Source of the DNA: Crambe crambe
Taxonomy: Eukaryota > Porifera > Demospongiae > Poecilosclerida > Crambeidae
Assembly (NCBI GenBank): GCA_963924555.1
Contig: OZ004590.1
Location: forward strand, 1,651,001-1,715,000
DNA: 64,000 bases
Reading direction: 5' to 3'
Each line of letters starts with the position of its first letter. Within the stretch, counting starts at the first letter, position 1. Of the stretch, positions 1 to 64,000 are shown in pieces. A model generated the notes under the pieces. The model saw nothing but the letters and a program-made list of their open reading frames with translations, did no database searches and was not told the origin of the DNA. The position numbers and the translations under genes were made by a program.

Positions 1-572
1 GGATAAATCGACAAAAAATGATACAACATTAGCAACATGAATAAGCATTTCAGTGTTTATCATCTTATATCTGATCCTTTCACTTTTATCCGACCAACTT
101 GCAAAACAAGACAACAGAATGACAAGACACTGGATAAACTCTTTATCCATAGATTCAGAAATCATATCTGTGGGAGGGCACAATTTTTAAGTGGCAATTT
201 TTATACATACAAAGGACCAATTAAAAAAATACATACCAAGTAGTAAATAATGTAATGCATCTGCTCTTATATGCATTCTAGAGCTTTATTCTTCCCATCT
301 CAGTACTTACTACTATCACCATCTTCAAAGTTTAGAGCTTGGACTCTAAAGAAGAAAGGCTTCAAAATATAGCTTCATGCACAGAGTATACAACAGCATG
401 TTGAAAATCACCATATCTACAGCAAGCTTTCTAGCTTGGAAATAATGGAAATACTAATATCTAAGCTAACTACAGGGGGCAGATCCATTGTCCATTAGAC
501 TTCACCTTGCCAGTTCTATTTTTACGATAACTTCCTACAAATTTTCATGATTCAAAAACGAGCTCTAACTCC

Positions 573-670
573 TTACCAGTCAAAAGTTAGCTGTATGTCC
601 CATAAGCGAAGTATGAAGATGCCATTAAGCACATGGAATATAGAATGTGCTTCATTGAAAAGAAACACGG
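573..670 (-). CDS. Possible terminal exon of an unknown gene
   Basis: On the minus strand an AG acceptor at 671-672 opens a frame of about 32 codons that ends at a TAA at 573-575. The translation contains FNEAHSIFHVLNG and RLWDIQLTFDW, which has a protein-like hydrophobic and aromatic mix. No upstream exon was found; the next stretch on that side is an E1 element. It may be a remnant or the last exon of a gene interrupted by insertions. The product is not recognised. Confidence 0.22.
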
Positions 671-734
671 CTGCCAGGTAAGAAAAGTAAATTAATCTAT
701 CTTACGTGGGTAACTGTTAGTTACAAGTAATGGA

Positions 735-1493
735 AAAATTTTTTATTCTAAATAAAAAAAGAGAAGTAGGGATGGCTGTGTGCGGTTCAAAAAAGTTCAG
801 CGACAAGAGAGTGAACTTCAGTCAAGTAACCCCTTACCCATCACCAACTACGAGCCAACTATTCCTACTTCACTCCCTTTATATCTCATCATGGGAGTGA
901 AGTAGGCTCATAGTTGGTGATGGGTAAGGGGTTACTTGATTCTCTTGTTGCTGAACTTTTTTGAACCGCACACAGCCATCCCTACTTCTCTTTTTTATTT
1001 AGAATAAATATTTCCCCCTTTACTTGTTCATCATCTTTTTTGATGTAATGTTCTATTATTTTATTATAGGCAACTGGATGCTATCAAAAGTTAAAGTTCA
1101 CGTATTGTAGCTATGTAGATCATCGGAGATTTCATCATAATATTGTATGAGCCGATCTGGAAGATCTATACAGTTTATAATAAGATTGCCATTGATCTAA
1201 TTTTGTATAGGCCTTTACTGATACCTACCTGATATAGACTACTGTTGCATCAAGGGTTGATTCATAACCAGACTAATGCCTAGGGTTTACGCTCTGAGCA
1301 TCGAGAGACAGAAAGCTAATGAAGTTAGTTGCGGGGTCAAGGTCCAAGAATCACGTGTACGGGGTGGGGCATAAAAATGTCTGCCTCGTTGTAGGTTGAA
1401 AGCTAACAAGTTGGAAAATGACTTGCTATTTTTGAACATGTCGATTTAAAGGTAAAGGATTATAGCGCAGTCATTTCTGAGTAGATTGGTAGT
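735..1493 (+). mobile_element. E1 foldback element, copy a (truncated)
   Basis: The element starts with a long near-perfect palindrome (about 735-1020). Its arms carry AGTAGGGATGGCTGTG and the reverse complement, around a loop near 888. A body of about 470 bp follows, up to 1493, where homology to the other E1 copies stops at GATTGGTAG. The body is an inverted match to 3694-4205. No coding frame is visible. E1 copies elsewhere end in a short hairpin with GAGAGT arms, which this copy lacks. Confidence 0.75.
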
Positions 1494-1740
1494 GTAAGTC
1501 ATCGTATTTCGACCAGACTATTACAATTATCTTCTTCACCGATGGTCGTCAAAACCTCAAACAACAACCATAGGGAAGCCTCTGTAGCTATAACGTCATA
1601 TAAATCATTTTTCTCACAATTGGATAGAAATTTTTGTAACACTGAGTCTACTACATCAACTATTAGCACCATTAATCGACCACTGTTATTTATTTTTGAC
1701 CACCTGTTGAAAATCAAATATCAATAATCGTCCATCCCAT
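1494..1740. mobile_element. Possible pogo-like MITE fragment
   Basis: The block begins GTAAGTCATC and contains ATCGACCAC-like motifs and ATCAATAATCGTCCA near its right edge. The same words occur just upstream of the psq/CENP-B gene (GTAAGTCATCAATAATCGTC near 62290, then three CGACCAC motifs). It may be a short non-autonomous relative of that transposon-like unit. The terminal repeats are not clean, so the assignment is weak. ORFs here on both strands have no coding features I trust. Confidence 0.3.
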
Positions 1741-1879
1741 TCTTTTATTAAAATTTTGCTCCACTATATGTCAGGGCCCTTAAAAAGATACTTTTAGACT
1801 ATTAAATTTTTATAACATAAAATACATCATCATAACAAATTTTTATAAAAAATGAACAAAGCTTTTCTATGATAAACTG

Positions 1880-2165
1880 CACTATATACAATGACAATGC
1901 TACAAACATTTGATTTTTAATAGGATATTGCAGATCAGACATGCTGTTTTTTTTGTTTTTTTACACTACCGCATGACTGCAACGACAGTGTTACTTAGAT
2001 TCGATTTTTAAAGGATATTTAAAGGATATTGCAGATCAGATATGCTGTTTTGGTTTGGTTTTGAGGAAAAAGTGAAAAGAAAAACTGACTATATACAATG
2101 ACAATACTACAAACATTCGATTTTTAAAAGGATATTGCAGATCAGACATGCTGTTTTTTTTCATG
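1880..2165. repeat. Degenerate direct repeats, three units
   Basis: GGATATTGCAGATCAGA followed by an ATGCTG and T-rich run occurs three times, near 1922, 2024 and 2129. Two units are also preceded by TATATACAATGACAAT. Spacing is about 100 bp. The block lies between the two inverted E1 copies and holds no credible gene. Confidence 0.6.
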
Positions 2166-2519
2166 ATTGTGAAAATGAAACCAAAAGAGAAACAAACAAG
2201 GGACAAAAAAAGCAATAAGTAACAAAACAACAACAATAAAAAAAGACTGACTACAAAGGACCGTCCAGTTTAGAGGGCAGGGTCGGCTGATGATGCAGCC
2301 ATAAACTTGCATTCCTACGCCAAAGAGCAATGGCGACATGCCTGAAAAGGTGCTTGGTGGAGGAGCAAGTGATAGCATCCTCTGTGAGGCCACCTATAGA
2401 GGTTCAGCCACAAGAGGGATAATTCAACTCCCACAGAGCAGCAAGACGAGAGGTGGGAAGTCAGCTTGCGTGCATACTTAAACATGACTGCACTTAAATA
2501 TAATGGCGGGAAGTTCAGC

Positions 2520-2815
2520 TTACAGCAAGGAGAGAGAGGCAGAGGTGAAGTTCAGATAACATGGAAACTAGAAGGGCATGGGAGAGAGAGAGAGTCGGAG
2601 ATGAAGATAAAAGAGCAAGGGAGAGAGAGGCAGAGAAGTCGAAGATGAAGATGAAAGAGCAAGAGGCAGAGAAGTCGGAGATGAAGATGAAAGAGCAAGG
2701 GAAAGAGAGAGGCAGAGAAATCGAAAAACACACTTGACAGAAGATGAAAAAGAGAGAGGCACAGAGTGAAAGAGAGAAGAAGAGAGAGAGTATATTAGGA
2801 GAAAACTAACAGGGA
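2520..2815. repeat. GA-rich minisatellite
   Basis: A purine-rich tract is built from variants of GAGAGAGAGGCAGAGAAGTC and GAAGATGAAGATGAAAGAGC. The ORFs across it on both strands are products of the low-complexity composition and are not annotated as genes. Confidence 0.75.
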
Positions 2816-3364
2816 AGAACAAAGACAAACGCAAGCTGCTAATGAAACAAGCAGCATCTACCTTGGGCCCATGTCTTCAGTTTGCCAACATTATCAAGTT
2901 TGAGGTTTGCAAGTGAAGCTCTCAATTGCTGTCACAGTGGAAAAATTAGTCTATTACCCTCTGCACTCAAAGAACTGTTTTACTGGTTAAAATTAAAATT
3001 TGGGATCGATCACTAAATGAATTAATCCTGTTGAGAAATGGATTGAGTCACTCTAAATGATGGTTGTGGTACTTATGGTCAGAACCTACATCCTATATAG
3101 GACAGTAAAGGCAGTATGGTCAGCTGTACACTGTTGAGCAGTAATGTCTTAAACTGACTATCTCTTCTCAGTAAGTGGTGTGGGCACCTGAACCACAACT
3201 GAGTTTGATTTGATTCCAGATACCTGGGTGGACTGGTGGCATGGTATTAGATGAATAGTCAGACTCACTACAAATAAATGCATGTGAAAAGGAAGAGTAA
3301 ACATCATAATGTGATGGGTACAAGTATATTCACACAATTAAATCAGTTTTCACATTACAATTAT

Positions 3365-4515
3365 CAGAGAGTACGATAGTACTCTCTAAGTAGGGATGGC
3401 ACGGATGCTCCATTGGAGTAGTACTTAATATTTTCTTTCATAACTCCAGAATACTTACCTCCTGCAGTCAGCAACTCCTAACCTGAAGACAGAACACCTT
3501 TAACATGCTAGGACTCAAATATGAAGAGCAGAGAACAAAGCAGTATCATTTTACAGCGACTTCAAAAATCGCCGTTTTCATCTGGTCGTTCATTATCATC
3601 ATCATCATCATCATCACCATCATCATCATTATCATCATCATCATCAAACAACATATTTCAGAAATGGTTCATTCAAATGCTATAATTCTTATACCAATCT
3701 ACTCAGAAATGACTGCGCTATAATCCTTTACCTTTAAATCGACATGTTCAAAAATAGCACGTCATTTTCAAACTTGTTAGCTTTCAACCTACAACGAGGC
3801 AGACATTTTATGCCCCGCCCCGTAACACATGATCCTTGCACTTCGACCTCGCAACTGACTAGTGAATCTGTCATTAGCTTTCTCCGAGGCTTTCTCTCTT
3901 GATGTTGGTCTCTCGATGCTCAGAGCGTAAACCCTAGGCACTAGTCTGGTTATGAATCAATCAACCCTTGATGCAACAGTATATCAGGTACATATCAGTA
4001 AAGGCCTTAAAAATTATATAGAAAATTATGTCAATGGCATTCTTATTATAAACTGTATAGATCTTCCAGATCAGTCGGCTCATACAATATTATGATGAAA
4101 TCTGCAATAAACTACATAGCTACAATACATGAACTTTAACTTTGATATTTGCTTATAATAAAAAAATAGAACATTACATCAAAAAAGATTATGAACAAGT
4201 AAAGGAAAAAAAATTAATTCTAAATAAAAAAGAGAAGTAGGGATGGCTGTGTGTGGTTCAAAAAAGTTCAGCAACAAGAGAGTGAACTTCAGTCAAGTAA
4301 CCCCTTACCCATCACCAACTACGAGCCAACTATTCCTACTTCACTCCCATGATGAGATAAAAAGGGAGTAAAGTAGGAATAGTTACCTCGTAGTTGGTGA
4401 TGGGTAAGGGGTTACTTGACTGAAGTTCACTCTCTTGTTGCTGAACTTTTTGAACCGCACACAGCCATCCCTACTTCTCTTTTTTATTTAGAATAAATAT
4501 TTTTTCCTTTATGAT
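3365..4515 (-). mobile_element. E1 foldback element, copy b (both ends present)
   Basis: Read on the minus strand, the copy starts with the long palindrome (about 4207-4510), continues through the body, and ends at 3365-3400 in a short hairpin with GAGAGTAC/GTACTCTC arms followed by GTAGGGATGGC. The body contains an ATC microsatellite at about 3595-3648. It is inverted relative to copy a, so 735-4515 has the outline of one larger structure with arms of about 750 bp. The frame at 3505-3723 is a product of the ATC repeat. Confidence 0.75.
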
Positions 4516-4544
4516 TATATCCTTGCACAGAAATAGACTTTTTC

Positions 4545-4680
4545 AGTGACATGCATAACTTGTACCCTTCACATATGTCACTGGTAGGACTCGACCTCAT
4601 GGTCTCCTGATTACAAGCCCAGATTGCCACGACACACATTCGTGTGTAGAGTTTTTGCGGGTGCGGGCATGCGCAGAGTT
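4545..4680 (-). repeat. tRNA-derived SINE-like fragment
   Basis: The minus strand reads GTGGCAATCTGGGCTTGTAA and then, close by, GAGGTCGAGTCCTACCA. These resemble a tRNA anticodon arm and a B box (GGTCGAGTCC), with a weak A-box side. A full cloverleaf cannot be drawn because the 5' acceptor strand is missing. It is called a SINE head or tRNA relic, not a functional tRNA. Confidence 0.4.
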
Positions 4681-5297
4681 TCTGCGGGTACTCGCTAGTT
4701 TCTAATAATTTTTATCATGTATCATAATTTTATCATTGTCACTCTCAATATATCTTTCTTTTTGTATCATGTTCTTTACACTTTAACTTACTGGAAACTT
4801 GGTCTGCAGGCAGCGTAGGAAGGAAAACAAAATAAGCATCAGATTATAAATCCACAGTACAATCCTAATATTATAGACACGTGGTTGGCTATAGTTACCA
4901 GCGCAAACTTGATGTGCTCCAGACTTTAATTGTATCCCAACATGTTCTTACATATACTGTCACTCCTACAGCTACTTCCAGCAGCAAGATGAATGTGAAT
5001 GGACAATATAATAGTTCCATTATGTGGGACATGACCTTAACATTGCTTATTCAAACTCCAATATCATTTTTCTACTTGGTATGTGGCCGCCCTTGGAGGG
5101 GATAATAAATAAATAAAAATTGCATGCACTCCACAGATGCCAAAATATCACTATTTCAAATGGTTACTCCTGGAAATGCTCAGAGATAAATATCAAGCTG
5201 AGGATTACATGTCAGATCCAATGTTACACCAAACATAGAAAAAAAAAGTGTCTAGGTTAGTCCTTTTACTTATGATACACAGTAACAGCTAGCATGA

Positions 5298-6476
5298 TCA
5301 CACAATCAACTTACGTTCCAAAAGTTTGCTGCAATATTTAATAATCACAGGAATAGAGGGGCTATTTGCTATGTAGTCAATGTTTCTTTGCTGCTCAATT
5401 GGAAAGGCAGCATGAATCTCGATCAGCAAAGAACTCAGTTGGTTGCATTTCTCATTATATAGAGCAAAGTTCAAGCCAGCAGATTCAATCAGTTCTTTAA
5501 TTGAAATGACAGCAGCATCGAACTTCTTTTCAAATTCACTCTTTTCATCTGTATGTGTGCAATACAATAAGAATTATACTTGTCAATGCACACACCTGGT
5601 AACGAATTAGTCATTATTACGTGAACATTGTTTCATCACATGCATTCATGAAGTAATCTATTTTTAGCGGTATTTATGGTTATAAAACTTACTGAATGAA
5701 GTATTAATTGTTTGTAATGCCCTTTCAGAAAACATTTTGGTATTAGAATCCTCAATATCTTGTAACTGTTCAAGAATTTCAACCACGGGAAGTGGGCATT
5801 TTTTCATCAGTGAGTCAAAAGCATCATCATTGAACTCTCTTAGAGCACAAATGTAAGAGCAGGCAGCCTTGATCTCTGGTAGACCACCATTCACGAGAAG
5901 ATTAGCGATTTCATTAAAAATAGCTTCAGTTTTGAAAGTGGTATGCAAGTTAACAATTTGCAGCTTTAGAGAAAAGACGAAGTGAGAAGCTGAAATGGAT
6001 ACCAATCCATTCAGTATTGATACTCTAAGGTGAGGCACTTCACAAGCTTTAGTAAAATGAGTTAAATAAACTTCTTTATTCTCCTCAGTGAGGTTAAAGA
6101 TAGATGGATTTTCATCATAGAGATGATGCGATAAACAGTTGGTGACAATAAAAGCAGCAATGCTGATATCTTTTTCCTTGCTTTTTAGCCAAGGAAAGAG
6201 TGCAGAGAGCCAGTTTTCATCTGCAAATCGCATGCAGTGATCTTCTTCATTCACACAGTTCAGAAGGATGGCAAGGTTAAGTTTCACTAGAAACCTATTA
6301 AACTGTAGGCCATAAACATTTATTAGCATACATTTATCTCTTTCATATGAATGGATGATAAGTAATGCATTGATTGGTTCTTAAAAAGAAACCATGATAC
6401 AAAATAAACAAATGAATGTTTTGTAGGCCACAAACAACATTTTTATTGGCATATTGTGCAGAGTGGATTATAACAG

Positions 6477-6509
<33 letters not shown>

Positions 6510-9500
6510 TCACCAGTCTGGATAAAACCACACAATGACAGACCAATTAACTATATAAACTGTCACTCTTGACCGGTCATAATTGTGGTTACTTTAAACT
6601 TGCCAGCTAGGGAGACAGTAGTGCATGCTAAATGGACAAATCTGACTGGGGATAATTGGTGTAAACTTTTTCTCTTTAAAGTTCAAAATCACTGAAGTGT
6701 CAAGCTTTTAAATTGGTCTGTTATCTTTGATGTCAGATCACTAATGCCAAATGACCTAACAATTCTCTGAATGGTCTGTCATTTGTCAGATCAATTGACA
6801 AAAGTTATAATCCTCACTGTGCGGCATATGCAAAAATTAATACAAAAAAGAATACAAGGCTAGAGGTCAACTGAACACTGTAATCATTATTTTCACTCCA
6901 GCACTTTGTAACTACAATGATACCTTACCATAGTCAAAGGGCTCTTTCCAATAACTCGTAGTTGATAAGTACATACAGCTAGCATGTCACTGTGCTCTAT
7001 TATATATGGAGAGAGAACTTTGTACCTGCTACACCATCGCAATATACTAAACATGATCATTGGAAGACAGAAAGGAATTGATCCTTTTAGCAGAGAACCT
7101 AAATAATAAAAGAATTAATGAAAGCGCTATAAAGTGCGGAATCCTCGGTGCTATCATTATCATTACATCACATTCACATTGAGTAGGAATTGGTTTATAC
7201 CTAACACAAGCTTTGAAATTGTACAGGTATAGCTATAATCATTATGAGAAAAGCTGGGTCATTAATTTCCATTTTATGAAGAACCCTAGTGTTTTGGTCA
7301 AACAGCAGTCTTAATCTTTCAATCAGCTGGATTCCGGAGATGGCAGGAAGCTCTGGAAACACAAGCTTTTAAGCTTGGTAGTTTAATTCTTACACATTGT
7401 CTAAAAGTAGCACTAACTACCGTCACCTTGCATGTGCATGCCGAGGATTTATATATATCCAGCACTGCCTTAAGCATTCACAAATAAGACCCATGAACTG
7501 AGTAACTACCGTATAGCACTTAATTTTCCAGGAGCATATTTCTGAGTAGTTTGAAAGTTAAGCTCCGTGAAAAGTTGACCCAAGTCCATCTGGCCATGTA
7601 CGTGCACATGCCCTGTATTGTTCAATCGTTCTGCTATTTCTAGAACTGACAAGTCAGAAATCTCAAGTATAAATCGAACTACTGTCATCTTTCATAACTG
7701 CTGCTGCATCGAAAGGATCTTGAAAGTTACTTCTCTCACACAAGGCAGCTCTTCCGTTCAATGCTTGGGCTCCACTAGCCTCATACCAAGGCCTGACACT
7801 TTTACGCAAGCTTCAGCCCTTGACAGCAACAGTAGCTAGATTTCTCTCCAAAAGCAACTGTACTACACTGTAGTACAGGGGTGTGGTTATTAGTGAACGC
7901 ACATGCATTCTTACCCGTGAAAGTTATTTTGTGAAATTCTTCATATGGCTGATCCGCGAAAGTTGAGCTCCTCGAAATAAAAGTGCTATACGGTATTATA
8001 AAAACAATGCAAACTCTGTAAATTGGGAAATTTACTCTTTGTTAAAATAACTTAAAAAGCAAATTACATGTATTAATACGAACCTAGCAAGTACTTCCCA
8101 ATTTACAATCCATCCCACCTGCATGGCTGGTGTAAAATGTATCCATACCTTTGAATATATAAGCAGCAACTTTAAATAGCATGGCCATTATATTAGATTC
8201 CATCAATATTCTGTGTCCTTCACAGGCAATAAGTAACAGATCAGCTGATACATTCAAGAAATCATGAATAACCTCGAAGGATTCACTTTCCCGATCACAA
8301 ATACCTTCTAACGCTTCAGCAGATTCACAAAAGAAATCTTGAATGGCTATGTCAGCCTTTTCACTTTTAAAATGACACAAGAGCACAGCACACACATTTC
8401 TTAAAGGAAAATCACACATTGATGCATACTTCGAAACTGGCTCAATAAATGATTGAGTTTTGGTGGATTCAAATGTAGGATATTGTATAAGCTTCATAAG
8501 CAGTAGAAGTATCCACTTAGTTCTGTCCAAAACTATTTCTTGAGAATTAGAATTCAATATCTTAAGAGCAGAAGACAGTAATGTTGACTGGGATAGTAAT
8601 ATCAACATATTTGGAGGGTAAGAACATAGACTTTTTATTAACAATATTATTTCTGCAGCCATAAATGGCACACAAAAATCTGGCAATGTGAATAAGGCAT
8701 CAGCATTTAAAGCTTCACACAATATTCTTGCTTCGGTCTCTTCTAGTGCCACTATATTTTCTCGTTCTTGACCTAGAGCTAGATGCATTAAACAGGCCAA
8801 AGACTTGGACAAGATTTTGAGGCAAAAGTTAGGAAAATCAATCAGATCTTTCAATATTCTACTCCAGTCAGTGTCTGAATACTGGTACATCAAACGGAAA
8901 TCATTGCATATGAAACACTTGTGAATAGTAATCAAGTGAAAAGCCACAAGTTGACGTGCGTCCTGCAGGTTTTTATAATCATGGATAAATAACTAGAATA
9001 TACTTATAAAATTACATCATATAAAAGGAAAAAAATATTTATTCTAAATAAAAAAGAAAAGAAAAGTAGGGATGGCTGTATGCAGTTCAAAAAAATTCAG
9101 CAACAAGAGAGTGAACTTCAGTCAAGTAACCCCTTACCCAACACCATTAATTTATTACCGAATGATGAGCTTTATAACTATTCCTACTTCACTCCCATGA
9201 CAGGCCAAGATAAGATATAAAGGGAGTGAAGTAGGAATAGTTAGCTCGTAGTTTGGTAATAATTATTGGTGATGGGTAAGGGGTTACTTGACTGAAGTGC
9301 ACTCTCTTGTTGCTAAACTTTTTTTGAATCACACATAGCCATCCCTACTTTTCTTTCTTAATAATCCTTTACTTGTTCATCACCTTTTTTGTCTATTATT
9401 TTATTATAGGCAACTGGATGCTGTGATCCTGCTATCCAAGTTAATTAGTTCATTGGAGGTTTCATCATAATATTGTAAGAGCCAAAAGGAATCTAATCTG

Positions 9501-12500
9501 AAAGGGCTAATGCTGAGAGAGCTCGTATCTATTTAATAAATTGCTATTGACCTAATTTGTATATAATTTTTTAAGGCCTTTATACTGGTATTATGCATGT
9601 ACCTGATATACTTGATTAGCATTGGATCAAGGCTTGATTCATAACCAGAAGGGTTTACGCTCTGAGCATCGAGAGACCAACATCAAGAGAAAAGCTAATG
9701 ACAGATTTGCTAGTCAGTTATGAGGGTAAGGTCCAAGAATCACGTGTACGGGGGTGGGCTATAAAAATGTCTGACCAGATGAAAACGGTGATTTTAGAAG
9801 TCGCTGTAAAATGATACTGTTCGTCTTCTGCTCTTCATACTTGAGTCCTAGCACATTGAAGGTGTTCTGTCTTCAAGTTAGGAGGGAAGTATTCTGGAGT
9901 TACGAAAGAAAATACTAGTAATACTGGGACAATCCGTGCCATCCCTTCTTAGAGTACTATTGTACTCTCAGGAGTTCTACTCTGGAAACATAGTGTGGGT
10001 GCAGTGATCAATAAATCAGCCTCAAGATAGAGTTAATTACCTCTTTAAAAAAGCTAGATAGAATATATACGTTTGTTAAAACTCAATATTCTCATGTGCT
10101 GTGCTATCGATAAAAAAATGATGTGACCCTTTTTTTGGAAAGCCCTGCAGTCACCAAAATCATTTAGTATGTACGGGCCTTTGGCTTAGCCTCGTCCCCA
10201 GGCCTTCCCCTCTCACTGGTATAGTCTCTCACGAAGAAAAGGTAAAGTATCGCACGGGAGGAAAAGAAAAAGAAGAAGAAGAAAAATAAGAGAGAGGAAG
10301 GCCTGGTAAAACTTATCACGTGAGGGTAGAAAGGACTTAATTGGAGCGTGGGCAGTGTCGACGTAAATGTTCAGCACTGCCCACGCTACACGTCTGCGCG
10401 ATCGCAGTACCATATGTCCAGTCCGGTCAACTATGGATCCATCTCATGGCAGAGTTTAGAGATAGCTAAGAGATAGATAGATAGGGCCAAGGCTAAGTCT
10501 AGAGAATGCAATTCCTGCTACAGTCCAGTCCTGGTAGAGCTTTACTACAGCCAGTTAGTGTCTAACCATAGGTTACATACTCACTAGCGTAGCTAGCAAC
10601 TTCCAGAGCAGAATCACTGAGCTAAACTGACCTTCAGGAGTGATTTTCAGCAGCATCTACTTCCCACACTATGCGCGCCTAGTTCTAATTCGTGGGCGAT
10701 TTTTGACGTCACCATACATGGTGCGGTTTGTACTACACCCACTAGCAATTGATTTGCTTGTATCCTCACGTGATAAGTTTTACCAGGCCTTCCTCTCTCT
10801 TATTTTTTCTTCTTCTTCTTCCTCTTTTCCTCCCGTGCGATACTTTACCTTTTCTTCATGAGAGACTATACCAGTGAGAGAGGAAGGCCTGGGAACGAGG
10901 CTACCTTTGGCTAGTTATTTCATGAATTTCAATGCTCTAGCTTTTTATGATGGTAGCCCTTAGAAATCTTTAGGTGACATATTTTTGAGAAAATATTATG
11001 TGAACATTATTCTGGTCTATGGGTTTACAAGATAGGGTGTTACTTTATATGGCTATACATAGTAGCCAAGGATATACTCTGATCCTACCAGTAGTAACCT
11101 GTACATAGTAGTAGTAAGGTACATACATAGTAGTAATCTGATTGTCTCTAATTGAGACAATCAGATTATCAGATTACTGCACTCTCTATGTAGGGTTAGT
11201 CCAGAATGGGCGTGGCTTCTCTCAATAGAAGAATACAAACTAGACTCCCTGTATCTCTTCTGTTCTTGCTACAGGCTAAAATAAACTGCTTACATCTGGA
11301 AAACAATGCAGAAAATGATAATATGTCTGCTCAAACTCCTCCAGAACAGCATCAACAATTGGCATCAGCCGCTGTCTGAATTTTTATGATTCATTCATCA
11401 TCAGATTCATCACTTACGATAATCAAATTCATATCAACTCGTGCAGTTATTGTGCTTTTACAATTATCCACAGAGATTTCCTCCAAAATAATCAGTCATA
11501 TTGAATGACTTTTTATTATAAACGATATAATGTCAGCCATTTTTAGATATCATTTGTGCGTGCGTCTGTCACGATCACATGTGCACCCACTGCGGCGAAG
11601 TTACAGTAAGTAAAGGTCATATTAAAAGTAAACCAGAAGAAACAAACAAGTGGTGGGAAAAAATTATGCTAAATAAAAAGGCCATGTAGGGTTAGTCTGT
11701 ACTTTTACCTTTAGCAGTTTCTGTGAGCAAACATCAAAACTATGTTGCCTTCAATAATAATCCCTACATCACTGCCTAAACCAAGCAGAACACTTTTACA
11801 CTGACATGAATTAAAGCAGCTTGTGGGAGGCAGTGATGTAGGGATTATTATTGAAGGCAGCATAGTAAGATGTTTGTTCACAGAAACTGCTACAGGTAAA
11901 AGTACAGACTAACCTTTTTATTTAGCAATTTTTTTCCCCCTTATATAAGCTTAAAAGTATTCTAAACCTCATGTTATCATTACATACCTCATTTGCTAAG
12001 GAGCTTATTAAGAGTTCCACTGCTCTTATTTCAACAAATAAGAGACCTTTGGTAAGGAGTTTTTGCTGTACCAGAGGGCTGTATTGAGTCCATTTGGTCA
12101 AATTTTGTGATAACATAATGACACATTCTCTGAGGTGCTCAAATAATGGTTCTCCATACACTGTACAAAAAAGTGAGCAACATGTGTGATGAAACTGCTC
12201 TTACTGACTATATTATTGAATGAACAAGGTAATATCAGAGAGTGTAGTAACACCCTCTATGTATTAGTTTGACAGTAAAATCTAGTTCCATAGCAGCCTT
12301 AGGTGTCTGGCTAAAGCAACTGGACACTAAGGGTTGCTCCATTGGTTAGTGAAGTTTTAATTGATGATGTCATTGTACCCCACCGGACGGCAGAACCAGA
12401 AGAATGCACGAAACATATTATGATACTGCAGTCATATTATACATACTAAACTTTGGGGCCATCCCTACTCAACATTTTTATTTAGAAGAAATTTTTTTGC

Positions 12501-14734
12501 GCTCATCTAAGTAGGTGTAATGTTTTAGAAACCTATGCAGTAAAGAAAAGAGTTTGCCATTTGAGTACCTCATAAACTTGTTGCGAGATCAACCAGTTGT
12601 TCAGGCTCACTCAATGTGACTGCTTGCACTAGTTATTGCAAGTCATGCATGTGCAATGGATTTTGTAGTTAAAATACGAGTCTTGCAATAATTTTCTAGT
12701 ACATACATGTAGACATATTTACCATCATCCCTGTTCCTAGCCACACAGGACTTTACAAAATAATACACTTGCCATACACATGGTCATGGCCATTTTTGCC
12801 ACTTCTCCCTGCTGTGTTTTTTTTGTATGTTAGCCAGCCCTTTCTATTTTATTTACAGGAATCATATTTGGAACCCTCAAGATTGGTAAACATGGCTGAA
12901 TCCAGATTCTGATTTGCCATAGGAGTGGGAGTGACTTTTTAACTGGACTGCTGCTTTTGAAGGAAGAATGAGAGATATCCAAGGTAGATGGGCATAAAGG
13001 ATCCTACAAGATATCATGCGGCTGAGCCTACCTTTCTGTAAGATTTCTCATGATAGTAGTTTTTCAAGCTAGTTAACTCATGATCTGTTGATTGTTATCA
13101 GCGTGTGTCTAGAGTTTTGTGGTTTTTAATAGTTGTACTTAACCTACCTTTAATGTCACTTTTATTAATGACTATTTAAACTTTGAGTAAGTAGTAGTTA
13201 GTGCCCAAGACTTCAAATTAGCAAAAAAATTATATCAAGTGGGCGCAATTTATCCAAAAGGTGTGGTTAAGGAAAAAAAGTGGGCATGGTTAGGAAAAAA
13301 TTTCCCGTGCACAAGCAGGCAGATATTTTCAAACCTCCCTCTGGCTACAGGACTGTTTCCTCACTCGTATTAGCCTCATCCCAGCCTGAAGTACTGGATT
13401 AGCCAAGTGCCTACAATCCACTTAGACAAGCCTGCACTTACATGTGTGGGCATGCTGGTAAAAGGTCAAAATGATATGCACACCATAAACCAGGCAGCTG
13501 CATACATAGGAAGCTGTAAGGCACTTCCATGCTGTAAGGCACTTCCAAGGCACTTCCATGATAAACCCAAGGATTAATTGTGGGCATGTGCAATGCACAA
13601 TTTGCACGATTAGGGTGGGGGTAAGTGTGTTTTCTATTCATGCAGCTTACATAACTCAACAGCGAATATTTGATGTAATTAACCCTCCGCCCACACTGGT
13701 TGCTAGGGGAGTATAACTCCAGAGCTGTTTAGAGCAGCAATATCCTAGTTATAGAGTACCATGTCACTACCACACACACCAAAAATTTTAAATATTGCCT
13801 AATTTTCATGGGTGCTATGAACAACTTTGCTAATGCCTGTAATTCTCAGGAACTGCTGGTAATTTTTTCTCTCAGACACCTTCTATCTATAATATTCTAT
13901 AACATAACATTGAATTTCAATATTAATTTTTTGTTTATTTTTTCATGCCCGACCGTGTGATTTGAAAAGTCTAAGCTAGATATAGAAAAAAACTAACTGT
14001 TACGTTGATCACCTTGGCTTATGAAAGCTGCATGCAAAAAATTAGCTGATTCCAACCAAGATGTATGAGGTAATCAAAATTTTATGGTTTAAGGTATTTT
14101 AGCCACACCATGCCCCACCCCCTCTTAATAACTAATACATAGTGTGTAGATTGATCCTATCTGAAGATAAGACTATAAAATTATCTGACTAGCTGCAGTA
14201 TAAGTGCAGGACAACCTTTTCAAACTCTAGAAATAGAAGCACGGGCATTGTTATTGCAAGCATCAGGAATTCTTGCTATGCTTGCTGTCAAATGTTGCAC
14301 ATAGCCCTAGTTATTAATTCGTGGTGCTGAATAATAATCAGTTGATCCATTTGCCCCCCCCCCCCCCCCCCCCCCCCAGTTAAATCCTTACGTCTAGTTG
14401 TCCTGAATATGAAATCACAAACTGTTTCCAAAACAGCTTCCACATTAGTAGCACATGTTGCAATTTCATATCGAATATCTGGATCTTGTACACTTTCCCA
14501 TACAGCACTGAGTTCTTCCAAAATAGCTTGAAGTTGACCAATGCCCACAGTATCTAGTACACCAGTATCACCCTTAGAGGATGTTGTCAATCTTCCTAGA
14601 ATACGCACTAGTAACTCTGAAGCCGTTTCTAGCAGTTTCCTTTGGATTATAGCTGTACTTTGTTCCTCCATGACAAGGCCTATTGCATCGTGACCCCGGT
14701 CAAGGAAGCGTATCAAGCCGGCCAAGGCGGTCAT
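5298..14734 (-). CDS. Seven-exon gene, 835-aa alpha-helical repeat protein, function unknown
   Basis: Exons in transcript order are 14392-14734, 11988-12160, 8149-8962, 7206-7352, 6929-7098, 5693-6302 and 5298-5548. Phases match at all six junctions and the sum is 2508 nt, giving 835 residues plus a TAA at 5298. An upstream in-frame stop precedes the ATG at 14732-14734. Donors are mostly GTAAGN or GTATGN; the exon 4 donor (GTTAGG) is the weakest. The protein is Leu/Ile-rich with repeated amphipathic helices, such as LFPWLKSKEKDISIAAFIV and VCAVLLCHFKSEKADI, as in ARM/HEAT-like folds. No signal peptide, membrane segment or catalytic motif is seen. I do not recognise the family; a large helical scaffold protein is the most I can say. 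Introns 1 and 2 carry E1, E3, E4 and other repeats. Confidence 0.8.
6477..6508. repeat. Poly-C tract of 32 bases inside an intron
   Basis: A run of 32 C lies in intron 5 of the helical-repeat gene, so the transcript carries poly-G. The frame reading through it as poly-Gly is an artefact. Confidence 0.9.
7507..7995. mobile_element. TA-flanked MITE with TACCGTATAGCACTT termini
   Basis: TACCGTATAGCACTT at 7507 is matched by the inverted AAGTGCTATACGGTA ending at 7995. Similarity continues inward (ATTTTCCAGGAGC against ATTTCGAGGAGC in the same sense). A TA at each end suggests a Tc1/mariner-like target preference. It sits in intron 3 of the helical-repeat gene. The 60- and 73-codon frames inside it are not supported as genes. 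Confidence 0.75.
9020..9968 (+). mobile_element. E1 foldback element, copy c (full length)
   Basis: The long palindrome (about 9030-9370) has arms carrying AGTAGGGATGGCTGT and an inner ATTCCTACTTCACTCCC segment. It is followed by the E1 body with AGGGTTTACGCTCTGAGCAT and CACGTGTACGGG, and by the end motif GTGCCATCCC plus a short hairpin of GTACT/AGTAC arms near 9945-9962. It lies in intron 2 of the helical-repeat gene. It has the same order of parts as copies b and e. Confidence 0.75.
10190..10910. mobile_element. TIR element with ~140-bp inverted ends
   Basis: 10193-10330 and 10755-10905 are inverted copies. They include CCAGGCCTTCC, a GAA/TTC-rich stretch and ATCGCACGGGAGG. The central 400 bp is unique and contains a GATA run. 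It is a non-autonomous DNA element or foldback in intron 2 of the helical-repeat gene. A similar GGCCTGGGTACGAGGCT edge occurs at 15311-15327. Confidence 0.65.
11165..11945 (-). mobile_element. E3 foldback element
   Basis: Read on the minus strand, the element has a long palindrome at about 11655-11945 with arms GTAGGGTTAGTCTGTAC and inner GGCAGTGATGTAGGGATT. A unique body of about 450 bp follows, then an end near 11165-11210 with GGACTAACCCTACATAGAG. The palindrome sequence is unrelated to E1, but the outer words (CTAAATAAAAA, TTTTTTCCC, CACTTGTTTG) and the GTAGGG motif are shared. It abuts exon 2 of the helical-repeat gene: the stem ends about 40 bp from the splice donor. Confidence 0.6.
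12231..12520 (-). mobile_element. E4 short element without foldback
   Basis: On the minus strand it begins with CTTCTAAATAAAAATG and GAGTAGGGATGGCCCC near 12500-12445, and ends with CATAGAGGGTGTTACTACAC and CTCTCTGATA near 12250-12231. These are the same two ends as E1 and E3, with the long palindrome absent and an unrelated body of about 200 bp. Confidence 0.5.
13676..14110. repeat. Degenerate repeat related to 22925-23060
   Basis: CCGCCCACACTGGTTGCTA and the following text (ATAACTCCAGAGCTG, ACTACCACACACACC, GGTGCTATGAACA) match, with divergence, the left part of the element at 22925. No gene is visible in this stretch of intron 1. Confidence 0.45.
14354..14377. repeat. Poly-C tract of 24 bases beside a splice donor
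   Basis: The run begins about 14 bases inside intron 1 of the helical-repeat gene. On the transcript it is poly-G directly downstream of the GTAAGG donor at 14386-14391. The Gly run in the longer uninterrupted frame is not part of the protein. Confidence 0.9.
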
Positions 14735-15263
14735 CAATCTTTACGCATGCGCACGCACTGCCGATATGCAGACAATACTGACTATTTACTGATGGTATCC
14801 AGAGATACTAGCAGATCAGTTCCTATGGAATGGTAAATTTTGATATACTAGAAACCATAGATTCCTTTGTAGCTCCATAGCTACAAGCATTTTATCTGCA
14901 GTGTGGGCTTTTATGACAGAGAAACAAATTTTGAGTGGAGGGGCCATACCACACCCTTAAACTTTATGGAAATTTTATCTGACTCAACCAGTGTATAATA
15001 TTCTTTCTGAGAAATTGAGCCCAGTCTTTTGAGTAGCTAAGTCCTGGTCCATCAAACCTTGAGAAGAGAAAGAGAATAATACTCAGGCATTATAGATACA
15101 GATATCGAAAGCATTATAGGTAGATATCAAAATATTCTGGGCAAAATTTGAGGATAGCGGACAATAGTGCCCTAGACTCATAGGGGCATGAAATTTCTTA
15201 CTACAATCCATGCATAGGGTATACCTAGCTAGCTATAGCTATTTCCAAGCAGAGGAAAATCTA

Positions 15264-15330
15264 GACTCATACCCAGGCCCCACTTTTCCCACCGCCCTGC
15301 GAAAAAGCGGGCCTGGGTACGAGGCTAAGG
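15264..15330. repeat. Small inverted repeat with ACCCAGGCCC edges
   Basis: CTCATACCCAGGCCC at 15267 is inverted as GGGCCTGGGTACGAGGCT at 15310. It is about 65 bp with a CGCGAAAAAGCG core. It resembles the edges of the TIR element at 10190-10910. The rest of 14735-15643 (3' flanks of both neighbouring genes) shows no other supported feature. Confidence 0.5.
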
Positions 15331-15643
15331 AGAATCATGGCATTGGCATTTATAAATATTATGCTACCCCACACTAAAATAATCAGTGCATTTTGAAGAT
15401 AGAGCTTGGGGGTGGGGGGCTCGTACCATGAAAGAAATGAAATGACACACACATGGACAGAACTGCACATTAAGCATCAGGGGATGCAACAGGTCATGGT
15501 CAAAATTTAATATTATTTTTTGAATAGTTTCTATGATAGGTAGTTGACAATTACTTTATATTATAGTATACAGTATGTTACAAAATTAATAGCACAGCTT
15601 ATTAGCTATAATAGATCTAGATATAAGCTCCCCTCTGAACACC

Positions 15644-16570
15644 TCAATAATTATACTGGTTGTGTCCATAGCCACGTCCTCTTTGCCCATGCCTCCAATT
15701 TCGAGAGTCCTGGTAACCATCACCACCACCATGCCTAGGTCTATAGCCTTGTTGGGGATCCTCATAGCCAGCATTGGGACTACTGGAATAGGAATAGTGA
15801 CTGGGATTAGAATGGGACCATTGATTGGAATCAAATTTTGCTCCCTTCTGATGGTATCCAGAATCAGACTGCTGATTGTCGACCATTGAAAGACAGGAAG
15901 GTTTTTGATTTGCTTCTTGCCAGTTATTCATGATCTTCACAAAGTCCTCGAGAAGCACAGATTGGTCACCTTTCCTCTTAAGGACGATATCACCATTCAG
16001 AACTAATGACCACACCTCATTCTGTTGTTCAACTTCCTTAGTGATTTCAAAATTGAAATCCTGATGGGTGTTTTCGTACGACTTTAAAATCTTACTCCCT
16101 TTGTCAGAATAGTTAGCATCTTCTGTCAGTTCCAGGCAATCTTTGCATAAACACATCTCATTGGCAATGGACTGTATTTGAAGAGGTGTGGCTTTGATGC
16201 TGCTCTGTGTGTGCACAGAGGAAAGCAGTGCACTCACTTCTGCAAAACTAAGCTTGGGTCTCTTTGACGATTCATCAGACCTTTCTGCAGTGGTTTGGTT
16301 TGTGCGTTTTCTTATAGCTCTCAATTGATCTGGTGATGGTATGGGATAATTGACCACCTTAGCTTCTGTCTCTGGAGGATAACTACATTCCAAAAACTTC
16401 ATGTTTGCCCAGATCAGTGAGAGGTTGACAGCCTTCTCTATACCATAGTCTGCTACATGATCCTCAACAAACTTCACTCTTGATTCCCATTCGTGTCTTG
16501 GTTCCCACAGTGACCGTACCACTGCGTCCTCTATGTTCTTGCCAAATTCATGAACTGCTGTGGTCGTCAT
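15644..16570 (-). CDS. XTBD (XRN2-binding) domain protein, CDKN2AIP/NKRF-like
   Basis: Single-exon gene of 308 residues from ATG at 16570 to TAA at 15644. Residues about 22-78 match the XTBD domain: WESRVKFVEDH, then NLSLIWANMKFLECSYPP. XTBD occurs in CDKN2AIP, CDKN2AIPNL and NKRF, and binds the nuclear 5'-3' exoribonuclease XRN2, recruiting or stabilising it in nucleus and nucleolus. The middle (about 85-230) is acidic to neutral with KRPKLSFAEVS as a possible nuclear signal. The last 60 residues are a low-complexity Gly/Tyr/Arg/Gln tail (QRGRGYGHNQYNY) suited to RNA binding. It lacks an obvious second folded domain, so the exact vertebrate counterpart is open. It is transcribed away from the NEPRO-like gene. 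Confidence 0.85.
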   Translation of the reverse strand: MTTTAVHEFGKNIEDAVVRSLWEPRHEWESRVKFVEDHVADYGIEKAVNLSLIWANMKFLECSYPPETEAKVVNYPIPSPDQLRAIRKRTNQTTAERSDESSKRPKLSFAEVSALLSSVHTQSSIKATPLQIQSIANEMCLCKDCLELTEDANYSDKGSKILKSYENTHQDFNFEITKEVEQQNEVWSLVLNGDIVLKRKGDQSVLLEDFVKIMNNWQEANQKPSCLSMVDNQQSDSGYHQKGAKFDSNQWSHSNPSHYSYSSSPNAGYEDPQQGYRPRHGGGDGYQDSRNWRHGQRGRGYGHNQYNY

Positions 16571-16797
16571 TCTGTTTCTAAAAAGTGTCCGTTTCCTTGT
16601 ATAAACTATAAAAATCTCCGATAAAACTTTTCAGCTAAATAGAGTGCCCAGCACTTTTCTGTGGCTTAAAAATGTCTGTTAAAAATCTTGGTTAATACAA
16701 CGCTGCTCTCTTCATGATCTTGATGTATTGTTATGGGTGCGCATCGTTTTAAACACTGTGCATTAAATGGAATTATGTCAAATTTGGAAAAGGGTAG
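16571..16797. promoter_or_regulatory. Probable bidirectional promoter
   Basis: Only 227 bp separate the start codons of two divergent genes (XTBD protein on minus, NEPRO-like on plus). Both 5' UTRs and promoters must lie here unless untranslated exons extend into the neighbours. No TATA box in a convincing position was identified. The bidirectional role is inferred from spacing alone. Confidence 0.55.
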
Positions 16798-19700
16798 ATG
16801 AAGGCCTTGCACTGGAAGAGATTCAGAGTCTCAAAGTTATCACTAGAAGTAGTATGGAAGGAGCTTGAAGTTTTTTCTAAGTTGATTTTCAGGGGCAGGA
16901 ATCAGCACTGCAGGGACAAGGCTTACCAAATGATTGTCAGGGTAAATGTAACTATGTAATTAACATGAATTAATGTACATCAATTTTATAGAGTATTGTA
17001 ACTGCATAGATTTGTAAAGAATTGAGGCGTTATCAAAGAGTGAGAGTATTGGACGAAGTGAAGAGAACAGCCAAGCAACCAATGTATGTATGGTAAGGAG
17101 GGATTGACATGGATGCACTATCTTGTGTCAACTAGCATAATTGGACATTATAGAGAGACTGTCTAATTAAGTTCCATCTGAATAAAACAGTTGAGCAGTA
17201 TAAGCCATTCAGCAACCATGGTTGGAAATTTTTGAGGTTCAATAAGTAAAATGAAATACATGGGTGTCACTAGATCACGAACCTTTTATAAATATCCAAC
17301 CATGAGGCATACTGTGGTATTTTGACTGGTTTATAGTCTGATATGACTGTGGATCCATTAAGATCTATGATTTGTGTTTACTCGATCCATTGACCATTCA
17401 TTATAACTGCTATAAGTATTACTTTCTCAATTCTGAACTAAATTTCAAATCAGCTCATAGAGTGGGTGATCAGCTCTCTGCTGGTATTTTAAATGTTAAA
17501 TTTGGTCAGGGATTGGGAAAGTTAGAGCAGATAAAGTGAAAGATCAAGAATACATATTTTTCAGTATAGAACTCAAACAGTTGAAACTCTTTGGAAAGAA
17601 AGTACTGAATTGTATCCAGTTTACTAGTGGTTTACTGGAGTTCATTGAGATTGCATTTAAGTAAGTCATATTAATAATTGTCATTTATTGTGCTTCACAC
17701 TGCTGCCGCTGCCTTTTCAGAGAGGTGGAGAAACACTTGTGCATGCGTCTCTTTGTGCCCACAAACCTGCTAAGGCTGTCTTCCCTCAGTAGGATTTGGT
17801 GAGTCTCACTACCAGAGTTCGACTGGGTATTTGACCTAGACCTAGTAGTAAAACTGGTGATGAATGACCATTACCAGATTCCAATATGTTCAGGTTATTA
17901 ATTACACCCAGCAAAAGCAAGTGTTGCCATAGTATGATCATTTTGACTGGAATGTCCTGTCGTGTCACAGGTGTTTGTAAAAAGTTAGTTCATGGAACTC
18001 ATACCTGCACATGATTTTTCTTCCCTTTGTATAGTGGAGAAATGCAGTGCATTGTGGGGCAAGCCTGATGATCCTTGCACATGCGCAATATATTGTTACC
18101 AGATGATTGTTGCAGAGAAGAACCATTAATGTTAGAACATACTACGTACAATACTCCAGAGCCAACCTGCTAGTATGGGGCTCACTCACAGCAAGTAGAT
18201 TGGTGCAATCACATTCAATATTACCATCAGCAGTCAAAATGGTATTCCTCCTTGTCTATTTTATGGCCAAATGTGGCATCCCTTACCTGGTCACTAGTCA
18301 ATGAAATGGTATCCCTTTCCTATCAGCACAGTGAAGCCTGACCCAATTCAATGGGCCTGAGGTCATTAACTATTGATAATAGATCTGTATCAGTTACCGA
18401 GTGGTCACTTCAGTAGATTTCAATGATTTGATTGTTAGCAGGTTAATCTTAAAATGAAGTCCCTCTTATTAAAACCATACAGGTACATGCTCCAGTATCA
18501 TTTCAGGTTAATCTTAAAATGAAGTCCCTCTTATTAAAACTGTACAGGTACATGCTCCAGTATCATTTATCAGCTCTATTGGAGCTCCACACTTCGATTG
18601 GATCGAATCATTCAGACATTCCCCAGCACCTGTGTACTCGAGTCCAATTTCTCAACAGTGATGTAGCCATTAAATCAGTTGATTTCAAATCCAGGAATGT
18701 TGATGTTGGTACTGTTGTTGAAAGAGAAACCGTAAGGTAAACTAATATGTTTTTCTTATGAGTTATCAACCATGCGCAGATGGCAGATTAAAAGTAATTG
18801 GTTGAAGAGTCAATATATGCATAACTAGTTTCAGTCAGAGGATAGATTGTGTATAATACCACTAGATGCCTATACACACACACATGGGGTTTAAGCGGAT
18901 CTTATGGTGGATCTTGTGTGTAATCTGTTGTTTTCGGTTTCTGTTTTTTGGTTTTGTTTTTGAAACATCAAGTGAAGCACATTCAGTAATGTGTATAGCT
19001 GGTAGTGTCGGAATCAGGTTTTCTTTTTTGGAATCCAAAATCATTATGTTGATGATAGTCCATAAATAATTTCATTTCAAGGGTAAAAGATACTAAAAGG
19101 ATATGCATTTTTAGCTGTGTAAACTTTATTTTGTGGATTTGTCATTACAATAGTGGTTGATGTTATTGTAACTAAAACAATAAGGAATTGGGTTTGTGCA
19201 GGCATAGGGGCTGTGTTTAGATAAGAGAGGCAAAATTATTGCTCTAATGATTGAAGTAGGTACCTTTGTATGTACCTACGGCTGAGACTATGGCTGGGAG
19301 AAGGTAGTCAAGTTAAAATTTCAGGAAGTAAGGGGGTCTCCCTGCCTACTACTCCCCTTTCTCCTCCTCCCAAATGCAACCCTGCGTTTGTGTAATGTGA
19401 CTGTTATACTGCATTCCTCTTAGAGTTCAAGGGTCATCTACAGACAATGGAGGGATAGAAACAGGAACTAATAGAAGTTGCTCTATACAAACTACTACAA
19501 ACTCTAAAACAACTTTTCCCAGTGTGGAAAGGAAAAAAAGAGATGTGCTTGTGATACCAGTGAGGATTGGGAGAAAGACAGTATGGATTAGAATCAAGAA
19601 TCCTTTTGGGGGATATGCTCCACGCAAATACATGTCAATACACGTCAATATATTATCGGCAAGAAGGAGGTCTATGTTTGGGAGAGACTACGTGCTTTCC

Positions 19701-19946
19701 AAAGGAGTGGTGATGCTCAAGTTATCTGCAGACAAAACAACTATAACTACCAATTCCCATGGTGATAACTCATCGCAGAAGAAGAGAAAACTGTGTCATT
19801 CAAAAATGAGTGAAAGTTGTGAAAATCTAAAGCCACTGCATAAGTGTTTACTGGAGGATTTTGAAGTGGCTGCTGTGGAGGATTTAGCAAAGCAGAAACC
19901 ATTCAGTTCTAATGTTATTGATCAGTTATTTGATCTAAATGTGTAG
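16798..19946 (+). CDS. NEPRO: NEPRO-like nucleolar protein (RNase MRP-associated family)
   Basis: Six exons: 16798-16941, 17010-17092, 17565-17660, 17721-17798, 18548-18736 and 19424-19946. All phases agree; the total is 1113 nt, 370 residues. A stop lies just before the ATG in frame. The N-terminus has the family's conserved block, here LIFRGRNQHCRDKAYQ, like the vertebrate segment LYSNHNRMGRHKP. A helical region follows with LKLFGKKVLNCIQF and SSLSRIWYMLQYHLSALLEL, parallel to the vertebrate [20 protein letters not shown]. The C-terminus is basic, then ends NVIDQLFDLNV, echoing the vertebrate DIDDIFALMGV. Vertebrate NEPRO is nucleolar and related to RNase MRP subunits. The protein is shorter than the human 567 residues, mainly in the basic linker. 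The symbol is given by similarity recalled from memory; no alignment was run. Confidence 0.78.
18020..18330. repeat. Interspersed repeat R inside an intron
   Basis: GCAGTGCATTGTGGGGC, TGTTACCAGATGAT, ACCATTAATGTTAGAA and CCAGAGCCAACCTGCTAG recur in order at 26980-27245 and 28190-28225, where an E1 element splits the copy. It lies in intron 4 of the NEPRO-like gene and carries no supported gene. Confidence 0.6.
18439..18568 (+). repeat. 65-bp tandem duplication across an intron/exon boundary
   Basis: 18439-18503 and 18504-18568 are near-identical copies starting CAGGTTAATCTTAAAATG. The second copy contains the exon 5 acceptor at 18546-18547 and the first codons of that exon. The first copy keeps an equivalent acceptor (AG at 18481-18482) and the same coding bases. 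Confidence 0.9.
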
Positions 19947-22610
19947 ACAAATGTAATTTGTATTTCCTGGAGTGTACACTTACTAAAAGCCTCAGGCAAG
20001 GAAACACTCTTGAGTGTTGGGACTATTTTCAGGGCCTGTAATTAGATTTGTTCATGGATACTTGGCGTTGTGGAATGGGGCTGCACCACTGCACTTACTA
20101 AGATTTCCTTTGGGAGTAACTTCTGTGTATATACATGTAGCTCCCCCACGGAACAATGTAAAATTACATGATAAGTTGTTCTGGATCAGTGGTTACTAGT
20201 ACTCCCAAACACACTATCTGTACACATGTTTCATTAAAGTTTGTAGTCTACCTTGGAAGTGGTACCTCCGAGTAAAGGACACTTTGGGATCAGCCACTTT
20301 GCCCTTTATAGAGAGAGAATCCTTTAATACTATGGGGAAAGGGCCCAAAAGAGTGTCCTTTATTGGGAGGTTGTCTTTTTCTTATCGGAGGTTCCACAAT
20401 GCAGCAATGAGACATTAAGAGTGGATCAATAGAAGTATCCTTATTTCTAAGGTAGACTGATACTATTACAAGTCAACCACAAACAAGAGCAGTTGTGGAC
20501 TGTATGACTCTACAAACTGATGTTCCTTTGAGAAACATGTGTACAGATTTGTGTCTGGGAGTAGCTAACCACTGATTCAGAACAACTTGTCTTAATAATG
20601 ACAAGCATACCATTCATGTCATTGTAACATAATATCTGACATAAAGCCAGGTCACATTATGCTGTTGCCAATGAGTGATTGTGAATGTTGAACGAGTTTC
20701 ATGTAGCTTGTAAACTGTACAAGCCTTAACAGCTTTTAATGTTTGTTTTATGTGAACTGATCAATCATGCAGTTATTCTGATCTCTGAAAGTGAAATAGT
20801 AACAATATCTAGTGGCTAATTTTGAAACTTGTACCTATTCCCAAGAATCTCAGGCAAGGAATTAGCTACTCAAGAGTTTTGGAAATAATTCAGGGCTTGG
20901 AGTGGTGCAGTTAGATCTGTAATTGTACACACATATTTGTTTGTAGAGGGCCTGGGAAAGAGGCCAGCACATTACTTGGCATCATGGAGTATAGCCACTT
21001 TGCTATCAAGATTTGGATTGGAGCATTGCAGCATTTCCTTGTACCAGTATGTTCCTGTACTGTGGGTATTCTATATAAATACATGCTTATATTAACAGTC
21101 AGCTTATGGTTTCCTAAACACGCATTTCCTTGAAACGACGAGCATGTTGTTTTTTTTTTTAAATAAATGTCCTTATAGAGGAGTTGATGTGAATATGCTG
21201 TAAGTCATTGTTAACAAACATGAGAACAGCTGTAGCTGATGAATTAGAGATCAGTGTATGAATAGCACAGTATGGTGGCGAACAAGTAGCTATAAGCTGG
21301 GCAACTTCAATAATGTTTTTGGACAGTTCACTTAATAATTACATACTATGTCCCATCTCATTGAATACTTTATGATGCATGATAGGGACCATTAACTACA
21401 TGAGAATAACTTCTATTATCCCATGAACCTGCACTGAGAGATGCTGTATCATTAGATTACTATGCTGTTAACTAGAATTTGTACCCCACAAACAAGAGTG
21501 AAGTTGTACTAGAGCCAGACCTTGAATTGCTCATTGCATGCGGTGCACTAGTCCGTATTAGAATGATAATGGACTAACGATGTACATTGTGCACATGGGG
21601 CTGGTAGCCATTGAACAGTGAAAAATTGCTGCTTGAAGAAAACTACAGAGTCAAAATTATGAATAAATTCATGTATATGTTTGGAATGAGTCATACATGT
21701 ATACAGACTAAATCAACACAAATTGGTATAAAAATCAGACCTATACACTTATGAAAAAATTGTGATTTTGCTGGTAAGTGAATGTGAATGTTGAGCAAGA
21801 AATTATTTTGTAAGGTTTCCTCTTTAATTTAAGAATCAATCTGTATTGAAAACAAAATGCCTTAGCTGCCTGGATGTATGTAAATGAATAAGCTGGGTGA
21901 AGTCTGACTTATATTCCAACTGTTCTAGATAGATAACTTGGAGGTCCATAACCCAGCTTATTATTCAGTCACAAATATACCATAAATTGGGAAATTTTTG
22001 TTGAATAATAATTCATGTTCACAATTTTCATGTTAGGTAATTTATTTTCATAGTTACAGCTTACTTGTAATTAGCATTTTGTATAAGGTTCATGTGATTA
22101 ATTTAACATGACCATGAAAATTAATCAACATCGAATTTACGGTAGTCCTAAGAATAGAAGGGCCTTAGTACAGTGTGCACTCTTTCTTCCTAATCCTGGA
22201 GTGGCATACACACCTATAGCTAATTATCTATCATGACAGCTACCTTATAATTATCAGATAGTTTGTGCTGATTTAGCTAGCTACTTGTAATAATTAGCCA
22301 TTTTGTACAATCTTCATGATAATTATACTACAGCTATACTGGAATGTGTAGGAGTGACCATACTATTAGCCAGCCACTATAATTATAGACTCTTCCATTC
22401 ACCAGATTATTATTATTAGTTATACCTTTAATTATGACTCCACTGTTTTGGAAAGCAATCTGAGAGTAAGAAACATCATGGACACTCCTGACATTATTGG
22501 ATGACTGTGTTTGTTTCTTTATGATAGGATCTGAATATATCTGGACCTATATACATGTACAACTCATATCCATATGCATGCATCAGGTTTCATATCGGCA
22601 CACTCCTGAA
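19947..22610. other. Intergenic region with degenerate repeats, no gene seen
   Basis: 20155-20240 and 20510-20600 form an inverted pair around TGTTCTGGATCAGTGGTTA. CTCAGGCAAGGAA occurs at 19992 and 20850. The stretch from about 20830 to 21700 is a diverged copy of 58320-59190 (shared TGGTTTCCTAAA and CCCACAAACAAGAGTGAA). No frame with codon or splice support was found. Confidence 0.55.
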
Positions 22611-25600
22611 CTAGCAAGCTACCTCTGGATTGATTGAGGGACCAGTAATTTTATAATCCAATTTGTTGACATCTGTTACTGGTGGTGGGTTATCCAACTC
22701 AAAACTATTGTCTGGCTGATTTTTCTTAGTTTTATCGACTTGAGCATAAATTGCTCCTGCACACGATAATCACATGATTATAATCATAATTAATTGTTAG
22801 ATCTTTTGAGCTCAGTTTTAATAATTCATAGTCTTAACCTGGTTTCTCTTCATCTGCAGCTGCTTTCTCTTTATCTGCAGTAGCTATCATGATAGAAATG
22901 ATGATGAGATTCATAAATTACTGCTCATAGTTAAGGGTGGTGGCACATCCCGCCCACACATGGTTGCTAAGGGGTCATATCTCCAAAACTACTAGCACCA
23001 TAGACTTTAAACTGCATATGGCTATAAAGCAGCTTAGTAATACTACACACACACAAAAGAAGAAGCAAGGTCAAATCCTACAGGTGCTATGAACAGTTTT
23101 CAAATTCACCAAATTTCACTGGGTGATTTTTGGTTTGTAACTTTCTAGCACCACTCTCCAAAAAATTACAGAAGGGTTTGTTGATATCTATTTTACTTCT
23201 CGATTTAGCCCAGGAACTTAAATACTCACTTTTGGGAAGTCAAAAAATAAAGAAGATAGCTACCAACAAATCCTTCTATAATTTTGTAGAGAGGGATACT
23301 AAGAAGCTTTAGGCCAAAAAATCAGCCACTTAATTCCAGTGGTCGTTGAGAAGCAATGCATGCTTTTTATCTCTAAAGAGTAAAAAGACTCATAGCTAGC
23401 ACCTGTAAGAATTAACCTTTTTTCTTCATTTTTAGTGTGTGTATTAGTGATATAGCTACTACCTTGCGATTTGAAGTCTATAGCTATAGTAATTTTGGAG
23501 TTAATTTAAAGGGTAGGTGAAATGAAAATTTTTTTTTACATTTTTGGGTTGTTTTGTATGCCTACATTACTGGGAAAAAATATGAGAAGCATTGGTTGAA
23601 ATCTCACCGAGAAAATAGCAGTAGAAGTTGACAATTTTATTTACATCCTGTTTTGGGCGGGGCTTACTTGTGATGTCATAGAGGGAACTCATTGTACAAT
23701 CCCTATTGAAAATAATAAAAATGCTGGAGTCTGTATTTCACACATGGTTCAGTGTATTCCCTCCACTTTACACAAGTTAATCTTAGAGTATGCTAAAAGT
23801 TATGCCAATATTTGAAGCTCATGCCTGTTACCAAAGGTGAGATATTCAAAAAATCACTTCAAAATGTAGAAACAAGCACTCAGAGCTGATGGCCAGCTTG
23901 TCATGCTATAGGTAGGGAGCTAGAATTCTCAGATAGACTTACTGGAGCATGTGTGAGTTATACATATACAGCACAAGGCATCATACCTACTAGCTGTCAA
24001 ACTAAGCTCACAAGCTAGCTAGGCATCATCTTTTATGCTGTATAGCTCACACATGTTCCAGTATATCTAAGACAGCTCACACATACTCCAGTAAGTCTAT
24101 CTAAGACTTTTAAGCCCCTACCTACAGCATACTAGATTGGTCATCAGCTCAAAAAGCCTATTTTTATATCTTGTATGCAGTGAAGGATATCTCACCTTTG
24201 ATCAGAGGCATGGACTTTAAACTTTGTTACAGCCTTTAACATACCCTAGCATTTGTTAGTGCAAACTTTGGAGTGGAAATATCAAACCTTATGTGAAATA
24301 CAGACTCCAACATTTGTATTATTTTCAATAGGGATTATACAATGAATTCCCTCTATGACATCACAAGTAAGCCCCGCCCCAAACAGGATATAAATGAAAT
24401 GGCCAACTTCTACTGCTATTTTCTCAGTGAGACTTCAACCAATGCTTCTCATATTTCTTCCCAGTAATGTAGGCATACAAAACAACCCAAAAATGTAAAT
24501 AATTTTTTCTTACCTTCCTCTGAAGGGTTTTTAGGTTTACCTACAGTAGAAAAGACAACGGCATGGGCTTCCTACTAGCTATTACAAACTGTTACTCTTT
24601 AGGGCATTAGCTATTGGAAAAGAGGAGCACAATAGTCATGTAAACCTCACAGTTCAATGGTTATCAGCCTGCTAGGCCATTATCTGAAAAATTATGTTCT
24701 GATAAAATTAATTATGGCAGCACACTTATAATTGCCTAATATCATTATGTACGATAGCTTGTTTATACCTTTTGGTTTTTTCTTCTTAGGTTTTTCCGGA
24801 TTTACTTTTTTCCTTTTCTATATGAAAAGTATTGCCAGGGCTAATAACTTCTTGACATTATAATAGGGTGGACCCCAAAATAGCTATTATGGCCCTGGTT
24901 GCACAAATTTGGCCAATTTTTACATGGAAAATAGTGGGCATAAGACAATTAAGCTATTATATACTTCACCCCTACAACAGACTTGCATAATAGAGTAAGA
25001 TTAATAGTTACCTGTCTTTCATGGCAGAAAACTGCAAGAATTATTGAAATCACAATGATCAGAATCAAAGCCAAAAGTACTATAATACCTGCAGCTAAAA
25101 TTTTGTAGTAAAATAATTATATCGAAATATCAAATAGCTATTATTTACCAATGGCTGCGATGACGTTTCCTGTGATAACTATAGATAAGAGTATAATAGT
25201 ACTGATTACATGACTGTAGTTATAAACACATCTATAGCTAACTACAAGACTTACTGCTTACTGTTACAGTAGTATTAGGATCACTATCAATTGTAGTAAC
25301 AATATTAACTGTTGTTATACTTTCCTCCACACAAGCTGGATTAGACGCTGAATAATTTTAATGAGAATTAATTGTAAAAAATTAGCTACTCTCGATATAA
25401 ACTACCATTGAATAGGTTTGTGTCCTTTGTTCCATTGCCAGCAGGATTCACTGGAGTGATGGTGTAGACAGTGCATAGGTCTGTATCCAGTGGAATAGTG
25501 ACACTTGTAGTATTAATGCCACATTGAGAATAATACAATGTATTGTTGAGAGAGTCCATCACATCCACACAGTAAGTGATGTCAGGATCCACATTAGTGA

Positions 25601-26548
25601 GATCAAGTGTGAAAGGAGCCTCCCACATGATGGTGACTGACTGATCCTGAATAGAGACACTAGTGATGTTGACTCTCCCCAAAGTACCTGGAATTCCAAA
25701 TCAATCTCACCTTAATAGAATGCAGTGTTCCTAACTATACATAGCTATAGTCAAGCCATTTGTTGCCACATTGCCATGAAATAATAGAACCCAGCTATTG
25801 AAATTAAGTTGATAATATTCATATCTAACAGGTCTTAGGTCAAAAATGGACCTGTCTGCCTGGCTTCATAGAGACTTTACATTATGAGTGGAAAAAGCGA
25901 CACTTGCAAGAGTCAATATTGTGCATCCATAACTCTGAAAACAAAAATAAAAACACAAAACCAGAAAACTTCTCATTATCAATATCAAGCTATGTGCTGT
26001 GAAAATTAGGTCCCAGCTATAATGTATAGCTAAGGTCTATATAGGGTTTTAGAGTGACTTAACTGTGCTAGAGAAGACAGTCTCAGATGCTCATTTTATT
26101 GGGAACTATAACTCTGTTCACTCCTTATAGTTATGCATGTAGTCAGCTACCTTGAACAGAAAGCTGAGCATTAGGTGATGATATTGTGCCTGATGATGAT
26201 GTACTGAGCCTACACTGTATAGTACTGGAATTCAAGTCTGTGGACACATTAGCAATTGTTAATCCTCCAATTCTCCCCAAAAATTGCGATGATACTCCAC
26301 TGAGATTCAATTCCTCCAGTCGAGAGCTATTTAAGAGCCAGGTTACTCCTGTGGGGTTCGACCCTCCAGAAGTGAAACAGGTAAAAGCAGCTGTAGAACC
26401 AACAGCTACCACATTCAGAGATGGAGCTAGCGTTGCCATAGCTGTATAACATTAAAATTAGCTATAGTTAGTGATAGAACTATAATTATATATTATTACC
26501 TTGACTGTAGACACCATTGCAATTCATCAGAATACTCATGAGTATCAT
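22611..26548 (-). CDS. Receptor A: Ig + FN3 + transmembrane, YAQV-type tail
   Basis: Ten exons in transcript order: 26500-26548, 26151-26441, 25406-25687, 25255-25347, 25149-25169, 25012-25094, 24769-24817, 24514-24540, 22839-22883 and 22611-22756. Phases agree; from the ATG at 26548 this gives 361 residues. An AG acceptor sits directly before that ATG, so a further 5' exon with a better signal peptide is likely. The Ig domain (about 18-112) has the C38/W51/C93 pattern. The FN3 domain (about 114-207) contains PDITYCVDV and YTITPVNPAGNG. A Thr-rich stalk and a hydrophobic helix (about 247-268) follow. The tail is Lys-rich, then GAIYAQVDKTKK with Tyr317 in an SH2-ligand-like context. Ligand is unknown; an immune-type or adhesion receptor of sponge-specific type is inferred. 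Confidence 0.75.
22925..23515. mobile_element. Foldback/MITE in receptor A intron
   Basis: TAGACTTTAAACTGCATATGG near 23007 and the inverted TTGAAGTCTATAGC near 23471 lie in opposing arms. So do ACACACACAAAAGAAGAAG and CTTCATTTTTAGTGTGTGT, and CCTACAGGTGCTA and TAGCACCTGTAAG. The centre holds a frame of 60 codons with no support. A related repeat is at 13676-14110. Confidence 0.5.
23517..24505. mobile_element. ~1-kb palindromic element with ~390-bp arms
   Basis: The arm at 23517-23900 is inverted at 24120-24505. Shared words are CATTTTTGGGTTGTTTTG, GAGAAGCATTGGTTGAA, TTGGGCGGGGCTTACTTG and TATTGAAAATAATA. The spacer contains repeats of AGCTCACACATG and CCAGTA. It is in an intron of receptor A, and its right end lies within about 10 bp of the donor of the small exon 24514-24540. 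Confidence 0.75.
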
Positions 26549-26579
26549 CTGAAATGGAAAAGATTTTGTGTATAGCAAT

Positions 26580-26950
26580 ATCAGAGAGTACGATAGTGCT
26601 CTCTAAGTAGGGATGGCACAGACATTTTTACCCCCCACCCCATACACGTGATTCTTGGACCTTGACCTCACAACTGACTAGTGGATCTGTCATTAGCTTT
26701 CTCTCTTGATGTTGGTCTCTCGATGCTTAGAGCGTAAACCCTAGGCACTAGTCTGGTTATGAATCAAGGCTTGATGCAACAGTATGTAAAGGCCTTAAAA
26801 AATCATAATAACAAAATTAGAGCAATGGCAATAGATAATAGTCCTTCCAGATCAGATTCATTTCAGCTCATATAATATTATGATGAAACCTCATTGAACT
26901 ATATAGCTACAATGGATGTGTACTTTGTATAATTTTCCCGAATATATAAA
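26580..26950 (-). mobile_element. E1 foldback element, copy d (foldback end missing)
   Basis: The end hairpin GAGAGTACGATAGTGCTCTC and GTAGGGATGGCAC lies at 26582-26618. It is followed by the E1 body with CACGTGATTCTTGGACC, AGAGCGTAAACCCTAGG and CTTTGTATAAT. Homology stops near 26940 before the palindrome. It begins 30 bp upstream of the first mapped exon of receptor A. Confidence 0.65.
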
Positions 26951-26964
26951 GCAAAAGTTCATGC

Positions 26965-27245
26965 TACTAGACAAATGCAATGCATTGTGAGGTGAGCCTG
27001 AGCTGAATGTGATGCATGTTCCTTTTTAGCAAGGATGAAACAGTGCACGAGAATGGCCTCTGACAATCTCTGGTTTGCATTCTCTGAGGCTTTCCTCAGC
27101 CGTCTGTGACATCAACTGCTGACGTTCTGTTCAGCGGTTTCAGAGCCCTCACTTTAGCACATGTTTATTTGTGCATGCACAATCTACTATGATGTAATGT
27201 TACCAGATGATCGTCACCGAGAAAAACCATTATTATTAGCTATTG
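26965..27245. repeat. Interspersed repeat R, split by E1 copy e
   Basis: GCAATGCATTGTGAGGTGAG, TGTTACCAGATGAT and ATTGTTAGAATGTATG follow the copy at 18020-18330. The rest of the repeat (CCAGAGCCAACCTGCTAG) resumes at 28198, immediately after E1 copy e. Confidence 0.6.
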
Positions 27246-27249
27246 TTAG

Positions 27250-28188
27250 AATGTATGATAAATAAAAAGAAAAGTAGGGATGGCTGTGTGCGGTTCAAAA
27301 AAGTTCAGCAACAAGAGAGTGAACTTCAGTCAAGTAACCCCTTCCCATCACAAATATCACCAAACTACGAGCTAACTATTCACTCCCATGACAGGCCATG
27401 CAAGATGAGATATAAAGGGAGTGAAGTATAATATTGGTAATAGGAAGTGGTTACTTGACTGAAGTTCACTCTCTTGTTGCTGAATTTTTTTGAACTGCAC
27501 ACAGCCATCCATACTTTTCTTTTTTATTTAGAATAAATATTTTCCCCATTACTTGTTAATCACCTTTTTTGATGTAATGCTCTATTATAATACAACTGGA
27601 TGAGCACTGTGATCCTGCTATCCAAGTTAAAGTTCATGTACTGTAGCTATGTAGTTCATTGGAGGTTTCATCATAATATTGTATGAGCTGATCTGGAAGC
27701 TAATGCTATCTATACAAGATTGCCATTGACCTAATTTTTGTATATAATTTTTTAAGGCCTTTACTGATATGTACCTGATATACTGTAGCTACAAGGCTTG
27801 ATTCATAACCAGACTAGTGCCTAGGGTTTACGCTCTAAGCATCGAGAGACCAACATCAAGAGAGAAAGCTAATGACAGATTTGCTAGTCAGTTGTGAGGT
27901 CAATTGTGAGGTCAAGGTCCAAGAATCACGTGTACAGGGGCGGGGCATAAAAATGTCTGCCACGTTGTAGGTTGAAAGGTAGCAAGTTGGAAAATGACAT
28001 GTCATTCTTGAACATGTTGAGTTAAAGGTAAAGGAGTCAATTTTGAGCAGTGTGGTACAAAAATTATAGCATTTGAATGAACCATTTCTGAAATAAGTTG
28101 TTCGATGATGATGATGATGACGACGACGACGATGATAACGAACGACCAATCAGTGCCATCCCTACTACTATCGTACTCTCTGATATAA
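27250..28188 (+). mobile_element. E1 foldback element, copy e (full length)
   Basis: The palindrome is at about 27255-27545, then the body, then the end at 28150-28188 with GCCATCCCTACTACTATCG and TACTCTCTGATA. Repeat R resumes directly after it, so the comparison with the unsplit copy of R at 18020-18330 defines both ends of the inserted unit. A GAT/GAC-type microsatellite at 28100-28140 creates the His-rich antisense frame. Confidence 0.75.
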
Positions 28189-29424
28189 TGCAAACTCCAG
28201 AGCCAACCTGCTAGTGTGCATGGGGCTCGATCGCTCAGGGTCGCCCCAATAATACATTTGATTTTGCTTTTAAGTACACAGAATGAGTGAATTCACATCT
28301 AAAATATATTCATTGCACCAAGCCAAGCAACACTGGAACAATGTGCAGTGGTACAATGTGCAGAGCATAATTATGGCAACGTGGAAGGATATCCAATTTT
28401 CCCCTGTGCTAGCTACCGCTGCCACCAGGTTGTGCAAGTGTCTGCCAGCCTCGCAGATGAGCCGAGGTCTAGGCTTCTACAAGCAACAAACTGTAACTGA
28501 GTAGATAGCAAAACATTTTAATCAGAACAAAAAGCACGACTAACAGGTTTTTTGTTACGTGTGTGATCGTGAGCATGTTCAATGAGAGTGTTACGTAATT
28601 ATGAGTAAGTGTTAATTATTCTGTGTCTCTGTTTCTCTGTATCTTTTGGACTGATCTCTTGTTGGAGCTGTGTGTCCAGGAGGTCCCATCCCAACAATAA
28701 TTGACAGCTATGAAGTTATAGTAAAAATGGTGCACTGCTCAACCTAGCTAAGGCCAGTGTTAATGATATTCATGTTTCTGGTCAACCACCCGCATTGAAA
28801 AATTGGCACCGCTCCAGAAGCCATTATTGCATTAGTTATACAGCTACTCAGCTGAGCAGCTGCAGACTTAAAGTGCTTGTACTTGTGGCTAGAAAAATGG
28901 ACATTTTTGACATTGATAATAATGGTATAATGGATAATAACTACCGCCCACCGCATGGTTGTGAGGAAAAATCCTGATCAGAAACATGAATGTCATTAAC
29001 ACTGGCCTAATATGGATCTAAGTTAGCTTTAGATGCTATAGCTACAGCCTTGAGCCTAGACTTGTTGTCTGCAACCCAGCAGGCCTTGATGTTTTAGCAC
29101 TGTGTCTGAGGTCCAATGTTACAGAGTCTAGATAGCCAGGCCTGGCACCATACTCAAAAATCAATGATTCAAGGCATGTGTCTCTTCAGTGTACACAGTT
29201 TGAGTTGCTATTAGCTAGCTATAATAATACCCCTCCCCAAAAATATGCTTTGGCCCTACTAGAAATTTCCATGAGGCTTACCCCGGTGAAGTTTGATAAT
29301 TGCTGACCACGATCCACGATAGCCATACGGAGTTCTAAATCACCAGCCTATGTAGCCACGCAATCACTGAGAAGGGAATTTAGCTACTCATAATTAAATC
29401 CAATTCGCCCCCGCCTAAAATTTG
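28189..29424. other. Intergenic, no supported gene
   Basis: Apart from the end of repeat R (28190-28260), nothing convincing is seen. The frames at 28283-28504 and 28744-28977 lack similarity and splice context. The right edge is the 7-bp target-site duplication ATTTGAC of nested element 1. Confidence 0.4.
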
Positions 29425-29793
29425 ATTTGACCTTAGATAATTAGACTACGTACACAGGATTGGAAACAATTATTCGCGCGCGGACCATGCGCGTTGCGCC
29501 AAATTATTGCAGCTGTTTACAGTGTGGTTTGTTTCTCTAAGTGTGTGGCTTATTATTGCTGGGGAAAATCCTCTCTCAACTGAAGGACGAACTAATTTAC
29601 AAGGTAAAATTGTGTTATCATTGCCTAGCCAGTGCTAAGAGACCTGCTACGATCTAGCTAATAAAAGCTGCTAATTTACAGTGCTAGAGACCTAGCTAGC
29701 TAGCTATTAGCTATACTGAAGCTTATATGACCACTTCATTGTTAATTGCTTTAACTATAGATCCTCAAGTTTCGCAATAAATTGTGAAAACTA

Positions 29794-30700
29794 AGATGAT
29801 CTCTCATCCACACAATATTGCTGCTCGAGAAGTTGCTACTCTTGAATGGTGCACAAATCCTTCAAGCTATGAAATGTTGAATTGCTATGAAATGTTGAAT
29901 TGCTTTGAAGCACACCTAATAAAATTACTTGAATGTTGTATTGACCCTCATCCCTTAGAGAAAATACAATGGGCAGTACCATAAAATTAGAATCACCACA
30001 GAGTTTCAGAAAATCTGGAGAGATTTTTTTTTGTCAAGCTGGTATAGCAATGGACCCTTCACCCCTCCTGTACTAGAAAATTACAGATGTGTTATTTTGA
30101 ACAAGTAATTCTTAGTAACTGCCCTATTTCAGTGACCTCAGCTACACCTCCCAGCATAATCATGAGTGTGTGATTACTTACAAAGAGAGTAATGCATTGC
30201 TGTATGCAGCAGGGTACATCCCAAGGGCTCTGCACAAGAGATTAAAAAGTTCCTCTCACCCTTTGAAAGAAGATTGTGATTTGTTACTATGATGACGATG
30301 AAGAATCAGAGGATTGGATAGACTTGGTTGACAGGGGAGATTACTCCACATTTCAAACTCCATGTATAGTTTCATGGTGGAGATGGAGAAAGAAGTTCAG
30401 AATCATTTGATAAAGCCCATTGATAACATTAAGTTAAAGAAGGAATGTACAAAAATAGTGAAATTAGATGTAAATGGTCTGCTTAATTTTGATGAAATTA
30501 ATGTTCATGCAGCTAAAAGAAACTGTAACCTTCCTGAGGGTTTACATATGGTCCTGTTACGATCATTTATTAACCTTATAAATCATTCGTCTGGGTGTCG
30601 ACAAAATTTGCAATCATCCAGTAGGGTCAGAAGATGTATCACATCTAATGGTGATGACATAAGTGTTGGTGCATTGGCAGTGGCTTTAATTTTCATGTGA
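29794..30700 (+). pseudogene. Decayed accessory gene of element 1
   Basis: Frame pieces across 29794-30700 resemble the protein of 36194-37153. SNALLYAAGYIPRALHKRL parallels ENAIRYASGFVTMRLKKIY. WIDLVDRGDYSTFQT parallels WISTINRGGLFEINDS. MVEMEKEVQNHLIKP parallels RALELKVQECLPHHL. The last piece, 30362-30700, is open for 112 codons and continues past the region shared with the intact homologue. Stops and frame changes break the gene in at least two places, notably around 30000 and 30300. It is the second occurrence of this gene type in the nest. Confidence 0.6.
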
Positions 30701-30746
30701 TCAACCTCTACATCTCTAATATTTAGGAACCATTTAAAATCTTCCA

Positions 30747-31164
30747 TTATGGTAACACTAAAGAGTGAACAAACTGCTGTGGAATTTGGGTGAGTTTCAC
30801 CAAGGTGTGGTTGGGCTCTTTCAATTTGATGGAAGTATATACACTGTCTGTCCAGGATGACTGAAAGATCACTGAAGCAGGACTTGAAGATACTGGCACT
30901 GGAATAGATGGCACCTTGAGAATGTTCTTACCTCCATGTTTTTGACACACAGTTTGCTTTTTTTCCCTCCTTGGCATAGCTAACAATTGTATAGTAATAA
31001 ATTAATGTGGATGAGTTAGCACGTACACTAGCATAATACATGCAGCTTATGGGATTGATGCTATTCCAAACTGCAGCACTAACTCTATCAGTTGGCAAAA
31101 TTTCATTGCTCATGGAATAGTACCTTTTGTGTGAAAGAAAGCAAAAATATACACCTCCAAACAC
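30747..31164 (-). pseudogene. Possible transposase 5' remnant of element 1
   Basis: Two overlapping minus frames lie near the right TIR of element 1, where element 2 has its transposase start relative to its own ends. One begins AMPRREKKQTVCQKHGGK, a basic start like MPRKKRFTHFKNGERKK of the element 2 transposase. Beyond that similarity is not clear. Position and the basic start are the only support. Confidence 0.25.
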
Positions 31165-31664
31165 AGAAAACTCCAGAAAGCATCAAAGATTCAGGACAAA
31201 AACTTATATTGTGCACACCATTCCGTATGGCAAGCATCACTCCACAACATGAACTTCATTAAAAGGACACAGGAATTATGCCTTTGCAATGAAAGAAGGA
31301 AAAAACTTTATCCGTTGCTAGGGTGATAAAAATCTCCATGGAAAACTGTTTTATGAGCAAACTAACTATACTTAAGAAATACATTTCACATCCCTGGAAC
31401 ATACTCTGTAAAGTAGCCCTTTATTCGATGGTAAAACTCACCAGTTTATTCTCCTTTCATGAAAAGTATACTCGAGAAACAAGGAATAAATTTCCAATTT
31501 TCCTTCGCGCATAGCAACACGGATCGTCCGCGACGATTTGTATTAGCATAATGGGCGCACGTGAGCTGTTTCCAATCCTGTGTACGTAGTCTAATCAATG
31601 ATAGATATATGAGCCGTACCGGGATTGGAAACGGGGTCACGTGCGCCCGTAGGGCTAGTATAAT

Positions 31665-32773
31665 CATAGATATAAGAGGTTTACGGGATTAGAAACGGAT
31701 CACGTGCTCTCGTTAGCAACTAACAACTGAGGCGCGTTGACAGCTGAATGACATAGCACTTTTGTCAAAGTTGCTGTTCTGACAAGATCCGTGAGGTAAG
31801 ACTTATGCCAATGATACTATAATACACTAGGGCATAGATTTACTGTATGAAATAAATTTCAGCTCAGATTTTCAAGTTTATTCCTACAAATACTACTGTA
31901 GTGGTTAATGGGACTGTAATCCCTCTCATGCTTGATGGAATCAATTGCTGTTGCCCATTTTCTGATCAAAAGGCATGTAAATTTTAGCTACATGGAATAG
32001 TAATGTTGGTTTTTGTATTAGCTGACATATATTGTCTCTAGCATTTGCAAGTGGTGTTAAAACTGTAATCCCTCTCACAAGAAATAGATTAACAATATTG
32101 AAACTGTATTAGTTATTTCAGGGAAAGGATAGAACAGTAAATGGAATTGGTGCATTCGTTTTCTATACAATAGTCATCCTATGGAGATGGCAAGCTTACT
32201 ATATTTCCCCCCTAATATCCATAGGGTCCACAGGACAGCTGACTGAGCCGAATTCTTGAGGTGGATGGTGTCAAAACCCAACAGCCAAAAGCTGGAAGTA
32301 TTGCAATAATGTTGATGAGGGAGAACTGGGCAGAAACTGGCGGATAACTTTGGGGCAAAATTATCTAGCTATAATAATAATGAATTTATGTCTAATTTTA
32401 ATACCAAAAGTCATTCTGGCCTTTCTTTCAAATCAATCACATAAAATTAATGTATAATGAGCAATGATAGGTACTCATAGTTATAATTACAAGGAAAAAA
32501 GTTATGAATAATTAATAACTTCCTTCCTCAGACTCTCCAACTTCAACTCTCTGACTCTTCACTTCTTCAATACCTTCCCCTTAGCTTACTTGTACTATTC
32601 TGTGAGCTGTAGGGGCAGAATATCACTTTAACTGCCTTGAAAGGAGTGAATAGTGATCTCTTTTCACAACGATTAATATAATTAATGCTGCATGCGCGTG
32701 CGCATCTGTCAACGCGCCACGGTTGTGCAGTTCATTGGGCGTTTCCAATCCCGTAAAACCTCTTATATCTATG
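31665..32773. mobile_element. Nested TIR element 3, non-coding
   Basis: It begins CATAGATATAAGAGG and ends with the inverse CCTCTTATATCTATG. The inner TIR word is GGGATTAGAAACG on the left and CGTTTCCAATCCC on the right. GTATAAT at 31658-31664 and 32774-32780 is the target duplication. A subterminal inverted pair GCGCGTTGACAG / CTGTCAACGCGC follows. The 1.1 kb interior has no supported gene, so it is a non-autonomous relative of elements 1 and 2. Confidence 0.8.
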
Positions 32774-33447
32774 GTATAATTATTGAAGTACAGGCTCGTT
32801 TCACCTTAGTTACGCGCATGAGTTACTGTCTTCCCGAGTACAAAGGACCGCAAACATAATATTATCAGAAAATCTTTGCGGCTATTGTAAAACAAGCCGC
32901 GAGAACGGTACTGCAGTTTAGCCCAAACAGAATTCGTTCAAATCTCTTTAGGGGAGAAATTTATAAGAAACACTCTCAGCTCCTTGCCTGAATCTATCTT
33001 GTGTACCATTTGCAAGTAAGTGCTATATAATGCAGAGTTAGCATATAGTGGATAATGTAAAGCTACCAAATGTGCAACTAAATCCATTGTCACTAGAATT
33101 AAATAATGAATAGTTTATATCTACTGCCCTCATCTTTGTAATTCAAAGGCTCAATTTTGTGTACCATAAGCAACTGTGTGTTAAAGGATAGGACTTGTTT
33201 TCTGATTAGTAGCAATTGCTTACCTATTAAAGTAACTAAATGTGCTATTTTGCTGAATGCAAGCTGTTTAGCATCCGACTTATGCAGGGATAAAGTTACA
33301 GCTAGCTACACTATAGCTCTATAGCTTAAGGCATAATATTGAGTCCCACATTCCCAAACCAAATTAATAGCTATACACTTTGTGATGAATATAGCTATAT
33401 CACAAAGTGTAGCACTAGCTGACATGGTACTGTAACATGCATGCAGA

Positions 33448-35767
33448 ATGCCTCGGAAGAAAAGATTTACTCATTTCAAGAATGGAGAGAGGAAGAAACA
33501 GGCTGCTAAGAGGGCACAATTAGACATGAACCAATTATACCTGGCAGTAAGGGAAGATATAGATGGATGGGTTGATTTAACTGATCAATCGAAAGGTAGT
33601 ATGTCTTTTCGTTCCAAATCATCCAATGCATATGAGCTCACGATTCATAATGATTTCTCATGGGAGATATGCATTCATGGACGACAAATCAACCACACAA
33701 TGTTGGCACTACCCAAGCTTCTCAACAAAAAAGAATTAATAGTAAATGTTACACACATTCTCAGTAATTCAAAATTATGCCCAGGAAATCCAGACAAGAA
33801 ATTCATTGATATGATCTTGTCCCCAACTTATGAAGGCAAAATAAGAACAAGTGCCGGATCGCTGGTAGCAGAGGTGATTCAAGGGTTCTCTGTTTGGTAT
33901 AACGGTAAAGTATTTAACTCAACAGTTCGAACTACAGATTGTACATTAATTGTGGGTGATGGTAAATGCAATATTTGTCAGAAATTCCGATCAAATTTAA
34001 GATCGATGTATAGTCGATTCTTAAAAAAAAAGGAAACAAAATCTAAATATTGCAACAATCGTTACCTTAGTTCAGCAGAAAAGTTGAAAAAGTTGAAAAA
34101 TCTTCAATCTAAAGCTAGTAATTCAAAATACAATCTCAAGAGGCTAAGAAAGAAAATAAAATAATCGTATGAAAGAAATAGTGTTATTGTGGATCAAGAA
34201 TTACACTCTGACCTCCACAATATAATGGAAGAAAATAAACACAAAATTAATGATACGTATATATCCGAAAGGATCATTTCGCAGGCTATTTTGGGAAGAA
34301 CAATTGAAGGTGGCCAGATTGACGAATTCTCGTCAGATGCGTTGGCACCCGATGATGGTGAGATGGTGCCTCAATCTGAAATTCCTATCCACAGCAGCAT
34401 ATCATGCATTACGAACATCAGGCATGGTCAAGCTTCCATCGGAAAGAACCTTGCGTGATTACACCCATTATATCAAGAGTGCACCAGGATTTTCTGAAGA
34501 AGTTGACCAAATGTTGGAGGAAGAGGCAAAATTATCCGAATTACCTGAGTGGAAGAGACATGTGACATTGGTTTTGGATGAGATGAAGGTGAAGGAAAGC
34601 CTCGTGTACAACAAACATCAGACGAAAGTGATAGGTTTTGTCAACATGGGAGATATTGGTGATCATCTTGATCAATTGGAGAGAGATATTGGTAATGAAA
34701 AAATACCACATGTTGCTACCCATGTACTGACACTAATGATTCGTGGCATTTTTTTCCACCTACATTTCCCATATGCAACTTTTGCAACCACTACAATCAA
34801 AAGTGATTACCTTTTTTTGATAGTATGGGAAGCTATTGAAAGACTTGAAAAATGTGGATTTTAAAGTAATCGTAGTGACTGCTGACGGTGCATCACTGAA
34901 CAGAAAATTCTTTCGCATGCACCAGAGTGACAAAGATGATGGCTTGTGTTATAAAACCAAGAATCCATATGCCTCCGATGAGAGATATGTTTATTTCATG
35001 TCTGATGTACCTCACTTGCTCAAAACGACAAGAAATTGCTGGTCTCACTCTTCAGGCCATGGCAATACACGCAACCTGTGGGTAAGAAAGCAGTTAGCAA
35101 TATAGTGCAAGTAAATCACATGCATAATTTTTAGATCAATGGAAAGGAAATCAGTTGGCAACACCTGTGTAAGCTGTATCATGCAAAGATTGCAATGGGG
35201 AACAGATCACATGGCCTATATCTATTGCCAAAGCTGTCACTAGAGCATATCAAACTCACGTCATACTCAAGGATGCGGGTGGATCTTGCTGTGCAGGTAT
35301 AAGCTACAAATGTTTAAATAGGGTGTAGAATACAATGAGTGAATTCTAATTGTAGGTATTGAGTGAGAGTGTTGGGAATGCACTTAAATTCTATGGTGAT
35401 CCAAAGACATCTGAGACTGAGCGCTTTGTGCGCATATTTGACAAATTATTTGATTGTTTAAATGGTCGGAACAAACTGGAGTACATCAAGAGGAGGAAAC
35501 CAAATTTAAAACCTTATACTGACACTTCAGACGAGAGATTTAAGGTACTGTACTGCAATTTAATATTGTAATTAATGGATGGCAAAGTGGTATTTTTGTA
35601 GTGGCTCAAGGAGGATTTTCTGGACTACTTGAAGGAATGGGAAGATAGCATTGAGTCTAATTCTGAAGTATCAGATGGTTACAAAGCAACTATGTGTCTC
35701 AGCACAGAAACTCTAGAAGGCCTACGAATAACAGGTACATTTTGCAGATAGCATGCATGCATACACA

Positions 35768-35836
<69 letters not shown>

Positions 35837-36163
35837 AAATCATTCGTTGAAGTATCTAAATATCTGCTCTCTCTTCCTGGATATCCAGAGAAGTATATTC
35901 TCAGTGAATGTTTTTCACAAGACCCCTTAGAGAATTTCTTTGGCCAAGTTCGTGGAAGAGGTGGCCGCTCTGAAAATCCATCTGTACAGGCATGCCTTGA
36001 GTCTACTCAATCTCTAAGAGTACAAGGATCTGTTTCTCTGCTACCTGTTAGAGGTAATAGTAGTCGGAAAAGACGGCTCTTGCACAAGGAGGTGATTGAT
36101 GATACACCTCTTCCAAAGAGACGAAGACAAGCAAAAAAGTTGAATAATCAAGATAATGAATGA
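33448..36163 (+). pseudogene. P-element-superfamily transposase gene (decayed)
   Basis: It catalyses cut-and-paste DNA transposition in the nucleus when intact. Family marks in order: FWEEQLKVARLTNSRQMRWHP, SERTLRDYTHY, VLDEMKVKESLVY (first catalytic Asp region), VVTADGASLNRKFF, FMSDVPHLLKTTRNCW, YSRMRVDLAVQVLSESV and DPLENFFGQVRGRGG, all typical of P transposases. Four short introns fit phase: 35082-35134, 35297-35355, 35545-35601 and 35735-35834 (the last holding CT and AC microsatellites). The N-terminal 238 codons (33448-34164) have no THAP finger; instead they hold SSNAYELTIHNDFSWEICIHG, KLCPGNPDKKF and DGKCNICQKFRSNLRSMY. A stop at 34162-34164 and frame changes near 34250 and 34860 mean this copy is not functional as it stands. 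Confidence 0.8.
35779..35833. repeat. CT then AC dinucleotide microsatellite
   Basis: A run of CT repeats is followed directly by AC repeats, inside the last intron of the P-type transposase gene and ending at its acceptor. The two ORFs reading it as Leu/Ser and Thr/His runs are artefacts. Confidence 0.9.
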
Positions 36164-36193
36164 CTGATATAGCTAGCTACAATACATATTTTG

Positions 36194-37153
36194 TTAATCA
36201 TCACTGGAGTCCAAGTCTGTTGATCCTTTCTTGGACTTTTTTTTGGCTAATTCCTTTCTCAATGCTTTTTTCTTACTTACTTGCTTTGCTTTAATATCCT
36301 TATATTCTTGTAACCAAGAAGATGTTATGGTGAATCCTCTAAGAGTGACCCACTTTTCCACTATTGTGCGCAAAAGATTATCAGAATACTTGGAATCGAT
36401 GTTTATGGAAAGCATTGACCAGAGAAAATTGACATCTTCATCATCCATGATGAGGGTGAAAAGTTGCTCCTTTGACATGGTTCCACCTTTTAGATGATGA
36501 GGAAGACACTCTTGTACTTTAAGCTCAAGAGCACGAAAAAAGAGGAAACAGCTGTCATTGATTTCAAATAGGCCACCTCGGTTTATAGTACTTATCCAAA
36601 TTTTAGTATATTCATAAAAATTACTTCCATCACCCTCAACTGACATGTTAGCGAGGCATTCTACAAACTGCCTGGCTTTGTTGGTATGTTCCTGTTCGTA
36701 AATTTTCTTCAATCGCATTGTGACAAATCCACTTGCATATCTAATAGCATTTTCTTCTTCCGAAGACATATGCACTGATAATGGTCTTGATGACATAGCC
36801 GATGATGCATGATTAGTGGAAAAATGTTCAGTTAGGATTTCATTAAAAATTAGTCTGTTAATTGATTGAAGTAACACTGGAGTGCTTGTAATTTCAAGCT
36901 CAGCTAAGCTTTTGTTCCATATTTCAGGTAGCGTGTTCAGTCTGAGCTGATGAAATTTTTTTATAGCCCTTTCTCTTGCATGTGCCATACTTACTCTTCC
37001 CAACTCCATTATACATGTCTTGATAGCAGAAATTAATTCACAAAATAATTTGTCCACAACTTTTTTGTTGCTACTTGCAATTAAAAGGGACATTATTTCA
37101 TTCTTCCCAGCTGCTTTAATGACCCTTTCAATCATTGGGGTACTGGCTGCCAT
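36194..37153 (-). CDS. Accessory protein of the P-like transposon, unknown function
   Basis: An intact 319-codon frame from ATG at 37153, convergent with the transposase and inside the same TIRs. The protein is helical and charged: RERAIKKFHQLRLNTLPEIW, then SSEEENAIRYASGFVTMRLKK, LFEINDSCFLFFRALELK, EKWVTLRGFTITSSWLQEY, and a Lys/Ser/Asp tail (KKKSKKGSTDLDSSDD). There is no signal peptide, membrane helix or zinc motif. I recognise no domain. A decayed relative lies in element 1 (29794-30700), so the gene seems to be a regular part of this transposon family. It could be a regulator or co-factor of the transposase, a repressor, or a DNA-binding protein; the sequence does not decide. It is uninterrupted while the partner transposase is broken. 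Confidence 0.7.
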   Translation of the reverse strand: MAASTPMIERVIKAAGKNEIMSLLIASSNKKVVDKLFCELISAIKTCIMELGRVSMAHARERAIKKFHQLRLNTLPEIWNKSLAELEITSTPVLLQSINRLIFNEILTEHFSTNHASSAMSSRPLSVHMSSEEENAIRYASGFVTMRLKKIYEQEHTNKARQFVECLANMSVEGDGSNFYEYTKIWISTINRGGLFEINDSCFLFFRALELKVQECLPHHLKGGTMSKEQLFTLIMDDEDVNFLWSMLSINIDSKYSDNLLRTIVEKWVTLRGFTITSSWLQEYKDIKAKQVSKKKALRKELAKKKSKKGSTDLDSSDD

Positions 37154-37652
37154 GATCTATAAGATTAAATTATTTACTATTAGGTACCTAGCTTGTATTG
37201 CATTCTAATTTTAGCACAATATCTAGCTAGCTAGAAATAATAATAATAAGCTCAGAGGTTTGGAAAGAATGTAACCCTTGTATTGCACTAATTCAATCAT
37301 ACAGCAAATTTAAACGTACATAGATACATGTGTTTGAAACCCAACAAGACTCTCAAAAACGCTGACAGTATAAAAACCACAGTCCTTGAACATACCTTGA
37401 ACAAGTCAGGCGGTTACTTAGCTATTAGGCTAATTATAGCTAGCCTATAGCTATCATGCTATCATACCTACTGTACACAGGGACTTTAGCATCCACGAAT
37501 CCAGTTCTCTAGCTTGCTGCAAGTCCTGCTGCCGGTCCCGCGCCTTACGCGCCATTGGTTATACGGTGAGTAGGGGGTTAATTTCCTGCACTACCGAGTT
37601 AATAGCGAAACGCGCCTAATTAATTTCAGAAGTATTACGTTTCCAATCCCGG

Positions 37653-38098
37653 TGTCATAAAGTTTTGGGGACCCCATAGTTCTAGGGACCCCCTGTCCCT
37701 AAATCTACCGTAGATATGGGGACCCCCTCAGAGATATAGGGACCCCCAGTCCTCGAGCTTTATATCTCTACATAGCTGACAAAACAAAAGTGAGGAAATA
37801 TTCAGTTCAAGCTGGGTAAGTTAGCCTATCTGTAGCTAGTACTTATTTTACTGTTTTAGGGTTGAATAATAGCTATGAGGAAGTGGGCTATTCAGTTTGA
37901 GGCTGTCATCCATATGGACCACACAGTTTAATATTAAAATACAAAATTACATTATCCTAGCTTGCATTAATTTTTATCCATATTAATTATTTTTAATCAC
38001 TAGCTACTACAACTACTACTATTATATTGTTTAGTTTCATAATGTTTATTTTATTTTAATGATAATGATAATAATAATAATAATGATAATAAATAATA

Positions 38099-38180
<82 letters not shown>

Positions 38181-39214
38181 GGTCAGATTCCTCTACCACA
38201 CTTTCAGCAAAAATCCAACATAGATTTAACGACCTCCAATAGCTATATCTGTAGATTCAATGATAAAATATCTGTACTGGCATCCACTAAAAATTTGACA
38301 CCACTAAATTACCTCATCTGTGACCCCATCCCCAAATGTATGAATCTATTATAGCTAGCTAAGTAGCTACAGTACCCTATCTGTAGATATGGGGACCCCA
38401 TCCCCAAATGTAACTCATCCAGATATACCGTAGGTACCATTTTTCTATCTGTAGATATGGGGACCCCATCCCCAAATGTATGCTTATCATAAAAGATACC
38501 TCATCCAGATATACTGTATGTACCATTCTCCATCTGTAGATATGGGGACCCCATATGTTTATCAATAAAGATACCTCATCCAGATATACCGTAGGTACCA
38601 TTCTCCATCTGTAGATATGGGGACTCCATCCCCAAATGTATGTTGATCAAAGGATATCTCATCCACGAATCTTCATAGATAATTATAGGAACCTTTTTAG
38701 ATGGTCTACTTCACTTGTATCATCTTTTTCCTACTCACGAGGTGGTCTCTCATCTGCAACCTGCTCCTTCGTAATGCTGGCCAAGGATTGCTTGCTTGAA
38801 AACCTCTGTTTACCTCTCTGTCTCAGTTTGCGACAGTGAGGCACCCTCAGACATCTTGCCCCAAATTGAAACAGCTATAGCCTATTATTGTGGTTTATAT
38901 TACGTATACCTACAAGCATGCTATATGAATATAAAGGGGAACAGCTTAGTTCCCAGACTGATTTTTTCTCCCCGAGCTTGCTATTAGCAATACTATTGCT
39001 ACTTGGCCAGATCTGGCTACTTGGCTGGGGTCCCCATATCTACGCAGGGGTCCCCATATCTACCGTAGATATGGGGACGGAGGTTCCCATTTCTACGTAG
39101 ATTTAGGGATGGGGATCCCCATATCTACGTCGATGTGGGGACGGGGATCCCCATATCTACGTAGATTTGGGGACGGGGGTCCCTGAAATAGGGGGTCCCC
39201 AAAACATTATGACA
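37653..39214. mobile_element. TIR element with internal minisatellite, CCGG target duplication
   Basis: It begins TGTCATAAAGTTTTGGGGAC and ends with the inverse, one mismatch (CCCCAAAACATTATGACA). CCGG at 37649-37652 and 39215-39218 is a 4-bp target duplication that exactly splits the right TIR of element 2. Inside are GGGGACCCC words, four to five direct units around 38380-38640 (TAGATATGGGGACCCC, CATCCAGATATACCGTAGG), an AAT microsatellite (38056-38180), and TCTACGTAGAT palindromes near the right end. No credible gene. Confidence 0.8.
38056..38180. repeat. AAT trinucleotide microsatellite
   Basis: Nearly uninterrupted AAT/ATA units with a few GAT variants at the start, inside the TGTCATAA-ended element. 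Confidence 0.9.
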
Positions 39215-39258
39215 CCGGTACGGCTCATATATCTATGGTCTAATTATCTAAGATTTGA

Positions 39259-40716
39259 CGAATGGTATATTACCGCCCGGGATTGAAAACGGAACCAATT
39301 CCACGGGCAATCCGTGTTATGAAGTCAACGCGCGCGCGCTTAAATCTAATAATTATTACAGAACATACAGTGATAATGTGCAATACATACAGTGCATGCT
39401 ACTAGTGATGTGATGGACTCTTCTTCCTCTCCTTATTCATCAGTCGAGGAGGCTACTACACAATAATTATACTACACTATATAATAATTACTTTCTGGCT
39501 CAGATAGATTTGCAAGCACAAGTAAGTGATCACAAAAATTGATGCAGAGTTGCTAATAATATAATATTATACCATCAAAATTGTCAATGAACTTCAATGC
39601 CAAGATGCAGTCATCAGAGTTACCAACACAATTTTGCTTTAATCAATCCGGCACAGTTTAATACTAGAGAGACACAGGAGCTGCAATGCCGGAACAATTT
39701 TTAGGGTCGTGTTGCGATCTATAAATGATATCGACACTATTGATCATTTAATACTGGCATGAACTGTGGAGTGACCAGGATATCTGGAATGGAGTGCAGC
39801 AGTGGAGGCTACATGACCATTACTTTCTTGTACATAGCCGATGCTTCCTTCCTCCCATGAGTGCTCTAAATAATTGGTTTATATTTTCACCATTAATGCA
39901 GTAACATGCATCTAATGCCACTCATTCTATAAAAGAAGGATGACTCTACTCACAAAACTAGATAATTAGCACAAACCTAAGTTATGAAGACTACCATTCC
40001 CCCGACAAATTTTCTTCTAGTTTTCTATATCGCTAAAGTGTGGAATTTAGCTGAAATTGTGGATGCAAATTATAAATACTAACCGCCGCTTGCAGTTTCC
40101 CTGTGAAAGAGCAGCCACACGCCTCCTAGCGGACCGCTGCAGCCCGTTGCTACCCACGTAACTACCGTAATCGTATAAATTTTCGATGGGGTTTTATTTT
40201 CGTTTTTTTCGTAGTCGATCAGAATCCTCGAAAATAATAAACGAAGTCTTAGTACTATGACGTCATATATGACGACGATGCGCATGCGTGTGTGATATCG
40301 ATAGCAGCTGGAAAACAGATAGTCGAGAGTATCATGCTTCATTACCGCCGTTACCTGTCTCTCTTGCTTCTACAACGAAGCGTCTCGCCTTCCATAGCAG
40401 TCTAGATTTTAGTTTGGCCGTCGCCAGCCCAGCTTTTCTTGCATGTCACTCGGCCCCAGCAGCAGGCAATGATATAGCTATTAATATACGCGCATGTGCT
40501 TGCTACGTACGTACGTACGAAAATTAGACCTGCGGAAATTTTTTATTATAGGAACAATCCGGAAATCACGAAATTTTAAACCTCCGAAAATTTATACGAT
40601 TACGGTAGGTAAGTTTCTTGGTCGCAAACCATAACACGGAGTGCCCGCGGAATTTTCAATTAGCGTATAGCCTATGCTACCGTTTCCAATCCCGGGGCGG
40701 TAATATACTATCTATG
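39259..40716. mobile_element. Nested TIR element 4
   Basis: The right end reads CGTTTCCAATCCC then GGGGCGGTAATATAC and TATCTATG (to 40716). The left end has the inverse with some decay: GGTATATTACCGCCC and GGGATTGAAAACG from about 39260. It abuts the right duplication of element 1, so element 1 seems to have inserted at its left edge. The interior holds a MITE (40163-40607) and no supported gene. Confidence 0.65.
40163..40607. mobile_element. TA-flanked MITE with TACCGTAATCGTATAAA termini
   Basis: TACCGTAATCGTATAAATTT on the left is matched by the inverse on the right (AAATTTATACGATTACGGTA). It shares the leading TACCGTA with the MITE at 7507-7995. It is inserted in element 4. The frames 40079-40342 and 40288-40527 cross it and are not credited. 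Confidence 0.75.
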
Positions 40717-40958
40717 GGTAAGGGTCGCTAAACATAAAGGAATGAGTGATGCATGGCTATCTTGCTAGATTGTCAGGTAGTTATGAGTCTTATGATATCA
40801 TGGGCATGGGAGGGATGACATAGCTAAATGTTGAATAAGCACTAGCTGCTAGGACAGAGACCCATGGAAGCATTGCATTTTCACACAATAAAAGTGATCA
40901 TGAGTATTGACACCTACACATAATTAGAAGTTCAATAATAAAATAGCTAGCTAGCTAG

Positions 40959-43900
40959 CTACTGCAGTGAGTATGCAACATTCTCATCCATCTGGATTAC
41001 AGGTGTGGTTTTATGCAGACTAACATCTTCATACACCGGCATTGCCATTTCACATGGTCCTTCTTCAGCCCTGGGGCACTTCTTAATTTTATACATGTAA
41101 ATGTGGTGGAAAATCACACCAACAACACAACCAATCACTAAACCAAAGATGAAAACGACTGCTGAAGCCAAAGCGATCTGAAATACTGTGGATGTACTGT
41201 GACCTATCAAAATGATGTGAGGGTAAGACAAAGCCTCAATTACTAAGCATGGAAAAAAAGGTTAGATCTGTACTGCAAAAACGAAATTGTTATTTTAACT
41301 AACTGCTTAGTTAGGCAAGATTAATCATTTTGAAATCTGTCAAAATGACACTATATTTTTGGTGAATAGCTATAACAAAATTGTTGGGTTATTTCAATGA
41401 TGATTATCTAGTCTTACCTAACAGGTAGCCATGTTTATCAAAATAACAATTCTGTTTTTGCAGTGTGCATACACTCTCAAACTGCGATTTTATTATAAAC
41501 AAGATTTAGTAGCACAAAAACTAAATAAAAATGTTAAGTGGGGATGAGCTGGATTACATGACTGTGTATTATAACTATCAAACCAAGCTGTATGGCCCAA
41601 AAATCTAGCTGAACTATGTATTTTGACTGTAGCCATATAGCTAGCTATGCCGCAGTCAGAAATGTATCAAATTGTGGAGGAATGAGAGCTAGGGCATTGG
41701 TATACAATGTTTTGCCTTGCTGGGAATAGTGATAGCAAGAATTCTGTCTATAATTATAGCATAAAATATAAACATAAGTTTTAGCTATATCACAATGTAT
41801 CACATTGTGATAGCTATCACATGTAGCTATTCTACTCAACTAACATGTATTCTACTTACATGTGATAGCTATAGCTATAGCTATGTAGCTATCACATGTA
41901 TTCTACTCACTGGTAATACGGAATATGTGAAAATAAAAAAAATTCCTCAGCCACAGTGATAGCAGCAAGAAAACAGAAAGATCCACTATATATATGTGTG
42001 CTGACATTTCAATATCTATATACAAGCTATTACGTATCACATATCTATTATAATCATAGACTAGCTAGTAGGGTAATAGTATTATTGGATGATTTCATGT
42101 GTATATACTAGCTATATCACATAAGATCATTGAGGGGTGTGCAGGCCCAACATTATTCAAATCACCACACAGACAACATAGCTAGTGCCTCAGCACACAC
42201 ATAAAGCACAATAGTTTAAAATCTTATACACAGCTTAATAGTTGCTCTACTGGCTAAGAATGGAATGTTAAAGAAGTGGATGCTTGCATTACATTACAGA
42301 TAATGAGCAGGAGATCACTGATCACCTGGAGGGGTTGATTGATAACCTGACTTGTATCATTGCAATTGGAACATCCATTGGAACATCTTCTTAAATGTAA
42401 AGCATATTATAAAGTTATGCAGAGGTTATATGCAGTAGGTGGGGCCAATTAGATATCTGAATAAATGTATTGACTCAGAGGGTGCAAAGCAGTGCAGGCA
42501 TAATGAATGTAGAGAAACTTATGCTTAGTTTTACTGATAACATAACAACTCTCTCACGCATAGCTAATTATAATCATAGCAAAGCGAAGCATGAATAACT
42601 GAAAATCCAGAACTTTTCTATGGGCATTCAATTGGCCCCACTTATCACATAACCTCTATTGGTCCAGGATTTGTCAAACTCTCCAGGAAGTTGATCGACT
42701 TCATCCTACTGGTTTGATGTACTGTATAGTGGGTTATCTTTGATGAGGTATAGCAAAAGGATACTGGCTGTTTGATGAGCAAAGTCAAAAAGCTATCACA
42801 CGACAAGGCGAAAAATAAAATAGGAATGGCTGTGCATGAGTAGGGTTCAAAAAAGTTCATATGTAAGAGAGTTATTAAGTTCCATAATCATACCCATGCA
42901 CATTACCCAACTACTTAAGCTACTTTGCTCCCAGGGAAGTGTTAATATGACTATAAACATGTCAAGCTAACTGTAAAACTTAAAAAACTTACTCCTTACT
43001 GTAGTATCAGCATCATTATCAACTGTAGTAGTAATGATTTCAACTGTTGTTATACCTTCCTCCTCCACACAAGCTGGATTAGATGCTGAGTAAATTTAGA
43101 TGAGATTTAATAAAACATCCAACTCTCAGTGTAAACTACCATTGAATAGGTTTGTGTTCTTTGTCCCATTGCCAGCAGGATTCACTGGAGTGATAGTGTA
43201 GACAGTGCATAGGTCTGTATCCAGTGGAATAGTGACACTTGTAGTATTAATGCCACATTGAGAATATAATGTATTGTCGAGAGAGTCCATCACATCCACA
43301 CAGTAAGTGATGTCAGGGTCTACATTAGTGAGGTCAAGTGTGAAAGGAGCCTCCCATATGATGGTGACTGACTGATCCTGAATAGAGACACTAGTGATGT
43401 TGACTCTCCCCAAAGTACCTGGAATTCCAAATCAATCTCACTTTAATAGAATGTAGTGGTTCCTAACTACATAGCTATAGCTGTGTCATCTATTAAGACA
43501 TTATTTCATTTTGTTGCCACATTGCCATGAAATAATAGAACCCAGCTATTGAAATTTAGCTGATATTATTCATAGCTAACAGCATAAGAGTAGGTCATAG
43601 GTCAAAAATGGACCTGTCTGCCTGGCTTCATAGAGACTTTACATTATGAGTGGAAAAAAGCGACACTTGCAAGAGTCAATTGTGCATCCATAGCTAACTC
43701 TGAAAATATAAAAACCAAAAAACTTCTTATTAGCTATCAATATCAAGCTATGTGTTGTGAAAATTAGGTCCCAGCTATAATGTATAGCTAAGGTCTATAT
43801 AGGGTTTTAGAGTGACCTAACTGTGGTAGAGAAGATAGTCTCAGATGCTCATTTTATTGGGAACTATAACTCTGTTCACTCCTTATAATCATGCATGCAG

Positions 43901-44306
43901 TCAGCTACCTTGAACAGAAAGCTGAGCATTAGGTGATGATATTGTGCCTGATGATGATGTACTGAGCCTACACTGTATAGTACTGGAATTCAAGTCTGTG
44001 GACACATTAGCAATTGTTAATCCTCCAATTCTCCCCAAAAATTGCGATGATACTCCACTGAGATTCAATTCCTCCAGTCGAGAGCTATTTAAGAGCCAGG
44101 TTACTCCTGTGGGATTCGACCCTCCAGAAGTGAAACAGGTAAAAGCGGCTGTAGAACCAACAGGTACCACATTCAGAGATGGAGCTAGCGTTGCCATAGC
44201 TGTATAACATTAAAATTAGCTATAGTTAGTGATAGAACTATAATTATATATTATTACCTTGACTGTAGACACCATTGCAATTCATCAGAATATTCATGAG
44301 TATTAT
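40959..44306 (-). CDS. Receptor B: Ig + FN3 + transmembrane, YEDV-type tail
   Basis: Exons in transcript order: 44258-44306, 43909-44199, 43140-43418, 42993-43085 and 40959-41203, all in phase. From the first ATG (44297) the product is 315 residues; an upstream signal-peptide exon is likely because an acceptor precedes this exon. The Ig exon differs from receptor A by about one residue, and FN3 by a few. The transmembrane helix (about 244-266, ALASAVVFIFGLVIGCVVGV) and the tail are unrelated to A. The tail has CPRAEEGPCEMA, PVYEDVSLHK (Tyr292) and ends ENVAYSLQ (Tyr312), two SH2- or sorting-type tyrosine sites. It probably sits in the plasma membrane. Ligand and pathway are unknown. Confidence 0.75.
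41271..41465. mobile_element. MITE in receptor B last intron
   Basis: TACTGCAAAAACGAAATTG on the left and CAATTCTGTTTTTGCAGTG on the right are inverted, and GCTTAGTTAGG pairs with CCTAACAGGTAGC further in. It is 195 bp with no gene. Confidence 0.65.
42815..42905. repeat. Decayed E1 palindrome arm
   Basis: AATGGCTGTGCATGAG, TTCAAAAAAGTTCA and AAGAGAGTTATTAAGTTC follow the E1 arm with clear divergence. No second arm is present. It lies in the last intron of receptor B. Confidence 0.45.
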
Positions 44307-46048
44307 CTAAAAATGTTTTAATGATAAGTGAGTAGTTATAGCTACTATACAATTTAATAATATAATTCTTGGCTGAAGTATAATTATTGTTATAGGGAAA
44401 AATTACACATTAAGTCCAGACCTGTCAACATGTAGCAAGATACTAGTTATGATGTGGATTCCCTGCTTCCTGTATACATAGCCATGGCATTAGCTACTTC
44501 AGAATAGCAATTAAGTCTGCATATTATTAAATGACAGTAATAGAAAGAGGAGAAATACATGCTGGGGTAGCATCTTCACAAGGGTTTTCTGTAAGTGGAA
44601 CTCTCCGGCCCAAATGGAATTTGTTAAGCACATGCACAACCTCGAGTTACTGTAAACTTTATTATCATTAAGACATAACTACCTATATCTGCATAACTAT
44701 CAACGCTTGGATTCTGTTCTATAAGAGTCATTACACAGAATAGCTTACAGAGTTTACACTTTCCAACTATCAATATGTCAGCATGCTTCTCCACATACTT
44801 GCTAATAGTGTTAGCTGCTAGTAAGTATAATATATAATAGAGGGCATGGCTTTCTGGAACATTATCAGACTTACTAGCAACTAGCTAGTAAGGTGACAGC
44901 AAGTAGTTATGGAGGGCATGGCTTTCTGGAACTTTATCAGACTTGTTCATATCACGGTGCATGCACTTTAGATATAGTTGAGCCATATAATTTTCAGGAT
45001 CTGTAAGTGCCAATGAACGTGGGCTGGCTGTGTTTAATAAAAAAATCACCACTATACTCTCTCAGTTGAAAGGAGATGTCTCAGCTACAGATATAGGGTG
45101 TAGCTACGTACTATTATAGCTCAGATCACACTCAGTCCTCTTCCCTCCACAGGCTTTTAGTTAACTAATTGCTATAGTGCATAATTTTATATGTTCACCC
45201 TTATATAGTCTATGTCCCATAATCCAGTTCTTTAGTCACTTTCTTTTTTTTTTTCCTTTTCTTTTTTGTTTGCAGACTGAGAGTTAATGGATATTACTTA
45301 ACCAGTATGGCACTTACTATGACATTGAATGAAGCCATTCCCATACTTGGTGATTCAGTGACAGTTACTGGTAGCTATGTGTAAATCATGAATCACATGA
45401 CAAATTTCCTGTTGAGCATATTTTTGAAATGACGAGGGAAGAGTGTACTATACAGTAACTATACCTTTCATGTATAAGTAATGGGAATGTACCCTATTAC
45501 ATGCATGATGTCTATCATGTGTTTACTTTGTATAGAATAAACAAGTTGAATCAAAATAGCTAACTGGCATCTATAGCTACATGAGGTCATATTAATTCTT
45601 GTGGCAGCTATAGTAGAGCTATATTAGCTATAGTAGCCCTATCATTTTGTCATCATAACTATTACTTGTGGGTTTACTAACATGAAATTGAAGGCTTGAG
45701 CACAACACATTCGTATGGCATAATTTCAAGCATGTTAGGGCTGAAGTATATTATAATACATGCAGTACATAAAACCATTTATGGCATGATATTAAGCAAT
45801 ATCCTAGTAAAAATTAAAAGGAGACTATATATGTCTTATTCTCCAACTAGGCATGCACAAGTACTCTTAGAAATTCACCATGACCTTGCATACTGTCAAT
45901 GTATTCATATACAATATTTTGGACTGACTTTGGGACTCAGGGTCATTTAGAACAGAAACAGTGGGAAGGAGCACCCAATATAGTGGTTGCAGTGATGAAC
46001 TGGCATGAATGTATGCCCTGTAGTGTAATAAGGTAGGGAGGCTGCTAA
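44307..46048. other. Upstream region of receptor B, no gene seen
   Basis: The stretch shares patches with the region upstream of receptor C. One patch, around CATGCTGGGGTAGCATCTT (44560), appears inverted near 55360. GAGATGTCTCAGCT is found here and near 56458. No frame with support was found. It should contain the first exon and promoter of receptor B. Confidence 0.45.
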
Positions 46049-46176
46049 TTAAAGCATGTATACATATGTATATATCAGGAGGACTTCTCCCCACCTGTTT
46101 ATCGATGACCAGGATCTCCTTTAGATCTTATCAAAAGGCATCAAAAATCTATAATTAAGCAGAGTCTTTAGCATGC
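46049..46176 (+). repeat. 128-bp flanking direct repeat, left copy
   Basis: TTAAAGCATGTATACATATG to GTCTTTAGCATGC, identical or nearly so to 51808-51935. It brackets the retroelement. It may be a terminal repeat, or host sequence duplicated when the element arrived or recombined. Confidence 0.88.
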
Positions 46177-46599
46177 ACAATCGTCCGAGGCGACACGGCA
46201 GGCATCGCACGTACAATGGAGTGATTCAGCATCCACTTCAAGTGAGTTCCTGGTCTGTGTGGGAGAGTATTGGCATGGGACTTTCTAGGTAGCTCTTAAA
46301 TATTGGGAATTAGGGATAGCTATGGACGAACAAGTTTGCAATGGGTCAAGAGACTAAATTATTGAATGTATGAATGAAGAACCTGGTTGAGATCTGCCAC
46401 CATACTCTGCATAGTGGGCAGGGCCTGGGCAGGCCTGTGGTCATGGTCAGTTGGCAACCACGCATGGTTGGGCAAAGCCTGTGGTCACTGGTCATGTGTA
46501 TTATGTGGTGAACTTTGAGTTGTGGATCACCCACAGTATGGCAGTATACGTATATATCATGACCGTATATGTGGTGTGTGTTGTGTCCGAAATTTCAAT

Positions 46600-46606
46600 A
46601 CTAATG

Positions 46607-46661
<55 letters not shown>

Positions 46662-46668
46662 TAATATT
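46600..46668. repeat. AAT microsatellite in the DIRS leader region
   Basis: A run of ATA/AAT units precedes the first long frame by about 190 bp. The ORF with an Ile run here is an artefact. Confidence 0.9.
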
Positions 46669-46860
46669 AATAAATAGAATAGCTATACTTATAATAATGA
46701 GTAATACATTACTTATTGGAAAAAAACATCTATAGCAAGCTGTCCCATCCCCTCCCAGCCAACTGGCTATCCTTGATACGCCTGATGACTCCCCTTTATA
46801 TGCATCTGTACGTATATATATTTCCTAGGCAGTCAGCAGTGTTCCTATAGCCTTGGTATT

Positions 46861-47796
46861 ATGCCCTCACCTGAGGCATTGGCAGCAGTCCCTCTGTTCT
46901 CTCAGGCATCACGAGATCGTCATTGCACCTCCACTTGGTCTCGGGCCAATCATGCACTATTGGGGGCCCAAAGCGTGACTGGAGCAGCGTCTGTCCCCAG
47001 CATACTGCCACCTACAGGAGTTAGTCTCTCCCCAGCTACGGAGCCATTCCCACAGAAGCTGGTTGATAAGATCCACTCAGGCCAATATGTACCCATGGGA
47101 GATCTATTGACAGATAACATCTCCCTCCTTCAGCAGCTTGAGTCCTTTGGGGGCCATAACTACTGTGCACTTCCTGGGGCACTGAAACCTCGCTTCAGAG
47201 AAGTCACTGCTCTTCCTTCATGGCTATACTGTTACTTGGCATACGTGGCCATTAGGTCATCAGAGCCGGCTACGCAGGACATGCTGGCTTATGCTCGGCT
47301 GCTGATTCGGGAGTCCCAGAGGCATGGGGGAACTGGATGGTTGGAATATGATAAAGTTTTCCGTCAGCAGGCAGCACTTGATAACACCTTGCAGTGGAAT
47401 ACCTTGCATCCTGGCATCCAGGCTTCAACATTGATGGGTAAGGTGTCTGGACCAACCTCCTTTTGCTCTCTGTGCAGGGGAACAGACCACACAGCAGTCC
47501 AGTGTGCTTTGGTATATTTCCAGAACCCTGCGAACCTGCCACATGCTACCATGACAGAACCATTTCAGCGGTCACGGCCACTGCCCAGGAGGTACCCCGA
47601 GTCGTTAGTAGGCATTTGTGTGTCCTGGAACAAGGGAAGATGCAGTTTCCCGAATGTGTGCAAGTTTAGACATGTATGTGCCACTTGCCACAAGCCACAC
47701 ATGGCTAAGGATTGTACTTCAACTCCTGCCAGTTCCGAGTACAAGACCGACATACGTACCCCTATCCGGGCCCCTGCTCCATACTCACGGCTATAG
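46861..47796 (+). CDS. DIRS gag-like protein
   Basis: A 311-codon frame. The C-terminal part has a Cys/His cluster, CVSWNKGRCSFPNVCKFRHVC and then CHKPHMAKDC, as in the gag-like ORF1 of DIRS elements, where CCCH/CCHC-type fingers are thought to bind element RNA. The N-terminal part (VDKIHSGQYVPMGDLL) is the motif that often opens DIRS ORFs in animals. It lies upstream of the polymerase frame on the same strand. It is the fossil or live copy of a retroelement gene, not a host gene. Confidence 0.75.
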   Translation: MPSPEALAAVPLFSQASRDRHCTSTWSRANHALLGAQSVTGAASVPSILPPTGVSLSPATEPFPQKLVDKIHSGQYVPMGDLLTDNISLLQQLESFGGHNYCALPGALKPRFREVTALPSWLYCYLAYVAIRSSEPATQDMLAYARLLIRESQRHGGTGWLEYDKVFRQQAALDNTLQWNTLHPGIQASTLMGKVSGPTSFCSLCRGTDHTAVQCALVYFQNPANLPHATMTEPFQRSRPLPRRYPESLVGICVSWNKGRCSFPNVCKFRHVCATCHKPHMAKDCTSTPASSEYKTDIRTPIRAPAPYSRL

Positions 47797-48117
47797 CTAA
47801 TTGGATATTTTGGACCACTGATGTGTGTACCTATTTACTTTACTGGCTTCTGATCACTATTATTGCAGTTATGATTATGTCCATTGAATGTTTATAGCTA
47901 ATATTGACTGTAAAATCTGCTTAATTATAAAGATATAACCAATGGTACAACAAGGTCGGTGGGCTGGGTGATTGGATGAGACAGGGTGGCCCCCGCTAAG
48001 GTTTTCTCGTATTAGTGCGCGTATATAACTATCTCAGGCACCAGTTCAGTATCTAGAACCGCTTGGGCAGGGGCTAGCCTACTGCATGGGTAGATTTCAG
48101 CTCATCCAAATCCCTCT

Positions 48118-49926
48118 TTGCACACTACAGGTGTGAACCCTACACTTGGACTCCCAGAACCTACAAGTGGTATCACCCTCCCAGCTGCAAACATTACCAA
48201 TGGTCGGTACAGGTATATGGAAGATCTTCTCCAGTTTGATAGGTGCAGGGATGACTCTCATCCCATGGCATGGCCCACTGGTCCATCGCCTATACATCTC
48301 TCTAACTGGATGGAATTCCTGCTTTCTCACCCAGACCCCAGGTTTGCATCATACATTCATTCAGGGTTATCGGAGGGATTCCGTATAGGCTTCAGCCGAT
48401 GTGGCCCTGCCTTGCAGTCAGCTTCCAGAAACCATCCTTCAGCTTCGGGGAATCCATCGGTAGTGCGGGAGTACATAAGAGTGGAGTCAGAGGCAGGGCG
48501 GCTCATGGGCCCATTGCTGAGGCCATTACGCACCTCCGTCCACACTAGCCCGATTGGCCTGGTCCCTAAATCTCAGGCAAATAGGTGGCGCATGATCGTC
48601 GACCTCTCATTCCCAAAGGACCACAGTGTGAACGACGGGATCTCACCGGACTTGTCATCCATCTCCTATGCCTCCATAGATCAGGCAATCCAGCACATCT
48701 TGAGGCTTGGCAGAGGGGCGGAGCTGGTCAAGCTTGACCTCAAAAATGCATACCGCATGGTGCCAATTCACCCACAGGACCACCATCTATTGGCAATTGA
48801 ATGGGAGGGGTCCATATATGTCGATCGTGCCCTCCCATTTGGATTGAGATCGGCACCAAAAATCTTCTCCGCAGTGGCAGATATGGTTACATGGGCGCTG
48901 CACTGCGCAGGAGTGCGACACCTCATCCACTACCTGGACGATTTTCTGCTCATGGGATCCCCAAACTCGAGAGAAGGGGCGGAAGCCTTGACCATGGCCA
49001 TGAGAATACTAAAGTTCCTGGGGATCCCTGTGGCAATCCAAAAAACTGAAGGACCTTCATGCTGTGTGACTTTCCTTGGTATCCTCATCGACACCAAAGC
49101 ATTGGAGCTGAGACTACCGGCCGAAAAAATTGAGCGCTTGCAGACTCTGCTGCAAGGATGGTGTCTTAGGAAGTCAAGCACCAGGAAAGAACTAGAGTCA
49201 TTGCTTGGGCATTTGTCGCATGTGGCTACAGTAGTACGCCCTGGCCGCACGTTCCTTCGCCAACTCTTCAGTTTGCTTCATCAAGCCAAGCTACCAAGTC
49301 ATTTCGTACGCCTTACTGCAGGAGCCAGGGCTGACTTGGCATGGTGGAAATGTTTCCTTCAATCCTGGAATGGCTCATCATTTTTCCCACTTCCTGACCC
49401 AGCTTGCCACGTGTACTCGGACGCTTCAGGTTCATATGGTGGCGGGGCAGTCGTGGATACATGGGGGTGGTTCCAAGTTCAGTGGCCTGGGGAATGGAAC
49501 GAAGTGGATATTTCGGTAAAGGAGATGGTACCCATAGTCATAGCAGCAGCTCTTTGGGGGAAGTACTGGCAGGGCAAGCATATTCACTTCCATTCAGATA
49601 ACATGGCAGTGGTCGCTATCCTCAATAGCAGGACTGCCAAGACCCCCCAACTGATGCACCTACTGCGGTGTTTTTCATTTTATTGTGCATATTATCAATT
49701 CCACTCATCATCCAGTCATGTCCCAGGGGTGATGAATAAGGCAGCAGATGCAATATCCCGTGATAACCTAACATTATTCTCATCTCTTGTCCCCCAGGTG
49801 ACTCGGTTCTCCACCCCACCTTCCCTTCGTAAGCTGTTAATAACCACAAGGCCGGACTGGGGGTCTCAGACCTGGACTCAACTGTTTGTGCACTCGTTAA
49901 ACGAGGTGTTGCCAACTCCACCTTGA
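48118..49926 (+). CDS. DIRS reverse transcriptase / RNase H
   Basis: A frame of about 600 codons. The reverse transcriptase block contains GLVPKSQANRWRMIVDLSFP, VKLDLKNAYRMVPI, LPFGLRSAPKIFSAV and the catalytic YLDD in HLIHYLDDFLL. RNase H follows with HVYSDASGSYGGG and HFHSDNMAVVAILNSR, ending VMNKAADAISRDNL. It copies element RNA into DNA in the cytoplasm or nucleus. Its end overlaps the start of the recombinase frame by 4 bases, a compact layout common in DIRS elements. Confidence 0.88.
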   Translation: MHTTGVNPTLGLPEPTSGITLPAANITNGRYRYMEDLLQFDRCRDDSHPMAWPTGPSPIHLSNWMEFLLSHPDPRFASYIHSGLSEGFRIGFSRCGPALQSASRNHPSASGNPSVVREYIRVESEAGRLMGPLLRPLRTSVHTSPIGLVPKSQANRWRMIVDLSFPKDHSVNDGISPDLSSISYASIDQAIQHILRLGRGAELVKLDLKNAYRMVPIHPQDHHLLAIEWEGSIYVDRALPFGLRSAPKIFSAVADMVTWALHCAGVRHLIHYLDDFLLMGSPNSREGAEALTMAMRILKFLGIPVAIQKTEGPSCCVTFLGILIDTKALELRLPAEKIERLQTLLQGWCLRKSSTRKELESLLGHLSHVATVVRPGRTFLRQLFSLLHQAKLPSHFVRLTAGARADLAWWKCFLQSWNGSSFFPLPDPACHVYSDASGSYGGGAVVDTWGWFQVQWPGEWNEVDISVKEMVPIVIAAALWGKYWQGKHIHFHSDNMAVVAILNSRTAKTPQLMHLLRCFSFYCAYYQFHSSSSHVPGVMNKAADAISRDNLTLFSSLVPQVTRFSTPPSLRKLLITTRPDWGSQTWTQLFVHSLNEVLPTPP

Positions 49927-50837
49927 TGGCATACGCATCTGGTAAAAGGAAGTATCTCTCATTCTGTACTCAGTTTCACTATAAACCCTTGCCAGTGGAG
50001 GAAAGTACCCTCCTCCGCTTTGTGGCCTTCTTATTTTCGTTGTCCCTCAGCTATTCATCCATTCGTTTATATTTGTGTGCCGTCCGTCACTTACAGATAA
50101 TGGGTAACCTGCCAGACCCGGCACTGACAGCATTTCCAAAACTGAATTATGCATTGCGGGGACTCCGACGAGAGGGCCCACGGCTGCGGACATGCCCTCG
50201 GTTGCCTATCACACCGGAGCTGCTCAGGAAGATATACCAGGTGTGGTCTCAGCGACCCAAGAGCTACAACCAGATGATGCTATGGGCAGCTTTTTGTTTG
50301 GGCTTTTTTGCCCTTCTGCGTTCAGGGGAATTCACTTGCTCCTCTTGGGAGGCCTATACCCCAGATATGCTTTCTCCAGGTGATATCTCGGTCGACTCAC
50401 ATGCTGCCCCTTCGCATGTGGCCATTCATTTAAAGAGGAGCAAAAATCACCCCTTTGCAGTGGGAACAATCCTGCACTTGGGTATCACAGGGGATGTCTT
50501 GTGTCCAGTTACATCGATGCTGGGGTACCTGGCGATTCGACCCCTTACCCCAGGGCCATTGTTCCTGTTTGAGGATGGCTGCACTCTCTCAAGACCTAAG
50601 CTGGTGCACTTTCTACGACAGGCTCTGCAGGCAGCAGGAGTGGATGATTCCTGCTTTAGTGGACATAGTTTCCGCATCAGTGCAGCAACGACAGCTGCTA
50701 AAATGGGCTTGAGTGATTCTCTCATAAAGACTCTTGGACGTTGGAAATCATCAGCATTTGAATCATACATCCGCACCCCACAACAACAACTAGCAGCAGT
50801 CTCAGCCACATTAATTGGCACTCACACCATTATCTGA
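49923..50837 (+). CDS. DIRS tyrosine recombinase
   Basis: A 304-codon frame with the family signature: an Arg in FFALLRSGEFTC, then HSFRISAATTAAKMGL (H-x-x-R), and the nucleophile Tyr in SAFESYIRTP. It joins the circular DNA copy to the genome by site-specific recombination, without the DDE integrase of LTR elements. It overlaps the reverse transcriptase frame by 4 bases. Confidence 0.88.
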   Translation: MMAYASGKRKYLSFCTQFHYKPLPVEESTLLRFVAFLFSLSLSYSSIRLYLCAVRHLQIMGNLPDPALTAFPKLNYALRGLRREGPRLRTCPRLPITPELLRKIYQVWSQRPKSYNQMMLWAAFCLGFFALLRSGEFTCSSWEAYTPDMLSPGDISVDSHAAPSHVAIHLKRSKNHPFAVGTILHLGITGDVLCPVTSMLGYLAIRPLTPGPLFLFEDGCTLSRPKLVHFLRQALQAAGVDDSCFSGHSFRISAATTAAKMGLSDSLIKTLGRWKSSAFESYIRTPQQQLAAVSATLIGTHTII

Positions 50838-51015
50838 TGCATAATTTATATATATATGATTGGCTGGTCAGCTGATTGCCATAATCATTATGCCGATTAA
50901 ATTATAAGGGGAGGGGGTGTAGCAATAGCGGTAATGATGAGGAAGGTGTGAATAGATATAATCATGTATCATGTACTAATGGGTTAGTAGATTTGGGGAG
51001 TGTGGCTGTGCCACT

Positions 51016-51274
51016 GGAGGATGTCTGGTCTGACATTCACTCCCCTAAATCTCCGGGGCTTACGAAAAGGTGTTTGGACAGACAGTCCACAGACGAGTGG
51101 ATGTTCCCAGTCTAGGGGACAAATAGAGTGTAAAGGGCCCGTCAGTTGGCCTGGGATGGGTCAGGCATCCCACCCACATGAGGGGAGTGGCCCTTGTAAT
51201 TTTCCAACCTTTTCTCCATCTCGACATGAGTTACGGAGACTAGTTAGTTAATACAAAACCCGCACAATGTTAAA
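51016..51274 (+). repeat. DIRS internal direct repeat, unit 1
   Basis: It starts GGAGGATGTCTGGTCTGAC and ends CCGCACAATGTTAAA. It is repeated at 51554-51812 with about three substitutions. The 279 bp between the two units (51275-51553) is a separate GC-rich segment. Short frames inside (51000-51251, 51550-51789) are identical because of the repeat and are not genes. Confidence 0.88.
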
Positions 51275-51553
51275 TGCTATTTAAACTCTAGTTTAAATGA
51301 GGTTAACAGGAAGCGGGGCCACTTCCCAGCTGTGAGGTTGTGCGCGTGCGTGGTCTTGCAGGAGCACAGACTAGCGCTAGCAGATACAGTCTGAAGAGAA
51401 GAGGAACGTTTTTAATTTCCCACCCACCCACTCCACCCAGGTACTCGATCCTCCTCCAGTATACTATTCCTGGTACTCTCCACCCTTCCCCTTTTGGGGA
51501 GGGTGTGAAACTGCAAGGGCTAAGAACACTCCCCTCTCAATTCCTATAATTGG

Positions 51554-51812
51554 GGAGGATGTCTGGTCTGACATTAACTCCCCTAAATCTCCGGGGCTTA
51601 CGAAAAGGTATTTGGACAGACAGTCCACAGACGAGTGGATGTTCCCAGTCTAGGGGACAAATAGAGTGTAAAGGGCCCGTCAGTTGGCCTGGGATGGGTC
51701 AGGCATCCCACCCACATGAGGGGAGTGGCCCTTGTAATTTTCCAACCTTTTTTCCATCTCGACATGAGTTACGGAGACTAGTTAGTTAATACAAAACCCG
51801 CACAATGTTAAA
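51554..51812 (+). repeat. DIRS internal direct repeat, unit 2
   Basis: Second copy of 51016-51274, running straight into the right 128-bp flanking repeat (shared bases TTAAA). The position at the 3' end fits the split-repeat ends of some DIRS-group elements. Confidence 0.88.
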
Positions 51813-51935
51813 GCATGTATACATATGTATATATCAGGAGGACTTCTCCCCACCTGTTTATCGATGACCAGGATCTCCTTTAGATCTTATCAAAAGGCAT
51901 CAAAAATCTATAATTAAGCAGAGTCTTTAGCATGC
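51808..51935 (+). repeat. 128-bp flanking direct repeat, right copy
   Basis: Right partner of 46049-46176. It begins in the last bases of DIRS repeat unit 2 and ends GCATGC, after which the two flanks differ. Confidence 0.88.
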
Positions 51936-53297
51936 CACCAAAAGAAAAATGTTGTAGAGCTAGCATTAATTTGGGGGGTGTCTGAGCAAAATTTTCATAC
52001 TGTATAATATACGTATTATGTCTTTATAAAATATCCGGTATGATTTGACTGACTTATTCAACATTCTCTTCCATCTGGATTACAGGTGTGGTTTTATGGA
52101 GACTAACATCTTCATACACTGGTATAGCCATTTCACATGATCCTTTCTTCAGTCCTGGGGCACTTCTTAATTCTATACATGCAAATGTGGTGGAAAATGC
52201 ACACCAACAACACAACCAATCACTAAACCAAAGATGAAAACGACTGCTGAAGCCAAAGAGATCTGAAATACGGTGGATGCATGGAGGTCCAGAATCTTCA
52301 GTGATAGTACATTCACTTCCTATCAAAACAACATGAGAGCATATTATTAAGTTGAACTAGCTACCTCACAATAAATCATGCTGAGAAAACTTTAGCTATA
52401 GCCAGCTTGGTAAATACATTCTCATAGAGCAGTGAGAGGACATAATATCGGAAACAAGCTAGCTAAGGAGGCATTATTAGGGAAGTGATCTGTTCCTTTC
52501 AGTGTCTGCTAACAGGAGCTGATTCGAAAAAAGCAAAGAGATAGCTACAACCAGAGATTATAGCTAGCTATGTGTATCCTGAAAGACTGAACAACTTTTT
52601 TTTCATTTCGTTTCTCCTCTAACTCAGGCTCCAGCAGCCACTTCATTCCCTTCTGGGGAATACTGTATAGTGGCCAGATATAACCATTGATCAGGAAACC
52701 AAAGAATGACATGCAGCAGTACATGTAGTTATAATGGAACATATTCTAATAATTATCCATGTTTCCAATGTTACTCTTGCTTTTTTTTCCGTGCTGGGTG
52801 TTGCATGCATGTTGACAGTGATGACCTGTTTACGTATATCTAATTGTTGTAGTAGAATCAGCTGTAGTTTCTGACTCTTACACAAACAGGACTGGAAACT
52901 GAGTACAACAATAAATTGTTGCTTTATCAGGTATTGTATTCACATCCATTGACAGTCTGGTACCATTGCCTGCAGGATTCACTGGAGTGATAGTGTAGAC
53001 ACTGGCCTGACACATTAGATCTGCATCCAGTGGAATAGTGACACTTGTAATATTAATGCCACATTGAGAATATAATGTATTTCTGAGAGAATCCATCACA
53101 TCCACACAGTAAGTGATGTCAGGGTCCACTCTAGTGAGGTCAAGTGTGAAAGGAGCCTCCCACATGAGGGAAATTGACTGATTCTGAATAATGACACTAG
53201 TGATGTTGAATCTCTCCAGAGTACCTGAAAGATGGTGCACATTATTATGACCCTATGTATAGCTCTAGCTACATATACTGTAGCTATATAAATTAAA

Positions 53298-53348
53298 TGC
53301 ATGCATGGAGCCATCCCTAAAACTTAGAGAGTGCTAGTGCACTCTCTG
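53298..53348 (+). repeat. Isolated element end: CATCCCTA plus hairpin
   Basis: GAGCCATCCCTAAAACTTAG is followed by GAGAGTGCTAGTGCACTCTC and TGATA. This is the hairpin end shared by E1-E4. No matching foldback end was identified upstream, so it is a fragment or belongs to another family. Confidence 0.5.
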
Positions 53349-53989
53349 ATACTGCTATCTCTGCTCTGATAGCTATAGCCACGGAGCCATGGAGCCATCT
53401 CACTCATGGTGAACATATTATACATAGCAATCATGTGTTGAGTTCTAGTTTTTTTTTTTTTTTTTTTTTTTGATAAAAATCCATGTCAAATAAGTCATCT
53501 AAATCTGCAAATCCATATTTGTATAGTCATAACTAACTAAAAAAATGGAGCAATGCATGGCATTTAATCATAACAGAACCCAGTTATTGAAATTAAATTC
53601 AGCTAGCTAATAAAGATATTCGTAGCTAATTATTGTCTTAATATCTGGCATAAAGACCATGCATGTCTGCTTGGGGCTGGCGCAGCTCCATAGAGCCTTA
53701 ACATTATGAGTGGCAAAAAGTGGCACTTGCAAGTGTACAACCATAACTCAAAGTGTCCTATTTTCTATGTATATAGTAATTGGTGAGCAAGCGAAGCAAG
53801 CAAAGCCCCACACTAATCATGAAAATGGAAGATTGAGATACTTATATGTATGTATGTACACGTATGTCAACTAAAATGCGCATGTGCTTACGCATGCGCA
53901 TAAAATAGTTACAAAGCAATGTTGGTCTAATAACTTTATGCGATCATTTTTGTTGAACTTGAAGTTGAAACACTATTGTAGCAAGTATT

Positions 53990-54415
53990 ATGGAACCCAG
54001 AGAACCAGAAAAGAAGCGAAGGAGGGCACCAGAACACCCTCTAGAAACTGACGAGCAAAGAAGAGCGAGACTTGATGAAAGAAGCGAAGGAGGGCCCCAG
54101 AACACCCTCTAGAAACTGACGAGCAAAGAAGAGCGAGACTTGATGAAAGAAATGAATGGGACAGAGCTAGAAGGAGAACAGAGTCAGAGGAACAGAGAAA
54201 AGCAAGACTATAGCCAAAAGAAATGCGAGAGATAGAGCCAGGAGGAGGGCATGTACAGAGTCAGCAGAAGATAAGGCTGCAAGAGCAGAGCGAATGAGAG
54301 CCAGGAGGAGAGCAGAGTCAACAGAACACAGAGCTGCCAGATTAGAGCAAATGAGGCTCATAATTCAGGAATGCACCAAGTCAGTTAACAACCTGAATAA
54401 ATATTGAAAACAAAG
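53990..54415 (+). pseudogene. Arg/Glu-rich ORF remnant with internal tandem duplication
   Basis: Starting with MEPREPEKKRRRAPEHPLE, the text reads as repeated ETDEQRRARLDER-type units: TESEEQRKARL, RARRRACTESAEDKAARAER, AESTEHRAARLEQMRL, ending CTKSVNNLNKY with TGA. Such Arg/Glu heptad arrays occur at the N-terminus of some large transposon proteins (Helitron or related); this is inference. A 68-bp tandem duplication near 54010-54140 and further frame changes break it. It lies in an intron of receptor C. Confidence 0.45.
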
Positions 54416-55055
54416 TCATTGTAGAGGCTATAATCATAAGTGAGGGAGGAGTATATTGAAATGACCACTGACTGCTCACTTGCCCAACTAATGCTATATG
54501 AGCATCTCTAGTTAGATCCCAGCTGCAGGGATGGGATGTTCATAGCAATGCATAGCTTAACAGGGAGTGAAATAGTCTCAGATGCTCATCCTTGCAATAG
54601 CTCTGCTCACCCACTTCTTAAAATTTATAATCATTCTAAAGCTAATGCACCTAGCTATATAGCTACATACCTTGAACATAAAGCTGAGCATTAGGTGATA
54701 TTGTGCCTGATGATGTACTGAGCCTTCACTGTATAGTAGTGGAATTCAAGTCTGTGGACACATTAGCAATTCTTAATCTGGCTACTCCAAATTCCACTGA
54801 GAATAGCGATGTTACTCCACTGAGATTCAATTCATCCAGTCGAGGAGCCAGGTTGCTCCTGTGGGGTCTGATCCTCCAAAAGAGGAACAGGTAAAAGCGG
54901 TTGTAGAACCAACAGCTACCACATTCAGAGATGGAGCTAGCGTTGCTATAGATGTATAACATTAAAATTAACTAATGATAGAATTATTATTACCTTGTTG
55001 GCTGTAGACACCATTGCAATTCATCAGAATAGTCACGAGTATTATCTAATGATAG

Positions 55056-55704
55056 AGTGACTATAGCTATACGTAGTTACTTCTGGTGGTTAGGTAATTA
55101 TTGTTATGGAGGGACACAATTATTATTATACTGATCATGCTGGCAAGTCCAGACTTGTACTTAGGTGCATGATAAGCTCCATTTCACAAAACTAGAGGCA
55201 ATTAATTATCCCTGCTTTCTACCTACACACTAGAGGTTGTGCAGCATGTGCTGGTTTAGCTATATCTTAAATCCCAATATCATCAGAAAGATTATGGTCC
55301 TTTAAAGTTTACAAATTCTATTTGGGAGAGCTCCACTTACAGAAAACCCTTAGTAAAGATGCTACCCCAGCATGATTTTCTCCTCCTGTGTTCATACTTA
55401 AGCTGATGTAATAGCTACTATCAAAACTACTGTAAACTTATTATCATAATTATAATAGCATTATATAACTATCAATACTTGCATGGATATTCTGTCCTAT
55501 GTATATAGAGTCATCAGCTAACAGAGTTTACATTATAGAACTCTCCAACTATTAGCATGCTTCTCCTTTTACTTGTTAATATAGTGCTTCAATAATAATA
55601 CAGCTGCTAGTAAGGTGACAGTATACAGAGGGATTGTAAAATAATTGTAGGCTTCCAGGACACTTATGGCATTTATAGTCGCCAGAATTTTACAATAATA
55701 TTAG
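55056..55704. other. Region upstream of receptor C, no gene seen
   Basis: It has patches of homology to the upstream region of receptor B, with one patch inverted: AAAGATGCTACCCCAGCATG here against the complementary order near 44560. No frame is supported. Confidence 0.4.
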
Positions 55705-55914
55705 GTCAGTCTCAAAACATTCAGTGGCCAAAAGGCATTTGACAAAGACAGGGACGACCAATTGCTGGTAATTTTTCTTTTTATTGTAAGTATATAGCTT
55801 GTTGATACATTCATCGTCATACAGGCTGAACACCTTGATGAAAAGAGGAAAAGCATTGATGGCTACAAAACCATGGCAGATGCAACAGCTGGATTCGTGA
55901 GCCCAGAGAAATAA
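55705..55914 (+). CDS. Last two exons of an unknown small gene
   Basis: Exon 55705-55767 (21 codons) follows an AG acceptor (ATTAG) and ends at a GTAATT donor. Exon 55825-55914 follows TACAG and ends in TAA at 55912. Both are phase 0 and read VSLKTFSGQKAFDKDRDDQL and L, then AEHLDEKRKSIDGYKTMADA and TAGFVSPEK. The charged, helical composition looks coding. Upstream exons were not found in 55056-55704. It may be a genuine gene with distant 5' exons or a duplicated gene fragment. Function is not recognised. Confidence 0.4.
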
Positions 55915-57650
55915 ATTAGCTATGCAGAACTAGGTAAGAAACAATATCCCCACTACTATAATTATCGCCATGGATGTTTGAGTACATCCATGGTGGACTA
56001 GCTTTGGAAAGCTAATTGCATGATAGTTGAGCTATATATTTTCATACTGCGAGAAGTCCACTGTCAGAACCTGTCTTATGTGGTTACCAAAGCTGACTTG
56101 TACTTGCACATGGGAGTAACAGTGCATGTTACTAGCTGCTTCCTTGTAGCTACATTGAATCCAGATAGCTACAAAAGTACTTGAATGTTTGACTGCTTAA
56201 TAGTTATAACTCTAATTGCCATGTTGATTGCATGATTATGTTCAAAACTCCATAGCACTATTTTATGGGTCTGTAAGTGTTAATGGGATTGAGCTTTAGA
56301 ACCAAACACTTGTTCTTTATTTGTACAAATCATTAAAATATAACTGTTGGTGGAGCAAGGGTTGGAGCTAAGTAAGTTGTGCTATGACCAGCTTCAGGGC
56401 TGACTGTGTTTTTAATCATGGAGTCCTATGAAAAATCACCACTAGCTACTATAAAAGAGATGTCTCAGCTGCTACTATGAAAGAGATGTCTTCCATGGAT
56501 TGATGCTGTCTAAAGCGTTGAAGCAGCTTCAATACAATTATAAGAATCTCTGTTAAAGGACACTCTGAAAGAATGATAAACTTTTTAAAAGATGATTGCT
56601 AGCTAAATGCATTTATAGTTCTGAAAAGACACTCCTATAGCTACATTCTTTATTTCAGGGTCATTTGTAACACTGGAATAGAAACAGAGGGAATGGGTGG
56701 CTTGCTCTTGCCCATGCACCAGAAATGAAACAGGTAAAGTGATTAGACTACTAACAGCCACAGTTAGTAAGAACAGTAGCTCATTTTGCAATAATAGTTT
56801 GTTACCTTGCATAGGGTATAACTAAGTAGGACTGAAATATAGCTATCTAAAAGCCTTAAAGAAAGCTCTGAGCGGAGTTTGATTAGTAAGATATATCTGC
56901 ATGATTTACACTTATAGTATGCTCTACCTTTGAAGCTATTTAGCATTATGTGCATGCTTGCAGCCTGTAGCTAGTTAAGATTTCCACAGTTAAGGAACCA
57001 AACTTGCTCCTTCTTTTTATTTATAAGACACTGACAATCTGCCATTATTACTTCAATGAATAAAATCACTATATAGAATTAAAGATTGACTGTTACCATA
57101 AAAGAAATGTCCCAGCAAATTGTATAGCTATAGCTTCAGCCCAGATCATGCTCATTAAAGACAATCATTTGATTGTTTCTTCCCTGATGGTCATATCCTT
57201 GTCCCATAATTTCATTAAGATTATTAGTAACTAAAACCACCAGGATAATATGGTTTTAACTATGACTGCACTTACTGTGATTTTGATATTGAATGAAGTC
57301 ATCCTCACACTTGAAATTGACAATCAGGTTACTAGTAGCTAGCTATGTAACTACTGAAGCTGAGAGTAGCTAGCAATAGGATATGAATTAACAGCAGCAC
57401 TAGCTATATCTACAGGTCTGAATTATCATGTGAAAAGCTAGTGCACTTTTGGGATGATCAATTCATACAAACAATTTCAGTGTAATAACTATCTGCATAT
57501 TCATCACATGCACACTGTCACCATATAATTATACCTGCATCTAGTTACCTGAGTATATGTGTGTAGCTAGCTATGATAATGGGTGAAATACGTGATGTAC
57601 TGCACACAGTAGCTAGTTATGTTTAATATTTTTTTCTGTGTACATGCATA
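55915..57650. other. Intergenic, diverged duplicates only
   Basis: AAAAGAGATGTCTCAGCTGC near 56453 and AAAGAAATGTCCCAGC near 57100 resemble the 45060-45400 region upstream of receptor B. Frames of 60-70 codons on the minus strand have no support. Confidence 0.4.
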
Positions 57651-57810
57651 TGTGACAGTCGAGGGTAGAAATCAAACTTTATTCACGCTTCTACTTTTGA
57701 AAAAAAAAAGTTTGAAAGGCAGAAAATTTTATTTTAAAGCATCAGTCATGACAAAAGTAAACTTTGAAAAAAACGTGAATAAAGTTTGATTTCTACCCTC
57801 GACTGTCACA
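57651..57810. mobile_element. 160-bp MITE with perfect ~36-bp TIRs
   Basis: TGTGACAGTCGAGGGTAGAA runs inward through TCAAACTTTATTCACG and is inverted at the right end. TA at 57649-57650 and at 57811-57812 is the target duplication. An AAAAAAAAAAGTTTGAAAGG segment lies inside. Typical Tc1/mariner-type MITE with well-preserved ends. Confidence 0.85.
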
Positions 57811-57918
57811 TATACCAAAGTTTATATTTCACAAGTAACTTAATTGTTGTAGTAGCTAGCTTATTATAGCTGCTTTACAAGTCTACAAAGGCAGAGGTGG
57901 AGGAAGATCATTTTAATT

Positions 57919-58040
57919 GGGGGGGGGGGGGCACTTAATTGACCGATGTGTATAAGTGTGAAGAAAACATTCTCATCACAACACATGCAGCTAGTTATTA
58001 TTAGTAGCAATTTTTTTTTGGGGGGGGGGGGGAGGGGGGG
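57919..58040. repeat. Two G-runs within 120 bp
   Basis: A run of about 12 G at 57919-57931, and GGGGGGGGGGGAGGGGGGG at 58021-58040, preceded by a T-run. The minus frame through it (Pro-rich) is not credited. Confidence 0.8.
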
Positions 58041-58319
58041 CACATTGCTATTGTGAAAAAAATTTTTGGGGGGATACTCGGGATACTGGATTCCCTGCAA
58101 GACCAGAACTAATCTTTTCCTATCCATTCTGTAAAATAGTGACGACCCTATATCTACGCATGTGTTTAATATTAGCTATGATTTGAGAAAGAAAATCACT
58201 CCACTTTAATTCGGCTGGTCTTCTATGTTTGATCTGTTTTAACCAATTCACCACCAAGTGGCTGATGATGAGTTAGATCTGTACTTATAACTATAGATCT
58301 GTACTTATAGTTAGCATTC

Positions 58320-59190
58320 TGGAGTGTACAGGGCACTGGTTGTGTGATGCATTAGTGCAAAATAATATAGACTCTTTCCTTATAGCTATTATATACGTAT
58401 AGATCAAATTGGATATTCCACAATGCATGCACCTTTAATAGAGCCTGCTTATAGCAATGGTTTCCTAAATACTTATTTCCTTGAAAATGCATGCTATCTA
58501 ATGTTGCTGGTACTTACTGAAAAGAAATCTGCTGTAAGATTTACTCATTGTGTGATAGCTAAACATGATAAACATGATAACATCCAGTCAACTGCTGAAC
58601 TAGTACGAATTAAGAGTACAATATTATGATAGTAAACAATGTTTTCAGGCAGTTTGTACATGTCCCGTCTCACTGAGCACTTTATGATGTGTGAGAGGGT
58701 GTGACCATATATTATGAGAATAACTTCTGTTGATCCCATGAGCATGTAATATTATTTGCTAAGGAGCAAATGATGAGACCTTAAGCAGTGGTGCCATCAT
58801 AGATTTCTATGTTGTATGGATATAGTACCCACAAACAAGAGTGAATGTACAGGAACTCCTCCACATGCATGGCCTAGTGATGGACCCTTTTTTCCTAGTT
58901 CCTGCATGCCAGTACTTACTAACTGGATGGACTAACATTGTCCATCGTGTGCATTGTTGGTACATTGCAGTGACCACTAAACAAATCTTTTTGGAATGAA
59001 AAATTGCAATATCTGATACAAATAAAATGAGCTAAAATCATGATAAAAGTCATACTATGCAATGAGTCCTAAAATCAATACTAAGATAATAAAATCAGAC
59101 CTACATTTGTGAAAAAAAATTTAGTTTCTTCTTTTTTAAAGAATCAATCTGTATTGAGATTAAAATGCCCCTTTATTAGCTAGTCAACTA
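58320..59190. repeat. Diverged long repeat also present at 20830-21700
   Basis: TGGTTTCCTAAATACTTATT, CCCACAAACAAGAGTGAATG and TAACTTCTGTTGATCCCATG follow the order seen at 21100-21490. No coding capacity is apparent in either copy. Confidence 0.5.
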
Positions 59191-59220
59191 CTAGCTAACT
59201 GAATGATGTCTGCTTTTTTC

Positions 59221-59320
59221 ACAAAGTGTTTACTGCACACCATTTTGTCCCAATACACACACTATTTTGTTTTTAGTGTGTGTATTGGGACAATTTAGTG
59301 TGCAGTACACACTTTTGTGC
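59221..59320. repeat. 100-bp hairpin
   Basis: CACAAAGTGTTTACTGCACA and TGTCCCAATACACACAC are inverted as GTGTGTGTATTGGGACA and TGTGCAGTACACACTTTTGTG around a short loop (TATTTTGTTTTTA). The size and pairing resemble a MITE or a precursor-type hairpin. No terminal duplication is evident. Confidence 0.7.
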
Positions 59321-59570
59321 ATGGATATAACAAGCAGAAATGGAACACCATTTTCAGTTACAAGATGGTTTTGGGATCTGTAACTAATCTTATTACAGAT
59401 TCTCATAATCATTAATTTTAGTTACGTACATCCTAGTGCTATGTATAGTTATCTAAAATAAAATATGTAGGAGAGGTACTCTCCTTCTTTCTATTCCCGG
59501 GGTGGCATAGTACGTTATGCATGCGCAGCAAGGGGTAAAGTGATTGGGCTTGGTGTCTGTGTATATATAA

Positions 59571-60386
59571 GGGAAAAAGCATTTCGTGAAATGAAAAATG
59601 ATGTAGGGATGACCACTGCTCAAAAAAATAAGGAAACAAGAAGCTGCTCAAAAAAATAAGGAAACAAGAAGGATGGAAATGGGATCAATCTTTGTTCTGT
59701 ATATCCAGCCAACAATCCCTACATATACGTACGTACATTACTACACTATAATCTGAAGCTACCCGACGTATATGTAGGGATTGTTGGCTGGATATACAGA
59801 ACAAAGATTGATCCCATTTCCATCCGTGGTCATCCCTACATCTTTTTTCATTTCACGAAATGCCTTTTTCCTTTACTTGTTCCTGGTCTTTTTTCCTCTC
59901 TTTTATGGTTTTAGCTATGTATAGAGTTCATTCTTCTATGTGTATACAGGAACAGATGAAAGAAGAATAGTTCTCCAGCATACCAGCCCAATCATTATCA
60001 ACGAGTCAAGGTGTTGTATTATTGTTGAGCTATACTTGGAGGTCAAAGGAAGATGCTGAAATAGAGTCTACCATCGTGAATCTAAATCCCTGAGTCGATA
60101 CAGTAGTCTATCATCATTATCTAGAGCTAGCTAGCTAGCTAGCTAGAGACAGCTGAGTAATATTATAATTTCGAATAATTGGATATCAAATACATGCGCA
60201 TGCGTATTATAGAAAAGATGGCTTCCTAATTGAATTAGTCGAGTGCTGTGCTCCGTAGTGTCTCCTTTTTCATCGACTCTTTCGAGGATCAACGAGTAGA
60301 AAAGATCGTAGTTGGTAGAATTTGGAGTGGATTTATCCAGAAATCATAGATGCAGCTCTAGTGGTTCTAGAGATATGGTTGTCTAA

Positions 60387-60428
<42 letters not shown>

Positions 60429-62290
60429 GGGAAAAAGCATTTCGTGAAATGAAAAAAAGATGTAGGGATGACCACTGCTCAAAAAAGTAAGGAAACAAGA
60501 AGGATGGAAATGGGATCAATGTTCATTCTTCTATGTGTATGCAGGGACAGATGAAAGAAGTTCTCCAATAGCATACCAGCCCAATCATTTATCGAGTCAA
60601 GGTGTTGTGTTGTTGAGCCATACTTGGAGGTCGAAGATGCTGAAATAGAGTCTACCGTGGTGAATCTAAATCCCCGAATCGATACAGTAGTCTATCATCA
60701 GCTAGCTAGCTAGCTAGAGACAGCTGAGTAATATTATGATTTCGAATAATTGGATATTCAAATACATGCGCATGCGTATTATAGAAAAGATGGCTTCCTA
60801 ATTGAATTAGTCGAGTGCTGTGCTCCATAGTGTCTCCTTTTTCATCGACTCTTTCGAGGATCAACGAGTAGAAAAGATCGTAGTTGGTAGAATTTGGAGT
60901 GGATTTGTCCAGAAATCATGGCTGTAGCTTGAGTGGTTCGAGAGATATGGTTGTCTAAGAAGAAGAATAAGAATAATAATAATAACAAGTAAGGGAAAAA
61001 GCATTTCGTGAAATGAAAAAAAGATGTAGGGATGACCACTGCTCAAAAAAGTAAGGAAACAAGAAGGATGGAAATGGGATCAATCTTTGTTCTGTATATC
61101 CAGCCAACAATCCCTACATATACACACATTACTACACTATAATCTGAAGTTACCTGACGTATATGTAGGGATTGTTGGCTGGATATACAGAACAAAGATT
61201 GATCCCATTTCCATCCTTCTTGTTTCCTTACTTTTTTGAGCAGTGGTCATCCCTACATCTTTTTTTCATTTCACGAAATGCTTTTTCCCTTACTTGTTCC
61301 TGGTCTTTTTTCCTCTCTTTTATGGTTTTAGCTATGATTAGAGTTCATTCTTCTATGTGTATGCAGGGACAGATGAAAGAAGTTCTCCAATAGCATACCA
61401 GCCCAATCATTTATCGAGTCAAGGTGTTGTGTTGTTGAGCCATACTTGGAGGTCGAAGATGCTGAAATAGAGTCTACCGTGGTGAATCTAAATCCCCGAA
61501 TCGATACAGTAGTCTATCATCAGCTAGAGCTAGCTAGCTAGAGACAGCTGAGTAATATTATGATTTCGAATAATTGGATATTCAAATACATGCGCATGCG
61601 TATTATAGAAAAGATGGCTTCCTAATTGAATTAGTCGAGTGCTGTGCTCCTTAGTGTCTCCTTTTTCATCGACTCATTCGAGGATCAACGAGTAGAAAAG
61701 ATCGTAGTTGGTAGAATTTGGAGTGGATTTGTCCAGAAATCATAGCTGTAGCTTGAGTGGTTCGAGAGATATGGTTGTCTAAGAAGAATAATAATAAGAA
61801 GAATAATAATAATAATAATAATAATAATAGAGAAGAAGAAGAATATAGCGATTTACCTGCTTGCCGTATTTCTGAAACGGTAAGCTCCCTGGTCCTGAAA
61901 CTTGGTCTGCACATTGTAGTAGGCTCTAGTAGGCTGGATAATCATTCACAGTAGCTTTTGTTAGGTCTAAGTGGGGGAACTGGAATTTCACTTTTGTATT
62001 AGTCTATAGGCGGCGCGCGCGGCCGTCCGAGTCATCCCTACATAGAGAGTGCTACCGCACTCTCTGATAATAGAGAAGAAGAAGAATAGCTATAGCGATT
62101 TACCTGCTTGCCGTATTTCTGAAACGGTAAGCTCCCTGGTCCTGAAACTTGGTCTGCACATTGTAGTAGGCTCTAGTAGGCTGGATAATCATTCACAGTA
62201 GCTTTAGTTAGGTCTAAGTGGGAGAACTAGAATTTCACTTTAGTATTAGTCTATAGGCGGCGCGCGCGGCCGTCCGAGTCATCCCTACAT
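59571..62290 (+). mobile_element. E2 foldback element, tandemly amplified
   Basis: Unit parts: a palindrome opening GGGAAAAAGCATTTCG with GATGTAGGGATGACC arms and a GGGATTGTTGGCTGG core, then a cassette of about 450-500 bp (GAACAGATGAAAGAAG ... AGCTGAGTAATATTA ... GGTTGTCTAAGAA), then an AAT/AAG microsatellite. Copies: 59571-60428 (complete), 60429-60992 (palindrome reduced to its left arm), 60993-61830 (complete). The 3' part, ending GTCCGAGTCATCCCTACATA, occurs twice (61834-62064 with the GAGAGTGC hairpin, 62065-62290 without it). No gene is credited. Confidence 0.8.
60388..60428. repeat. AAT microsatellite between E2 units
   Basis: About 13 AAT units join the first E2 cassette to the second palindrome arm. 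Similar AAT/AAG runs lie at 60959-60990 and 61785-61835. Confidence 0.85.
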
Positions 62291-62400
62291 ATAGCGTAAG
62301 TCATCAATAATCGTCCACCACCATTATTCGACCACTAGAAAATCGACCACAGTTACCTGAAATCGACCACTTTAGTATACGGAGGTGCACGAAGATATAC
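62291..62400 (+). promoter_or_regulatory. Cluster of CGACCAC motifs upstream of the psq/CENP-B gene
   Basis: TATTCGACCACTAG, AATCGACCACAG and AATCGACCACTT lie at roughly 20-25 bp spacing, just after GTAAGTCATCAATAATCGTC. A comparable set is at 1494-1735. They may be subterminal binding sites for the protein encoded downstream, as in many pogo/CENP-B-type transposons; this is inference. Confidence 0.4.
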
Positions 62401-62481
62401 GTACAATTGCAACATAACACACTGTTATACGTAAATTTACAGGAAACCGCCATTTTGCCGCCACATGTCAGCAGGGTTATT

Positions 62482-64000
62482 ATGCCTAAAAGTAAAACAA
62501 AGAGAAAGAGACCTCTGGCTGAAAAAGAAATATCGAATCGTCCAAAAAAATACAGGAAATGGAACGAAGAGTTGATGCTTGGGGCAATGAGAGCAGTTAC
62601 TGAAGGTATGGGAATAAACAGGGCAGCAGTTGAATTTGGCCTTCCCAAATCTACTCTAAAAGATAGAATATCAGGGAGAGTTGAGCACGGAACCAATCCG
62701 GGGAGAGTACCATATTTATCAGCTAGTGAAGAACAAGAGCTTGTAAATTATATTTTTACATGTGCTGATATTGGCTATCCTAAAAGGCGGCATGATGTGT
62801 TAAGCATTGTATGCAAGACTCTGGAAGAGAAAAATGGTGGTCCAGTTAAGTTTAATGGGAAAGGGTGGTGGTTACGTTTCATGCAACGGTGGCCCAAGTT
62901 AACCCTTCGAAGAGGTGATCCTCTAGCACAGCCTCGTCTATCATACCCACCTCCCACTCCCAATATCACCAATACTCCTCACTGCACAGATTCTGCGATC
63001 AGTCCAGCAATCTCTAGTATTGTCAATACTCCAGGCTCTGCCCTCTATCCAGCAATCTCGCCTCCCACTCCCATCATCGATACTCCTCACCGCATAGGCT
63101 CTGCCGCACTCTCACCTCCCACTCCCAGTATTATCGATACTCCTCACCACATAGGCTCTGCCGCACTCTCACCTCCCACTCCCAGTATTATCGATACTCC
63201 TCACCACATAGGCTCTGCTGCACTCTCACCTCCCACTCCCAGTATCATCGATACTCCTCAACGTACAGACTCTGCCGTCAGTTCAGCAATCTCACCTCCC
63301 ACTCCCAGTATCATTGATACTCCTCAACATACAGACTCTGCCGTCAGTTCAGCAATCTCACCTCCCACTCTCAGTATCATTGATACTCCTCACCGTACAA
63401 TATCAACCCCCTCAGGTAAAAGGAAGGTTTTATCCCCGATAACTCAATTTTTATCTTACCCCAATGTAACTTCAAATAAAGCCAAGTCGAATTCCTCAGC
63501 TGTGAATGCAAGTGCTCGTGTACTGACTAGCTCGGATGCTATAGCACTTATGGAAATGAAAGCAAAGAAAAAGGAAGATGAATTACTAGCTAAAGAAATG
63601 CGAAAGAAAGAGAGAGAAGAGAAGAAATGCCTGAGAGAGATTGAAGCAAAGAGGAAAGCTGAAGAGAAGGAGAAAAAAGCAGCTACTAAGAAAAAGGTGG
63701 TGATGGAAAAGGAAGCATTGAAGAAAAAGAAGGCGGAGTTGCGTCTTCGTAACAAGAAAAAGAAGTCCAATAAGGAAAATGATGGTGATGGTTCTGGGAC
63801 AAGCCATGCTGGGACAGGCTGTGCTGGGCATGGGACAAGCAATTCAACTGAGCAAAATGAATGTTCTGTATGTTTGGGATCATACGAGGATGATTTTATT
63901 GATGGAGTTTTGCAAAAAGAATGGATCCGTTGTACTAATGAAACCTGTGGCCTGTGGATGCACTGTGATTGCCTCAGCACAGATGGGAATAGTTATGTTT
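62482..64000 (+). CDS. psq/CENP-B-type DNA-binding protein with PHD-type finger (runs off the window)
   Basis: The frame is open from ATG 62482 to the window end, 506 codons with no stop. Residues about 25-62 form a psq helix-turn-helix (MGINRAAVEFGLPKSTLKDR). Residues 77-146 form a CENP-B/Tc5-type helix-turn-helix (SASEEQELVNYIF ... WWLRFMQRWPKLTLRRGDP). About 157-313 is a tandem repeat with units like SPPTPSIIDTPHHIGSAAL. About 354-432 is a Lys/Glu/Arg coil. C461-C464, C484-C489 and H494-C497 fit a PHD-type zinc finger. In pogo/jerky transposases a DDE domain follows the CENP-B part; here it is absent, so the protein is a derived regulator or an accessory transposon protein. The antisense frames over it are shadows. 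Confidence 0.82.
   Translation, partial: MPKSKTKRKRPLAEKEISNRPKKYRKWNEELMLGAMRAVTEGMGINRAAVEFGLPKSTLKDRISGRVEHGTNPGRVPYLSASEEQELVNYIFTCADIGYPKRRHDVLSIVCKTLEEKNGGPVKFNGKGWWLRFMQRWPKLTLRRGDPLAQPRLSYPPPTPNITNTPHCTDSAISPAISSIVNTPGSALYPAISPPTPIIDTPHRIGSAALSPPTPSIIDTPHHIGSAALSPPTPSIIDTPHHIGSAALSPPTPSIIDTPQRTDSAVSSAISPPTPSIIDTPQHTDSAVSSAISPPTLSIIDTPHRTISTPSGKRKVLSPITQFLSYPNVTSNKAKSNSSAVNASARVLTSSDAIALMEMKAKKKEDELLAKEMRKKEREEKKCLREIEAKRKAEEKEKKAATKKKVVMEKEALKKKKAELRLRNKKKKSNKENDGDGSGTSHAGTGCAGHGTSNSTEQNECSVCLGSYEDDFIDGVLQKEWIRCTNETCGLWMHCDCLSTDGNSYV

Follow-up and report, generated by a model that had tools for sequence, protein, structure and literature searches.

A P-superfamily transposon of the sponge Crambe crambe with a transposase that is probably split over two convergent genes

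The P element is the textbook example of a cut-and-paste transposon with a single gene. The window analyzed here, a stretch of 64,000 nt from contig OZ004590.1 of the sponge Crambe crambe, contains a P-superfamily element with two genes, which raises the question of what role the second gene has. This element (element A, 31596-39237, plus strand) was delimited by direct reading of its TIRs and TSD. It contains a transposase gene on the plus strand (33448-36163) and an open accessory gene of 319 aa on the minus strand (36194-37153); the two genes are convergent, and their stops are separated by 30 bp. A sequence-only reading of the locus had described a P-type transposase and a 319-aa frame within one TIR pair, the former broken and the latter open, and both descriptions were borne out.

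Element A is flanked by the 7-bp TSD GTCTAAT, with copies at 31589-31595 and 39238-39244, and its TIR arms 31601-31622 and 39215-39236 are 100% complementary. The left TIR (31596-31633, plus strand) has changed initial bases, i.e. CAATGATAG instead of CATAG. The right TIR (minus strand) consists of an inner part, 37638-37652, and an outer part, 39215-39237, because it is interrupted at CCGG by the nested element E (37653-39214, 1.56 kb, no strand assigned), which has the ends TGTCATAA and TTATGACA and has duplicated the CCGG. A second nested element, the non-autonomous element D (31665-32773, no strand assigned), has CATAGATA TIRs and the TSD GTATAAT (31658-31664 and 32774-32780). The element A family comprises 11 loci including the window copy (L010), with main blocks that are 97.8-99.6% identical to locus L009, a copy of about 4.95 kb without nested insertions.

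Element A is itself located in the right TIR of another transposon, element B (29432-31595, plus strand), the right end of which resumes at 39245-39252, so that its outer ends are 29432 and 39252; its TSD is ATTTGAC (29425-29431 and 39253-39259). Element B is a remnant of a different two-gene family with the accessory alone, i.e. a decayed frame at 29715-30658 (plus strand). Its nearest relative is the accessory of locus L046, with 63% identity across 29969-30433 (E 3e-53). The decayed second accessory had been recognized previously, whereas the extent given for its element had to be revised to the above-mentioned ends.

The exons of the transposase gene, defined by splice signals common to open copies, are 33448-35081, 35135-35296, 35356-35544, 35602-35734, and 35835-36163. 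The exon marks were located in 8 of the 11 loci of the family (L011 and L017 lack the full set, and L019 was left out). Open spliced frames of 809 aa were found in two of the eight spliced transposases tested (L009 and L012), while the window copy is broken, its spliced reading being open across 238 residues; its pieces match PF21787 (6.8e-20) and PF21789 (1.2e-8). The spliced transposase matches PF21787 (2e-26), the GTP-binding domain PF21788 (4e-19, residues 521-639), and PF21789 (2e-8). Its residues D376, D478, and E737 align with the catalytic triad D230, D303, and E531 of the fly P transposase (BLASTP E 7e-19), and the GTP-binding insertion follows the second Asp and precedes the Glu, as in the P superfamily. 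Upstream of the core is an HTH region, for which PF12017 scored above the cut-off in L034 alone (7.6e-5) and below it in two other copies, that of the window at 0.0099 and L022 at 0.027; it was unreported for the spliced L009 protein and the remaining transposase frames scanned. The N-terminal region has no recognized domain.

The C-terminal end of the protein leaves no space for a CTD in cis. The spliced transposase terminates 72 residues past the catalytic Glu and closes with a short basic tail. Among 26 loci, the end is 71-79 residues beyond this Glu in 15 and sooner in two (L023 and L027); in the other nine the search motif was not found. A CTD in cis at transposase loci without an accessory was considered as well and rejected after examination of three loci, 2-3 kb each. 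At L048 and L049, the similarity to the transposase stops at residues 676 and 523, respectively, and the sequence read there has neither a further match nor an accessory; at L050 the C-terminal end of a convergent accessory adjoins a run of N.

How regularly are the two genes associated? A convergent accessory is present within 1.5 kb at 91 of 123 places with a C-terminal exon of the transposase RNase H domain; one place has a same-strand accessory and 31 have none. In an initial count of 120 accessory loci, a P-type transposase within 5 kb was convergent at 85, on the same strand at four, divergent at none, and absent at 31, with a chance expectation of about 0.012 per accessory locus. A merged count took 150 of the 152 matches of one search and 89 of the 122 of another, the other 33 of which overlapped loci already entered. 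It yielded 181 accessory loci, and in this one genome they do not lie mostly away from transposases: within 3 kb, 107 have a convergent transposase, three a same-strand one, none a divergent one, and for 71 none was detected. The respective values within 5 kb are 108, 5, 1, and 67. Two of the three same-strand loci within 3 kb (C20 and C8; the third is C21:2924301) adjoin a convergent accessory, and two upstream same-strand loci as well as the divergent one emerge at 5 kb alone.

TIRs of the type CATAGATA enclose both genes at 17 of 26 loci. An exact 7-bp TSD accompanies them at 16 of these loci and an 8-bp TSD at one, and none was found at the other nine; 6-bp and 9-bp readings exist at the same ends, and the 7-bp reading with the longest TIR match was chosen. 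Across 12 loci, the two proteins have diverged in step with each other (Mantel r 0.88, a value reached by one of 5,000 permutations). The recurrent convergent partner proposed previously is supported by these results. Since nested elements fill the window, one could imagine that unrelated elements became nested here, or that the accessory is a functionless antisense open frame. Both versions of chance are refuted by the recurrent pairing, which extends across subfamilies that share the gene arrangement and have accessories of 21-47% identity, by the common TIRs, and by the parallel divergence, leaving them a negligible probability.

The function of the P-element CTD is understood chiefly through one structure. 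In the PDB entry of the fly P transposase, chain A ends at 569, and the CTD is a separate chain of 135 aa. The accessory had been described as unrelated to the transposase, a view that we dropped because the accessory resembles this CTD, with AGYV-type and RGGL motifs in its CTD-like region. With a profile of 22 accessory sequences, the fly CTD ranked first of 50,010 sequences (15.6 bits), exceeding 50,000 shuffles; seven windows of the fly core scored -0.5 or lower, an eighth was unscored, and the reversed CTD scored 4.2. With smaller profiles of 12 and 11 sequences, it ranked second and third, respectively, of 20,001, one or two shuffles scoring higher. The comparison of accessory and CTD by hhalign gave a probability of 69.8 (E 4.2e-5). 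A genome-wide search with PF12596 yielded 12 matches at E≤10, and all 12 are inside or adjoining accessory frames on the same strand; the best has an E value of 0.65 and 17.3 bits, so that none passes the gathering cut-off of 22.6, and the matches look to be mainly from one subfamily. When 11 accessory proteins were scanned singly, one matched PF12596 (E 0.13). The alignment comprises two motif blocks with different spacing, and the first ~130 residues of the accessory have no counterpart. Taken from sequence comparison, the evidence gives support, albeit weak, to homology of the accessory and the P transposase CTD.

Regulation of transposition had been suggested as the function of the accessory, which is possible as a secondary role; a missing transposase subunit fits better. 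In a stronger form of this suggestion, the accessory would be an independently acquired activator or repressor and no subunit at all, its CTD-like motifs having arisen by chance or convergence. This is compatible with the high number of partnerless accessory loci (71 of 181, and element B) and with the weakness of each CTD match on its own; moreover, the edge of the CTD offers itself as a point of control, given that the 66-kDa P protein of the fly, which lacks the CTD, is a repressor (PMC7776569). However, the collinear AGYV and GGL blocks outscore 50,000 shuffles, the PF12596 matches of the genome are confined to accessory frames and their flanks, and the transposase lacks a CTD. We regard an independent regulator as rather unlikely.

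Other searches with the accessory were mostly negative. None of the 11 proteins had a Pfam match above the cut-off; besides PF12596, the weak matches included TFIIA (E 0.6) and DNA topoisomerase IV (E 0.31), near the L030 tail. Comparison with the PDB, using a single sequence and profiles, gave nothing useful, i.e. one match of 0.016 to F-box/LRR protein 3, and no chain at E≤10 with the profiles of 11 and 12 accessories. No relatives were found in viral contigs searched with the accessory protein and A1, or in prokaryotic genome contigs searched with A2. Single-sequence fold models were of low confidence, with pLDDT values of 44 and 55. The matches listed in fold searches with them (42 of 42; the best 50 of 167; 50 entries from 109 chains) include no P transposase, which is evidence in neither direction. 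The protein is probably helical, and its C-terminus is rich in lysine.

The lysine-rich C-terminus would also suit a foreign DNA-binding or nuclear-import partner, serving in end recognition without a THAP domain and comparable to the Myb-like second protein of PIF/Harbinger or to RAG2L. THAP (PF05485) had no match in the transposase frames of seven loci (L009, L022, L029, L030, L032, L033, and L034), and none of 30 genomic THAP places is within 5 kb of these loci, with two within 10 kb. Convergent pairs are known from RAGL (PMC7204232). Against a foreign partner, the 11 accessories scanned lack any Pfam match above the cut-off, and the similarity that was detected points to the P CTD; we consider this origin improbable.

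The reading that we favor, and hold to be likely, is a P-superfamily lineage in which the transposase is split over two convergent genes and the CTD is supplied in trans. Gene 1 would encode the catalytic subunit, with the N-terminal region, the HTH region, the RNase H DDE core with the GTP-binding insertion, and the basic tail. The second half of the gene 2 product would be the counterpart of the Drosophila CTD, which there follows a flexible linker in cis. Both proteins would assemble at the TIRs, the accessory filling the CTD position between the RNase H domain of one subunit and the GTP-binding domain of the other and contacting the looped-out transposon DNA as well as target DNA. Such a complex would cut and paste the element and generate the 7-bp duplications. 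Contact between the proteins, a requirement for both genes, DNA binding by the accessory, and hence function in trans are inferred from sequence.

The sponge element shares the RNase H DDE core with the GTP-binding insertion with the Drosophila P transposase (PDB 6P5A/6PE2) and THAP9, and differs from them by its two genes, the CTD-like domain in a separate convergent gene, and the lack of a detected THAP domain. The TIR of zebrafish Pdre2, CATACCTG..., begins with CAT like that of the sponge element (PMC10983969). The P element TSD has 8 bp (PMC7776569) in contrast to 7 bp here. Galileo, also of the P superfamily, has a 7-bp TSD as well, with the D. willistoni consensus GTATTAC and 8 bp in three copies (PMC4168063); its descriptions mention a segment of a transposase, together with TIRs of unusual length (PMC4168063 and PMC3688188), whereas the sponge element has two genes and short TIRs. 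RAGL/ProtoRAG resembles the sponge element in its convergent catalytic and non-catalytic genes between TIRs (PMC7204232), and differs by RAG1L/Transib chemistry, a 5-bp TSD, and a Kelch partner, while the sponge partner resembles a piece of its own enzyme family. The Pfam scans of accessory and transposase frames revealed neither a RAG1L core nor a Kelch RAG2L, and the TSD has 7 bp. PIF/Harbinger and KolobokP likewise have a transposase and a second protein per transposon (PMC5543537 and PMC9587614); these second proteins are of other kinds than the accessory, that of KolobokP being a homing endonuclease. The literature searches listed no earlier description of a split P-type transposase.

A separate CTD gene would be a natural two-part system, in which the CTD function can be included or omitted. 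If the split is real, a second transposase subunit was gained by splitting and not by capture of a foreign gene, which differs from an origin that has been proposed for RAG1/RAG2; the split also suggests that the repressor/activator switch of the fly is paralleled in other animals. More tentatively, the two subunits may have arisen by fission of the enzyme, gene 1 alone being inactive and similar to the P repressor and the CTD gene in trans acting as an on/off switch of the family, equivalent to third-intron retention in the fly; copies with the accessory alone, such as element B, might then be leftover helpers or titrators.

Selection is likely, and the comparison of copies gave no clean dN/dS value. 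Synonymous sites are saturated in 27 of the 28 listed pairs between subfamilies (dN 0.44-0.58). The values for close pairs range from 0.08 to 0.84, and three accessory-frame pairs of other subfamilies have 0.33, 0.43, and 0.63; pairs that include decayed copies represent mixtures. Intact copies exist outside the window for both genes, the full accessory ORF being present in 8 of the 11 loci of the family. That accessory frames outlast transposase frames calls for no particular explanation, because the shorter of two frames should more often remain open. Downstream of element B is element C (39261-40716, no strand assigned, left end approximate), which has related TIRs; neither the transposase of L009 nor the accessory queries used matched it, and no TSD was established. 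Nested elements are abundant throughout the 64-kb window.

In element A (31596-39237), a P-superfamily transposon with the 7-bp duplication GTCTAAT at each side, the transposase gene lies on the plus strand and a 319-aa frame, the accessory, on the minus strand, with stop codons 30 bp apart. This convergent layout had been described in the sequence-only reading, and it was seen again here. When the assembly holding the window (143 Mb, 119 contigs) was searched with the 319-aa protein as query, 128 places were obtained, which merged into 120 loci. A match to PF21787 within 5 kb was convergent at 85 of these loci, in the same orientation at four, divergent at none and absent at 31, while the chance expectation is about 0.012 per locus; the proposal that homologues of the accessory neighbor P-type transposases is thus borne out in this genome. 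After two further proteins had been used as queries and the RNase H C-terminal exon had been added, the merged accessory loci numbered 181. The partner within 3 kb was convergent at 107, on the same strand at three, divergent at none and absent at 71 (108, 5, 1, and 67, respectively, within 5 kb). Seen from the transposase side, 91 of 123 places with the RNase H C-terminal exon have a convergent accessory within 1.5 kb, one has it on the same strand, and 31 have none. The searches score best candidates only, so that the counts for both genes are lower bounds.

The TIRs and duplications were analyzed at 26 loci read at 6-10 kb. At 16 of them, TIRs starting with CATAGATA (at most one mismatch in the first 16 bases) and an exact 7-bp duplication enclose both genes; the duplication is 8 bp at one locus, and none was obtained at nine, including the window copy, the left tip of which is altered. 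Most subfamilies among L009, L022, and L028-L034 have an inner block like GGGATTGG(A/C)AAC some 10-25 bases inward of the CATAGATA tip, and the bases in between vary among these subfamilies. Across 12 loci, two of which are close relatives, transposase and accessory distances are correlated (r 0.88; 1 of 5,000 permutations was as high), so the two genes travel together, the accessory being the faster-evolving protein. Two rearranged loci were also observed: an accessory fragment adjoins an N-terminal transposase piece on the opposite strand at L037:920-1889, like an internally deleted element, and adjoining pieces on both strands in the accessory region of L020 suggest an inversion within the gene.

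The 319-aa protein of the window has no Pfam match. The C-terminal domain (CTD) of the 87-kDa P transposase (PF12596) matched one of 11 accessory proteins, with an E value of 0.13, on the motif RYIAGYV. A whole-genome PF12596 search gave 12 matches at E<=10 (best 0.65), none over the cut-off. All 12 are within accessory frames or directly adjoin one on the same strand: ten are in or right beside places from the first accessory search, and the other two are accessory frames on reading. The merged accessory loci span 0.12 Mb on one strand, compared with a strand total of 286 Mb; most of the 12 matches look like one subfamily and therefore represent few independent events. Profile comparisons point in the same direction. 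The fly CTD ranked third with an 11-sequence accessory profile, second among CTD and 20,000 shuffles with a 12-accessory profile (14.9 bits), and above all 50,000 shuffles with a 22-sequence profile (15.6 bits; best shuffle 14.6; test set of 50,010 sequences). With the latter, seven of eight fly core windows scored -0.5 or less and the eighth went unscored; for the reversed CTD the score was 4.2. An hhalign comparison of accessory and CTD gave a probability of 69.8 and an E value of 4.2e-5 over 79 columns, and the aligned blocks are collinear, i.e. the AGYV motif, then GGL, then a conserved Glu. The accessory ends in a lysine-rich C-terminal stretch, and its low-confidence predicted structure is all helical.

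Five exons yield an open 809-aa frame in L009, a copy without the nested insertions, and L012, both relatives from the family of A, versus a spliced reading open over 238 residues in the window, where the transposase had indeed been called broken. The L009 protein has the P-type domains (RNase H N-terminal, 2e-26; GTP-binding insertion, 4e-19; RNase H C-terminal, 2e-8), and its D376, D478, and E737 align to the catalytic D230, D303, and E531 of the fly protein (BLASTP E 7e-19; fly residue letters verified in PDB 6P5A). The window copy and L009 differ in a CT/CA microsatellite in the fourth intron (35768-35833 in the window). By its catalytic core, the element is in the P superfamily, and it shares 7-bp duplications with Galileo (PMC4168063). 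It departs from the canonical P element/THAP9 protein in two respects, the THAP domain and the CTD in cis. No THAP domain was found in the transposase frames of the seven loci scanned. The whole genome has 30 THAP places, which indicates an animal source, as these domains are reported to be animal-restricted (PMC7776569). The L009 transposase has a basic tail and ends 72 residues past the catalytic Glu. The distance from this Glu to the end is 71-79 residues at 15 of the 26 loci and shorter in L023 and L027, and the motif was not found in nine. The linker of the fly protein starts at roughly this position. In those loci examined that have both ends intact, the convergent accessory stop follows within 30-85 bases. 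In the PDB, fly residues 1-569 form one chain and the 135-aa CTD a separate one, presumably because of a disordered linker.

Transposase and accessory most likely form one transpososome, in which the accessory most likely replaces the CTD in trans. The CTD would be a plausible domain to split off, as in the fly it already works between subunits via a loose linker. In the fly, retention of the third intron yields a 66-kDa repressor that has no CTD (PMC7776569). Here the catalytic product lacks a CTD from the outset, and one may therefore speculate that the switch could lie in whether the second gene is expressed. RAG-like transposons have a similar convergent two-gene layout with different proteins (PMC7204232), and among the titles and abstract openings in the literature searched, none described a P element with two genes.

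Ten residues are invariant in all 11 accessory proteins (E133, G142, W186, R192, G193, L195, E210, W245, L261, and R272). In the proposed dN/dS comparison across copies, close pairs, many with decayed copies, scatter from 0.08 to 0.84 (e.g. 0.33 for L040-L041, 0.43 for L035-L037, of which L037 is a fragment, and 0.63 for L036-L038). Between subfamilies, dN is 0.44-0.58 and synonymous sites are saturated in 27 of 28 listed pairs, many of which repeat the same subfamily pair (dS 3.05 in the remaining one). Within the family of element A, eight of 11 loci have a full-length accessory, and two of the eight spliced transposases tested are open. Frame length alone predicts an accessory survival of about 0.58, given 0.25 of transposases surviving (our own arithmetic), so that there is no need to invoke a special protection of this frame.

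An older element, B, flanked by a separate 7-bp duplication (ATTTGAC), is host to element A, which is inserted in B's right TIR. Two elements are nested within A, i.e. the small CATAGATA-type element D (duplication GTATAAT) and, in the right TIR, the 1.5-kb element E (37653-39214), with TGTCATAA ends and a duplicated CCGG. Four of the copies read (window, L012, L015, and L019) carry a 1.5-kb TGTCATAA-ended element at this right-TIR CCGG, and L017 has TGTCATAG there. The window insert is inverted versus that of L012, and the L015 insert is common to the others mainly at its ends; at least three insertions at this site are therefore likely, and the element is possibly a site-specific parasite of the transposon end. 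The GC content is 0.46-0.51 at 46000-52000, versus 0.35-0.41 across most of the window.
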